Shown here: positions 1 through 64,000 of the stretch, piece after piece
Layout: each line of letters starts with the position of its first letter
Position numbering within the stretch: the stretch's first letter is position 1
NCBI GenBank assembly: GCA_950295325.1
Contig: OX485805.1
Coordinates: 21,501,501 to 21,565,500 of the forward strand
Direction: 5' to 3'
DNA length: 64,000 nucleotides
From: Polytrichum commune
Taxonomy: Eukaryota > Streptophyta > Polytrichopsida > Polytrichales > Polytrichaceae
Program-made: the position numbers and the translations under genes
Notes under the pieces: generated by a model
What the model saw: the letters and a program-made list of their open reading frames with translations, nothing else
Told to the model about the DNA's origin: nothing
The model's database searches: none

Positions 1-105
1 ATATTTATTGAGTAGGGTTGAAGTACAAAATACATGTGGAATATCCAATATTAGGCCAAAGTCCTAGAAATATAATCCCACAACTAAATGTATGTTAATA
101 ATAGC

Positions 106-1010
106 CTATACGTTTGGATCGTGAATACGACTCACTACTTGTATTTTTGCAATAGCCTTTGCGGCCGTTTCTTTTTCTTTTGCATTAATGGCATCCATGG
201 CTCTAAAGATCTCGGATCCGCGGCTATAACCTTGTTTATTGACTGGTCCCGAATATGTGCCATTTGCCCATATTTGCTGACCCGTTACCGATTTGTGGGT
301 TGTGGTATTGTGAGTGGAATACGAATGTGTTTGGGAAACCGAATGTCTTGCGCTCTTCCGTAGGGCCAAACAACGATCAGACTCGCAAGAAGCTGTCTTC
401 AGTGTTCGCCTATCCAATGACGAAATCGAGGATGACCGGCCCACATTCGTGTATATTGGGGTCTGAGCAATGACCATAAATATATATAATGAAGTGGGTT
501 AGTATAAGTGGTTAAAAATTACGGATGGAAGTCCGAAAAACTCAAGAAGCTGAAATGCAATAATACACGAAAATCATCAAGGAAAAACTTGAGAATGCCA
601 ATAGTTGGGCACCTTCGCCTTCGGGGCGCTGGTTAGAGCTTCTGGGACATCGAGGGGGGTAGATACAAGCCCGAGAGGGACGTTCGTAAACACCGGGACA
701 TCAATTTGGGGTTCATCCATGTAAAGGCGTTTGGTCGACCGTGGGTTTCGGACGTGCTTCTCACTGCGGAGGGGAGATGGAGATGGAGATGGAGCGTAAT
801 TGAGTTTTGCAACCTTTGCAGGAGGGCTATCCACGACTCCGTCTTCAAACCCGGAGTTTTGGAGTAATCAACCGCAGAAGCGGCATCAACGGCCGAAAAT
901 TGGAATAGTGAGAGCATTGCAACGTCGTTCATACCAAGGGAAGGGGATCTGGGGCATGGCCGTGATGCATACATGCCATTGACAACACTTTGGGGTGCTT
1001 GGTGAGGCAA
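106..1010 (-). pseudogene. Small two-exon gene of unknown function, element A copy
   Basis: Exon 2 (462 down to 106) follows a CTCAG acceptor and contains the stretches ESDRCLALR, TYSGPxNxQGYSRG and a short Lys/Ala-rich tail. Exon 1 (about 1010 to 580) contains FSAVDAASAVDYS, GVVDSPPAKV and YAPSPSPSPLRSE. The same blocks in the same order occur at 63023-63652 on the plus strand, about 62 kb away, so this is a real repeated gene. In exon 1 the FSAVDAASAVDYS block and the GVVDSPP block lie in different frames, so this copy has a frameshift near position 845. I recognise no domain. The composition (Ser/Pro-rich, basic tail) would fit a nuclear accessory protein, but that is a guess. By position it is the terminal gene of the element. 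Confidence 0.5.
512..537. repeat. Degenerate GGAC-type palindrome in an intron
   Basis: The segment reads TTACGGAT GGA AGTCCGAAA, a worn version of the palindrome repeated at 8951-9560. It lies between the two exons of the small unknown gene of element A. Confidence 0.4.
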
Positions 1011-1064
1011 CTAAGACACAAGAATACATTACAAAGATAAAGGGAGAAATGTTAGATATTTACA

Positions 1065-1873
1065 GGGGGCATTCACGGTTGAGGTACTACTTTTGGGACA
1101 AAGGACTTAAGGACTTAAGGACTAGTGGATTTCGGCGTTTATCATGATTTACTATTATTTGATCAATAAAATTTAAATAAATAAGTAGATAGTTCATAGG
1201 CTATATCAAGAAAGATATTATTTCTTATTAAATAATCACCAATAATAGAGAAATTTCCTATGAAATAAGTAGATAAGTCATAAAACTTGAAAAGGGGTCA
1301 AATGACTTGTTTGGGCCACACCAATGGCATTTTTCGCTATTTAGGTGTGTATTGGTGGTCAATTATTTCATGTTTTGCATCTTGGTACCTTAATATAAGT
1401 GTCATGTGTCCATTTATATAAATTTTTTGTTCAATTCTAATACTAGACGTTCCTTTTAGGTGTGGCCGTGATTATATGTATTTTTGGCCATGTTTGGTGC
1501 CACATGTAAAGTTGGGCAATTGGTATTCAATACATTTTTGGTATGTTGGTACACACTTGAACAAGGATTGTGAGGAAAAAAATTGGGATCGTTTCGATTA
1601 ATTCTTGTTGTCATTTTTCATTCCTTGATCCTAAGGTGAACAATTAAGACAACACTCATAAATATCCTTTAAGGAATCAAAATGATATCTTAGATGACCC
1701 TATTCCTTCTAAATTAACTTTGTCGGTGTACTCAATATGGAGTATGAATTGTAGGTATGATCCAAAATATGCTTCACAATACAAATCTAAGCATACCAAG
1801 CATGTGAAGTTATCTAAAAAAATCTTTTTTCCGTTAGACACCCAAAAGTAGTACCCCAACCGTGAATGCCCCC
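1065..1873. mobile_element. MITE-like TIR element, copy 1 (TSD TACA)
   Basis: The ends are inverted copies of GGGGCATTCACGGTTG and the following bases GTACTACTTTTGGG. TACA flanks both sides (1061-1064 and 1874-1877), giving a 4-bp target duplication. A second copy lies at 41737-42495 with TSD ATAT. The 809 bp interior has no credible long frame; the ORFs that cross it read antisense through the TIRs. The element is non-autonomous. A 4-bp duplication leaves several superfamilies possible and I do not assign one. Confidence 0.8.
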
Positions 1874-1877
1874 TACA

Positions 1878-2338
1878 TGGAGAGTCCAAGTACAAACCAC
1901 AGTCCGGGGAGTTCTGTAGAGAAACCGGCTAATTGCCGAGGTTTCTGGAGATGGCTCGGATTTTACAAATTTTACCCGGAAGTGGCCTAAAGAGTGCAAA
2001 ATTTATCGGTTGATAGCCCCCATTTCCTAATGTATTTAGGCAATTAGCCGGCAATTTTTTTTTTCATTTATGCAATTTCCGGAAGGTCTAAAGTGTGGCC
2101 GGTTTTATATTTTGGTGGTGGATGTGTCATGATCATTTATTCAAATTTTTTTGAATTAATGTGGATTAATTCAATGTGGGCATTCACTCTCCATTTATTG
2201 TCATCTAAATAGTATCCTTAGCATGATTTGAACCTGGCAAAGCCCCTACCATATTAGGGCTAAGGATTTAGCCTTCGAAAAATACAAGCACCACAAAAGG
2301 GTCCAAGTATTATTCGGAGGCTAGTTAGTATTGAAAAG
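1878..2338. other. Noncoding stretch with CCGGCAA-type motifs
   Basis: No convincing coding frame. The AT-rich sequence contains scattered GCCGGCAA, ACCGGCTAA and TTCCGGAAG motifs that recur at 2960-3180 on the other side of the hAT piece. They could be subterminal repeats of that element. Confidence 0.3.
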
Positions 2339-2765
2339 TCACGTGATTTGCGTACCATTGCCGTTAGTATCAATTGCCCCAAACGAACAAGGCACATCAC
2401 TCATACTCACTGTACTAGGAGAATTCAAATAAGAAGAAGGATTAGCATACAAAAAACGGTACTTACTGTCTTTCTTCCAAAGTGGGATAGCATCACAAAT
2501 TATGTCATCTACCTCTTCATTTGGCCCTTCCAAGGCAATTCGCAGCATTGCATCGAGATTCCTACTGCCCAACCTATTTCTAACTTTGGTTTTGATCAAA
2601 TTTTGCACACTGAAAGCACGCTCACATGTCGCAGTAGAAACACATTGCACATGAGCTAACTCTGCAAGAATAAGGAGGTTGGGGTACCGTGCTTGCAAAG
2701 CATGATTCCAAGTTATCATGCCCCACAAATCCCTGAAATTCTTATCCCCCCATTCCGTAGTGCAC
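2339..2765 (-). pseudogene. hAT transposase, C-terminal dimerisation region (fragment)
   Basis: Read on the minus strand, this encodes a YPNLLILAELAHVQCVSTAT block followed by CERAFSVQNLIKTKVRNRL and then LDAMLRIALEGP. This is the pattern of the hAT C-terminal dimerisation domain (the xPNL..LA...L..P.STA..ER.FS motif), in the ZNF862-like variety with CERxFSxQNxIKTKxRNRL. The open frame begins upstream of the first Met (TEWGDKNFRDLWG) and ends at 2339 with a polar tail. The catalytic core and the BED finger are absent, so this is a 3' remnant. CCGGCAA motifs on both sides may mark the old element. The identification is good; the element limits are not known. Confidence 0.75.
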
Positions 2766-2806
2766 TGAACCTATGGAGTCAAAGCCGGTTTAGGGAAGCA
2801 AGGGGA

Positions 2807-2905
2807 GCCCTAAACCACAAGCCATTCTAACCCTAAAGGGCCTAAAGGGCCTAAACCACAAGCCATTCTAACCCTAAAGGGCCTAAAGGGCCTAAACCAC
2901 AAGCC
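2807..2905. repeat. Short tandem repeat, about 41-bp unit
   Basis: The unit, built of CCCTAAAGGGCCTAAAGGG and CCTAAACCACAAGCCATTCTAA, is present about two and a half times. It resembles, but is not, telomeric repeat sequence. Confidence 0.75.
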
Positions 2906-3213
2906 AACAAGGCATAGTCTCCAACTATGCATAGTATTGAAAACCTTACCTAAAATATATATATTTGGTCGGTTGCCCGCCGTGAAAATAATTTCTCAAT
3001 CGGCAATTTGCCGTGGATACTCTAGGGCAGCTTGCCGAAATGCCGGCATTTTATTTTTCTAATCGGCCCATTTCCGTAAACCTTCATTTTCTTCCGGAAC
3101 CCCTTCCTAAAGTTTCCAATTGCATTCGGAAATTCTCAAAATCAACCGGCTAGCTCGTAACTAACTGCCGGCACTACCCGTTCATTGGTACAAACCCAAA
3201 ATTATCAAAGTTG
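2906..3213. other. Noncoding stretch rich in CCGGCA motifs
   Basis: No gene seen. Motifs such as TTGCCG, GCCGGCATT and AACCGGCTAG recur and match those on the left of the hAT fragment, so this may be the other subterminal region of that element. Confidence 0.3.
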
Positions 3214-3918
3214 TCATATTAATTTATTGAGTCTAGCGTAGCCATACAACCTCCTAAATTCCTCATCTTGTGGGCCTAGAGGCCTATTGCCAATGGGGTT
3301 CGAGAGCACAAAATCCAGGACACTTCCGGGGTGATAGGCAAGCCTCCTAATGTAGGGTCCTAGTTCACTCTCTAGAAGTTGTCATTCCTATCGCTTTTCC
3401 AAGGATATGGGAATATGCAAGTGCCCGGGGGATTGAGAATACTCTTTGCCGGGCTGTCGTCAATGAGGGTGGGCCAACAACCGTGGGGAACCCCCCTCCA
3501 ACATAGGGACGCCCACCCAGAGGTTCTTCCTCAGGACCTTTAAGAATTGAGGCCCACGACCTCCTCTGACCTTGGGTACAATCTTGCCACTACGGTCATA
3601 GAGGTCATCACAATGTTCTTGACCGAGAAGCAAACATGGCATTGCGAGTTCTCGGAAAAAGAAACCGACGATGGCCTTCGTGTTGTCCATGAGCATAGAG
3701 CTCCAGATGATGACATGTGCGAAGCCAAGGACCTCACGAAGGAAGCTCCTCAAGCCGGGGCGGGCACGTACAACCTTCTTATTTATGAGAGTATCAAACT
3801 GTCCGCCGTAATCCATGTCTTGTGGACTACAGAAGGGCCCCTTGGACGCACTATGCGAGATATGTTTGGAATGACAAAGCACCCCATTGAGGTCAAATAT
3901 TATGAACGGTTTCCTCAT
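3214..3918 (-). pseudogene. FCP1/NIF-domain HAD phosphatase-like gene, frameshifted
   Basis: From an ATG at 3918 the minus strand encodes MRKPFIIFDLNGVLCHSK, then VVRARPGLRSFL, VIIWSSM, and further on IDDSPAKSILNPPG and IFPYPW. These are the FCP1-homology HAD motifs: motif I as DLNGV (the plant DLNG variant, with Asn where DxDxT has the second Asp), the RPG block, motif II WSS, and motif IV DDSP. The C-terminus runs on in another frame (ELGPYIRRLAYHP, FVLSNPIGN) to a stop at 3214. At least two frameshifts lie between about 3500 and 3390, yet the span is a whole number of codons. A gypsy solo LTR abuts the start. It may be a host gene fragment or cargo of element A. Element B shows no counterpart. 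Confidence 0.7.
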
Positions 3919-3934
3919 GGGCGCATTTGGTCTT

Positions 3935-4877
3935 CTCGCTGTCGCGCACCTCTCCATGAGGAGTGCCCGCAACACCATGGGCACAAGGGGGACCCCGGAG
4001 TGACACCCGGGACTTGTGGCGCCATTGGTGAGAGGGCCCAAGTATTCTTAGTGTGGGTGAGGGCCCCGGGCGTTGAGAACACCTCTCACCCACGGGGACT
4101 AAGAGTCATGAGGGTAAGGCCATAAGTTATGAGTAGCTTATGGCGGTGGAATTCTAGAATGCTAAGGAACACCTCAATCGGAGGTGCTAGCTAGGAGATA
4201 TGGCCATTTGAGTGGGGCGCTGTCCCGGGACAGCACCCTGGGACAGCAGTGACCTGGGAGTGGTGCCCGGGACTGCCAAGGTTTGAAGAGCCATAACTTC
4301 CTCAATACTTGGCCGAATGAGGCAAGTGAGAGGTCCATCGGCATCTACGCAAAGAGTAGGTGACGACAGAGTGGTCGCTTGAGAGCATCAGACATCATAT
4401 GTAGAAGTTATTGTGGTCTGAAGCTGCTGGGGGGGTTCTAGCCCCAGCGGCTAAGGGAAAATGTCCACTTGGCCCCAACCCTTGTAGAGAGACAAAAGGA
4501 TACTTGATGGTGGGGTAGGGGCCCCGCCCAAAGTCCTAGAGGCTTATATGGGTGAGGCGGCTTAGCCGACCGACCCCCCCGGAGCATACTTGGCAATGTG
4601 CTCCGGGTAGTTGTAGTGTTGTTTTGGCAACACGATGATCAACTCAAGAGTGGACTTCCATGGATGGAAGTCCACCTTAGCCATTGGCTACCTACGAAGG
4701 GGAGAGTCCCGAATGCATGTGTAGGAGGGTTTGGTGACCTAGCCATGAGCTTGAAGGTCCGCGGTTTTGGGAGCTAACCATGCATGTGCGTGGGATGTGC
4801 AGGTTAGCGCTCGTGGCACTTGCTAGGTTGGAAAGGCGGTCAAGCTAAGTGAAGGAAAACTAGCAAGGGTTGCGACA
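3935..4877 (+). mobile_element. Solo LTR (5'-truncated) of the Ty3/gypsy family seen at 48-63 kb
   Basis: This matches the 5' LTR at 48359-56080 from about its position 77 to its CA end (..AGCAAGGGTTGCGACA). No primer-binding site or internal sequence follows. It differs from the other LTR at many positions over the shared part and so is clearly older than the pair in the nest at 48-63 kb. Its first bases abut the FCP1-like remnant. Confidence 0.8.
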
Positions 4878-5204
4878 CCCGCGGGGTTGCGACATATCTC
4901 CGACGGACCACGTGATGGAACATTCTATCTAGGTGAATGGTACTACTCAGGAAAACCAATTGACAAGCATGGATAAACTCAACAAAGAAATATAAGGCCA
5001 AAATAATCCGAACCATCCAGTTCAAAAAATTGGTATTAATGTAATTGGTGATATACATTTGGTGAATAATATACATTGTCACAAAAAATCCGTGCTGAAG
5101 TTAATGGAATCTATGCTAACAAAATTGTAGCCACCCGCCGGGCGACGTCGAGGATTGAACTCAATAATATACACACACCACGAAGGAGGTAGACAAGGAA
5201 GATA
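4878..5204. other. Noncoding gap
   Basis: No gene recognised. It lies just downstream (minus strand) of the methyltransferase-like gene tail of element A. A GGAC-type palindrome arm starts at 5205. Confidence 0.3.
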
Positions 5205-5331
5205 CAGACGCGCGTCCGTAACGTGGGAGGCATGCTCAAAGGTTGATTACCTCTTCAGGGGCGAGGTCCGTGCCAGCAGTGCCTCCCTCACCAGGCCCCA
5301 TCATGGGCACAGGATCCGGACACGCGTCCGC
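5205..5331. repeat. Two GGAC-type palindromes at the 3' end of the element A gene
   Basis: At 5205-5220 the sequence is CAGACGC followed by GCGTCCGTA. At 5315-5331 it is TCCGGACAC followed by GCGTCCGC. The second lies inside the coding frame, in the stretch read as FADACPDP. They keep the GGAC/GTCC arms typical of element A. Confidence 0.6.
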
Positions 5332-7617
5332 AAAATTGTCCAGATCTTCGACCACCAACAAGGTGTCTCCAGCTACTTGCGACCCTTGAGTATCCACGTA
5401 AGGCTGATCCTCATCTGTGGAGTCTTGGTTGCCCCGCATATGTACATCTTCATTGCCGATGGGGGTGTTGCCCTCAGGGACATCTCTCTCGGCGGCACCC
5501 GCCGTGTCACGTGCCGGTATCTCCTCCACTCCTGTAGGATGAGAGGAGGGCTTTGGAGTGGCGACAACCAAGGGAGAGGGCGGGACAATCAAAGTGGGGG
5601 ATGGATAAGCATGCTCGGGTATATACACTGCATGGCTACTAGATGGAGGCCGCATGAGAGTGGTGGGCATCGACATGCCGGCCTCGGGAGCTGCATACAC
5701 AACTTGGGGCCTTGCCTACAAGCTCTGCATCAAGCTCATGAACTATTGGCTCTGGGCCAAGAACTGTTGATTTTGAGCCATGAGATCGGCGTGCCTACGA
5801 GCAGAGTCCAACCTAGCTTGCTCCATCTCAGCTTGGATGGCAGCCATCTTTTGGGCGTGCAGCTTGTTAGCCTCCCGAAGCCGTTGGTCAAGCTCTTCCT
5901 TCATTCTTTTCTCTAGCTTCTTGTCCAATTCGGACACTGACATCGGCTCTTTCTTCACCTTGCCAGGTTCGGTAGGCAAGGCAAAGATGGCATTGTGAAT
6001 CCTAATTTCATCCTTGTCTTCATCGGAGAGCTCCAAGACCGTGCCTTCAGGGTATTCGTTGTATGACGTCTTGTTCCTCTTTCGTCGATTGTCACGATAT
6101 AGAGAGATATCAGGCCTCAATATCAACTCCAGCACATCCCTCCCCTTCATAGGGGGTAGCTCTAAATGTTGAGACCCCCCTCCAGATGAAGCGGTGCATC
6201 CGGCTTCTGCCGCAAGGTCCACATCCTTCTCCGCAATAACACCTACAACACGAGATGGACCCGCAGTTGAAGGAAACCCAACTCGAGAGGTGGGAGTCCC
6301 AAAAGGTGAGAGAATAGGGGTATGAGGGACCCTTATCGGAATGAAGTTCACATGTGTCTCCTACGCATATGTGTCGTCTGTTCCCAGCAGGAAAACACTT
6401 GGATTAATTGGGTTGCGAACAAGGCCGTGTAAAGGCTCCTGTGTGGTGGGCTGTGCTATGGGGGAACTGGGATCCTGGTCCTCTTCAGGGTCTGTCTCCA
6501 TTCCAGGCATTGCCTCTTCTCTAGAAGCAAGAGGCACCACAGGATGGGGTGTAAGGACGTCTATGATGTCCTGGATATCCATTTTGGACGCAATAACCCT
6601 GTGAGTATGGGCGTCATTGTAGACGGAATCTTCCACAATAGAATTTACTTGCAACCCAAGCATCTGCACCATAACAAGAAAATTAGATATGAACTATTGT
6701 GATGATGGCATATAAATGAGTCTAGATATCGAGGGCAGGCGAGCGATAGCTCTTGAAGGCTTTTAAGAAGGGGTCGTAGAAGGGTGCTCCCGCAACGTCT
6801 TCTTTCCAAGCTCCGGGAATTGCACGAAAATAAAAAATAGCGAAAGGGCAACCCCGGGAGTCATATCTCACAGAGACTTTTGAAGCATGGGTGTCCCATG
6901 TGCCGAACTTCATGGCCTTTGTGACCGTGGAGAATCTTGCAAACCCTCCAAATTTCATTTTTTTTTTCCTATCGAGAAAATTCACGTACAACCCTGCCTC
7001 CCTCTCGTCGATGGATCCCTTCTTTTCGTTCCTTCTCGATCGTTGGGCTAGGAAATGTGATGCCCCTCTTATCAAAGCTCGCATGGAGACGCCATTGATG
7101 TGGTATTCACCCTTCAGCTTCCTTCAATTTTCCCACACGATCTCACCATCACTATTAAGGAGGTTGTGGGTGGGTAGCAATTTGCTAATCTCCTTTATAG
7201 CCATGGTTTTTTTTTTCTGTAATCGCACCATTCCTTAATGTGGTACGTAGATGGCTTCATATGCTTCGGCCACTTCAGAAAGATTTTGGGATAGGGCAGA
7301 GTCCTTCTAGGAGTTTCTAGAAGGATGTGTTCTGTTGCCCTGTACAACTCCGAGTCCATCAATCCTTGGAGGGGACGAAAGAACTCTCGCAGGATTGGTG
7401 GTACCTTAACCTTTGAGTCGCTCTTGTAGGTGTTCTCCGTATCTGGATTCACAAGGTCGCCGTTGTTGTGGACATCGAAGAGTCGCAACCATATTGCCTA
7501 CGTATATTCTGTTGTAGTGATGAGCTTGAGTTTGCCTTTTAATTCATGCACTGTCTTCATGCCGCTTGTCTTCATGTCTAAACTCAAGAACTTTGTCAAT
7601 ATGGCACTGTTGAATGT
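5236..7617 (-). pseudogene. Methyltransferase-like gene of element A, lacking its DGQH N-terminus
   Basis: The minus-strand pieces match the element B gene in order. At 7617-7085 they cover the block with NGDLVNPDTENTY, REFFRPLQGL, RTLPYPKIFLKWPKH, IKEWCDYRKK and LPTHNLLNSDGE. At 7084-6722 they give YVNFLDRKKKMKFGGFARF and SRGCPFAIFYFRAIPGAW. At 6672-6361 they give QMLGLQVNSIVED, and at 6351-5236 an acidic, Pro-rich tail with a coiled-coil-like Glu/Lys/Gln stretch (KLEKRMKEELDQRLREANK). The part holding the FGGS glycine loop in B is absent here. Several stops and frame changes are present and nothing matching the DGQH domain is found upstream. It is clearly paralogous to 43083-47409 and probably dead. 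Confidence 0.65.
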
Positions 7618-7709
7618 CTGCAGGAGGCATGAATTGCAAGAAATCAGAACATTGAAATCAGTACAGATTAAATTCAAATATTTGAAGCAGTGGGAGGAGA
7701 AGGGCCAGA

Positions 7710-7731
7710 TTTACGGACGTGCGTCCATAAA
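7710..7731. repeat. GGAC-type palindrome
   Basis: TTTACGGACGT followed by GCGTCCATAAA. It lies about 90 bp upstream of the preserved exon of the methyltransferase-like gene (minus strand). Confidence 0.75.
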
Positions 7732-7739
7732 TTTATTTG

Positions 7740-8080
7740 AATGACATACCTGCCATTTAGGGTTCTTGACGATTGCATTATTTCTTTGTAATGTAACTAC
7801 ACCTAGTTGTCATCCTACGACAACGAGGCGTCCTCAACGACGAGGCTAATTGACAATATGATATTATAAAGTAACTACACCTAGTTGCCATCCTACGACA
7901 ACGAAGTGTCCTCAACGACAAGGCTAATTGACAATGTGATATCTAATGTATATCATGATGACGAGGTTGGGTGTATGGACACCTAGTCATCGACAGTAGT
8001 GTCATTGTAAGGTAACTACCAATATTGATGGATAATTGAATATTCTAACCACATGTGCCAGTGTGTAAGCAGAGGATGAT
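7740..8080. repeat. Diverged short repeats in a noncoding region
   Basis: No gene. Blocks such as AACTACACCTAGTTG, CATCCTACGACAACGA and GTCCTCAACGAC occur twice with small changes (about 7790-7850 and 7870-7930), so this is a decayed tandem duplication of about 75 bp. Confidence 0.55.
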
Positions 8081-8446
8081 GGGAGCTAGACAACTCCTAG
8101 TTGAAGATGGATGGATTGGAGTTAGACAATTCCAGATTGACAACATGTGTATTGGAGTTAGACAGCTCCGCATATAGTGCATTGGAATTAGACCATTCCA
8201 TATTGAGAACACGTGCACGTGAGTTAGACAACTCTCAATGAGGTGCATTGGAGTTGGACCACTCCAGAATTGGAAAGATGAATGTTATTCATTGGAGTTA
8301 GACAACTCTTAATGAATAGATAGATCTAGTTGGAATTAGATAATTCCAACTAGAAGAATGAATGGATGAATTTAGTTGGAATTAGACAGTTCCAACTAGA
8401 AAGAAGGATGGATGAATCCAATTGGAATTAGACAATTCTAATTGGA
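8081..8446. repeat. Array of about ten hairpins with an AGAC loop
   Basis: Successive inverted repeats share the loop TAGACA or AGAC. They have the form GGAGTT-AGAC-AACTCC or GGAATT-AGAC-AATTCC, flanked by arms that differ from unit to unit but stay complementary. The clearest is at 8326-8353, with 12-bp arms CTAGTTGGAATT and AATTCCAACTAG. Another at 8418-8445 has arms CCAATTGGAATT and AATTCTAATTGG. Units lie roughly 30-50 bp apart with no coding frame. Arms that change together suggest that the fold, not the sequence, is kept, or that gene conversion happens between arms. The array sits upstream of the minus-strand gene of element A. Confidence 0.8.
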
Positions 8447-8950
8447 AGAATGAGATTGAGATAAGAGATGGAAGAAGGTTCTAGAAGAACCAAAGATAGA
8501 AGATTCATCGTAGAACTAAAAGATAGAGCTATGAATATGATTCTTTTACTATATGTAAAGATAGAAGGTAAAAATAGTGCTTCGGCATAATAAGAAGCTC
8601 GGGGGAGGAGAGAACACCTCGGGTCTCTCTCCTATGGTCGGGTGGTTGAGCTTAAACCAAGACCTACTTGGTCTATGATTGTATTTGGGTTGATACGTGT
8701 TAGTGTGGAAGTTGGTGATAAACCGGTGAGAGGTTTGTTACAGTGCTGGATGTTTATTTCGTGCAGGTATAGATCCTATTGCAATGGACCTTTTATACCC
8801 TAAATACTAAATTCCAAGCCATAAACCCATTAGTGGAGCCAATTTTTATGTGGATTCCACTCTCTGGATCCTTGTAGTGTGATTGATTTTTATTTATGGC
8901 AAGTATCGATCCTGGTGCAAGGGTCCTATTATGGCGCCGCAAATCACGGA
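8447..8950. other. Noncoding gap between hairpin array and palindrome array
   Basis: No gene recognised. The ORFs here are short and match nothing I know. It lies in the divergent promoter region of element A. Confidence 0.3.
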
Positions 8951-9768
8951 GGTTTACGGACGCGCGTCCGTAAACCTTAAACCTATTGCTTAATTGAATA
9001 TCTATTGCTTTGAGAATTGTACTTGAGCTAGTCCTCATGTACATTGAGGTTTACGGACGCGCGTCCATAAACGTGCGTATATTTTTGTTCCATTGTTCGG
9101 TATTGCACCTGAGCTGATATCATGACCACTTGCCATGTATAGTATGCCAACGAGACTATATTATTATGAAAATTTACGGACTCACGTCCATGAACCTTAA
9201 ACCTCTTTGTGCTAGTAATGAGGTCCAGAGAGGTTTACGGACGCGCGTCCGTAAACCTGCAAACCTTTAGTGCCATAGTTTTTACCATGTGCCATGTAGA
9301 ATATTACATTGAGACTGTACGGTCATGGAGGTATAAGATCCCTAAACCCTAAACTTACATCACCTTATGTGTCATAGTATAATATTTTGACATTGATAAA
9401 ACACAGTAGGAAGCGCGTATGTTAAGCTCTTCAAATTCATAGTTATCAGGCTTGGGTATACATGTCCGTGGCACCTGGACCTCTTGGTTCCCTAAACCTC
9501 TTTGTGTCTTGGACAACACTGACTTTTGACATTCGGATGTTTACGGACGCGCGTCCGTATAGCTATGTTGTATAGTTTGCGAAAACATTTGTGCATGATA
9601 CTGACCTCTTGAGCACGAGGAGATCTATAAATGCGCGTCCATGAACCTGTCATGTTTTTGTTGTCTGGACCTTTGCGCCGACTATGAACAAATAAAGATA
9701 TCTGTATGCGCGTATGCTTGCACTGATAATGTTGTTACATGGAGGTATACGTACGTGCGTTCGTATAC
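8951..9768. repeat. Array of GGAC-type palindromes in the divergent promoter of element A
   Basis: Perfect or near-perfect palindromes built on the half-site TTTACGGACGC occur at 8951-8976 (26 bp, perfect), 9049-9073, 9231-9258 (28 bp, perfect) and 9540-9560. Weaker ones lie at about 9174, 9628 and 9742 (the last with a GTAC variant). Each perfect core holds five CpG dinucleotides. Between them the sequence is not repetitive. The array separates the minus-strand methyltransferase-like gene from the plus-strand DUF7869-like gene, so it may act as promoter or operator DNA for both. Confidence 0.85.
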
Positions 9769-9848
9769 CAATGTATCTTTGTTTCCAGGCCATGAAATCC
9801 ACTATTGTTCACATTGTGTTTCATTGACAATAAGCGTTAGGACTATCC

Positions 9849-11102
9849 ATGATATTTATTGAATGGGATATTTTAACATACTCTTCATTTGGATCACTTG
9901 TAGTGGCCATAGATTCCAAAGGCAATAATAGTGCATTCGACTTCTCTTCGGAAGCGTCAAACTATGTTAGTGAATTTGAAGATGTCATGGAACATGAAAC
10001 TACAATTGGTGTCGCTAATGCAAATGATGAATTCTTACCACCATGTGAAGGTTATTCGCGGGAATAATGGATTGATCTTGATGTTGTCATAGTCAATGGA
10101 TGTGACGTCCCCATGGCTGATGGTGTTTGTAGGAATTCAAATCCTACGGACTGTATTGATGCAAATGCCCTTGGGAGGAAGATGTTGGGGTGTGCATTTT
10201 GAATTCTTTACATCCATTAGAAATGCCTCCTGGTTGGAGATTCTCTCTTCGGCGATGGCCGTTGCGAAGTGTTCTTCACGATGGTGTCAGCTTGTAGAAT
10301 CATGCCCGTCGTTTTGAGGAAATACAAAAGTCTTTGTTTGCCACAATACATCCTAGACAAGGTCGGCGTAAATATGATTTTGTTCGCGTGCCTCATGAAT
10401 CCACGCAACGTCGTCGAGATTAAACATTGGGAGACACATCTATTAGGTCCGTAGCAACAAATGATTGTTGTGCAAAGAGGTGTTGCCAACTATTTCCCCG
10501 TGACAAAATCAAATCTTTGAGACAAGAGATGTGGCATGCGGACTTTCGTATGCGATCTGCAAAGAAACTTAAAGTTCATCGCAACATGCACCTTGATGCC
10601 AAAGGTCGTAAGGTTGTGACCTTGGAAAATATAGAAGTCTGTTGCACGGCATGGTACATTATTCATGCAGTTTCAAAGGCTAATTTTTATAGGTTCCGTA
10701 ATTACTCGCTGCAAGGACGACATTTTCGGTTCCATCGTAACTCTGGCACAAAAAAGCCCAGGGAGGCAACACTCTAAGCGGCTGCAACACTATCAATCAT
10801 CATTATGCCATTAGCGGATGCGATGCCACACAAGACACGGACTCTGCCGTCGGGGGAAAAGGTTGTTCAGATGGTTTTGCCTACATGGACAAAATGGAAG
10901 AACATACTTATGGATGTTAATGAAGTTGGCAAAAAGACTGGATGTGGGTCGATTTCGTTGTCAAAATTGAGTGTGATCAAGAATCAACAATTTGCAAAGT
11001 ACATTACGAAGAGGCCTGGGGATAAGTTTGCTAGGTGTTCTGCTTGTGAGAAATATAAAGGCCTTTGAGATGCACATCCAATAGGGACTGAGTCGCACAA
11101 TA
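9849..11102 (+). pseudogene. DUF7869-like putative transposase of element A, N-terminal part
   Basis: The best-preserved block (10427-10777) reads CCAKRCCQLFPRDKIKSLRQ, then FRMRSAKKLKVHRN, VEVCC-like CCTAWYIIHA and FYRFRNYSLQG, followed at 10805-11068 by PHKTRTLPSGEKVVQMVLP, NEVGKKTGCGSISLSKLSV and KFARCSACEKYKGL. Element B encodes the same blocks in one 439-aa frame. The Cys-rich start looks metal-binding. Upstream acidic pieces (9849-10330) match B's N-terminus in scattered frames. Several stops and frame changes are present, one immediately after EKYKGL. At 11103 a CACTA transposon interrupts the gene, which resumes at 24632. Confidence 0.7.
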
Positions 11103-11199
11103 CACTAGAAGGAATCGTGTCCAAATCAACCCTCCTCTGCGATGATGGTAGGGTCTGTGTCCACTGCCATTATGATTGTAACCCGCAGTCTGACTGCCG

Positions 11200-11580
11200 C
11201 CGTGACTGCGGTTTGGATACATGTCGGTAAATGTTGGATGTGACCCGGTTGACATGGGTGACGGTTACCATGTCTACCCAATCGGGTGACCGCCACCCTT
11301 TGGGTAGCCCTTGGGTAGTGGTTTTTGGGGTTCGGATTTGGGTTTTGGGCAAAGGGTTGCAAACGGGTTGGTGTTCATGGGTTGCACAATGCACTTCAGA
11401 GGGTGGCCACCGTATGTGGGTGGTTGTCACCCGTATTGGTTGGCTTAGCACCCATGTTGGGTGTCAATGGCGCCCCCCGGGCCACTCTTATTTTGGTCAT
11501 TTCCTGTCATTGCCTTTCATGGGTTTGTACTCTCCCAGGGTGTCTGCTACCCAACAACAACCCGATTGTCCCAGATGAAA
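11200..11580. repeat. Left subterminal repeats of the CACTA element
   Basis: Dense copies of GGGTG, TGGGTAGCC, CGGGTTG and TGGGTGACC variants within 500 bp of the left TIR. The right end carries the complementary motifs. In CACTA elements such regions bind the TNPA protein (family knowledge). Confidence 0.7.
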
Positions 11581-12512
11581 TCAACTTGGAGACTTAGTTG
11601 GAATAAAATAAAGTAGTCACTTACATCAATTTCCTAGAAAAACAAATAATGTTTTCCACACTATTTCTAAAATGGAGGTTTGACATGAGTTCAAAAATTG
11701 ATGTGGGTTTTACAGAATTACTGTGGGTTCCACGGAATTGCCAGGATAATTTAGTCTGCCTACTTGAGTGTGCTATTTCGGAATTAGTGTCTGTCCCTCC
11801 AAAAAGTTAAGACTCATTTTACTTTCATCCACCATGGATTTTCTCGTCCATGCACTCTGTCTTCTTGCCCTCCGCAAAGCTTCTTCACAGCGCTGCGAAG
11901 CTGCTTCATGTCCATAGCCACCACTTGGAGCTAACGCACACTGCCGAGCTCACTCGCCTTTACCATCCTTTCAGAGGAAGATTGAGGTACTATTGGGTTT
12001 GCCTCAACATTTTATGTATTCTTGTGTTCTTACTTTTGATCTGAGAGTGATTCTTGAAGTGATCAGGGAAGCATTAGGGTTCGCAACACAGTACTTATTG
12101 TGTAGTCGACTGTGTTATAAGTTTATATCCATCCATCGCTCCATCAATTGCTTGGTCTACCACTACCCCTTGCCTCATCCCCCCTGTTTGAAGTTAGAAT
12201 CTGGTGTCACGGTTCATAGTTGCACATCGTGCTCTATAGATCCCTTCATGCAGGACTTGAGCTCGCATTACAACACTTATTGTGTAGTCCACTGTGTTAT
12301 AAGTTACTCTCTAATCATCATCAAATTGTGGACGTATCTATTTACATTGTCGTTCCTGCGAAGTTCAGTACTCTTCTTCGCATAGTGAGCCTTTCAACAA
12401 CGTGTGGCAATCGGGGACACAAAGCAACACCTCCAGTGTGGTAAGTTGTAAGTTCAGGACACCTTACTGTTTACGTCTAGGAAGTCTGAAGATTTTCATG
12501 TTCCAAAGATCC
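11581..12512. other. CACTA interior without a recognised gene
   Basis: An ATG at about 11834 opens MDFLVHALCLLALRKASSQR and then breaks. I cannot assign it. Two imperfect copies of a block with ACTTATTGTGTAGTC and ACTGTGTTATAAGTT occur near 12090 and 12275. The end of this stretch may be intron of the captured pyrophosphatase fragment, which the Harbinger element split. Confidence 0.35.
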
Positions 12513-12699
12513 TTAAGGGGGGGCCACACCCGGGGTGTCCATGCCGGGTAAGGTGCCGGCCCCGGTGGGTAACACCTAATGGGCACCGCACATGGTGTGC
12601 CCAAAACGGAGCTCCCAACATAGTGTCAGAAGTTGTCGCCTTGTCCTTCCTGCCGGAAAGGTGTCCACAGCTGGCCACAATACCGTTTTCTTAACGTAG

Positions 12700-14943
12700 T
12701 GAAATACCAACGTTCCGAGCATACAGATGGATGAGCCAAATGAAACTCTGCGAGTGACGATGGAAGTCATCCATCGCGAGTCCGGCCCCGCAGTGCGAGC
12801 GGACCATGGTGAAGCTGGTCTGGGATTGGGGGGGACGGTGCGTGGAGGTGGACTGCGGGAAGCCTGTGCGTCTTCGGAGGATCGTTGTTCTTGCATATCG
12901 ACTGCCGCGCCTGGTGCGAGCGGGGGTTTGAGGCTTGTTGTGGGCGGAGGATGGAATGACCAACCTTGGCGGAAGGGAATGCAGGGGAGGGGAGGGAGTG
13001 CTGAGCGTTTGGCTTTGGGGTTTCTGGAGCACGTAGCGTGCGGCTGCCAAGAATCGCGGGCATCAAGACGAGGTGATTACTGTCGCAACCACCTGGGTCG
13101 CAGATTGTTGTCATCGCTGTTCTCCTTCTGGCCTGCATGCGTTTGTCGCCACGCTGTCCGTTTGGGCAAACTTGTTCCGATGTTCGCTGTCGCCTCCGAA
13201 CGCATCCGCGGAGCACGTCTCGGCATGGTTGTGGTGGGGTGGAAGGCGCTGAAGACTCTCCAGTCGGCGAGATGCGCTGCGCCGGGGAGGTCGCTGCGAC
13301 AGCAAGGTACCCCCAATGTCACCCCTTCTCTGAATTAACTTGTGCTTTGTGCCGTTGATACACACCGCCTTCGTGTAGCTGTGCCTTTGCCGTGCGGTTC
13401 GGTGTCATGTGGCGCTCGCTGGCCACGCCTCTCGCATTGTGCGACATTGTTGTAGGGTTCAGGGCACCGTGCGGGTGCTTCGTGAGCACGGCGGAGGAAT
13501 CCAATGCTTCAAGTCGAGTTTAGGGTTGGACGGGTGGTGTTGTGAATGTGGTGTGCCGCCGGAGGGCAATGCCCGAGAAATGTACATACATCCCTCTAGG
13601 TGGGCCGGGCCCCCTGCCGGTCGTTTTGAACAGACCGCTTCGGGGACCGGGAGAATTTTTTTTCCATGGGTTCGGTGGTTTTTTTCTGCGCAGGGTGACC
13701 TTCGTCGGAGGTTTCACCTCTTCCACGAGCACCCTGCAAGTCCTGGTGCCGATTCCTGCATGTTATTGGAGGCCGCTCCCATTCAGTGCTGTTTTTTCCC
13801 GCCGTCGTTTGTTGGAGAGTGCGCAATGTTTCTGAGCGTTTCTCGCAATGTGATGTGCAGATTTAGGGTAAATCCTCGCCCGCCCAGTGGGAGTCACAAC
13901 CACGACGTCCAGACTCCAAGCCCAGCGCAACCCACAGGTGTCTTGCTTTCTGGCATTGCGGTGGACCACCTGCATGTGTGCCGTTCGTAAGTGTATGCCG
14001 AATCTGGAGGGGGCCGTCAACGAATGGGAGTGCGTGCTTATGCTCTGCGTAGTTTTGTGCCACCGCTTCTGTAGAGACAGTGAAAGGGATTGGGGGCATT
14101 CAAAGGTTGTTGCTGGTAGGAATTGCAGGCAGCTTGCACGGGATGTCCCATTGCCAGGCCGTGGTCGACCTTGGGATTGCATTGGACAAATGATGGGTCC
14201 CACCAAATGCGTGTTCATTCAACACTCGAGTTATATCGATCACTATTTACTGTGTGCAGTGTTTCTCTTTTTATTCCACCATCCACACAAAAATATACAT
14301 GGTTGTTGTTGCCTAGCTTGTTCTCTGCTTGGTTGTCCTGGACATCATCGTGGATCGACCTCAGTTTCCTTGCATGTTGACATATCTCGCCGGTGTTAGA
14401 ATTGCATCATGTATGTTTGTTGCATCGACTTCTCTGGGTTTTGACGGAATTTTGCCCGCAGTCTTCATTTTGAGGCATCCGTTCCAAGTGCTATGTCGTT
14501 CCATCTTTAAGTAGCCTTCTGTGTGCCCATTTCATTGCTCCACTTCAGCTTCCATTGGGACCGATGTGACAACCACCTGCAGATCCGCTGCATACACGAC
14601 ATCCAATTGGGCGGACCTCTACTGCTGTGTGAATTTCTGCGTGCTGGAATGTATTGTTTGCCTGTGGGATGTTCACAGCACTTGGTTTTTATTTATTTAA
14701 TTAATTTTTTAATTTTTTATGGCCATCCTTTGAGGGTGCAGCATTTGGCTCTGCACCTCCTCCCATTCTGTCTGGCCACAGTGGTTTATGTTGTGTGCAT
14801 TGTTTCCGATGTTCTGTATGCATGCAGATTGACAAGACCATATGCATATACAGTTGGTTTTCCGTGTATCAATTTCGAATTATTTTTGCAGATATTTGGG
14901 TTCTTCCTGTGCCATGTGCGTGGGTTGCATTGTTTGTCGAGCG
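12700..14943. other. GC-rich left part of the Harbinger element
   Basis: Long overlapping frames on both strands (e.g. 12727-13338, 12767-13216, 13409-13990) are what GC-rich sequence gives by chance. None resembles a known family. This is probably the upstream and intron sequence of ORF1. Confidence 0.35.
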
Positions 14944-16110
14944 ATGGATGACATTGTGCATTTGGGGGATAATTCGCAACGACCAGCCATTGACGTGCCC
15001 GCAGACCTTGAGTGTGACTTTCCTTCCGAATTCGAGTACGACCAGCCACCGACGTCTTTTGCTCCTGTGCCTTCAAGGGGGGGTCTGCGTTCGAGGGGCA
15101 GATCGAGCTGCGGGAGGTCCACGTCCGGTTCATCACAATCGGAGGCGCCTGTGGCACACAAAGTCCGTGGACCCAACTGGACAGAGGCTGAGATGCTTGT
15201 TCTTATAGGTCAAAAACGAATCGAATGGGATGGGCGTCATAATTGTAACCAGCCTTCCCTTGCCAAGTTTGTTTACGGAACCACTGCGTGGAAATTGGTG
15301 TTGGCTGGTTGCATGAGTGTGGTTGGTTTCCGGGCGAGAGACACGGACCAAATTACGAACAAATGGGATGGACTCATCAAGGATTACAAAAAGCTCAAGG
15401 ACTACATAGAGGGCACGGGCTCCGCCAACTGGTGGGGTATGAGCAGGGAGGAGAAAAAACATTTGTCAAAGACCAGGAAAATGTCTTTAGAGTTTAGTGA
15501 GACCATGTATATGGAGATGGAGGGTTTTGTGGGAAGGAGACGGATATTCGGCCGCTCTTTGGATGTGGTGGACACCGACAGGACGGCTCCGCCGGCGCCG
15601 AGGCATTTTGGGAGATCATCCCCCACCGCACGTGCTGCGGCCTCAGCTGGTTTGGAGAGTCCCATTGCCAGTACCACGGCGGCATCCGACAGTCCATCGT
15701 CGGCAACCCCTGGGGACGACACACCAGGTTCTACCGGCCGTAAACGGAAATCCGTTGGGACTAACAACTTGGTAGATTTTGTGAAAGATTTCAACCATGA
15801 GTATCTTGCGCGTGTGGAGGCCCAGGACATTGAGAAACGCACATGGAGATCTGATGCATTGGCTTTCGACACCGCAAGAGAGGCAAGGATTGCACACAAA
15901 GAATTGCAAGCTGCGAGCATGGACCAAAAATATTATGAACTAGAAGTTGAACGAACAAAAAATTTGGGGAGCATGACTAGCGCCTTGCTCATGTTGGCGA
16001 CCTCTATGGCTACTCTGACGAGGTACATATTTTGCACTCCTCTTGTTCTTGAGTTTGCTCCTCATGTCGCCTGTCTTCCTCCATGGACCCCCGTGTGGTT
16101 GGCATTTTGA
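14944..16110 (+). CDS. PIF/Harbinger ORF1: MYB/SANT-like DNA-binding protein
   Basis: I choose the ATG at 14944 (MDDIVHLGDNSQRP), because upstream codons of the same frame look like leader sequence. Residues about 75-170 form a trihelix/MYB-SANT-like region: GPNWTEAEMLVLIGQKRIEW, then ITNKWDGLIKDYKKLKDY and the NWWGMS/EEKK block. A low-complexity Ala/Ser/Pro linker and a basic K-R patch (GRKRKS) follow, then a helical region (RVEAQDIEKRTWRSDALAFD). In Harbinger elements this protein binds the TIRs and brings the transposase to the nucleus (family knowledge). The last 30 residues may be read-through past a possible GTACAT donor near 16020. The frame runs 49 bp past the convergent transposase stop. 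The frame is whole. Confidence 0.75.
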   Translation: MDDIVHLGDNSQRPAIDVPADLECDFPSEFEYDQPPTSFAPVPSRGGLRSRGRSSCGRSTSGSSQSEAPVAHKVRGPNWTEAEMLVLIGQKRIEWDGRHNCNQPSLAKFVYGTTAWKLVLAGCMSVVGFRARDTDQITNKWDGLIKDYKKLKDYIEGTGSANWWGMSREEKKHLSKTRKMSLEFSETMYMEMEGFVGRRRIFGRSLDVVDTDRTAPPAPRHFGRSSPTARAAASAGLESPIASTTAASDSPSSATPGDDTPGSTGRKRKSVGTNNLVDFVKDFNHEYLARVEAQDIEKRTWRSDALAFDTAREARIAHKELQAASMDQKYYELEVERTKNLGSMTSALLMLATSMATLTRYIFCTPLVLEFAPHVACLPPWTPVWLAF

Positions 16111-16377
16111 ATTCGCGTAAGATAGTCAAGGAGGTCCTCCCTAGCCATTTGGCCTTCCAGCAATGCCCGGTCTTCGCTCACCAAACCAATAGGTCTTGGC
16201 GGTTGGAAGGCATCGTTCTCCCATTCTTGTCGCGTGGGAATGGCATCCATTGGCAGTAGATTGCAATCTATCAATATCTGCTCCAATGTACGGTCTTTGC
16301 TGGCTAGCAGTATGTTATGCAGGACACAACAGCTGTGCACGACTGTAGGTAGGAAATCCACCAACCCAGTTTGGACA
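16062..16377 (-). pseudogene. PIF/Harbinger DDE transposase, last exon
   Basis: After a TTCAG acceptor at about 16378 the minus strand encodes VDFLPTVVHSCCVLHNILL, followed by a spacer and ALLEGQMAREDLLDYL before the stop. This is the C-terminal HSCCVLHN helix and the RExLxxYL tail typical of HARBI1/PIF transposases. The DDE catalytic exons should lie upstream (16400-18400) but I could not recognise them in any frame, so they are either split by introns or decayed. The gene converges on ORF1, the arrangement usual in the superfamily. Confidence 0.7.
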
Positions 16378-16379
16378 TT

Positions 16380-18538
16380 CTGAATTCGGACTCATGGGGG
16401 ACCGACTGTGAATAGTAGGCGTAGCAAAACAGCTTGTAGCCAAGCCAATAATCCTCCAGCCTACACACACAGGGGAGGCAGTCAATACTTCACGGAATTT
16501 TAAATGTGGCCAGCAGTGAGCGTGGTTGAGGAACAAACCAAAACGATCTAGCCACAGAGCAGATGGGAAGTCGGGATCAGATTGGTGCGCACAATGCTGG
16601 TCGACAGGGTTGGCCAATGTTGGCCAGGCGCATGGATTGAGGCTTATGAAAGTGGAGGCTGCCATGGCTTGTTACCATCTGCCAAGCTCCACATACGTCT
16701 CGTAGATTTGGCCGGAAGCCAATTGCATGTCCATCGTCTCACACAGGGACCGCAGAGGTATTGCATGAAGGTAAATTGAGGACGAGCAATCACTGAAGCA
16801 TTGAGGCGTGTGAATGTCAACGAAAGAGAACATATCTGTGCAATGGTTGAAAGATTGAAACCCACACAGAGGCCAAATTGCACGCAGGCGCGGAGTGTAT
16901 ACCGGACAGCACTCAGCGAACGACAATCATTCACGACACAACAGAGACTGCAGACCGCTAACGGTGCTCCCTGGACAGACAACGCCAGCGTCCAAAACAC
17001 GTTTCTGTGTGCAGGAGACAAATGTGACGCAACCGAAAACAAAAGGAGGAGCACAATCACAAATGCGGAGGATACTGGGCGCACACTGGGAAAGGAGGCA
17101 TGCGAATTGCTGAAGGCAGACAAAGCAACTTGTGGCGGACGACAAGTGTAGAAGGAAGCCTATAGACGCAGACAGGCAGAAGACGACGACCAAATGCCGC
17201 GAGAAATGGATGGGAGCGATAGTTGGAGACACATTGAAATTGTGCTATTATTAAAATAGTATGAATACAAGGAGCACCCTCTTCCAAGGCAGGGGGTGAA
17301 GCCAATATCCCCGGCTACAATCAAAAAGAACAATCTTGGACAAACATCCGCGGCACTGGGAGTCGGAGATCGTCAGCGACGTTTGGAGACCACTGTTGCG
17401 CTGGATTTACACAGACACGGTCGAACGCGGAGCAGCATGCATTGTGAACGACAACCTCGGAGGGCTGGCAGGCGGAGGCAGCAAAATCGGCTACGCTCCA
17501 AAACATGGAATGGCGAGGAGTATGTCGTCACCACTGCAACTCCATCCTCTGAATCGCGGCGTCGTTGTGCCCTCCGAATCCAACCCGTTGTCAACACACT
17601 GGGTTAATGCTCCAGAGACCTGCAGAGGGAAGAGCCGAAAGCGTCAACCCCAGAACTCTGTGGGAATTGCCATTCGCGAACGCAGGGCCCTGGACCGCGG
17701 CAGGGATTGGGCCGGCTGCAACACGGGGACCGCGGATGCGGCGGTGTAGCGTGACCGTTGAACCCCCCACGACACAGGAGCCAAACGGCGACACCTCAGT
17801 CCTAAATCTAGCTGTCATAGCAGCCGAGGGAACGCTAGCCCCGGGGATGGCAGGGGCGAACCCAGACTGCTCTACTGTGCACAAAGAACTTGCGTGTGCT
17901 GTCTCCACACGCAAATAGACCGAACCCTAATCCCACAGCATTGTTACTGGGCCAAGAGTGCATGAGCAAAAAAGACGCCCGAAGGGCTTGCTGTCGCACG
18001 CCATTCCGGTGGGGATGATGAGGCCCGGACTCGGCGACAATCACCCACTCTGCGGGGGGGCCACACATTGCCCCACAGACAGACACCTTAAAGCTCCTAC
18101 CCGCACACGTAAATGCACCCACAACAACAACAACACTGTGCAGGCAAAGAACAAGGTTGAAAACCCTGCGTTGGCAGTGCCCACCTGAAATGCATGTCGC
18201 GGAGCTCTTGGTCAATTGCAGTCGCTTCCTCCATCACGGTGGCCATAGAATCCTCGAGCGTGGGAGGCAGAAATTCGCCAGAGTGGGGGAGGTCGGAAAC
18301 AGCCTCAGCGTGAGTGCTGGGGAGGCTTGCGGGGCGACAGGCAAACGGAGCGTGCAAACGGACAGAGGCTGCATGGATGAATGTGCGTGGGGAAATCCGG
18401 CACATATCCGCCTGGTGCGGACCCCAGTCATAGACCCGCCTCCGTCACCGGGACAGCGCCCTACCCGGCCGGGGGGCTTCCAGTCATGCCCCGCTTAACC
18501 CCGCTCCTGGCCCAACACCGCTTGGTGCGGCCAGGCCC
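16380..18538. other. Harbinger right part; transposase upstream region, not resolved
   Basis: Many short frames on both strands, none recognisable. A minus-strand piece near 18350-18180 (MATVMEEATAIDQELRDM) could be a coding start for the transposase, but I cannot link it to the last exon. Confidence 0.3.
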
Positions 18539-18590
18539 TTAGTTTGGTAAAAATGACATTCTTTGTTCATATTTGTGTGTTGTGCTACAG

Positions 18591-19732
18591 GGCACCTTGA
18601 CAGCAATTCGAGACTGGTTCTGGGACTACAAAATCCCTGATGGAAAGCCTGCTAACAAGTTTGGGCTTGGTGACAAGGCTGCTGATAAGGTATGATGGTT
18701 TAGCAGGTTCATTATTTTATCCGAGACTCCAACAATCCCTTTAAGATTGTCCTCTTTTCTAGGTGTTTTTGGGAGCGAAGCTGCATACCTGTCTCACCTA
18801 TAACACCCAAATGATTTCCAAATATTATCTGCCCACCAATTTCTGAGAGAGGCAAACCCCTAAAACCCCACCCTCAAAAATTTGAGAACTCTTTTAAGGT
18901 TCTGTCACTGAATAATTGGTGGGCAATGAAGATTTATGACGTACTTTGGAAGCCTTTGAAAACCTTTGAAAGCCAATTTTTGAGAGAATCATTTTGCAGC
19001 TGATTCTTGTTGGACACACTCTGAGCTGCTCAGTATACATGATAGGTTTAGTTTGTCACTGGCTTTGGGTCAGCAGTGTTGAATCTGCATTCAATCTTAT
19101 TAACACCTGTAGAATCCAGTACGAGGAAATCAACAAGCTTCCATTTATCCGACCTAAATCTGCATGGATCCAATTGGCACTAAAATAGATGAGTATCAAA
19201 TGGTTACTTCTTTTACTAGCCCACTATCCTAGGATATGGAACATTCGATTTGTATGAGATGGTTAGCAAATCCAAATCAAGGCCATAGCCACTTTCCTCG
19301 TAATCTCTGGAATGCATATGAATATGATATACATTGTCAATTGAAGATTCTGATGCTCGTTAAAGGGTAATGTAAGTCTCCCAATTATTGAATCTAGATC
19401 GGTTATCATTTTTGAGCATGTAGTCCAATCTCTTTTGACCACGTGTCTCGTTGGTATCTATTCTTGAAGCACACCTATCTATATACCACTTAAATATAGG
19501 TGTCCAATGAAGATAACTGACCGAATTAGGCACATCTACCTTACCCCAGCCGTCTTTGTTGAATAACATGCACCTGATACTTCCAATTCATAGACAATGG
19601 AAAGTTGTTCATAAATATCTGTTGCATTTGTTGATGCAGGCAGACGCATTGAAGGTGATTTTGGAGACCAATGAAGCGTGGGCAAAGCTGGTGAAGAGGT
19701 CTGTCCCCGCCGGTGAACTCTCACTTGTCTAA
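18591..19732 (+). pseudogene. Soluble inorganic pyrophosphatase (plastid type), last two exons, captured
   Basis: Exon 18591-18689 follows a CTACAG acceptor, ends at a GTATGA donor, and encodes TLTAIRDWFWDYKIPDGKPA then NKFGLGDKAADK. Exon 19640-19732 follows GATGCAG and encodes ADALKVILETNEAWAKLVKR, SVPAGELSLV and a stop. This matches the C-terminus of plant plastid-type family I pyrophosphatases (WFRDYKIPDGKPANKFG..., ETNEAWAKLVKRSVDAGDLSL). The enzyme hydrolyses PPi to phosphate in the stroma. The two exons join in frame. The catalytic half (the DxxPxD region) is absent: upstream lies the Harbinger insertion and then unrecognised CACTA interior. So this is a fragment carried by the CACTA, not a working gene. 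Confidence 0.88.
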
Positions 19733-20286
19733 AACTATGCAAAAAGTAGACGTCACTCATTCTAATACTTCTGAAACTTGGAGGGTAACAACTATCTGCC
19801 AATCACGAGTTCTACAGGAGGAGCTTCAGGTTTGGTAGGTTTATTTAGTGCTCACTGTTACCTAAGTGAGCTATTTATTTATCTTCCTCTGCTTCTCAAA
19901 GAAAGCCCCCATGGTGTGGACTCCCCTGTTTTTGCTGCATACGCACCATGGCTTTGCAACCTGGGGTGAAGTTTACACTTTGTTTCTCGGTAAAAAAAAA
20001 AACGGGTTGTTAACTTGCAAAATTGCAGTTTAGTCTTTGCCTCTCTTTCACTGTGTGATGCTTGTTTGTAGATGAATCTGAAATGAAATAGCTTCTGTCA
20101 CGGGCTCTGAATGGGAGAACTTCAAAACTTTGAGCAGAATGTGAATTGGGCATTTTCTAAGCAATAAGCAAGTCTCCTCTAGTACTCCAGGCCTGTGGTT
20201 CTTTAGCTCCTATTTGAAATCCCCTTGCAAAGTTTTACAGGTCTAGCCTTTTCTGTAATAATGTTCTTTTTGTTGTTGCCATGCAG
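19733..20286. other. Noncoding spacer between captured fragments
   Basis: No gene. The sequence ends in a polypyrimidine-like tract and CATGCAG acceptor of the next captured exon, so at least its right part is probably captured intron. The junction between the two source genes must lie here. Confidence 0.4.
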
Positions 20287-21844
20287 GTTGTTGTCACAAA
20301 CTTCAATGAGGGGGAGGTGGAAGAGCTTGAGGCAAAGATTTGGCCTGATGCCAGAGAAGGCATTTACAAGGTAAGGTTCTTGATTTAATGAAGCACTATA
20401 TCTTGTCATCTTTCAGTTGGAATATCTTACCTACAGTATTATCGACATTAGGATTCGGATGTAGAACAACAATCAGTCTTGTGTGAATTGTGTCTCAGAA
20501 GAAATGAGTTCATTATTTGCAAGGATCATTTGTGGGTGAGTCTAATGTAAAAAGTATCACAATATTATGTTTGAATACGATTCTGAAGATAAATTTATTC
20601 TTGGTAGCAAGTATTGTGAGATCAGTAAGAATTGTGCTGGGTTGGCAGGTACCTTTCTCAAAGGTCTTGTACATGGAGTCTTCAGATGTTCGGTTGAAAG
20701 ACTCCAAAGACTACTATGGTCTTGCGCCAGGCAAGAGTGTCCTACTGAGGTTAGTACAAGTCTACATATGTGATGTGGAATGTCCTTTCATTGACGTATA
20801 TGTGCCAAAAATTTCATTTTCTGTATTGTGCCATAAACCAAATTTTTATCTAGTAATCTAGATGAAAGGAGAGGCTTTATACACTTGATACTTTCTGTTT
20901 CATACTCTTGGGAGCATCAGTCTATATTGTCTGAAATTTTGTCCCTCTGTTCTGGTTCAAATTCTCTATAGGGAGATATTATTTTTCAGGTCCATGGATG
21001 CTAACAATGGCTCTCTAATTGCAGATGGGCATATCCTGTGAAATGTACAAATGTGATACTTGCAGATGACAAGGAGACTGTAATGGAGGCCCATGTAGAA
21101 TATGATAGAACCAGAGGTTCAAATCAGAGGTTTGTGAGGCTTCACTATCTGGAAATGGACATGAGAGTTATGACTTTTGGTCGGGAGTTGGTTGTTTTGA
21201 ATTAGTTGCTAAGAGAATGCTGGCTGAAGTTGTTCAGTTGCTAAGAGGAAAACCCAATAAAGCTCTTGCTACCTGATAAGAGTTTGGAATGAGGAACTAT
21301 GTAACTTGTAAGATTGGCTTGTTGCAGAATCCGAATGAAGTGGAAGACTGGCTCGGTGATTTCAGCACAAATTCAAAGGAAGTCATCACAGATGCATATG
21401 CTGTTCCACCTCTGAGACATGCAAAAGAGGGGGACAAGTTCCAGTTCGAGCGTTTGGGTGAGCTCATGTTTTGCTTAGTCCATTGAAATGTATTTTGTTG
21501 GGCGTTTGAGGAATACTTACAAAATGTGACTCATTCTCACAATGGTTACTCATCCAGCTCTCATTCTCACATGGTTCATAATGTTCACCCATCTTTGCAT
21601 GTGTGCTTTGTGTAAATATCAAACTGGTATTGTAAAACTGGAAATAATCAATGAGACTGATTGAACCCAAAAAGACTTTGTCAATGTATTTAAACTGTGC
21701 ATTTAACCCTCTTGCCCTCTTTAACAATGGTGCTGGTGTATTTCTGCAGGGTACTATTGTGTGGATCGGGAGACCACCGATGACAAGATTGTCTTCAACC
21801 GGACAGTGACACTGCGCGACTCTTATAAACCTAATGTGAGGTGA
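20287..21844 (+). pseudogene. Glutaminyl-tRNA synthetase, C-terminal exons, captured
   Basis: Five exon pieces are visible. 20287-20370 encodes VVVTNFNEGEVEELEAKIWP. 20649-20749 encodes VPFSKVLYMESSDVRLKDSK then DYYGLAPGKSVLL. From 21025 come WAYPVKCTNVILADDKETVM and EAHVEYD. 21328-21457 encodes NPNEVEDWLGDFSTNSKEVI through GDKFQFERL. 21750-21844 encodes GYYCVDRETTDDKIVFNRTV then TLRDSYKP and a stop. These are the anticodon-binding beta-barrel domains of eukaryotic GlnRS. Introns are kept with GT..AG ends. The segment between VEYD and NPNEVED, which should hold a GVLHWV-like block, is missing or unrecognisable. The catalytic Rossmann domain is absent. It is a captured fragment that could not work as a synthetase. 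Confidence 0.88.
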
Positions 21845-22651
21845 TTAGCATTGTACATACTTAGATTTTATTCACCTTATCCTAGCCTTAGTCCAAATTG
21901 CTCTTTACATGCTGTTGATATCAGCAATATATGTCTCAACTGCCAATCCTTCTTCATCCATTTTGTATAATCTTGTCATACATTTTGCATTTTGTATATT
22001 TCAAAGGTGCATATGAATTTGTGATTGGATAATATTACATAAATTTATATTGTATCTTTGACCTGACTGAGCACATTTGATCTCTTTATGTTTTGAACGA
22101 CACTTTACATGATAAGTTCGTTATATTTCCCAGCATTATCAAACTGTCATTTGCCTGCTGTCAAAATGTTAATACTTTCTGTGTCCCAATTTTGAAAGAG
22201 GACAACCTGGGCGATTGCTTCTTGTGGAACATCATAGCTGATTGTAATCTGTAGGACCATTACCTTTGCAACATGGTCATCGCTATGTCTGATAATGTAC
22301 ACATCTGTGCCCAGGAAGTTTTTGGGCATAGTCGGTCAAGATCCTAGTGATTCTAAATCCAGCCGCTTCCATGTTGACAACTTCCGGTTTTGCTTTCCTT
22401 CATTTGAAATATATTCTATAGATTCCTCTAAAATGATCAGTGATTCTCCTGAAGTCTCAAACTTCAACCTGTTATTTCACAGTCTTGTTCCAGGCACTCT
22501 CAGCTACACAGAATTCTTATAGTTTTGAAAGTGATCTGTCAACAGTTCCTCTCTATTAATTATTTCAATCTATACAAATGTGTTGAGCTCTTTTCAACTC
22601 AGAGCACATTGTAAAATTTTTAATTATACAGTGTGGATAATGTTTTTGCAG
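21845..22651. other. Noncoding spacer between captured fragments
   Basis: AT-rich, no recognised exon. The right end (TTTTTGCAG) is the acceptor of the next captured exon. A join between source genes must lie within it. Confidence 0.4.
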
Positions 22652-23041
22652 GGTGGACAAAGCCCATTTGTATTGGCAGGCATGCCTATGGGGACCAGCA
22701 TAAGGCCACAGATGCCCTGGAAAGCTCAGGATGCAATTTGGTAAGTCACTATTCTGAAGTCTTATTCAATGTCTCACAATTTTTTGTTGTTTATAAGCCT
22801 GTTTTGTTCGTGCATCTACAAGTGTAGTCCACAAAGCTGTCAATTCTTCTTGCAAGTTTTAGGAGTTATGAAAATAAGCGTGTTGATGTTGTCTAATTAT
22901 AATCCGCATCCCTATACCCAAGATTGACTCTGGCATGATCTTCTGTGTATATGCAGTTCCAGATAATGGTGGAGAGACAGTGGATTTGGAGGTTTATCAT
23001 TATGATGGTGCTGGAGGAGTTGCTCTCAGTTTCAAACAAGT
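22652..23041 (+). pseudogene. NADP-dependent isocitrate dehydrogenase, two exons, captured
   Basis: Exon 22652-22740 (acceptor TTTTTGCAG, donor GTAAGT) encodes [20 protein letters not shown] and then, one frame over, PGKLRMQF. Exon 22957-23041 (acceptor TATGCAG) continues with VPDNGGETVDLEVYHYDGAG and GVALS. This matches the NADP-IDH stretch GWTKPI.IGRHA.GDQY.ATD...PGKL..VFVP......LEVY.F.GAGGVAL, which holds substrate and NADP-contacting residues. A one-base change of frame lies between the ATD block and PGKL. The flanking domains of the enzyme are missing, and the sequence after GVALS leaves the family without a donor. This is a decayed captured fragment. Confidence 0.83.
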
Positions 23042-23143
23042 CATCACTGCATATATAGTACTGCTTGGATCTATTTTTTGATGGCAAGAATAACAGTTGT
23101 TTTGTGTTGGCTTGCTGTGACTATTGTGTCTGTACATCCATAG

Positions 23144-23616
23144 GTAGTTCAGAACTTAAGTAGCGATGATGAAGAAGAGAACCTACTTCGTAAGAAATGT
23201 TCAAGAGGTGGCTATTCTGACAAGACCGATACTTCTGTCAGAATGGAAAACAGTGGTTGTGTGTTGAATACTAAGGTACAACAACCTCCTGATACTAATG
23301 TGCACTATCAATATTCTGAAGAAGCTTTGTCTATCTTATACATTCTACCACTTGTCTTGCTCTTGTCTTGACTTCTCTTTAGTGTTGTAGTCTTTAATTG
23401 TTGCTGTGTGTTCAGGTAATATTTCCTGTGCTTCCAAGCTTAATATGATGTTTTTTACTCCACTAGGAAAATGTTTTATTCTGTTCTTGCTAGGCTGGGA
23501 AATTTGTGACTGAGGAGGTGATGCGAACATTGGTGGTTGTTGTCACCAATGCAACTGAGCTTCAAGGCTACACTGTTCGATCGCATTATCATGCATTTCA
23601 ATATTGGAGTGGGCAG
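23144..23616 (+). pseudogene. Unrecognised two-exon fragment, probably captured
   Basis: Two frames sit between good splice signals and are whole numbers of codons. 23144-23275 (acceptor CCATAG, donor GGTACA) encodes VVQNLSSDDEEENLLRKKCS and more. 23494-23616 (acceptor GCTAG) encodes AGKFVTEEVMRTLVVVVTNA, TELQGYTVRSHYH and AFQYWSGQ. They share one phase, so they could be consecutive exons of one gene. I do not recognise the family. The acidic DDEEE patch is not diagnostic. By context it is a fourth captured fragment in the CACTA, on the same strand as the other three. Confidence 0.5.
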
Positions 23617-23979
23617 GTCATGTGCGAATATCTCTGGTTGCTCCTTCTCTTGCACTTAGTTATACTCTTCTCATAGTCCAGACATCCGTTGATGTATATA
23701 TGAGCAAGGCCTAAGATGTATGATGTTGTCATGCATTTATTACTAATTGAGTGTCTTCAAGATGATCTATCATCCTTTATCTTCTCTCAATATTTGCATT
23801 GCATTTTGTTTAGAGGGATCTGTAGTCATGCCAGAATCAGTTCTTCTGATAGTGCAGCTTGAAGGTATCGCATAGGAAATTGAAGGTCGTCTGACATGTG
23901 TGAGCAGGATAGTCTTGCTAAAGTGACATTGTGGTGCTTTGGAGAATATGGAGATATGCTGGTCAATTATGTCAATGAT

Positions 23980-24595
23980 CCCACGCTAACCCAACACCCA
24001 CCCAGCGCCCATCCAACGCTACCCCAACACCCACCAAACGCTACCCCAACACCCACCCAACGCCACCCCAACTCCCACCTAACACCCACCCAATGTTACC
24101 CCAATGCTACCCCGACACCCACCCAACGCTACCCCGACGCCCACCCAACGCTACCCCAACGCCCACCTAACATCTACCCGACCCCGACCCCTACCCTTAC
24201 CATACTTATCATATCCTTCATATACTCCAATGTGGATGTGTCATCACATGATAGGTGGATGGCATGTGTGCACCCACAACGGTGGCCATCTAGGTATGTC
24301 CACCGATTCGGGTAGATGGTGCGCACCACAAAGCACCCAATTCCGGTGCACGTCACCAAGAGGGCACCTACCCAATGTCACCCAAAACCCAATCCACCCC
24401 ACCCATTTTGGTAGAATGGGCAAAGGGTATGCATCACCCTTGGGATGGGGACCGTCACCCACAGAAGCCCCAAAAGGTATGAACATAGGCTTTTTGGGTC
24501 CGTCACCCGGTTTTTAACTAGGCCATTAAGATTGCAGCGACATACCACTACCCACCCATACCGGTGCCCTTTTACGGTGAAATTCCTGCTACCTT
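23980..24595. repeat. Right subterminal repeats of the CACTA element
   Basis: A near-tandem run of ACCCACCCAACGCTACCCC variants (about 23985-24190) is followed by looser CACCC-rich sequence to the TIR. It is the complement of the GGGTG-rich left side. Confidence 0.8.
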
Positions 24596-24628
24596 GGAGG
24601 GTTGATTTGGACAGGATTCCTTCTAATG

Positions 24629-26536
24629 ATAGACATCAACGGAAATACATTGAGCATGTCAACAACCAAGAGGCACACCGTCAAGACTACTACAAGAATC
24701 GCGCATTATCGATAATGAGGCGCGGACGAATGAGGTTTTGGCAATCATTCATGACAAAATGGACCATGCGAAGACTGCGTGCCCTTGTTATGCGCGGAAA
24801 ATAAAGGCTACAGATGGATATTTTAAGCTCCCAATATCTGTCACAGGTTCGTTGGTTTTCACATTTTTTTTGCGCACCCACATACTCATCGTTAAAAATT
24901 ACGGATGCATGTCCATAAGTGTTTTTTCATTTTCTTGGCTTGCTTGCGGAAAATTTGAATTTCCTTCTCATAGATGATTTTGACACATACTTCTCATTTG
25001 TATGTCTTAATTCAGGTATGATCGCACATGGCCATGTGGACGTCAAGTATGCACATTATGGTTTGCATTTCTATCCAAGCGACGCCAATTATACCGTAGG
25101 GTCTTTTGCAAAACTTCTACGAGATCTTAAGAGTCCGCCAACATCATCCTCTCATGTTTTTTTTGTTGGATGTGAAACAACACCAATTTATGAGGCCGTG
25201 TTAGAGGGGAAAGAAGTTTGTCTATCGTCACTGCAAGAACCGCCTGAACAACCCGTTCTTGCTAAACCTTTGCCTCCAACTCTACATGTACAATTGGACA
25301 ATTGTACCAAAGACAACAAATATCGATACGTGTTTTCTTTTCGATCATTGCTCGTAGCCAAGGGCATTTTCAAATAAGTGTTTGTGTCATTTTTTATGGT
25401 TGGCCATACGCATGGTGACATTGACGCTTCATTTGGACATTGGAATATGAAGTTGTACGAGGAGGATTTTCCAACAATTCCTCTTCTCATGAAATCATAC
25501 ATGGATTTGGATAATGTGCCAATCATCCCGCATTTGATTGAAGTGTCCGATTTCAAATCATTTATCAAACCATTCATTCTTAAGGGAGGTGACTGCTTAG
25601 TGGGCCATACTAAGGCTCAACAATTCCGATTCTATATGCGTGATAATGGTCTGCCGGCCATGCAATTCAAAGTTTTGTGCACTTCCCCGGATTGGGGTCC
25701 AGAGGAAGGGGTACTCGTCTGGCGCCAAAACGAAGAGGGCAAATGTATGCTACCTGATGGGGAGCCTAAGCCTTGCACATCCAACCCCATGAGGGATGGA
25801 CCAAAAATCATCAAAGGTATATCCGGATTCATCCAATATTGGAAATAATTGTACGAGGAAGACATCACAATGCGTGTTCGGGATACCCACGAACCATTGA
25901 TTGCGTATTGGGATCGCATTCGCTCAACATTGCTAGTACCCGATGTCAATACACATTTATGTTTGACACAAAGTTTTTGGTCACAAAGCCGAGTGACAAT
26001 CGTGGAATCTGAGGCCATGTTTTTCGACAATGGGGACATCCATGAAGAGTTCGCAGCGGACGACCATTATGTTGGCCCAACTCGTAATCGTCTGGCTCCA
26101 TCATTTCGTGTGGCTGTTGATTGCTACGAAGGTTATATGATTCTCGTATGTCCTGGAGATGAGGAGCACCTTAAACCGATTTGGTTGGTAAAAGCATTGT
26201 CATCACCAAATTTTGTTCCAACTAGCCCAAATTTTCGTCAAATTGATGTAGAATATTGTTGTCCAAGCACCAAAGATCAAAATGTGCTCTGCACATATTT
26301 AGGGTGGGACACCAAAAAAGGTTTCAAATGGACAATGGACTCAACATAGGAACCAATTTGGATAAATACAGATACCATACTTTGTGTTTGGAAACCACGC
26401 AAAGGTTTCAAATCAGAGACAATGACCATCCCCCAAAAACATATAGATTTTACTAAAGACAACTTGGCATGTAATGCTACTGCAAAAAACGATGTCGAGA
26501 ATGGAAATGAAGCTGAAGATGAAAATGGAGAATGAT
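24629..26536 (+). pseudogene. DUF7869-like putative transposase of element A, C-terminal part
   Basis: After the CACTA right end the frame resumes with RHQRKYIEHVNNQEAHRQDY. An intron with a TTCAG acceptor at about 25015 follows, then MIAHGHVDVKYAHYGLHFYP, LPPTLHVQLDNCTKDNKYRY, VFVSFFMVGHTHGDIDASFG and, at 25849-26349, VGPTRNRLAPSFRV and VEYCCPSTKDQNVLCTYLGW. The LDN.xKDNK.RY and VGHTHxDID blocks are those of the DUF7869 family found in many eukaryotic transposon-like genes; Asp-rich motifs suggest a nuclease core (inference). Stops (e.g. after GIFK and before LYEED) and a frame change show decay. The frame ends at about 26536. The intron carries a weak palindrome at 24897-24918. Confidence 0.72.
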
Positions 26537-27150
26537 ATTGACGTAGGTTTGGACCAAAGTTATTTGAAATATGTCTTGGTTTTTTATGAAATATATGACA
26601 TTGGGGTCGAATACTATATTAGACACATTTTATAGCAATTTATAGATTACAATTATATTGCATGATTGTATTGATTTACGGATGTGGAATCCAACTTCCC
26701 ATGCGCTATCAAATGTTTCTTATATCTTTATTTTTATGGATGTGGAGTCCAAACTATATAATTATATTGCAGATGCTAATTTGCAATTTTTATACACATT
26801 GTCAAATTATTTTAATATTGTTGCGTTTGGGATGTGCCGTTCAATTCACCCACAATTGGCTTAGACCTTTATGTTTGGGATACGCATCCAAGAGTCTATA
26901 GATATAAAATCAGATGGCTATTTATAAATTCGTTAATTTTTTTCAATACAAAATCAAAAATATAAAATAATTGTGAATTTGTGTCATTGGAATATTGTGT
27001 TGGCGTAGTATTGATTATCAACTAAATAATTACTATATTTAGAAACATATATATTCATCACATATGGATCTTTAAAACATTATGTTGCCATTATTCCATG
27101 TTCCCTACATTCACAATATTCGCATCCGAAACTATGGGTCCAATTTATTT
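26537..27150. other. Element A, 3' flank between DUF7869 gene and terminus
   Basis: No gene. Stretches such as GTTTGGGATGTGCC and GGGATACGCATCC recur in complement at 27660-27740 in element B, showing that both elements share this noncoding tail. A weak palindrome (TTTACGGATGTGGAATCCAA) starts at 26676. Confidence 0.6.
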
Positions 27151-27187
27151 GGAGACTTTCCAAAGTCTCCAATTAACGAATATAGTG
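27151..27187. repeat. Terminus of element A: hairpin plus ..TATAGTG end
   Basis: GGAGACTTT-CC-AAAGTCTCC (27151-27170) is followed by AATTAACGAATATAGTG ending at 27187. The same sequence, complemented, begins element B at 27433. Similarity between the copies stops exactly after this point, which defines the end. Confidence 0.8.
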
Positions 27188-27432
27188 TTTAGACCTAGTT
27201 GCATTCAATCACACTTAACTAGTTTAAATGCGTATAAAAACTTTGTGATAGTAGAAGGTATTAACTATAATATTGAAAATATTGAAAAATTAAAAATTAA
27301 AAATTAAAAAATCATTAATTTTAGTTCCATTTTAGAATGATAAAGACCCTTTCAATTGTAAGTCACAAAAATTATAACCTCAACGCTAATGAGCATTTCG
27401 TAATATTTTAAACTTCCAAGTTAATTACATAA
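27188..27432. other. Spacer between the two inverted elements
   Basis: 245 bp, very AT-rich, no gene. Not shared by the two elements, so it is probably the original DNA between two insertion sites. Confidence 0.6.
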
Positions 27433-27471
27433 CACTATATTCGTTAATCGGAGACTTTGGAAAGTCTCAAA
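27433..27471. repeat. Terminus of element B: CACTA end plus hairpin
   Basis: CACTATATTCGTTAATC at 27433, then GGAGACTTT-GG-AAAGTCTC. It mirrors the right end of element A. The three bases before it are TAA, a possible 3-bp target duplication whose partner lies outside the window. Confidence 0.8.
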
Positions 27472-27827
27472 ATAAAATACGCCCATAGTTTGGGATGCCA
27501 ATATTGTGAACATATGGAACTTTGGGAACATGACGGTTTACAAATTCGTCTGCGAAGAATATTCACAGGGCTAAAAATAGTAAGTCTTCATATCATAATA
27601 TAAACATGCACTACACGTGGAAAAAACAATCGAATCCCAAAATAAAATAGTATTATGTCATTATAAAGTTTAGGATGCGCATCCCATAAATAAGGGTCTT
27701 ATGGGATTGTATGGCACATCCCAAACGTATTTATAAATTTGAATATTATAAATACATTATATAATAATTGCAATAATACCAAATCTATAAAATCCCCCTA
27801 TGTTGAGCCATTTAATTCCAACTTATG

Positions 27828-27964
27828 TTATGTTTCCCCGTCTCCATATTCCGCTTCATATCCATTCTCGGCTTCATTTTCCATAGTTGCAATACGTGCC
27901 AGGTTGTCTTTGGCAAAATCTATATGTTTTTGGGGGATGGTCATTGTTTCCGATTTAGAGCCCT
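27828..27964 (-). pseudogene. DUF7869-like gene of element B, last codons cut off by the pogo insertion
   Basis: On the minus strand this encodes GSKSETMTIPQKHIDFAKDN and LARIATMENEAENGYEAEYG before a TAA at 27828. Element A has the same tail directly after VWKPRKG at 26390-26536. In B the gene is interrupted here by the pogo-like element at 27967-31663, inserted at a TA. The rest of the gene lies at 31666-34663. Confidence 0.8.
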
Positions 27965-28311
27965 TACCGTAGGTTACTAGCAGCTTGGGCACTCTTTTGC
28001 CTAATAATTAATTAAAGTGCAAAAAATGGTTAGGCAGTTCAAAAAATAATATCTCAAAGTCGGGCAGTTTTAAATTATGATTAAATATAAGTTAGGCATT
28101 CATCCAGTTTCATACGTTAGGGTTACTTTCATCAGGGATGACGGCTACTTCTACATTCAACTTTACCCTAATCGCTTGCATTGGTAACCTTAAGCAGAGA
28201 TATTGTTGTGTGCTACACTTTTGTCGTGTATCAATGAGTTTTCGTATGTAGGGAAGAGGTTTTGTGAGTTACGGTATGTCATTTGTGAAAGAGATGTTGT
28301 AGAAAAATAAA

Positions 28312-30141
28312 GTGAAAATGGCAGGCCAGAGGACTTTGCAATGTATGTTTAGGCCTATTGACAAAGAAGAGATGCAAGCAAGTGTGGAACGTGAGTTTGC
28401 AATGTTGGAAAGAAGATTGGAGCTGGAGAAGGGAATGGAGAAGGAGGTTATCAAGAGGCCAGTTGGGAGGCCCAAGAAGGAGCTTCAAGCAACATTGCTA
28501 ACACCAAAGGTGGAGAAGGTAGAGGCATCAACCACAAAGAAGGCTCAGGTTAGAGGCAACTACACAAATTGGTTTCTCCCTTCTCTTTGGGGTCCAATTC
28601 ATGCTGCAATGACAGTTCACAAGAACTACACTTCCGCATTAAGGTATTTGCAAGCAAAATACAAGCTTCCAGGGCAGATTGGAAGTGTCTATGATGATCT
28701 CACTAGAGGCTCTCTCTTCAATTGGTTCACCCCCTCTGGAGAATTAAAAGAGGGGGTGAAAAAAAAAATTTATGATGAGAAATCTTCTTTCACTGAAGGT
28801 TCTCAGCATAAATATGTCCTGTCAACATATCATGACCTACAAGAGGAGATACTCGAAATGCTTCTGGCTCTTAGAGAGACAGGTCAGCCATTGTTTGCAT
28901 CCAGTGTGAGAACTAGGATTAGAACCCTAATTGCCACAAAAGTACCTAAGTTACTCCAACAAGATGGGAAAACAACTTTCAAGGTCAGTTTACATTGGTG
29001 TCGTGAATTTGTTAGAGACAACTTAGATTGGAGTTACAGGAAGGTTACAGGGACAGCAAGAAAGCTACCTAAGGATTGGGAGGAACAAGGTTTGAAAATG
29101 GCTTACAGAGCTGCATATCTTATAAAGGCATACTCCATTCCTGAGGAGTTATTTGTCAACACAGATCAGACTGGCATACATTTGGTTCCAACAGGAGGAG
29201 CTTACACATGGGAAAAGAGAGGATCAAAACATATTCTAATTCATGGGGCAGATGACAAAAGGCAGATTACAGTCTCTGTATCATCAACAGCAACTGGAAA
29301 TGTTTTACCATTCCAAGTTGTTTTTACAGGAACAACTACAAAATGCTTACCTCCACTAAATGTTGGGCGAATCACATGTGAGGAAGCTGGATGGCATCTC
29401 ACATACTCTAAGAATCATTGGTCAAATGTGGAAACATGCAAAGCATTTGTGGAGAAGATACTACAACCATACAAAGAAAAGCAAATTGGGCATTTAAAGC
29501 TGGACAAGGACACAAAATTGATATGGTTGATAGATTACTGGAGTGTGCACAAGTCAAAGGAGTTCATATCTTGGATGAAAAAGAATCACCAAGAAATCCT
29601 TATCATTTTTGTGCCAGCAAATTGTACTAGTGTCTTCCAACCAGCTGATGTTATTCTTCAGAAGCCATTCAAACATGGGTTCAGGAAAGAATTCGACTCA
29701 TTCACTTCTGATGATATTATGAAGCAACTACAGTTAACAGCAGCAAAAGATATTAAGGTGGATACTAAGATGACAATTTTGTAGCCTCAACTATGTGCTT
29801 GGCTACTCAAAGCATGGCAACATATTCAACGACCTGACATGATCCAGGTTGGGTGGAGTCATTGTGGTCTTCAACAAGTTTTTCAACCAAAATTTCAGAG
29901 CATGGCCATGGATGTGAACATGAAGACAACTCTGTTTGAGGTGAAAATAGAAGAAACAGAACCAGATTGTGCTGAAAAAGAAGAGAACGTTGATACAGAT
30001 CAAACCATTGAAACTGTGATGGAAGATGCACTGACAAAAGCCACAGAGATTGCAACATCAAATAGAAAGACATTAGTTTCTACTCTAAAGAGCATGGCAC
30101 GCAAGAGGAAATCCACAAACGCCGTGAAGTTCAGTGGATGA
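28312..30141 (+). pseudogene. Pogo-like DDE_1 transposase with one in-frame stop
   Basis: The frame opens at 28312 (MKMAGQRTLQCMFRPI), runs 490 codons to a TAG at 29782, and stays open in the same phase to a TGA ending at 30141, a 609-codon span. N-terminal residues 20-80 are charged and coiled-coil-like with a GRP-like basic motif (KRPVGRPKKE, AT-hook-like). The catalytic DDE_1 motifs are in order: VNTDQTGIHLVPTGG (first Asp, about residue 285), LIWLIDYWSVHKS (second Asp, about 405) and VPANCTSVFQPADVILQKPF (third Asp, about 445). These are features of pogo/Tigger/jerky-like transposases that cut at TA. The single stop lies after the last catalytic Asp. A CENP-B type helix-turn-helix was not clearly seen. 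Confidence 0.85.
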
Positions 30142-30418
30142 CGCCCAAAGCCCTGTATTCGCAATGCCGAGTCAAGGCTGGAGTATGGAGATCTCCCTCC
30201 CCTGGACTCGCCGACTTGCAAGCTTGAGAAACTGATGTGCTCATTGTTAATCCGGTGAGCATGATAAGTGTGTTACTTTAGAGGAGTACAATTTTGAAGA
30301 GATCTAAACCCTAATAACCGGGTTCTACAAACTACTACCACTGGATGTGAACTGAATTTTGTTAACCGCATGCTTCCTTCGTCACTGGATATGCAGACAA
30401 CGCTTCGTGGAGCAACAG

Positions 30419-30530
30419 GGTCCGAACTCGACAGGGTTCTCACCCTGCAATCTGCAATCCGAACTCAACAGGGTTCTCACCCTGCAATCTGCAATCCGAA
30501 CTCGACAGGGTTCTCACCATGCAATCTGGG
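30419..30530. repeat. Tandem repeat, about 37-bp unit, three copies
   Basis: The unit TCCGAACTCRACAGGG-TTCTCACCCTGCAATCTGCAA is repeated three times just before the rDNA piece, inside the pogo-like element. Confidence 0.8.
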
Positions 30531-30768
30531 CTCTTTCCGGTTCGCTCGCCGTTACTAGGGAAATCCTGGTTAGTTTCTTCTCTCCTGATCTGAGGTCTGA
30601 TGCGTTCGACTGTTTCCCGGCCCGAAGGGGCCGGGAGACCTGCTAAGTCCCGACGATTCAAGGCTGCTCGGGAGACGACGACGGCTGCGCACGCTTCCTA
30701 ACTCCTGGCCAAGGGAGGGTCGGATCACTGATCGTAGCCTACGCCTCCGTAGCGGCGGGACTCTCTGA
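30526..30768 (-). rRNA. 26S rRNA 5' end plus ITS2 fragment, copy 1 (non-functional)
   Basis: In complement this carries the 26S start region CTAGTAACGGCGAGCGAACC and AACTAACCAGGATTTCCC, then, after a gap in the conserved AAGCGGAGGA region, CCTCAGATCAGG and an ITS2-like GC-rich stretch down to 30768. It is nearly the same as copy 2 at 30985-31257. A fragment inside a transposon cannot give working rRNA. It was probably captured from the rDNA array. Confidence 0.75.
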
Positions 30769-30774
30769 ATTTCA

Positions 30775-31005
30775 GCCAGACAAGAAGTCGGAGGAGACCA
30801 CGGTGGCAGCGCTCTTGGAAGGCAGGCCGTTGAGCAGGACGGTGCTCTTCAAGTCGGCGACGCAGTAGTCGTTGATAGGATCAACGTCTGTGGCAACTCC
30901 TACTGACACGAACATGGCCACGACCAAGATAGCTAAGAGGAGCCCTCTCTGCTCCGACCTCCGACCTCCGACCCCTCTCCGACCTCTTTCCGGTTCGCTC
31001 GCCAT
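30775..31005 (-). pseudogene. Germin-like protein, first exon (fragment between rDNA pieces)
   Basis: The minus frame contains a signal-peptide-like LLLAILVVAMFVSVGVA, then TDVDPINDYCVADLKSTVLL and NGLPSK, SAATVVSSDFLSG. This is the start of plant germin-like proteins (secreted cupins): hydrophobic leader, (D)xDPxxDxCVADL with the first Cys of germin box A, then VNGxPCK and the DFxxSG end of exon 1. Here the second-box Cys is Ser. The Met at 31005 and the following Arg-rich residues come from the adjoining CT-rich sequence and are not native. The cupin barrel is missing. It sits between two 26S/ITS2 fragments of the same orientation, inside the pogo-like element. Confidence 0.75.
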
Positions 31006-31257
31006 TACTAGGGAAATCCTGGTTAGTTTCTTCTCCTCCGCTTAGTGATATGCTTAAACTCAACGGGTGGTCTTTCCTGATCTGAGGTCTGATGCGTTCG
31101 ACTGTTTCCCTGCCCGAAGGGGCCGGGAGACCTGCTAAGTCCCGACAATTCAAGGCTGCTCGGGAGACGACGACGGCTGCGCACGCTTCTTAACTCCTGG
31201 CCAAGGGAGGGTCGGATCACTGATCGCAGCCTACGCCTCCGCAGCGGCGGGACTCTC
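30985..31257 (-). rRNA. 26S rRNA 5' end plus ITS2 fragment, copy 2 (non-functional)
   Basis: In complement: CCTCAGATCAGGAAAGACC, then GTTGAGTTTAAGCATATCAC, TAAGCGGAGGAG, AACTAACCAGGATTTCCC and TAATGGCGAGCGAACCGG. This is the conserved start of large-subunit rRNA (the ITS4 primer region), preceded by about 180 bp of ITS2. The CCTCAGATCAG form is typical of non-seed plants. A few changed conserved bases fit a pseudogene. Confidence 0.88.
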
Positions 31258-31640
31258 TGTTCTCTCTGCTCTCTCTCCGAGCCCACTCTGCTCCGACCTC
31301 CGACCTCCGACCTCCTACCTCCGAGCCCTCTCTCCGACTCCCGCTCCGAGCCCTCTCTGACCCATTCACAAACCCAGTTACCCAGCTAGGATTCAACGGA
31401 TTGAGCCCACGAGACCCTTGTGGGCTTTGCAGCAAGCATGGGTGTCAGCTGAATTTGTGGAGAACGGACGTGTTAAAGTCAATGTAGAACATATTTGGTA
31501 CCATTTTGCTGGATTTCCTCACATGCCACTTGAATTCATGTAATTTTGGGCAGAACCATAATATTATTTTTATTTTTTTGGGCAAACAGAGTCAAGAATT
31601 TCCAAAAAATTTAGGCGCTCTTGTAAATAATTATTTTCTG
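31258..31640. other. CT-rich low-complexity stretch and pogo right arm
   Basis: Runs of CTCTCTCCGA, CTCCGACCTCCGACC and similar (31258-31350) are followed by unremarkable AT-rich sequence up to the TIR. No gene. Confidence 0.6.
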
Positions 31641-31665
31641 CCCAAGCTGCTAGTAACCTACGGTA

Positions 31666-34663
31666 CGCAGTTTCCAAGCACAAAGTATTGTATCCGTGTT
31701 TATCCAAACCGGTCCATATGCTGAGTCCACTGTCCACTTGAAATTCTTTTTGGTGTCCCACCCTAAATAGGTCCGGAGAACGTTCTGGTCTTTGGTGCTA
31801 GGACGGCAATATTCCACTTCAATTTGACGAAAGTTGGGGCTAGTTCGGACAAAATTGGGTGAAGACAATGCTTTCACCAACCAAATTGGTTTGGGGTGCT
31901 CCTCATCTCCTGCTCGTACGAGGACCATATACCCTTCATGGCAATCAACACCCACACGAAACGACGGTGCTGGCCGATTGCGCGTTGGACCAACGTAATG
32001 CTCGTTCATTACGAACTCTTCACGGACCTCTCCATTATCGAAGAACATCGTGTCGGACTCGACAACCGTCAAACGACTTTGTGGCCAAAATCCTTGTGTC
32101 AAAGTTATAAGTGTATCGCCACCAAGTGTCATCAAGGCCGAGCGAATGTGATCCCAATACACGATCAACGGTTCATAAGTATTCCTAACACATTTGGTAA
32201 TGTCTTCCTCACACAACTCTTTCCAATATTCAATGAATCCGGATATGCCTTTGATGATTTCCACCCCATTCTTCATGGGGTCGGGTTTGCAAGGCTTCGG
32301 ATCCCCATCTGGAAGCAAACATTTCCCATCCTCGTTCTGACGCCACACGAGTATACCATCCTCTGGAGACCAATTAGGAGATGTGCACAAAAGCTTAAAC
32401 TGTATAGCCGGGATACCATCATCCCTCATATAGAAGCGGAATTGTTGTGCTTTCGTATGTCCCACCAAACGGTCCTCTCCCTTTAGCATGTATGGCTTGA
32501 TGAAGGCCTTGAAATTTGGTATTTCCTCAATCATGTGCAGGATCACGGGCACATTGTCCAAATCCATGTATGATTTCATGAGAAGCGGTATGGTGGGAAA
32601 ATCCTCTTCATGCAACTTCATGCTCCAACGTCCAAATGATGCATCAATGTCGTCGTGTGTGTGTCCCACCATCAAGAAAGACACAAACACCTCTTTGAAT
32701 ATGCCTTTTGCCACAAGCAATGACCAAAAACAAAACACATATCGACATTTGTTGTCTTTAGCACAATTATCAACTTGAACATGGAGAGTTGGAGGCAATG
32801 GTTTTGCACAAATGGGTTCTCTAGGTGGTTCCGGCAATGCCGACATATAAATCTCCTTCCCCTGAAGCACTGCCTCATAAAGGGGTGTCGTTCCACAACC
32901 ATCAAAAAAGGCACGGGAAGAGTGAATCAACGGTTTCTCAAGATCGCGCAAGAGTTTTGCAAATGAACCAACCGTGTGGTTGGCATCGCTAAGGTAAAAA
33001 TCCAAACCATAATGGGCATATTTAACGTCCCTATGGCTGTGGGCGATCATACCTGCGAAAAAAAATGATGGATGAACAACAAAAATATGGGATAACCACT
33101 CAACGGACGGATGAAGTTTGACATATGCCAAACAAACCCAAACACATTGGAGATCCTTCCAAACACATTTTTGATTCCATACGAACCTGTGACAGCTACG
33201 GGCAACTTGAAGAGACCATCCGTGGCTTTTATTTTGCGTGCATAACAAGGGCACGCGGTTTTGGCATGGTCCATTTTATCATGGATGACAATAAGGACCT
33301 CCGCAGGCCTCATTATCGATAGTGCACGATTCTTGTAGTAATCTTAACGGTGGGCCTCCTGCTTGTTGACATGCTCAAAGTATTTTCTTTGGTGTCTAGT
33401 ATAGGACTCTGTGCCTATAGGATGGGCGTCTCGAAGACCTTTGTATTTTTCACAAGCCGTACACCTGGCAAATTTGTCCCCGGGTCTTTTCAAAATGTAC
33501 TCCGCAAACTGTTGGTTTTTAATTACACTCAACTTGGACAAAGAAATGTGTCCACATCTAGCTTTGCGACCCACTTCGTTTATTTCCGTTAAGATGTTTT
33601 TCCATTTTGTGCCCGTGGGCAACACCATTTGAACAACTTTCTCCCCGGACGACAATGTCCTCGTCTTGTGAGGCATTGCATCAGCCAACGGCACTATGAT
33701 GGTGGAGAGTGTCGCGGACGCTTGGAGTGTAGCCTCCCTAGGTTTCTTGGTGCCCGAGTTGCCATGAAATCGAGAACGGCGACCCAACAAAGAATACTTC
33801 CTAAACCTATAAAAATCAGCCTTGGAGATTGCATGGATGGAATACCATGCAGTGCAACACACTTCCACATTCTCAAGGGTAACCACCTTATTGCCATGAG
33901 TGTCAACGTGCAAATTCCTGTGGACCTCGAGTTTTTTTGCTAACCTCATACGAAAATCTGCAAGCCACATCTCTTGACGCAGGGACCTAATTTTTTCCCG
34001 CGGAAAAAATTGGCAACATTTCTTCGCGCAACAGTCCTTTGTGGACACTTGACGGATAAAGTCCTCTCCAAGTATGCAATCCCGTCTACGTTCTTTTTGT
34101 CTGCCAGATACGCGACTAGAATCGTATTTGCGCAGACTTTTCCAAGGATGTCTTGCGGCCAACAAAGCTGACTGCGTTTGCTTGTGCCGTCGCCCATGAT
34201 CCCACAAGCTTACTTCTTCATGGAGAATTCGACGCAGGGGCCATCGCCGCAAGGAACATCTCCAAGTCAACGGGACTTCCAATGGAAGCAAAGAATTCAA
34301 GATGCAAACACCAACATCATCCAATCCAAGGGGGTTGGCATCAATACATTCAAGGGGATCGGAGTTTCTACAAATGCCATTTGCCACAAGGACACCATCC
34401 TCGTTCAGAAGAACAACATCAAGGTCCACCCACTGCTCCCTCCCGAAACCAGCACACAATGGAATGTCGTCGTTACCATCCCCAGAATGTTGAGAATGTT
34501 CCTGCCCTTCCAAAGAGTCATGGGAGGATGTATCCCCAGACACACCCAGGACGTTAGCCCCCCGAATATCATCCTCCGATGGCGACGAGAGGCGACATTC
34601 CGTATCCGACGATGAAGCATTCGTCGACAACTCAAATGCACTATCTCCCATATCCATCGCCAA
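31666..34663 (-). pseudogene. DUF7869-like putative transposase of element B (main part)
   Basis: Exon 1 starts at an ATG at 34663 (MAMDMGDSAFELSTNASSSD, acidic) and includes DCCAKKCCQFFPREKIRSLR, EVCCTAWYSIHAISKADFYR, SSGEKVVQMVLP and RPGDKFARCTACEKYKG, then continues past a single TAA at about 33342 to DKMDHAKTACPCYARKIKAT. An intron (about 33185-33055) follows. Exon 2 holds MIAHSHRDVKYAHYGLDFYL, LPPTLHVQVDNCAKDNKCRY, VFVSFLMVGHTHDDIDASFG and EYCRPSTKDQNVLRTYLGWD. The pogo element cuts off the last 45 or so codons. Cys/His-rich N-terminus plus the VDN/GHTHDDID core fit a DUF7869 transposon protein. I infer that it mobilises the element. Better kept than copy A. Confidence 0.8.
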
Positions 34664-34860
34664 CCCACCTCAAGACGCCAACATGGAATCACCACAAATC
34701 GAAGTCAACCACAAAGACGACAAGAGTTTAGTCTACCAAAGTCACAATCCAGAACAAGTTACAGTGGGGATATCCAAACGTTCGTCTGCATATCGACACG
34801 ATTCCGTTTGAGGTGGGCATATATACGAACGGGCGTTCGAATGTTCCCCGTCATACTGTA
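34664..34860. promoter_or_regulatory. Upstream region of the DUF7869-like gene with GAAC-type palindromes
   Basis: A half-palindrome (AAACGTTCGT) at about 34777 and ATACGAAC GGG CGTTCGAA at about 34822-34840 lie 115-180 bp upstream of the ATG. By position this is the promoter. No TATA box stands out. Confidence 0.4.
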
Positions 34861-37629
34861 TGTCAACTAAAACATGGACCGTATCCATTGTGGAGGAATG
34901 CTTGTTGTGAACCCTTTGAGTGGTCCACCACTCTGCGGGATCACTTTTAGTTAGAATGTTAGCATTAAAAGTTAGAATTGATAGGGAATTTAGGGAAAAT
35001 TAGTTCATTTAGCATTTAGCCTAGAAGAAGGAAGGTCAAAATGAAACTAAGTAGTGCTAGAAGATAGCAAAGTAGAAAAAATGTGCTAGCTAGTAAAAAC
35101 AACTAGCTAAGCAAATATTAGTAGATGCTAGTTATTAAGCAAATGTTAGTAGATGCTAGCTAAGCAAGTGTTAGTTTATTAGTTAGTGTGAGGCACACAA
35201 GACTATTAGAGGTGGTTTAGGTAAGAAGATAAAATCGGCTTGAAGAATTTTGAAGAAAAAAAGAAAGAGAGCAAGGGGGATACTTGCCCACTTGCCCCCT
35301 TGCCAACTCGATGGCGGAAAAATTAGAAAGATTTCTAAAGGTTTTTTGTCGGAGCCACCTCGGCGAGAGGGTGGCAACCTCAACCGGGAAAATCCCCGAG
35401 CCAAAATTTCGGGAAAGGGTTTGAAAAATGGATCCGGTGGAGGAGGGGTCCAACCCTTTTGTGAGAGGGTTTAAAAACCCCTCCTTCCACCTTGTAGCTC
35501 TCTCTCTTTCTCTAGTTTTTGGGCGAAGCCCTGCTTCAATGTAGTTAGGAAAAAATCCTTTAGCATGTATTCTCAATGGTCTAAAAGAAAGGCTTGAGAA
35601 CCTCCTCTACTCTCTCTCTCCTAGTTAGGTTGTGTGTTTATTAACACACCAACAAAATTATTCCTTCTTTTGTAGAGGTAGGTTGGATGGTAGAGTTTTG
35701 AGTAGACGCATTATAGACCTCATCTGCCAATGCCCTGAAGGCTTAGTTCAAAAGCTAGAACAAGATACTTATCATTTTTCTCTTAGAGAGATTTCATATA
35801 GCTATCCATAGCCGTTTCCCATTTGTGATTTGGTTGAGATGACAATTAGTTATGGATTTTCAAAGATGGAGTAGAAAAACTGGGTGGTCTTGTGGGTAGC
35901 GGCTGCTGGATCAGACCTGCGAGCTCAATAGGAATTTTAATTCCAAGAAATTATATTTTTCCCAAGTAGAACTTTTGTGTAGCTTTCCAAAATGGCTTAG
36001 AACATTTGATTTGAGCATGATTTGAATTAGATATGAATTGTGCAAGATGGGACACATAGTTTGAGAACTTTTGGTTGACTGCTGCATTACAGAGGACCTG
36101 CTGGGTTCACTTCGGCTTACCTTTCTAATCACATATTTTTATCAAATACATCTTTTTAATATCTCTCCAGGGTCATATAGAACGTTTGATTTGACTAAGA
36201 TTTGAATTAGATATGAATTGTTGAAGGCGAGATACATAGTTTAAGCCTTCTTGATTGACTGCTGTGTTACAAGGAGTCCGCTGAATTTCTATTACCTTAA
36301 CCTGCTGATGTCATAATTTTTCTAGTTAGAGCTTGTTCATAGCTTTCCGATGGTATAAGGAAAGCCTAGATCCAAGTAGTAAGGAATGTGCTATGAATTT
36401 TTGAAGTTAGAAGGTAGATAGGTGGGTTGGAAGGGTCGGTTGAATCGACCTCACACTTCCAACCCTCATAACTTTTGCATTTCTTATCCGATTATAGTGA
36501 TTTTTAGATCATTGGAAAGATAATTTGGTGCACTAAGTATAAATATTATGCTTAGGATTAAATTACAGGGCAGAATAACACTTTATATTTTAATTGTTAA
36601 CTAAGGTACGCTTACTACCAAACTAGTTACAAAGAAGGAGGCAAGGTCGACGCTCGGAAAGTGGAGCAAGGAAGGAAGTAGCGGCTCGGCCTACATCAAG
36701 CCCAAATCAACCGAGGAAAATTGAGGTAAATTAACTAACCTTAAGCCTTCCATTTAGGATTGGAGGGAGCACGGCTAAGGTACGCATCTCTAAACCCACT
36801 CACCTATCTCGTAAGGTCAAGTGGCTTGACCACTTGACCGCCAAGGGAGTACCCAATTCCATTGTTTTCGGGGCCCTTGGTATGTTTTGTGGTAGTAGCT
36901 TCATTTATTAGCAAGTTTCGTGTGTGGTAAGTCGGATTAATCACCGACACGACCACTCTGAATGTTGTTGGTGGAAAGGTGGGGTTAATGACCCGCGAAT
37001 CCACTATTATGTTGTTGGCCCCATAGATTGGGAGTAATGGCCCCAATTTATGAAGATTGCGCAACAGGTTGAGCCTACAGGTCGCCCGTCACCCTGGTCC
37101 CATTTAGTTGCATTTCGTGGTCTATCCAGTGTAAACACATTTAACAATCAAAACATACAAAATGAATCGTAAACCCTTGTTGGCAAGAGACCCGAGGTAA
37201 GGGGTGATGCCTAATATGTTAATGTAGTAAGTTAGGACGTGCAAACAAAAGTAAGTAATTAAGAAGGAATTTGTGTGAAGGGTGGGACTTAGGCCAAGTT
37301 CCCCCGCTTAGAAAACTAAATAGAACTAAATAAAGAAATAGGAAGAATTGAATGGTCCATCAAATTGTCGTTATTCCGTTCGTTGAGTTAGGGTGGTATG
37401 AGTCACACCCGGTTGGGTGTATCAGAACCATCCCAATTCACAAATTAGGATTGCCTTGGTTTCAAGGCTGGTGCGTCTGCGCGTAGAATAGGTTGTAGGT
37501 TAAGGTTAGAACTAGATATGAAATTGGTTAGTGGAGTTTAAAGCCACACTAGTAAAAAACTAAGGCCTAACCTCCGGAGGTACTACAATGCATATTTAAT
37601 CTCCCTTAAAAATCTAACTACTCACGTTA
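34861..37629. other. Noncoding, probably an inserted LTR-like repeat
   Basis: No coding frame of note in 2.7 kb. It contains GCTAGCTAAGCAA-type short repeats (35080-35170), a leader-like stretch ending in CTCTCTCTCTCCTAGTTAGG (35600), and repeated blocks around 35990-36060 and 36170-36250 (TTTGATTTGA, AGATATGAATTGT, TTGACTGCTG). It separates palindromes that should be continuous in element B, so it is likely an insertion, perhaps a long solo LTR, but I could not fix its ends or a target duplication. Confidence 0.4.
36000..36260. repeat. Diverged duplication
   Basis: Two related blocks, each with GAACRTTTGATTTGA, AGATTTGAATTAGATATG-like sequence, GATACATAGTTT and TTGACTGCTGYRTTACA, begin near 36000 and 36178. 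The unit is about 180 bp. Confidence 0.6.
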
Positions 37630-37904
37630 TACACCTATCATCCGGGTTCGGCTTGGGCGCCTGCAAATGCAGGCCACCTTCACCGAAGGGCTTGTGTGAT
37701 ACTTTTAGGCTCCCTCGAAAGGGGGTGGCCCAAAAGTACCACACTTGTTGTATGCGTACACAAAACTTCCGAGTCAGTGACGCATATGAATGTCTTCTTC
37801 CATGTGCCCCCCATCCACATCCCTCGCCCATACTATCTATATGTGGGGCAAATGGAGCAGTTTCCCACATCCCGAAGTCATGATCTAGAGACATTCCTTG
37901 CATT
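37630..37904. other. Element B central region, no recognised gene
   Basis: Frames exist on both strands but none matches element A or a known family. A possible short exon cannot be excluded. Confidence 0.3.
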
Positions 37905-38690
37905 TATTCGACCGCACGTTCGTATCTATGTCTCACATTTTGTTGTGAATACATATATAAGTGTGTGCATGCCAAGGGAGGTGTCCTGAATGCATCGCTG
38001 AGACTTCCATGGGGAAGTCACGAACGCCCGTTCGTAAACTCTCGCACGTCATATGTGTATCTGGTGAACTCGATGATACTTAGGAACTTCCGTTTGCAAA
38101 CTCCTATCGTATTTTATATACATATTCCTACCCCTTATAATCCTGAGTCTCCGGATGTTCAAAACAAGCGGTGACACTTACGAACGGACGTTCGTAAACT
38201 CCCCAATGTCATTTGAGGATGAACCATCCTCCGTCTCCGAGCTTTCAATGTTTACGAACGCGCGTTTGTGGAATCTTGCCCATTACCAGTGAATGTCGGA
38301 CGTCCAAATGCACATTTACGAACGCTCGTTCGTTAACATTGGCATATTGTCTGACTGCATAATCATCTATGGGTCTATACATTTATGGATGTATAATATA
38401 CGTCAAGGCGGTATTTACGAACGCACGTTCGTAAACATCCAACCAACCTCGATATATCTGTTCCCTAAACACATGCGCGCACTCCAGATTTACGAACGCG
38501 CGTTCGTAAATCTCTAGTATTTTATATACATATTCCTACCCATTATATTCCTGAGTCTCCGCATGTTGAAAACAAGCGTTGTCACTTACGAACGCACGTT
38601 CATAAACTCCCCACTGTTATTTGAGGATGAACTATCCTCTGTCTCCGCGCTTTCAATGTTTACGAACGCGCGTTCGTAAGTCTCCGGTAT
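37905..38690. repeat. Array of GAAC-type palindromes, part 1
   Basis: Palindromes on the half-site TTTACGAACGC with the mirror GCGTTCGTAAA lie near 38018, 38179, 38251, 38316, 38414, 38486 (28 bp, perfect, to 38513), 38586 and 38659. Spacing is 65-160 bp. The centre varies (CGCG, CGCACG, CGGACG, CGCTCG) while the GAAC/GTTC arms are kept. The ORFs running through this array (with YERxFVN-like peptides) are just translations of the repeats. Confidence 0.88.
38108..38688. repeat. Direct duplication of about 170 bp, offset about 411 bp
   Basis: 38108-38277 and 38519-38688 are close copies, from TTATATACATATTCCTACCC through CAAAACAAGCGGTGACACTTA, two palindromes, and the TTTGAGGATGAACCATCCTC block. 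So part of the palindrome array grew by duplication. Confidence 0.85.
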
Positions 38691-38716
38691 TTGAGGAATA
38701 AGGTTGTCTGACACCT

Positions 38717-38908
38717 ATGAGTGTACGGTTCACGCACAGGAAAATGGCTCAAGCGCCCTCCGTCGGGTGTCTAGAGCGCACACTTGGTATCTGCTGCAAA
38801 AAAGAGCTCTGCAATGGGGGGGAGAGCTTTAAGTACTCCTCGACGCGTGGTTCAAAATCCCTTGGATGCTCTTTGAAAATCGGATTCCCGCCGCCTACTT
38901 TAACCTAA
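38717..38908 (+). CDS. Short open frame, possibly a first exon
   Basis: Encodes a 63-aa Cys-containing peptide (from about MAQAPSVGCLERTLGICCKK). It begins where the palindrome array stops and points toward the DGQH gene, so it could be a 5' exon. I see no equivalent in element A and do not recognise it. Confidence 0.2.
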   Translation: MSVRFTHRKMAQAPSVGCLERTLGICCKKELCNGGESFKYSSTRGSKSLGCSLKIGFPPPTLT

Positions 38909-39503
38909 CAATATGCCATTCTATTCATGCGGGACATAAATAACTTTCTGTATTGAATATGTATGGCATGCACACATTGATAATATGTTCATCCGTTGCC
39001 CACCTTAGGTGTTACCAAGGTTTCCCGAACCAAAAAAAAAAGTATATTCCTATATACATATCGAAATATATATACATGTTTCTTATATATATATATACTT
39101 TACATATATACACATTACATGTAGATACATAACATTTATGTACATAACATTTATGTACATTATTCCGGCAAATACTCACCAAGTGCATCAACACCAATAA
39201 AAAACCCTGGTGAATTCATGCAAGCTAGTAAGGTAGATTAAGGAGATGAATTGAAACCATGCCTAGATATACTTTATATCTTAATAATTCAAATGCAACT
39301 CCAGGTTTGCAAATAGTGAATTGATTCAGCATTGTGTGGCAATGTTGAATTAATTTGGAATGGTGCATAAGATACTGTATTGATATGAATTGAAACCATA
39401 CCTAGATGGGGTCCCACTTCTGCATTGTGTGATTAAAATGCACACAACACTATTAGGTTGGATCACAACATTCCCCCATATATTGGGGATGGTGAAAAAA
39501 CCA

Positions 39504-39540
39504 AGGGTTTAGGGTTTAGGGTATGGCTTAGGGTTTAGGA
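39504..39540 (+). repeat. Short interstitial telomere-like tract
   Basis: AGGGTTTAGGGTTTAGGG, then a break and TTAGGGTTTAGG. Plant telomere unit TTTAGGG. Confidence 0.75.
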
Positions 39541-39695
39541 TTTGTGAGGGATGTGCGGGTCCAGTAGTTAATATAACAGGGTTTACACACAAACTATATT
39601 CACTACTCATAAATCCATATTGCACTTACTTAATTTATTTGCAGCTGACATTTGATGCGAGCCAAACATTCAATGGCCATTGGGTGAAATGCAGT

Positions 39696-39989
39696 ACACT
39701 AAATATGATATATAGTGTTAGATACACTAAATATGAACACTACACTAAATATCACTAACCCTATGAAAGTAAGTAACATTAAATGTAAACTCAAACACTA
39801 AATATCATCTAAACATTAAATGTAATAATTATGTGAAAGTTACATGCACGAATTTAGTGTTTAGTAGGAAAGAGGTGGCAACAAGGAAGGCGGCGACGGC
39901 GCATTTATGTCTAACACTAATTATCAAAGAATTGAAACTTAGTGTTGAGCATAGTAGGGTGGTAAAACACTAAATATCATATTTAGTGT
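39696..39989. repeat. Cluster of CACTAAATAT inverted repeats
   Basis: ACACTAAATAT-G-ATATATAGTGT at 39696-39718 (one mismatch) and ACACTAAATAT-C-ATATTTAGTGT at 39967-39989 (perfect arms) flank further single copies on both strands (about 39733, 39743, 39794, 39859, 39911, 39940). The motif begins with CACTA. It may be a subterminal repeat set or a nested foldback. Confidence 0.7.
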
Positions 39990-40445
39990 AGTTCAAGTTC
40001 ATACATAATAAACTGAATTGAAAGCCTATTTGAAATTGGATTTTTCGTGCACCTCTTGTAAGAAAATCCTAAACCCTTCCCACCAATCTTAAAACGGGAC
40101 CTTTATGGATCTTATATTAAATTATTTGAGGAACCATTTAACAACTTGAAAGGTATTTCAATTATGAAAACACTATATATTTGAAAACACTATATTATTA
40201 CACATTCTTGGAGGTAGGGTTTCCATCGAATCCCTACTACATGATGTGCATTGTAGAAATTGAATTCATACTCCCTGTCTAGAAGATGTTTACAATGAAT
40301 CTAAAGTAGATAAAGGGGATGTAGCATTTTAAATACATGTATTTGTATTGAACTCTTTAAAATTATGTGATGGAGGCATATACATATTACAAAGCTTGAA
40401 ATTAACGTGCCTTTATTGCTTATACATCCAAATTGGATTATTTTC

Positions 40446-40478
40446 GTTATTAATGAGAGACTCGGGAAAGTCTCAAAG
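40446..40478. repeat. Worn copy of the element A/B terminal hairpin
   Basis: TTCGTTATTAATGAGAGACT-CGGGAA-AGTCTC resembles the first 40 bases of element B after its CACTA start. The CACTA itself is not kept. It suggests the remains of another family member inside B. Confidence 0.45.
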
Positions 40479-40659
40479 TAAGTGCAAATGGTGTAATATA
40501 TATTTACATTTCTTATTGTGATGACATATATTTATGTCAAATCGGTTAGTGCTTCCATTGCAAATCACTTTATTAAGTCACATTGCATATATTTATGTGC
40601 TTAGACGTGTATTTATGTATATATATGAAAATGTCTTCGATTAAATTACTAAACCCCAA

Positions 40660-40790
40660 TGAATTCCAACCCATCCCCTCCATCCACCCATCCCACACCC
40701 CATCCTATCCCCATCCTATCCCCATCCTATCCCCTCATCTCTCCACCCCATCCTATCTCTTCATCCGACGGACCTAACTATCTCTCCATT
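40660..40790. repeat. Minisatellite, CCTATCCCCAT-type units
   Basis: About seven imperfect copies of CATCCTATCCC and CATCCACCCATCCC. Noncoding. Confidence 0.7.
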
Positions 40791-41085
40791 CAATCCCCTC
40801 ATCTTGCTAGCATGACCCATCACTTCCCTCCCCAATGGGAAGCGGCCATGTGGCAGCCTGAGGGGAAACCCTAGAGGCGCGGGCTACCTCCCCACGCCCC
40901 CTCCTCTCCTTCCTCATTCTCATTTGGAGCAGAGAGAGGAGGAGCGCTGCGTTGGTTTAGGGTTTAGAGGCGAAGCTCTAGCATTTTTTAGTTTTGTGTG
41001 GTGCACTTCTTTTGTAGGCGCAAGTGTTGAGAGTTCTTGGCAGTCCCTTGAGAGTTGCAGCTTAAGAATAGAGAACTCGAGTTAG

Positions 41086-41190
41086 AAGAGTTGAAAGTTG
41101 GCGAGTTGAAAGTTGGAGAGTTGAAAGTTGGAAAGTTGAAAGTTGGAAAGTTGAAAGTTGGAGAGTTGAAAGTTGGAGAGTTGAAAGTTT
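41086..41190. repeat. Tandem repeat, 15-bp unit
   Basis: About seven copies of GAGAGTTGAAAGTTG, with small changes. The minus-strand frame through it is a repeat translation. Confidence 0.8.
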
Positions 41191-41736
41191 GCAGAGTTTA
41201 AAGCTTGAGAGTTGGAAGCTTAATATTAGGATACTCAAGCTAGAAGCTTGATAATTGCAAGTTTTAGAGTAGCAGCTTGAGAGATACAACATTTGGATTT
41301 GCATATACATCAGAGTCTTAGTTAGGGTTTGTATATAGCATGCAACAACTAGTCTGAAGGCAATTTCAGTGGTGCAGTGGTGCATTTGACTTTCAAATCA
41401 CCTTGCTTTTGTGGGGTTTGCTGGGGTTTTCAACAAGAGAGCAAGCAGGTTTTGGGTGTGTAAAATTTCAGAGTAAGCACAATATTCCTTCCCTTTTCAG
41501 ATCCTTCACAGTCTATATTTGTTCATTATTAAATGGCATATGTTTTGGAAGTCAAGTTCGGATCCTCATTCTGAATTCTGTCACATTCCAAGTCTATATG
41601 TTTTGATTGTATTGTTTTCTTCAATCTCACCTTTCTGACGAACACTTGTAGGCACGAGTGCAAGCTTTGTTGAGACACAGCAAGCAACCCCTTGCCATAC
41701 GTATGTATACGAATTCGTATATATATGTATCCATAT

Positions 41737-42495
41737 GGGGCCATTCACGGTTGGGGTACTACTTTTGGGACAAAGGACTTAAGGACTTTGTCACTTTGAT
41801 CTTGGTTTTTATCATGATTTACTATTATTTGATCAATAAATTTACATAAATAAGTAGATAGTTCATAAGCTTTATCAAGAAAGATTTTTATTATTATTTA
41901 ATAATCACCCTAAACCCTAAACCCTAAACCCTAGGCCACATCAGTGGCATTTTTTTGCTATTTAGGTGTGCATTGGTGGTCAATTATTTCCTGTTATGTA
42001 TCTTGGTACCTTGGTAAAAGTGTCATGTGTCCATTCATATAAATTTTTTTGTCCAATTCTAATACTAGACGTTCCTTTTACGTGTGGCCGTGAGTATATG
42101 TATATTTGGACATGTTTGGTGCCACATGTAAAGTTGGGCAATTGCTATTCAATACATATTTGGTTCTATTGGTACACACTTGAACGATAATTGTGAGGAA
42201 AAAAATTGGGATCATTTCGATTAATTCTTGTTGTCCTTTTCGTTCCTTGATCCTAAGGTCAAGAAGTAAGACAACACTCCTGAATGTCCTGTAAGGAATC
42301 AAATGGATATCATAGATGACCCTATTACTTCTAAATTAACTTTGTCGTTGTACTCAATATGGAGGATGAAATGTAGGTATGATCCAAAATATGCTCCACA
42401 ATACAAATCCAATTATACCAAGTATGTGAAGTTATCAAAAAAAGTCCTTAAACCGTTAGACACCCAAAAGTAGTACCCCAACCGTGAATGGCCCC
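41737..42495. mobile_element. MITE-like TIR element, copy 2 (TSD ATAT)
   Basis: Same TIRs and interior as 1065-1873: GGGGCCATTCACGGTTGGGG at the start and its complement at the end, with ATAT on both sides (41733-41736, 42496-42499). It is shorter than copy 1 because about 80 bp are replaced by a telomeric tract at 41908-41933. Confidence 0.85.
41908..41933 (-). repeat. Telomeric tract inside MITE copy 2
   Basis: Three CCCTAAA units and a partial fourth. In MITE copy 1 the two flanking sequences (..TAATAATCAC and GGGCCACA..) are joined instead by about 80 bp of ordinary sequence. Confidence 0.85.
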
Positions 42496-42548
42496 ATATA
42501 TGTACGGATATAATAATAATATAAATATATATAAACAAACAACAGGCT

Positions 42549-43052
42549 CATTTACGAACGCGCGTTCGTAAATGCCTGTACCGCGCATAATATACACCCT
42601 TTTTACGAACATGCGTTCGTAAATGCATGTGCCGTGCATAATATGCACCTTTTTTACGAACGCACGTTCGTAAATGCATGTGCCGCGCATAATATATACC
42701 TTTTACGAACGCGCGTTCGTAAAGATTCTTTGGAACCCAAGGACTATGTTTACGAACGTGCGTTCGAAACCCTACCTCCAAAATGGAGGGTTATATCCAT
42801 GCTGTAATTCATATAAGTACCTAAACCCAATCACGACACTAAATTTAACTCAGTAGGTTCCAATATATCGCATGACTTTACGAACTCACGTTCGTATATT
42901 TATGTACAAAATACTAATAACAAGGCATCTCGTGCGTTCGTAAAAGATGTGAACCGATGCGCATAAAGCATTCAAAATTTCGTATGTCCAAAACCAAACT
43001 ACGAAAATAGTCTGCATGGCACGGTGTTGTTTACGAACGAACGTTCGTAAAA
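42549..43052. repeat. Array of GAAC-type palindromes, part 2
   Basis: Sites at 42549-42574 (26 bp, perfect), about 42602, 42653, 42701, 42747, 42877 and 43029. The first four form a tandem array with a unit of about 50 bp that also contains ATGTGCCGCGCATAATATA. The last site lies 31 bp before the ATG/acceptor of the DGQH gene. Confidence 0.9.
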
Positions 43053-44385
43053 GCAATTCTGATTTGTTTTTGTGTGATGCAGATGGCTAAAGCTAGCAGA
43101 AACGCCATCGACTTGTTCGCAGTGCCAGCGGAGCGCCTTCCAGAAGGTGTCTCGGATACCAATGGGAACGACAACTATGTCCCAAAAGAAGAAGTCATGG
43201 CTGAGTGGACGGCAATCCCCATGAATACCAAGGAAGGGTTGTTTGCGTTGCGATTTACTTATGAGCTGCAGACAAGGGCTGACCAACCAGACCAATGGGT
43301 GCAGACAAAGAATTGGGAGATAGAGTCCGTAGAGGCATAAGGAGATTTTGTTATTTTGGATATGAAAAATAAAAAAGACCATATCAACCTCCTTTTAAAC
43401 TACCTATTGCAACCATTCTCCTACGTGTATGCATGTAATAATGTCGCATCCGATGCGAAACATTTCAACATGGATGCTCTCTTCACCAAATATGCCCTAA
43501 GTCAACACTGGACGGCGAGAAAGTTGACAGCCCTGACCTTGAATATTTCGAAGTTCAACAGTGTTGCCACGGAGGCAAATTAAAAAAAGAAAAGTCCAAG
43601 AAAACCATCTGCTTCGGGGGCCGGAGGATCGAGAAGTGCTCTGCAGCCTGTGCCTTCGGGGAGCAGGGTGACCGAAGGGCCCAGCAGACACTCAACTCCA
43701 TCCAAGAGATCAAGGGAGGATATGGAGAAGTCTGGAGTGACAGAAGGCGCTAAGGTGAGTTCTCCGCCACTGATGCCGACCCCTTTGAAGAAGGGAGAAA
43801 ATCGAGACGCAACGAAAGCGACAAAAATCCTTCGAGACTTCAACAACTACTCCAAGGATTGTTGGCCTATGGGACGCCGCTTCACTTTCAATGTGGACTG
43901 TTTCAAGTGCGAGAAATCCCCGAACAAGTGGGTGGTGAGGTCTCGTGAAAGCGGAGGCGTAAAGTGGCAGATTAATAACCTTATGAACAATGTCAAGTGG
44001 GATAGGCAGACCGTCTGCGTGATGCCCAAGGGCTTTTTGTCGCGCCCCACTGAGAAAGATTGGCCAAGAATCGAGAATGGAGAGTTTTGGATAATCGATG
44101 GACAACACAGCCTGGAGGCATCACAAATGATCCTCAAAGATGATAACTTCCAGCACGAGCTCAAAGCGGACTTGCGCTACTGGAAGGTTTTTTTGGTGTG
44201 GTCTGACGACTGGGACAAGCTGCGCAAGATATCCACATTTTTGAATTTTGGGAACAAGATCAAGGCATTCGAGGCCTCTTGGGCGGCGAATATAGTGGCG
44301 GCAAGAGACGTCTGGGTAGCGCACGGATGCTCGCCAAAAGAGAGGGAGAACGCGAAGATCCAATCCCCACAGTGGAAAGTGAGTT

Positions 44386-44464
44386 CACGAACGAGCGTTC
44401 GTAAAGTATAAGTTGTATTCAAATATTTCTAAAATTGTCAACTTACGAACGTGCGTTCGTGTTT
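44386..44464. repeat. Two palindromes inside the first intron of the DGQH gene
   Basis: TTCACGAACGA followed by GCGTTCGTAAA (starting 7 bp after the GT donor) and CTTACGAACGT followed by GCGTTCGTG. The 123-bp intron is little more than these two sites. Confidence 0.85.
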
Positions 44465-45850
44465 GATATGAAACACTGACATTCTTCATTGTATGTTGCA
44501 GGCGTTCTGTGATGCGATGGTGGACAAGTTTACATCCATCGACATGAAGTCCACGAGCACAAAATCAGTTATGGAGCTCAAAGGTGAGCTTCGGCTGATT
44601 TGCTGCAACAGAGAAACCTGGGATTTGTGGACCCAGTTCTTCGACGCTCACAGCTCGGGCGACGTAGTGAACCCTGACACTGAGGAGAAGTACAACAACG
44701 ATAAGAACGGCGAAGCCCCTCCTCTACTTAGAGAATTTTTCAGGCCCCTGCAAGGACTGACTGAGTCAGAGTTGCAACGGTGTGCGGTGCACCTTCTTGG
44801 GAACACCGTGGGAAGGACGATCCCTTATCCCAAAATATTTTTGAGGAGACCGAAGCACAAGCCCGGCACATACTCAATAAAGGAGTGGTGCGATCACAGG
44901 AAGCTGAAGACCGCTGCCATGCGGAAGATCAATGGACTATTGCCTGAGATGCACCTCTTCCAAGCCGATGGCGATGTCAACTGGGCAAAATGGAAGGAGT
45001 TCAAAGCTCAGTACAACATCAACGGTGCCTTGATGCGGAGTCTGGTGAAGGAACACGTCGCCGTGCTGAAGCTCAAGGGGAACAAAAGAGCAAAAAAAAT
45101 AGAAACTGAACCTGAAGAGATTCAGCGGTACGTCTCCTTCTTGGAGAGGAAGAGGAACGCCACATTCGAGGGTGTCGCAAGATTTTGTGTGGTCACAACG
45201 GGTCTCGAGAGGACCACTTTTTCCAAGTGGGATGGCACCATCAGCAGGGCCGAGATCAGGGAGGACCGAAGGGGTTGTCCCTTCGCGGTCATCGACTTCA
45301 GGGGGATCCCGGGTGCTTACAAACAGGGGGCGAAGGGGGAGCCTTTTTATAACCCCTTCATGGCGAAATTCATGGAGCACAAATCGCCAACAATGAGGGA
45401 GCCGCACGTATGGCTGTGGATTGTGGAGACGGAGAGACTATCCGTCGTCACCGATTTGTACGAGAACCAAATCAAGTTTGAGTACAACATCTTCCACAGC
45501 ACATACGTGCCCGTGAAGACGGAGGGGATTGTTGCCATAAACGAGGCGAAAGGCAACAAGCAGGTGGGAGCGGTGAGCCTCATCTTCTTGACGTACAATG
45601 CGCTGAGGAATGGGTGAGCACCCATCAAGGCGATCAACACGTTCAAGAAGATCTACAATATCCCTCACCCCCCTCCAAAGGACATCTTCCAGGAGACGCT
45701 CTTCACTGTCTACCCAGCGCTCGAGTTGAGGATGGAGTTTTACGTGTCCATATTGCAGGGTTTGGCGATGAATGGCGAGACTGTCTACAACGTCTTCGGG
45801 GGCAGCAAATTTATGTACGCGCCGGCCATGGTAAGCCATCACAGAGCACT

Positions 45851-45988
45851 TTTTATGAACGCACGTTCGTAATCACTGCATGCTCCAAACAATTATTCTT
45901 AGGCAACCGATAGGTTTTAATCTTTGTGAATTAATTTGTTATTATTGCTTCGCTCAAAGCCTTGATGTTCACGAACGTGTGTTTGTAT
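45851..45988. repeat. Two palindromes inside the second intron of the DGQH gene
   Basis: TTATGAACGC followed by ACGTTCGTAA at about 45851, and TTCACGAACGT followed by GTGTTTGTAT at about 45968. Same GAAC/GTTC arms, slightly worn. Confidence 0.75.
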
Positions 45989-46963
45989 ATGACTGACTCT
46001 TTGCCTTCTTATCTCAGATGCTGGGGTTGTGTGTCAATACATATGTTGACGCCGTTGACGAGGAGGATTACAAGTTCTACAGGACAAAAGCGTCGACGAT
46101 GGACTTGGGTGACATGTCCGTGCCTAGGACGGACTTCAACATGCCGACCGACGAAGGCATGCCACCCATGGAAACAGACGACGATGAGCCTGGCCCATCC
46201 GTCAACGTCGATGCCATCATCCAGTCTTTGGACGTCACTCCTCTCCGGATGTTGGCCCCATCCTGGGAACCGTCTAAACCCCAAGGGACTCCAGGTGGTT
46301 GTACTGGGTCCTCAGCAGGGGCCTCCCACGATGTGCTTCCCGCGCGATTCTCTGGCGTAGAGGCCTTCGGCACGCCAGGCGGTTGTTCGACATCGGTGTC
46401 CCCCAGGCCCAGGCAGGTGGTCCCCAAAATGGAGACCCTCGATGTCCTCGACCAACGCTCCCGTCCCACGTTGGACTTGTTCCGCAACATGCGACGGAGG
46501 ATGAAGAAGACCCCGTACGTGGAGTTGCTCGCGGGAGCGATCATCGAGGTCTCAGACGAAGACGAGGGGGACTTGGACATCATGGTCGAGCTAGGGGTGG
46601 AGTTCGACAAGAACAAGAGGGTCAAGGAGGAGGCCCTCTCCGTCGCCGAGCTTAACGCAAAGCATGGCAGCGCCTACAGAGGAGAATGCCCGGAAAATGC
46701 GAAAAATTGAGGAGGAGCTGAAGTCCTCAAACGAGAAGACGGACGCCATACTGGCGATGCTGACGAGGTTGCAGAACTTTGCTGTTGCCCCTCAGCCGGC
46801 GTACCCGTTCCCTGCGGGATACCTCACGCACGCTTCTTTCCCCGCAGGGCCGTCATACCAGCCAACACCCCACCCAACGCCGGTGGTGACTCCACCCTCT
46901 GCAATGCCCACGGACACCGCCAACATCCACGATGTAGTCTCGGCGGCCATCCGCGAGGATGAG

Positions 46964-47456
46964 GGTTTACGAACGCGCGTTCGTGAACCTTCAGGTCAAA
47001 CAGTCCTCACCCCTCCCCCACCAACGGTAGGACTGCCTTCACAGACGGACACGGCACCTTCCACCGTCGTCCCCAGGATAGTAGATCGGACAAGGGGCGA
47101 TGACACACTGCGCGACACACTAACATGCTCATTGTGGAGGACACGCAGGGGAGCCCGAGTGACACGGTAGGGGTCCAGAGGATGGACGTCGATGACAGCC
47201 CCGCGACAGACCGACATCCCCCCGCATACATGGGGGATGTGCGAATGGAGACGCTCGACCTGGGTGTCGAAGACGACGACATACAACAGACCCATGAGTC
47301 TCAGGCGGCGCGTTCAGACGACCCTATGGAGATGGAGGCACATGCGGCGGTGGATGTGACGAACGCGCGTTCGTTAATCATTGAGGAGCTCCCTCCGATG
47401 ACGAGGTAACTCATCTCTGAGATTGCCACCTGCTTTGACGAACGCGCGTTCGTAAC
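46964..47456. repeat. Palindromes within and just after the last coding exon
   Basis: GGTTTACGAACGC followed by GCGTTCGTGAACC (46964-46989) lies in the coding frame and reads GLRTRVREP. TGACGAACGC followed by GCGTTCGTTAA (47357-47377) lies in the frame read TNARSLI. TTTGACGAACGC followed by GCGTTCGTAAC (47434-47456) lies just past the stop. Confidence 0.85.
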
Positions 47457-47740
47457 CTCCTAACCACCTTCGTTGTGTTTTTGGCGCGTTGTCTGCATCG
47501 ACATCCGAGACCTGCGAGAGCCCATTTTGTGTACGACCTTATGTCGATCAGTTTTGTAGGACACGGCATCCTGTTGCCTTAGGAACCTGTGTGATAGTGT
47601 ACCATGAGAGAAACTGTAAATTTTGACGGATTTCATATAATGAAATGAGCTTTGCATCGAATCGCACACACTTTGTATTGAATCGTATTCCTTGTATTGT
47701 GTATGTATATGCGGGTTCACTTTCTTGTGCAATTCAACCT

Positions 47741-47952
47741 CGTTTACGAACAGACGCTCGTAAAAGGATCCGACCCCTCGTCCATCTCTTTCACGAACGA
47801 CCGTTCGTAAGTGTACCATAAGAATCCTTCACAAACAAACGTTCGTGAATGGTGTGCCTAGTCACTGCTGGCCTTCTTTCACGAACGAGCGTTCGTGAAT
47901 TATGCACCTTGCCACTTTCTGGCCTTCATTCACAAACGAGCGTTCGCAAATG
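47741..47952. repeat. Downstream cluster of GAAC-type palindromes
   Basis: Five sites at about 47741, 47790, 47828, 47878 and 47928, 38-50 bp apart, mostly with TTCACGAACG arms and a varying centre. They lie 330-540 bp beyond the stop of the DGQH gene. Confidence 0.85.
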
Positions 47953-48358
47953 TGCCCTTCAGCACATTCTCCTTACAATCTTGTTCTCGCCCTTAGTATT
48001 TTTCCATAATGCATCGTCTTCATATTTGATGCAAAATTCTTTATTGGATCATAGCATTAAACTAGTCGAATTGTTAATCAATTTTTGATCAATACTCTAG
48101 CGCCTTACCTTAGAAGGCTTGTGCTCCACGCCGGTAGCATCCCCTTTTTTGTTAGGTCCAACCCCATCGGCAATGCGGGACTAAGCCCCCGCGATAATGT
48201 ATATAAGAGCATCATGAGGCTCGCAAAATTCAATAAATTGATTTGAAATATCTCCATTTCATGCTTGTTATCATGTGGTTCACGTATCTAATGCTTCATC
48301 CATTTTTGGATGTCTTTGTTCTTGTTGATATTGTTGTTGCCCATAGTGTGCCCCCGTA
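47953..48358. other. Noncoding gap before the gypsy insertion
   Basis: No gene. A TATATAAGAG box at about 48200 after a GC-rich segment (CGGGACTAAGCCCCCGCG) looks promoter- or LTR-like, possibly a piece of another retroelement. Confidence 0.35.
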
Positions 48359-48515
48359 TGTGACGCCCCCGTCCTCGATGGCCTTTCCCGTCCCCACGCT
48401 CCCCTTCCCGCGACGTGCCGGAGTCCGAGGTTGTCGCGCACCTCTCCATGAGGAGTGCCCGAAACACCATGGGCACAAGGGGGACCCCGGAGTGACACCC
48501 GGGACTTGTGGCGCC

Positions 48516-48937
48516 TGTTATAGAATTAGTATCAGAACTAATTAAGGCAATCTGATGAGGCTTAAGGTGCAACCAGATGAGGCTTAGGGTTAATACCCGG
48601 ATCCAGGGTATTAGTAAAGGATATAGACCCTAGACACTTAGAGAGAACACTAAGTAATTAGCCTGTAGTTAAGGGAACCCAATCAGGGTATCCCGAGGGT
48701 ATAAAGGACTTAATCTAGTGTAAGGAGTTACCCACCCCGGATATCCCGAGGGTATCAACCAGGCTATCAACCTGGTTGGTATGGCCAGTCCTATGGTGCA
48801 ATGAGATAGTGCCACGTGCCCATACTGTATTGATTTTTGATATACTCTATAAATACCCTCAGATACCATATACGGGTATGACTGAGATATGCACCTACAT
48901 ACTGTCCAAATACACTATCTCTTTTCAGTCTTCAACA
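48516..48937 (+). repeat. Copia 5' LTR
   Basis: 422 bp with TG..CA ends. TATA-like CTATAAATACC at about 48847 likely marks the promoter. Confidence 0.93.
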
Positions 48938-49606
48938 CGTTATCAGCACTTGCTCCTGGCCTACTTTCTACACATTTTTCATCCATACTAGCTACTCTAC
49001 TCTGTTCATACGTTTAGCATACTTCTACTTCATCCGGTGAGGAACCCGAGTGAACACATGAGTGAATGCTTTAGAATTACACATACTTTTGCTTACCATT
49101 TAGTTTTGCACACACACATCTGTTAGTGGAACACCTTTTTCATACTTTGATATCATACTTCATCCATATCAGAACTCGTTCAATCCTTTGTTCATATTTC
49201 TACTTCATCCGGAGGGAGGTTATGCTGTCAAAATTTTAGCAAAACTACTCCACTAGGACTGTTATGCTGCCAAATTTTTTCAAAACCGGTTCTATCTTAC
49301 CCCACCTTTCTTTCTGGTCTGTTATTTTGAACCTCAGATATATACATATTTTATTTTTGTTTTGACTGCTTGCATATTACTAACTTATTTCTGATTCAGT
49401 AACCATATACTGAATTACTGTTGAACTTTTGTCATAAACTTTATAAATTACTACCTAACCTGTTTTGTGTACAAAAACTGACTAACCTCTGTTGATATAT
49501 ATATATATATATCTATACATATTATATATATATAAATACTAACCATATATATATATACATACTATATTTTTTTTTCCTCTTGTTTCATTTCCAGAAATAC
49601 TTACCC

Positions 49607-49644
<38 letters not shown>

Positions 49645-50247
49645 TTTTGCTTAACTAACACTACGTGTATTTTCTTATATATATATACGAGTGATATATA
49701 TATTTTGTGTAAACTGACATACTGAAATATTTTCTATTTATTTCAGAACTAACATTTCTATTTTATATATATTAATATACATATACTTTGTATATTCCTG
49801 TTTTGATTTCCACTAACTTGTTTCTGGTACTCAAAATAGTACCGAAATGCTGCCAAAATTATGTAAGACTTATCTAAACCCCTCCTTTACCTATTGATTT
49901 ACATTCTGTTTCTGTAAATCTGTACAAATTTTTTTATTTTCTGTTCATACACCTTTTATCTATATAAATACCTACTGTTTAATTTGAATACTTTCTGTCT
50001 ATTTATATCCTGCCTGTCAGTATACCCTTTTGTTTGATCATATTTTTCACATCCATTTATACCCACTTAATCCTTGTATATTCAATCTGTTTGACTCTGC
50101 ATTCTCTGTTTAACTGATTCCTATCTAATTACACTTATAACCCCCCCCCCTGTCTCAATAATCCCTGTTTTAAACACAACTGCCCTTTTTCTGCCATTTT
50201 CTGTTTTAGTAAATTCTGCCATTTTCCAGAATATATAAAATTACACA
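48938..50247. other. Copia leader: primer site and AT-rich untranslated region
   Basis: 1.3 kb without coding frames. Several TATATA runs (49494-49520, 49540-49556, 49602-49645, 49675-49705) and a C tract near 50140. Confidence 0.85.
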
Positions 50248-53200
50248 ATGGTAGAATCCAGGTTACAAAATCTTCTGTTCTCACCTTTACATGCTGATGG
50301 CTCCAACTTTTTAGAATGGATAAATGATGCTAGGACAGTCTTATGCGCAGAAGACCTAGCTAAAACATTAATCCACCCTCCACCAGCTCCTTTACCTAAC
50401 ACCTCTGCTGATGAAGTTGACGAAATTCCTGTTGTTCCTGCTGAGGTACCTGCTGTTTCCAAATGGCAAGCACTTGCCTTATTACGACGCCATATGGATC
50501 AGGACTTACGACTGCAGTACTTACAAATCGACGATCCTGCGGACCTATGGGACATGCTTCAAACCCGCTTCGATCATCAACAAACTCTTTTTCTTCCACA
50601 AGCGCGTACGGACTGGGCGAATTTACGAGTCCTGGATTTTCCCGATTTCGCGGCTTTCAACTCCGAACTTCATCGCATCGTGGCGCAGCTTCGATTGTGT
50701 GGCCAACGAGTCACTGAAGCTGAGATGGTGGAGAAGACGCTGTCCACATTCCCACCAGCCACGGCGATCCTGTCCCAACAATATCGCAACATGAAGTTTA
50801 AGAAGCATGCCAACCTGATGTCGCACCTGCTGTTAGCGGAGAAGCACCAACAGCTGTTGCTCCGAAATGCTGAGTCCCGACCTGCACGAGAAGTCCACAC
50901 TACTACTGTTGTTGTACCTGCTGCTGGGGTCGAGGCATACGCTGCTGAAGCATCACGAAGACCAACAAGAGGTTCTTTTCGGAAATCTTACCCCACACAC
51001 ATGGCAAGAGAGAAGGGAGCCTATGGCAAGAGTGATGTGCATAAGGGATATCATAAGAAGGATGAAAACACAGGGAGAGAACCCCCTAGGCCCCGTCCTA
51101 ACCAATTCAAACCTAGAAATTTTCAGCCTAGACAATTCCAAGGTAATTGTCACAAATGCGGACGTAAGGGTCATTTTGCTAAGGACTGTAGAGCCCCAGC
51201 CTATATCACCAACATGTTTAAAGAACTACAACACCTTCGATCCCAAACCAGGCAGAATTACAACTTTGAAAATCCCAACCCTGAACCCTCTCCCTACACT
51301 GAAAACCTCGAGAATTACATGACTATCTACGAGCAACACTCATCAAAACCAAATGAGGCTCTCCTAGACAGTGCATCAACCCATACCATCCTCACAAACC
51401 CAACATTTTTCCATTTCAGAGGAAATGAGGGACCCTGGCAATATTGTACAATAACTACAATGGCCGGAAGCCGAAATATAAGATTTCGGGAGGGCCGGGC
51501 AACGGTGATCTTGCCCAGGGGATTCCCCCTCAATTGCGAAAGAGCAATGTACGCCCCAGACGCCCCGAGGAGCCTGATCAGCTATTGGGATATGAAGGCG
51601 AGGAATATCCACGTTTCTACTGCGGTAGAAAATGATGAAGAGGTTCTGGAGCTCAGGCAAGGGCTGATGATCCTTGCCACCGCGAAAGCGGGAGACGATG
51701 GCCTATATAAGATTGTCATAAATTCCCTTGACAATACAAGCCCCATCTCACTGATAGATGAGGAAGAGGTGTGCATGGCAGCTTGGGCTGAGAACCCTGA
51801 AGCAAAACGCCGCAACCTGGCGAAGGGAGTGTTTATTAACACTAAAGCCAAGCCTGATTTATGGCATGAGAGATTAGGACATCCGGGCACAACAGTTTTT
51901 CGCCGGATGCTTCCTTTGCTGCTAGGACATAACCTTATAACAGCAGATGCAGGGAAAACCACTGAATGTGTAGCATACATCCAAGGGAAATTCATCAAAA
52001 AACCCCCAATATGGAAGTTACCAAATGAATTACCCCCACCTTTGTATAGGCTTCATGGGGATATTTGTGGCCCCATTAATCCCCCATCAAGAACATTTAG
52101 ATATTATTTTGTTCTTGTGGATGCATCCGGGAGTCATTTTGAGGTAGTACTCCTCCCAACCAGAAATATGGTTTTTCCAAGGCTATTAGCAATTATCCTA
52201 CGCTACAGAAACCATTTCCCGGACAATCCAATTAAGTACCTCCGGATGGATAATGCCCAAGAATTTAGATCCCAAGCCTTTGAGGACTACTGTACAGCCA
52301 CAGGGATTACCTTAACCTACTCGGTACCCTATGAACACTCACAGAATGGGCTGGCCGAAGCATTCATAAAGAAGATCCAACTTATTGCCAGACCCCTATT
52401 GTTACACGCTAACCTACCTTCTAACCTGTGGGGCCATGCTGTTTTGCATGCAGCGTCTTTATTAAGACTTCGGCCTACCCTCCTGAATACTCAAACCCCA
52501 CAAGAGTTACTATCTGGGAGACCTCCAGATATTTCCCACATTAAAGTATTCGGCTGCCAAACCTGGATACCCCTACCAGAACCACATAGGCACACCATTG
52601 GCGCACACCGCCAAGAGGGTGTTTATGTGGGCTTTGACTCACCCTCCATCATCAGATATCTTGATCCCAAAAACCTTAACCTATATAAAGCCAGATTCCA
52701 AAACTGCCGGTTCTTAGAAACCAGGTTCCTAACCTTACCTTCACCACCTAACCCACCTACCTTGAACTTTGGTGCACCAGAGACTTTAACCCTTAACCCA
52801 GACCCTCCAACCCAATTAGCCAACACAGAAGTTAATAAACTTCTGAACCTAAAACTACTGGCCGAATCCACACCTGATGGCTTTTCAACCCAGCCCCGAA
52901 TTATTCGAAATCCTCTACCTGGCACAGGCAATACTTTACCAAGGAAGCGTCTTGATCCAATCCCAGCCATTTTACCACCTCCTAAAAATCCTAAAATCCA
53001 TTTTACAACCGAGTCTATTGACTCGAATCCCGAACCTGATCCCATAAATTTAGATCAGGCCATGATCAATTCTGAATGGCCTAAATGGAAGGCTGCGATA
53101 GAAGCTGAATATGCCTCTTTGAGAAAACACGGAGTCTTTGCTGAAATTACATCCGACCTTGATAAACAGCCTATAGGACATAAACTAATATTTACACGAA

Positions 53201-54651
53201 AACTAGATTCCCAGGGCAGAACCATTAGGCATAAAGTTCGATTAGTAGCCCAAGGTTTTACCCAACGGCCAGGGATAGACTATGATCAGACTTACTCTCC
53301 TGTCATGGATTCAGTATCTTTTAGATACCTACTAGCTCTATCTGTTCAATTATCCCTGAAAATGTATTTACCAGATGTTGTAACAGCCTATCTACATGGT
53401 AATCTAGATACCAGATTATACATTAACCCACCCCCTGGATTTCTGAAGTCCACACCCAAGTCAAAACCTGGAAAATTTACTGGACTAAGAATCTGCAAGG
53501 CATTATATGGGTTAAAACAATCTGGTAGAGCTTGGTATCACCATCTATGTGATTTTCTAATATCTCAAGGATTTGTGCATAATAAAACCTTACCATGCAT
53601 ATTTACCTACACATCAAATTCTGGTTTTGTAATCCTTGCAGTATATGTGGATGATTTGAATATCCTAGGGACACCAGATTTGTGTAAATATGCTCAGGAT
53701 ATCCTAACCAAGCAGTTTGACATGAAATACCTAGGACAAACCTCTTATTGCCTAGGCCTGCAAGTACACTATGTCCCTAATGTTGGTATCCTCTTACATC
53801 AACAAGCTTATGTGCAGAAAATCCTTAAGCTTTTCAGAATGGATCAAGCTAACCCATTAGCAACTCCTATGATAGGACGCAGTAAGACTAATGACGATCC
53901 TTACCAACCTCGTGAGGAGGAGGAGGTAATTGACAAACCTAAATACCTCACAGCGGTTGGTGCTCTAACCTACCTTTCAACCCATACCAGACCTGATATC
54001 TCATTTGCAACTAGTATATTAGTCAGACACAGTCAAAACCCAACCTCAAGACATTGGAACGGGGTTAAACATTTATTGAAATACCTGAAAGGAACATCTG
54101 ACCTTGGATTTTACTACCACAAGACTGACCAACCTGATATCCAAGGTTTTGCAGATTCTGGGTTTAGAACTGATATGAATGCAGGGAAATCCCAAACTGG
54201 CTACATATTTTTGAAATGTGGTGCTCCGATATCTTGGAAATCCACGAAGCAAACAGTCACAGCTACATCAACGAATCATGCTGAATTGTTAGCTTTTCAC
54301 GAAGCTGCCCGAGAAGTTGTGTGGCTGCGGACAATGGAGGACATTCTGAATCAACAATGCAAGCTCAGATTCCCGAACCAGCCGACCACGATTTACGAAG
54401 ACAATTCAGCTTGTGTTAGACAGATGTCAATAGGATTTATTAAAGCAGATAGGACTAAGCATGTGAGTCCACACATATTTGGATTTTCACAGGACTTAAT
54501 AGATCAGAAACAATTGAACATTGTAAAGATTGAGTCAGAAAACAATATTGCTGACATGCTTACAAAAGCACTACCAGCTTATAAGCATAAAAGACTAGTT
54601 CATGCAGCTGGACTTAGATCACTCCAAGAGCTGATCTCATCTGATAGTTAG
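50248..54651 (+). CDS. Copia gag-pol polyprotein
   Basis: A single 1467-codon frame from ATG at 50248. Residues 1-260 are the Copia gag (UBN2-type) with a DLWDMLQTRF helix. A zinc knuckle CHKCGRKGHFAKDC lies near residue 300. The aspartic protease site is LLDSASTHTI near 372, and the pre-integrase HERLGHPG near 540. The integrase DDE core is near 602 (GDICGP), 666 (RMDNAQEF) and 702 (NGLAEAF). Reverse transcriptase starts near 940, with YVDDLNILG near 1134. RNase H starts near 1302 (FADSGF), with TNHAEL and YEDNSAC. The order protease-integrase-RT-RNase H is that of Ty1/copia. It copies and inserts the element. Length and motif set are normal for the family. Confidence 0.97.
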   Translation: MVESRLQNLLFSPLHADGSNFLEWINDARTVLCAEDLAKTLIHPPPAPLPNTSADEVDEIPVVPAEVPAVSKWQALALLRRHMDQDLRLQYLQIDDPADLWDMLQTRFDHQQTLFLPQARTDWANLRVLDFPDFAAFNSELHRIVAQLRLCGQRVTEAEMVEKTLSTFPPATAILSQQYRNMKFKKHANLMSHLLLAEKHQQLLLRNAESRPAREVHTTTVVVPAAGVEAYAAEASRRPTRGSFRKSYPTHMAREKGAYGKSDVHKGYHKKDENTGREPPRPRPNQFKPRNFQPRQFQGNCHKCGRKGHFAKDCRAPAYITNMFKELQHLRSQTRQNYNFENPNPEPSPYTENLENYMTIYEQHSSKPNEALLDSASTHTILTNPTFFHFRGNEGPWQYCTITTMAGSRNIRFREGRATVILPRGFPLNCERAMYAPDAPRSLISYWDMKARNIHVSTAVENDEEVLELRQGLMILATAKAGDDGLYKIVINSLDNTSPISLIDEEEVCMAAWAENPEAKRRNLAKGVFINTKAKPDLWHERLGHPGTTVFRRMLPLLLGHNLITADAGKTTECVAYIQGKFIKKPPIWKLPNELPPPLYRLHGDICGPINPPSRTFRYYFVLVDASGSHFEVVLLPTRNMVFPRLLAIILRYRNHFPDNPIKYLRMDNAQEFRSQAFEDYCTATGITLTYSVPYEHSQNGLAEAFIKKIQLIARPLLLHANLPSNLWGHAVLHAASLLRLRPTLLNTQTPQELLSGRPPDISHIKVFGCQTWIPLPEPHRHTIGAHRQEGVYVGFDSPSIIRYLDPKNLNLYKARFQNCRFLETRFLTLPSPPNPPTLNFGAPETLTLNPDPPTQLANTEVNKLLNLKLLAESTPDGFSTQPRIIRNPLPGTGNTLPRKRLDPIPAILPPPKNPKIHFTTESIDSNPEPDPINLDQAMINSEWPKWKAAIEAEYASLRKHGVFAEITSDLDKQPIGHKLIFTRKLDSQGRTIRHKVRLVAQGFTQRPGIDYDQTYSPVMDSVSFRYLLALSVQLSLKMYLPDVVTAYLHGNLDTRLYINPPPGFLKSTPKSKPGKFTGLRICKALYGLKQSGRAWYHHLCDFLISQGFVHNKTLPCIFTYTSNSGFVILAVYVDDLNILGTPDLCKYAQDILTKQFDMKYLGQTSYCLGLQVHYVPNVGILLHQQAYVQKILKLFRMDQANPLATPMIGRSKTNDDPYQPREEEEVIDKPKYLTAVGALTYLSTHTRPDISFATSILVRHSQNPTSRHWNGVKHLLKYLKGTSDLGFYYHKTDQPDIQGFADSGFRTDMNAGKSQTGYIFLKCGAPISWKSTKQTVTATSTNHAELLAFHEAAREVVWLRTMEDILNQQCKLRFPNQPTTIYEDNSACVRQMSIGFIKADRTKHVSPHIFGFSQDLIDQKQLNIVKIESENNIADMLTKALPAYKHKRLVHAAGLRSLQELISSDS

Positions 54652-54741
54652 TGCTCTTTTCTCTAGTTAAGGTTTTCCCAAAATCTGGGTTTTTACTTAG
54701 CAGAGTTTTTAATGAGGCTAACTCATCAGCTTGAGGAGGAG

Positions 54742-55185
54742 TGTTATAGAATTAGTATCAGAACTAATTAAGGCAATCTGATGAGGCTTAAGGTGCAACC
54801 AGATGAGGCTTAGGGTGCAGCCAGATGAGGCTTAGGGTTAATACCCGGATCCAGGGTATTAGTAAAGGATATAGACCCTAGACACTTAGAGAGAACACTA
54901 AGTAATTAGCCTGTAGTTAAGGGAACCCAATCAGGGTATCCCGAGGGTATGAAGGACTTAATCTAGTGTAAGGAGTTACCCACCCCGGATATCCCGAGGG
55001 TATCAACCATGCTATCAACCTGGTTGGTATGGCCAGTCCTATGGTGCAATGAGATAGTGCCACGTGCCCATATTGTATTGATTTTTGATATACTCTATAA
55101 ATACCCTCAGATACCATATACGGGCATGACTGAGATATGCACCTACATACTGTCCAAATACACTATCTCTTTTCAGTCTTCAACA
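54742..55185 (+). repeat. Copia 3' LTR
   Basis: 444 bp, TG..CA. It carries one more copy than the 5' LTR of a 22-bp unit built on GATGAGGCTTAGGGTGCAG. Confidence 0.93.
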
Positions 55186-57829
55186 GCGCCATTGGTGAGA
55201 GGGCCCAAGTGATCCTAGTGTGGGTGAGGGCCCCGGGCGTTGGGAACGCCTCCCACCCTCGGAGACTAGGATGCACAAGGGTAAGGCCATGAGCTATGCG
55301 TAGCTCATGGCGTGGTGATTCTAGAACGCTCAAGAACACCTCAATCGGAGGTGTGAGCTAGGAGTTATGGCCATTTGAGTGGGGCGCTGTCCCGGGACAG
55401 CGCCCTGGTCCAGCAGTGCCTGGGAGTGATTCCCGGGACTGCCAAGGTTCAAACAGGCATAACGTCATCAATACTTTCCTGAATAGGGCAAGTGAGGAGT
55501 CCATCGGCATCTACGTGAAGCGTAGATGAAGATGGAGTGGTTGGTTGTTGGAATCAGACATCATACAAGGAAGTTATGATGGTCTGAAGCTGCTGGGGGC
55601 TTCTAGGCCCAGCGGCTAAGGGAAAATGTCTACTTGGCCCCAACTCTTGTTAGAGAGACAAGAGGTTTCTTGACGGTGGGGTAGGGGCCCCGCGTAGAGT
55701 CCTAGAGGCTTATATGGGTGAGGTGGTGTGGCCTCACCCACCCGAGGCCGAACGGCACGGCCTCCATGGGCTTTGGCCCATTGTGAGGCCATAGTTGCCT
55801 AGTATGGTTCGGGTTGTTGTAGTGTTGCTCCGGCAACGCAAGGATCAACATAAGATGGGACTTCCATGGATGGAAGTCTACATTTGGGAATTGGTTACCG
55901 ATCAAGGGGTGAGTCCCAAAATCAAAGTAGGAGGGTTGGTTCCCCTCCTATGACCTATATGGTCCGGGGTGAGAGGAGCTAACCATTAGCATGGCGGTAT
56001 GCGAAGGGTCAGCGACTCGTAACCTTTGCTAGAATTGAAAATTGGCAAGATTGTTAAGGGGCCTAGCAAGGGTTGCGACACGTGGTATCAGAGCAGGGTT
56101 CCAAATTTTGAGCTCGCACTTTGAGGGAAACATGGCTATAAAAAAAATGCGGGTTGTGATGGTGAGCCCGTGCTTTCCAAAAGGTTGTGAGGCTCAAATT
56201 GGAACAAGGATCATGTGCAAGTGGAGTTTGACCATACCATTGGTTCTAATGACAATGGTGGGCACTGAGGTGGGTTCGGTAAGGAAAATGGAGGAATGCT
56301 TTGAAAAGGGCTCCCGCAAACCTCAAAAAGTATTTGGGGCCTAGAATACCGAATGCACCTAAAACCTTGGAGGGTATTAATATTGGATTGAAATTCCAAT
56401 TTGAAATTGCTTAGAAAGTGGTGATGTTGGAATTGGTGCAAATGAGGCACCCGGAGGCTCTTAAGGCCTATGTACGCTATTCAAACGCACAAGTGAAGGA
56501 TACACCTAAAATGGATGAGCTTTGTAAGAAATGCATCATTTTAGGTGGGGATTCAAAAGCGGGTGGTAAATACCTTGTTCAAGTCCCCAAAGTTTCTTGA
56601 GGACATGGCGGGGATCATCAAGATTGCGATAGCATTGAATTCCAAAAAGAAGTTGGATGGTACCTCACCACAAAGTGGCTTTAGCCGAAAAAGGTCTCAA
56701 GGAAATGGGCGCAAGTAGTGTGGCCCATTACACCAAGGCAAATCATGCTCGTTTCGCGGACGGAATGTGAGAAGGTGGTTTTGTGGTACAAAGCCAAATC
56801 ATATTTGTGCCGTATGCGGAATGTTAGAAGTTGGCTTTATGCTACTAATCCATATAATGGTTGCGCCGCGGACAGAATGTTACAATGTGAATTGGTGGTA
56901 CCAAGCTAGAACATATTTGTGCCGCGGACGGAATGTTAAAAGTTGGCTTTGCGGACCAAGCCAAAACATATTGTTGCCGTGGACTGAATGTTAGACTATG
57001 GCTTTGTGGCCAAGGCCAAGTCTTTTATACCTTGAGGCTCAAATGAATGGGAGATATGTCTCATGAGTTGACAAAGAGGCAACGGACTCTTTCATGAGCC
57101 CAAAGCTCACAAGGGAGTTGGGGCTTGCCGACACGTAGAGCGGGCAAGCCCACCAAGGTGCGGTTTGCAAAGGACGAACCACATAAAGCAAAAGAGGAGG
57201 CGATGCATGTCACCTTTTAATGTGGGACATTAGATTTTTGTCAAGATTTCATTCTATGTGAAATTAATGATGTGCATGTCATTGTAAAGGTCACCTTCTT
57301 TGAAACTCACATGATAGATGTGAGGCCCAAGCCGGTGTGCTTGCGGTGCATTATGATGTGTCATAATGGCAAAGAGATGAAGTTCAAATTGACAAGGAGT
57401 CCTATGGTAGGAGGACCCAAGTTGAATTTGGTCTTAATGGACCAAATGAAAAATGGAAAACATAATGGTTGTGGTTCAATTGGAGCAACTCCAAAGAACT
57501 TATGGGGAGGCTAGGAAAGATGGGCCTCTCCTAAACCACTTTGGTGGGATGTTGGTGAGATACAAGGATGTATTCACCAATGTGTTGTCCAAAAGTTACC
57601 GCCAAGGAATGAAAAATAACCTTGCTCAACAAGAGATTGAGTTCTTGAGGTATGTGGTGACAAAGGAAATTGGTGGACGAACATGAAAAATGTCAAGGCA
57701 ATCCAAGAGGAGAATTGGTCCTTGACTCAAGAAAATGGCTTAGGTCATTTGTTGGCCTAGCCAACTACTACCACCACTTCATTCGAGGTTTTTCTAAGGT
57801 TGCTAGGACCTTAGTCAATTTGTTGAAAA

Positions 57830-58505
57830 AATGGCTATCTTAAGAGTGGGATGAGCCTTGTCACCAAGACTTTGGGGAGCTCGAAAGCAAGTTCTCTTCG
57901 CTGCCCGTGCTTAAGTTCGCGGACTTTGACAAACCTTTTGAGGTGTATACAGGGGCGAGTGACTTTACCATTGGCGGATGTTGATCCAATATGGATGCCC
58001 ATTGCATATGAAAGCATTAAGCTTAATGGTTGTCGAACCTTATCCGGCTTGTGCAAGAAATGACTATCCCAAGAGTGGGATGAGCCTTGCCACCAAGTCT
58101 TTGAGGAGCTTAAGAGCAAGTTCTCTTCGCCGCCTGTGCTCAAGTTCGCGGAGTTTGATAAACCTTTTGAGGTGCGTACGGGGGCGAGTGACTTTACCAT
58201 TGGCGGATGTTGATCCAAGATGGATGCCCATTGCATATGGGAGCATTAAGCTTGATGGTTATCGAACCTTGTGCGACTTGTGAAAGAAATGGCTATCCCA
58301 AGAGTGGGATGAGCCTTTCACCAAGTCTTTGGGGGAGCTTAAGACCAAGTTCTCTTCGCCGCCCGTGGTCAAGTTCGCGGAGCTTGACAAATTTTTTGAG
58401 GTGCATACGGGGGCGAATGACTTTACTATTAGCAGACGTTGATGCAAGATGGAGGGCCATTGCATATGAGAGCATGAAGCTCAGTGGTTGTCAAAGAAGA
58501 CAACC
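57830..58505 (+). repeat. Tandem repeat of about 225 bp in the gypsy pol remnant, about three copies
   Basis: Blocks starting CTATC(CC/TT)AAGAGTGGGATGAGCC and running through AAGTTCTCTTCGCCGCC, TGGCGGATGTTGATCCAA and GCCCATTGCATATG recur near 57836, 58062 and 58292. They correspond to the RNase H start of chromovirus pol. Confidence 0.85.
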
Positions 58506-59889
58506 AATTCATGACAAAGAACTTATTTGCCGTAGTGCATTGCTTGAAGATGTGGCGACACTATTTGGGGTCGCACAAAGCATAGGTCTACATGGACAAT
58601 GTGTCCTAAAAGTATTTTGACACACAAGCGCAAGTGAGCGCCAAGTCATGGCGGTGACATGATAGTTTGGCGCTTACGAAGGTGAATTTGATCCACAAAC
58701 CGGACCGTGGAAATGTGGTGCCGGATGCGCTAAGTAAGACGGGAAGAGTTCCAAGCAATGAGAACCATCCAAACCTTGTGGCTAATGTGTGCCGGTCAAG
58801 GAAACTTGTGATGCAAGATACGGGAGGGGTAATTAACTACCCCGAAGCATAAAAACTTTTAGGTGAGCTTCGCAAGAGCAAGGTGCTCAAAGAGGTGAAG
58901 TTGGTGGACGAATTGTTCAAGTGTAAGCAAAGTTGGGTGTATGTGCCACAAGGCAAGTTGAGGCTATCGGTTTTGAAGAAAGAATGTGATAGTCCTATTG
59001 TTGGCCATAGAGGAGGAAGAAAAAGCCACCATAGGATGGTGTCATGGACATGTACAATGGGCGGTGCAAAAAGGAGGATATAGCCCACTTTGTGAAGGCT
59101 TTGATGAAGTGCCAAGTGAACCGAGCCTCTTACCAAAAGCAAGGCGACTTCTTGCAACCGTTGCCTATCCCGTCGGGGCCATGGCATAGTATGTGCATGG
59201 ATTTGATCACAAGTTTGCCGGAGTCACATGGGTATGATGCCATCTTGTTGATGGTTGAGCGGTTTGCCAAGTTGGCACACATGGTGCCGATTGTGGGAAC
59301 CGCGACCGCGTTGGAGACCGCATAGTCTTTTCTCAAAGGATGGTTGAGGCACCACGGGTTGCCAAGAGTGATTGTGTGGGATCAAGATCCAAAGTTCACA
59401 AGTGCATTTTCAATGCACTTCTCTAAGGAGGTCGGAATGAAACTAAGGTTTAGCACGACCTTACATTCTCAAATGGATGGGAAAACGGAGTGTGTGAATG
59501 GAGTCTTGAAGCAATACTTGAGGAACTCGGTGGGGGCGGACCAAGGAGATTGGGCGGACTATGCACAGGGTCGAGCGGAGTTTAGTTATAATGTAGCCAC
59601 GCACTTGGCGAGCAAGGGGTCGTCTTTCATGGTGGCTTTTGGAGTGCGCTCCAACCTACTAACCTAGCTCTCAAGGGGGCACATTCAACACTAGAGTTCA
59701 ACCAAGATGGTGAGGACTTGGCAAACGAGCAAAAACAAGTCTTGGACATGACCAAGTTGTTGGTGGAGAAAACCCGAAGGTGCTACGAAGTGCAAGTCAA
59801 TGCCGGAAGACGTAAAGTGGAGTATGAGGTGGGCCAAAAAGGTGTCGTTGAATGTGGACAACTTCACCTTGGGGAAGACCTGTGAGGCC

Positions 59890-62010
59890 AAACCCCCCAC
59901 CCTTAAGCGTCCGTAGTCCGAGTAGTGGGTTTGGGCTCACATTCCTCCGCGGTATTGGATTTGGACTTGGATGAGTCCATAGTACAAGGTTGACCCTTCA
60001 AGTGGTCTTGGATTTAACTGGAATTTCACTTTTAACAACTCAATGTACGATTTCAATACGTATGTAGAGAATGCACAAGTTAACTATGTTATTTTAACCT
60101 CCTTATGCTCGGATGCTATTTTGTCTTTGTTTGCTTCTAACGTCCATCCGGCTGCTTTAGCTACACAAGCCCTTAAGGATATCCCTCTCCTAAATGGAGT
60201 CCGTGCCGTTGACTCTATACTACCACTTGAACTATCACTTGTGTATTCCGTATCGCTACTATAAGAGGTCTCACTTGGTGTCTCCATACCGTACATAAGC
60301 CTTTAAGTATTAAGAAATACTTATGTGACTTATGTCAATCTCTCCCTCGCACCTTTGGTCTTTGCTTCCTTTGTCTTGCCATCGCGAGAGTGCTCCACAT
60401 TCTCCATTAAGTTGTGCACGTGGTTTATTTTTAAAGAGAGGATGCAAGTGTTAAAAAAACACTATTCTCTATAGTCAATCTCAAATACATTTACTTGTGA
60501 AAGCCACACATAACACTAACTAGCATAATGTAACTAACTACTTGTCTATGAGCTAATTAGGTAGGCTATCTACTAAGCTCCTTCATGAACCCATCTCTTT
60601 ACTTTCTAATTACATAAACCTAGCTCCTTCATAAACCCAGCTTCTTAGCTTCTAACTAAACAAACCCAGCTCCTTCATGAACCCAGCTCCTTAGCTTCTA
60701 ACTAAACAAACCCAGGTCCTTCATAAACCCAGCTCTTTACTTTCTAACTAAACAAACCCAGCTCCTTCATAAACCCAGCTCCTTCATGAACCCACAACTT
60801 TGTAATTGTAATCCCCAACTACCTCACTAATTATTCAAGCCCTTAACTAATCTTCCTACCTAATTTCCCTAATTCTACTAACAACCCCTTTCTAATCACA
60901 CAATTCTTCTCTAATCCTAAAATCCTAAAATCCTAGAGAGGAGAGGGGGAGAGAGAATTTCCTAACTTCACTAAGACTAACTAATCCATACAAGTATATT
61001 TTTGCACTCATCACAACATCAAGTGCTCAACTCTTAAACATGGAACTTGCAACCACGTGTATTCAAAACATGAACTTTAAGTACCACAAATTGGAATCAT
61101 GAATTAACTTTAAAATCCTTCACGTCAACACTAATTCTACCAAGAGGTCAAGCCCTCTTCAAGGCTAACAAGCCTTGGCTCTCAAACTAAAAACTAAGCA
61201 CACACATGTGCTCCAATATGGCTTCCCACACCCACACTTATAACTCGTGGGGTGCCTTGGAGCACAAAGGAAAGAGAGGATGAGTGAGGGAAGAATGAGG
61301 GATTATATAGTAAGCTTGAGGGGGTGAGCACCCTCAAGGCTCACGATAAGCCCTTGAGATTTCCTCCTACTTAGTAGGCGCCAATCCTATCTTCTAAGCC
61401 TTCCTCCCTCAAATGATCAACAAGGATCCTAATTCGAACATTTAACTAGCCTTGGCTTTCTACCTACCACACTTTACCAAACTTGGGATGCTTCAACCCA
61501 AACTTAGCCTCCTTCGCTTTCCGCCGCCATAACTTTCTCCCCTTACTTTCCCAAATCGTCGCTCACCACTTAATTCAAACCACGATGCTTAACTCGTGAT
61601 TTGATTGGTGCTTTGAGAATTTGCTTATCCTCCACCTTGCATTCTTCCTTGGGCCTTCCCCATTAAGTGGCCATGATGAGGTGGTCCACTTGTGCGCTCC
61701 ATGTGATCCTCCATTCATCCCAATTCGAATGCACTTGCCTCTTGAGTCACTTTGGTTGTCTCCATCCATTTGTACTAGCCTACTCACTAACTACTCAATC
61801 CAAGTTCTCCTTACCTATCCTCATTCACTCAAATCCTTCCGAAGGTAAAAACACAATAACAACTCACATCCTAGCCTCTTACAACATGGTACTTCTAAGA
61901 CTAACATTTCACTCTTTTTATATTTTTGTGAAGTAACATGCTACTTCAAAGTGCATCAACTAACGTTTCAGGGGTCTAAGACTAAATGTGGGCACCCTTT
62001 TGGGCTCACA
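59890..62010. other. Noncoding insertion within the gypsy element
   Basis: About 2.1 kb without a gene, between the integrase-end traces and the chromodomain-type end, which are normally close together. TTTGGGCTCACAT occurs at 59930-59942 and 61999-62011 and could be a target duplication. Inside is a run of AAACCCAGCTCCTTCAT units (60590-60800). The element type is unknown. Confidence 0.5.
60590..60800. repeat. Tandem repeat of ACCCAGCTCCTTCATAA-type units
   Basis: About eight imperfect copies, alternating with CTTCTAACTAAACAA. Noncoding. Confidence 0.8.
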
Positions 62011-62693
62011 TAACCTTACTCCAAAGTTCATGTCCAAAATGGGAGCTCCGTTTCCCATTGTGGAACAAGTGTTCAAGGACATATATAAGTTGGAATTACC
62101 GCCCGAGATCAAAGTGCATCCGACATTTCATGTCTCATTCCTAAAGCCATTTAAAGACGACACCTTGTGATCCAATCACAAGCAAATGATAAGGCCACCT
62201 CCCGACCTTGTAGAGGTCATTTGGAACATGAGGTAGGAGGGCATCCTCAAGTGTAGGAAGCCCAAGTAAAAAGGAAAGAAAATGTTCAAAGGAGTACTTG
62301 GTGAAATGATGAGGATACCATGAGAAAGAAACCGCTTGGGTAGCGGCAAGAGACATGATGAATGGCAATGAATTGGTGAAACACTTTGAAGACACTAAGG
62401 CTAGACATTCCAATGAAAAGAAGTGTAGGCATTGATGAGGACATCAATCTCCTTTAGTGGGGGAGAGACGCTAGTAGCACACTTAGCTTCGAGGATAATC
62501 GCTCCACAACATGTACTTGTTCTTTGGCTTGAGGGAATAAAGTCCAAACTTTAGTGGTGCAAAGAGAAAAGTATGAGATGAGGTCCTAGTCTTGTACTTG
62601 TGCTTGGTTAGTAGAAGAGGGAGAATAGACATGCCAAACTAGGTTGGGTAAGCCGAGTAATTGGGGGCCATGGCTTGGAGGGGCCTTGGATAA

Positions 62694-63018
62694 CGGCACG
62701 GCCTCCATGGGCTTTGGCCCATTGTGAGGCCATAGTTGCCTAGTATGGTTCGGGTTGTTGTAGTGTTGCTCCGGCAACGCAAGGATCAACATAAGATGGG
62801 ACTTCCATGGATGGAAGTCTACATTCGGGAATTGGTTACCGATCAAGGGGTGAGTCCCAAAATCAAAGTAGGAGGGTTGGTTCCCCTCCTATGACCTATA
62901 TGGTCCGGGGTGAGAGGAGCTAACCATTAGCATGGCGGTATGCGAAGGGTTAGCGACTCGTAACCTTTGCTAGAATTGAAAATTGGCAAGATTGTTAAGG
63001 GGCCTAGCAAGGGTTGCG
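62694..63018 (+). repeat. 3' LTR of the gypsy element (5'-truncated)
   Basis: Matches the last third of the 5' LTR from AACGGCACGGCCTCCATGGG to GGGTTGCGA, about two differences in 325 bp. Confidence 0.9.
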
Positions 63019-63022
63019 ATAG

Positions 63023-63652
63023 AGGTCCCCTCACTCTACCACTTCTCGGCGGTGGATGCAGCCTCGGCCGTGGACTACTCCCGGGACGTCGACGTCGACG
63101 ACGGTGTTGTCAACAGCCCGCCCCCCAGGGTTGTCCCCCGCGCGTTCGCCCCGTCGCCCTCCCTCCTCTCCAAGGAGTAGCGGACGCTCAACGTGCCCTT
63201 CTTTGTCCCTAAACCCATATTCACCGTTGCTTTCCTCTTTGTTTCCGCGTGCCAAGTGGTTTACGAGCGCCCATCCCAAACCACCCTTCCTCATTTTTCC
63301 CACTCCGTTCTTATTATTATCTTCCTATGGCGTTTTTTGGCAGGTGGCTCCCCGCTCGCTTGGTGGCCAACCCTCCTCGACTTCGTCATTGCCAAGGCAC
63401 GCCCTCAAGGCCGCATCTTCCGAGTCCGATCGTTGTCTGGCCCTCCGGGGAAGCGCAAGACGTTCCCTTTCGCAAACGCCCTCGTATTCTACTTATAATA
63501 CCACCTCGTACAATTCGGGAGCGCGTCCTGAAATATGCAAGAACGACACATATTCCGGTCCAAGCAACACACAAGGATACAGTCGTGGGCCTGAGAATTT
63601 TAGAGCCATAGAGGCCGCCAAAAAAAAGGACTTAGCCGCAAAAAAAAAATAG
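63023..63652 (+). pseudogene. Small two-exon gene of unknown function, element B copy
   Basis: Exon 1 (from 63023; its upstream part was cut by the gypsy insertion) encodes LYHFSAVDAASAVDYSRDVD, DDGVVNSPPPRVV and FAPSPSLLSKE, then a TAG at 63178 where copy A reads on. Exon 2 starts at 63344 after TTTTTTGGCAG and encodes VAPRSLGGQPSSTSSLPRHA, LKAASSESDRCLALRGSARR, SLSQTPSYSTYNTT, NDTYSGPSNTQGYSRG and a Lys/Ala-rich end before a TAG at 63650. It matches the copy at 106-1010 in both exons and intron position. No known domain. It is the terminal gene of the element and points toward the right terminus. Confidence 0.6.
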
Positions 63653-64000
63653 TGGGACTACAAACATCTATTTCAAACGTAGTAACGGAAGGTAGTGCTT
63701 GGTTCTCTATAGGCTATGAATTTCTCCAATACATTGATGGTATTTCCATTATATTTGTATTTCGACCCCATTTAATATATTCAATTTGCAATTGTTGTCC
63801 TCATACTCCCTTCCATCAGCATCGATTTCTTATTTCATACGCAAATGTTCTCATGTATGCTTCATATTTGTTTCCACTTACATTCACTTTATCCGATAAT
63901 TATATGCAAAACCTTATATATGGGATTTTTATGCTGTCATTATTGGTCCAAATTTGAAATTTGCGGCCTTAATAAGTCTCAAAATCATCAAAAAGTCTCC
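63653..64000. other. Element B, 3' flank toward the far terminus
   Basis: AT-rich, no gene. The last bases (AATAAGTCTCAAAATCATCAAAAAGTCTCC) contain the AAGTCTC motif of the terminal hairpin, so the element end is probably within a few tens of bases beyond the window. Confidence 0.45.

Follow-up and report, generated by a model that had tools for sequence, protein, structure and literature searches.

Clade-specific palindromes accompany a predicted ParB-methyltransferase-fold protein in DNA transposons of Polytrichum commune

The window, that is, the whole 64,000-nucleotide stretch of contig OX485805.1 analysed here, carries two related transposons, element A at its left and element B. Element B is no longer intact; complete members of its DNA transposon type span 16–18 kb, have inverted ends and are flanked by a 4-bp target duplication. 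The original prediction had delimited a palindrome-bearing feature at 34822–47952; the palindromes do lie there, but comparison with another copy showed the element to be wider, from 27430 to just past base 64000. Alignment to a complete clade-1 copy (L055+L056) revealed several later insertions inside element B. The same alignment and a match to the terminal inverted repeat place its left repeat, TAACACTATATTCGTTA, at 27430–27446 (plus strand), while the right end falls just outside the window and the right part of the element resumes past nested insertions at 63026–64000 (plus strand). On the minus strand lies the DUF7869 gene (31650–33254; Pfam PF25273, E=1e-38), which has 94% DNA identity to that of the complete clade-1 copy and probably encodes the transposase of the elements. 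It is adjoined by ORF2 (33344–34663, minus strand), an open frame with relatives in all three complete elements compared. The plus strand carries the ParB-MTase gene, which consists of exon 1 (43083–44378; N-terminal domain, linker and a ParB-like domain with DGQHS), exon 2 (44502–45830; methyltransferase fold with DFRGIPG and NVFGGSK) and exon 3 (46018–47170; a fast-evolving tail). This copy of the gene is broken, with two in-frame stops in exon 1, one in exon 2 and a disrupted exon 3, the last being a single open frame in the complete clade-1 copy; many other copies of the gene have open frames. The NIF-phosphatase gene is mostly missing from element B, and a remnant at 48081–48427 (plus strand) corresponds to the end of its region in the alignment to the complete copy.

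Half-site TTTACGAACGC matched the window 75 times with at most two mismatches, against 10.4 expected (sd 3.1; maximum of 100 shuffles 19). About 28 palindromes had been predicted in element B, and we found the 22-bp palindrome at 29 places with at most six mismatches (30 with at most seven) between 34822 and 47950, in every type of position that had been proposed: upstream of both divergent genes, in both introns, in coding sequence and downstream. Upstream of the minus-strand gene they occur at 34822 and 37905–38680, comprising a diverged copy directly upstream (34822–34843) and an array upstream of the DUF7869 gene (38017–38680) built partly of tandem repeats, with a 166-nt unit present twice. 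Another array, with a spacing of approximately 50 bp in part, precedes the ParB-MTase gene on the plus strand (42551–43051). Intron 1 holds two palindromes (44384–44463; starts 44384 and 44442), the first beginning at the sixth intron base, and intron 2 holds two more (45852–45989; starts 45852 and 45968). Exon 3 contains one at 46966–46987, and the last group spans the gene end and downstream DNA (47356–47950), with the palindrome at 47356 in or at the end of the coding sequence and the downstream ones at 47435–47950.

Element A belongs to clade 2. Its minus strand carries a fragment of a NIF-type (FCP1/SCP-like) phosphatase gene (3463–4041; PF03031, E=1.1e-06) and a degraded ParB-MTase gene (5155–7640), recognized by frames and DNA match, in which the methyltransferase exon and exon 3 are present and no ParB exon was seen; 7214–7481 matches 44902–44638 of element B at the DNA level. 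Ten palindrome places were counted between 5201 and 9746 with at most seven mismatches, most of them with ACGGAC spelling, as is also the case for the stretch of palindromes at 7710–9767. The ORF2 region (10060–11105, plus strand) is cut by an insertion reaching from about 11105 to 24630, past which the DUF7869 gene region resumes (24630–26532, plus strand). The right terminal inverted repeat (27174–27190, minus strand) matches the clade-2 repeat exactly.

The 408-Mb host genome contains many copies with open frames, falling into three protein clades. The elements have been mobile recently, and 4-bp target duplications (TATA, TACA, CATT, AAGT) were found on both sides of all four complete copies. 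Target-site duplications of 4 bp are a feature of the Sola superfamily of DNA transposons; the duplication here is of that type, and the transposase region matched DUF7869 only. The ParB-MTase and DUF7869 genes occur together in all three complete elements compared. Complete elements carry 22 to 46 palindromes (at most five arm mismatches), and the arrays grow through tandem duplication, with spacings of 95, 135, 51 and 78 bp. In the complete clade-1 copy the palindromes lie 3.7 kb from the left end and 2.4 kb from the right, most sites being internal; a few degenerate sites less than 0.5 kb from the right end were seen in the clade-3 copy only. The ParB and methyltransferase exons have diverged faster (45/35/34% and 54/37/37% identity) than the DUF7869 protein (82/66/65%).

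The genome-wide search for elements with both gene and palindrome, suggested together with the original prediction, returned many copies in three clades, each with its own 22-bp palindrome, TTTACGAACG, TTTACGGACG or GTTTGGGTCG, in which two half-sites of 10 bp flank a 2-bp centre of free sequence. In clade 1, ACGAAC stands on both sides in 57 of 58 core-matching sites (12 loci). In clade 2, ACGGAC does so in 184 of 210 sites (30 loci), the others being 20 with ACGAAC and 6 mixed; 20 of the 30 loci have a single ACGAAC site each, upstream of exon 1. Clade 3 has 84 sites of GTTTGGGTCG type in six loci (at most three arm mismatches). With the same threshold the six clade-3 loci lack palindromes of the clade-1/2 types and the 42 clade-1/2 loci (180 kb) lack the clade-3 palindrome, so that the two never co-occur in the 48 loci compared. 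Perfect matches to TTTACGNACGNNCGTNCGTAAA and TTTGGGTCNNNNGACCCAAA number 4,102 and 10,123 genome-wide, and both read backwards gave none. Within a clade one half-site occurs in differing sequence contexts, and in clade 3 the same placement recurs with a different palindrome; the distance from the 5' splice site of intron 1 to the palindrome start is about 6 to 22 bases in all three clades. Among relatives in public sequence sets, intron-encoded tails show the spelling that goes with the clade in 27 of 27 informative clade-1 proteins and 10 of 10 informative clade-2 proteins, the tail signatures having been picked after inspection of the tails. The first 60 and the last 110 residues were scanned in two of the three reading frames; 63 of the 100 proteins gave no information, among them P0010 with one mixed site and P0007 and P0024 with near-miss tails. 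Since elements within a clade share ancestry, the clade counts represent few independent switches, at least two. As a pattern in sequence, this co-variation strongly supports the view that the protein recognises its own element via the palindromes.

Conservation of the sites was compared in four sequences per intron. In intron 1 the half-site arms were 91.7% identical in clade 1 against 62.8% outside (centre 75%), and 95.0% against 65.2% in clade 2 (centre 50%). The contrast was weak in clade-1 intron 2 (91.2% against 86.1%), a comparison made without L040, whose intron ends were not matched by the pattern used. The CpG-decay test spoke neither for nor against an escape of the palindromes from methylation, with CpG transitions at 8/1146 inside and 43/4168 outside; the outside rate was hardly above that of other C/G (226/25575), and most differences came from two of the 17 copies (3.5% and 9.3% diverged).

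A ParB-type domain followed by a methyltransferase-like part had been proposed from the motifs, and structure models of middling confidence agree, giving ParB/Noc and beta-class DNA methyltransferase folds, the latter over model residues 643–861. The ParB-like domain has the predicted ParB/Srx fold, with low Foldseek TM-scores for this part (about 0.3 by query). The ParB/Noc CTPase-clamp family has a CTP-binding motif of GERRxRA type. The corresponding position reads DGQHSxEA here; G, Q and H do not vary among 24 aligned sequences, and clade 3 has DGQHSVEA. The catalytic motif of beta-class DNA methyltransferases is (D/N/S)PP(Y/F/W). Where it would be expected the family has a conserved DFRxxPG, an apparent replacement, the position being judged by eye and not by residue-level superposition; D265, F266 and P270 are invariant in all 36 aligned sequences, and the motif is also present in clade 3. 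Motif I is degenerate (NVFGGSK in element B), with NVFGG kept in one complete element per clade. We infer that the methyltransferase domain has lost catalysis.

Scans of Pfam, PHROGs and NCBIfam gave no ParB family. With the protein, Pfam and PHROGs gave nothing above the cut-off (sub-threshold RE_XamI in exon 3, E 0.041, and one weak PHROGs match, E 0.11, respectively) and NCBIfam gave nothing. Alignment members gave at best DUF6551 in Pfam, below the cut-off (E 0.024, 5 of 24 members), and two weak single-member matches in NCBIfam. The DGQHR family profile TIGR03187, whose motif reads DGQHS here, matched weakly in one of 24 members (E 0.5). PDB sequence searches returned nothing meaningful. 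Profiles A2 and A1 against 5.8 billion proteins (about 7,990 candidates sharing most words for each) returned family members only and no bacterial or viral relatives; two peptide patterns found no relatives in IMG/VR and GTDB contigs, and the exact palindrome was not found in IMG/VR. Among the papers listed in searches of open-licence PMC text, none described palindromes of this kind or a ParB/MTase gene in a eukaryotic transposon, which is no proof of absence in print, and DUF7869 is not mentioned in the literature searched.

The original idea of a self-contained recognition system gains support, as palindrome spelling follows protein clade. We propose, with a probability of about 0.5, that the elements carry their own site-recognition system, in which the ParB-MTase-fold protein binds the palindromes, marks the element as self and keeps its transcription on. 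Physical binding, dimer formation and anti-silencing are the parts that we infer. The protein, most likely as a dimer, would bind the two half-sites of each palindrome; the sites concentrate in front of the two divergent transcription units, within the introns of the protein's own gene and where that gene ends. Occupancy of many sites would label the element as self, in cis as well as in trans, and would keep it transcribed either by countering host silencing, as VANC does, or by activating the promoters directly. The methyltransferase domain would probably be non-catalytic, serving as a structural or DNA-contacting module. As in the unrelated VANC/VANDAL system, recognition would most likely serve to keep the element expressed against host silencing. 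A bolder version, which we find rather unlikely, is a transposon-borne eukaryotic analogue of ParB-parS that loads at dozens of palindromes, spreads along the element and excludes silencing chromatin, with the methyltransferase fold as DNA-reading module and a site specificity rewritten at least twice, thousands of sites changing in step.

The protein might instead bind the palindromes for transposition itself, as an accessory factor in end assembly or excision control and not in chromatin. TnpA of En/Spm, which binds subterminal repeats, is a precedent, and the company of the two genes in the three complete elements compared would fit. This is nevertheless improbable in our view, because the majority of sites lie kilobases inside the element and cluster upstream of genes and in introns, near-end sites being the few degenerate ones of the clade-3 copy. 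An autorepressor or copy-number regulator that shuts off both divergent genes is a more doubtful proposal. DndB, a DGQHR protein that binds 5'-TACGN10CGTA-3', controls its own operon through this palindrome (PMC4507180); the clade-1/2 palindrome includes exactly that spacing, both genes have sites upstream, and others sit close to the 5' splice site of intron 1. On the other side, the number of sites per complete element far exceeds the need for an operator, and the DGQHR profile match is weak. A simple DndB-type operator was set aside because clade 3 lacks TACGN10CGTA.

It is quite improbable that the protein works as an N6A or N4C methyltransferase which its ParB-like part directs to the palindromes, whose marking would then protect the element in the manner of restriction-modification self-marking; the predicted fold and the retained NVFGG, which would fit kept cofactor binding, speak for it, and the conserved DFRxxPG at the expected place of the DPPY-type motif speaks against it. 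A role of the palindromes as RNA hairpins within introns and UTRs, for instance in splicing control, would suit their distance from the intron 1 splice site in all three clades, but there are arrays in the intergenic DNA that separates the divergent genes and downstream as well, and the free 2-bp centre is as in dimer-bound DNA, so this is highly improbable. Least credible, and already disfavoured, is coincidence by descent, with neutral repeats spreading with lineages unlinked to the protein: tandem duplication does multiply sites, yet the same half-site stands in different contexts within a clade, flanks and centre drift around conserved arms, and clade 3 repeats the placement with another palindrome.

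How a transposon recognises itself and escapes silencing without harm to the host is an open question, for which VANC is the well-studied sequence-specific example. If self-recognition by the ParB-MTase-fold protein holds, it would be an independent solution from parts unrelated to VANC, in which a eukaryotic transposon uses a ParB-type fold fused to a methyltransferase fold that has apparently lost the enzyme motif. The data are unusually clear and code-like: there are three palindromes for the three protein clades, one genome contains many open-frame copies, and the sites number in the thousands. Co-evolution of a protein with dispersed sites becomes directly testable.

Among known systems, fungal TET/JBP transposons encode a different enzyme, and we know of no matched palindromes in them. 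What they have in common with the moss elements is a gene for nucleic-acid epigenetics carried by a DNA transposon (PMC12730594). Beta-class N6A/N4C DNA methyltransferases (M.BceJIV, RsrI, CcrM, Adineta N4CMT) share the predicted fold, but here DFRxxPG apparently replaces the DPPY-type motif and motif I is degenerate. With DndB the protein shares the DGQH signature, and by inspection the clade-1/2 palindrome fits the site spacing reported for DndB; the clade-3 palindrome does not fit, and the last residue of the motif is S instead of R. ParB-parS, Noc and VirB likewise combine a ParB-type fold, predicted in our case, with multiple palindromic sites, but differ from a eukaryotic transposon with a methyltransferase-fold fusion and DGQHS in place of the GERR-type CTP motif. 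VirB, a member of the ParB superfamily, counteracts silencing (PMC10653881). VANC differs in its 9-base motif against the 22-bp palindrome, and is set apart by description, not by sequence, from the predicted ParB-like and methyltransferase folds; the VANDAL elements, which are Mutator-like, differ from the DUF7869 transposon type with its 4-bp target duplication, and anti-silencing, demonstrated for VANC, is a proposal here. In Arabidopsis, short VANC motifs crowd the element's non-coding DNA, in introns and ahead of the transposase gene, their arrays expand as tandem repeats, and motif and protein co-diversify between VANDAL families (PMC5735166, PMC10398659). A transposon-encoded protein, site placement, tandem-array growth and joint diversification of motif and protein are thus what the moss elements share with this system.

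The half-site TTTACGAACGC matched 75 times in the window at two or fewer mismatches, against 10.4 expected and a maximum of 19 in 100 shuffles. The full palindrome, TTTACGAACGN followed by NCGTTCGTAAA, has 29 occurrences between 34822 and 47950 when as many as six mismatches are tolerated and 30 when seven are, and the many dispersed palindromes of the original prediction for element B were thereby confirmed. Mismatch-tolerant mapping bore out their predicted placement as well: sites lie 5' of both genes, the minus-strand and the plus-strand one, and others occupy the two introns, exon 3 and the downstream region. Part of them are contained in tandem repeats. Element A, the related transposon to the left, yields 10 sites at a tolerance of seven mismatches, most of them in the ACGGAC spelling.

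The host genome searched, a eukaryotic one to which the window belongs, comprised 408 Mb in 64 contigs, the seven contigs named among the matches being 42-78 Mb each. The twelve loci of clade 1 of the ParB-MTase protein (L037-L048) had ACGAAC on both sides in 57 of 58 sites, with one mixed. In the 30 clade-2 loci (L001-L030) the ACGNACGNNCGTNCGT core was present at 210 sites: 184 had ACGGAC on both sides, 20 had ACGAAC and six were mixed. The ACGAAC sites occurred once per locus in 20 of the 30 loci, 5' of exon 1 at a distance of about 100 bp from the exon-1 match, nearly all other sites being ACGGAC; the lone site may be a relic or a specialised site. Two further recurring palindromes, GCCTAATATTACAATATTTGGC and TCTTCTAGGAGTTTCTAGAAGA, were observed in the clade-2 loci. 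Clade 3 (six loci, L049-L054, found via the family protein P0058) carried GTTTGGGTCGNNCGACCCAAAC at the corresponding places, including the start of intron 1, immediately past its 5' splice site, and no clade-1/2 core site was found in these loci. When as many as three of the 20 arm bases may mismatch, these loci hold 84 sites of their own type and lack the clade-1/2 type, and the 42 loci of clades 1 and 2 in turn lack the clade-3 type; the locus counts include kin copies, some near-identical, and are not independent events. Judged from these sequences, at least two switches are needed across the three clades.

Relatives were sampled as 100 family proteins from public sequence sets (source labels mostly ena, jgi and lgn). 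These proteins often extend into flanking introns, and the translation exposes the palindrome. With tail signatures picked after inspection of the tails (FTNxRS or YERxFV for ACGAAC, FTDxRP or YGRxSV for ACGGAC), ACGAAC was scored in all 27 informative proteins among 62 of clade 1, and ACGGAC in all 10 informative among 36 of clade 2. Both clade-3 proteins were uninformative. By eye, P0010 of clade 1 has a mixed site and the tails of P0007 and P0024 are near misses; all three are counted among the uninformative proteins.

Perfect TTTACGNACGNNCGTNCGTAAA (A and G spellings pooled) occurred 4,102 times and perfect TTTGGGTCNNNNGACCCAAA 10,123 times in the 408 Mb, while neither pattern occurred there when read backwards. 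Among the matches listed, covering the first 2.5 and 2.1 Mb of contig C1, 84 of 86 and 100 of 100 distinct sites, respectively, had a neighbour within 5 kb, and the clusters, 13 in number, totalled 30 and 33 kb. The family gene was confirmed in both of the 13 that were checked (C1:2458891-2467589 and C1:616089-626109). Small clade-3 palindrome clusters were seen at C1:438280-438425, 462876-462991 and 475339-478027 of the host genome G000. Small clusters with no known gene may be non-autonomous copies; if so, those of clade 3 would undergo recognition in trans.

Arms of the palindromes were conserved around a free centre. Identity among four sequences in clade 1 was 91.7% for arms, 75.0% for the 2-bp centre and 62.8% for the rest of intron 1, and 91.2, 70.8 and 86.1% in intron 2; in intron 1 of clade 2 it was 95.0, 50.0 and 65.2% (four sequences). 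This would be the footprint expected from a dimer reading two half-sites. Decay was followed in 17 clade-2 copies, 15 of them less than 0.7% diverged and two at 3.5 and 9.3%. A/T positions had changed in 0 of 1214 cases within sites versus 298 of 39752 outside. CpG transitions in the same copies did not differ clearly (8 of 1146 inside, 43 of 4168 outside), thus giving no sign that the palindromes are protected from methylation.

Aligned to a complete clade-1 copy (L055+L056) over bases 27430 to 64000, element B starts at 27430 and ends just past the window, interrupted by later insertions at 27967-31664, 34906-37743, 41736-42494 and most of 48428-63026. For element A the end lies at 27190, and an insertion spanning about 11105-24630 divides it in two. 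One insertion of element B holds a 490-aa open frame (28312-29784), by eye presumably pogo/Tigger-like. Also nested in element B is a retrotransposon (48516-55185), which we take to be Copia-like from the appearance of its frame; this frame is open over 1467 aa, and the two LTRs are 93.7% identical. At 41720-42512 there is a MITE-like insertion whose inverted ends measure 50 bp, and another copy of it, 82.9% identical, sits towards the left end of the window (1065-1873). Complete copies have terminal inverted repeats beginning AACACTATATTCG, and a target-site duplication of 4 bp flanks all four (TATA and TACA in two clade-2 copies, CATT in clade 1, AAGT in clade 3). Over more than 16 kb the clade-2 pair shares about 99.2% identity, which indicates recent movement of the family.

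In the three complete elements compared, one strand carries the gene for the DUF7869 protein, a probable transposase, with an adjoining ORF2, and the opposite strand the three-exon ParB-MTase gene and a NIF-type phosphatase gene. Pfam assigned PF25273 (DUF7869) and PF03031 (phosphatase) for the window and for clade 2; in the other clades the two genes were assigned by BLAST. The ParB-MTase copy of the window is broken, exons 1 and 2 containing in-frame stops and exon 3 being disrupted; open exon frames were present in many copies elsewhere in the genome (the best 53 of 1860, 87 of 1184 and 96 of 1067 candidates being scored). The phosphatase gene lies at 3463-4041 on the minus strand of the window, at L032:4658-5437, and at about 7594-8364 of L056 and 6037-6879 of L058. 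NIF (FCP1/SCP-like) phosphatases usually have a DxDxT-type motif. This position reads DLNGV in the complete element of each clade, so that the protein, like the MTase part, may be deprived of its usual chemistry. In local alignments of one complete element per clade, identities for pairs 1-2, 1-3 and 2-3 were 82, 66 and 65% for the DUF7869 protein, 78, 52 and 66% for ORF2, 62, 46 and 41% for the phosphatase, 45, 35 and 34% for the ParB exon and 54, 37 and 37% for the MTase exon, with exon 3 below both. The site-linked ParB-MTase protein was the most divergent, which would suit a recognition factor engaged in an arms race. Divergence faster than that of the DUF7869 protein was also seen for the phosphatase.

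The best-supported core of our reading is that the ParB-MTase protein probably recognises the palindromes of its own element. The central guess of the original prediction, that the protein acts on these sites, is upheld as a reading of sequence, with palindrome type switching together with protein clade. On the features tested, the protein did not fall within the ParB family or the catalytic methyltransferase families. The main alternative within the binding idea is that it acts as a repressor through the same sites. Under the anti-silencing explanation, which we infer to be the best one, recognition would prevent or reverse silencing of the element, and binding specificity for the own clade and loss of silencing marks would follow. 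Anti-silencing is suggested by the resemblance of the palindromes to VANC targets and by VirB, a bacterial anti-silencer belonging to the ParB superfamily (PMC10653881). The DGQHR-family protein DndB has the site TACGN10CGTA (PMC4507180); this is present inside the clade-1/2 palindrome but absent from that of clade 3, and the resemblance is therefore only a lead. As described in PMC5735166 and PMC10398659, the targets of VANC, the anti-silencing protein of Arabidopsis VANDAL transposons, share with the palindromes a location 5' of the transposase gene and in introns, the occurrence in tandem arrays, and co-diversification. The system appears to work like VANC, built of different parts.
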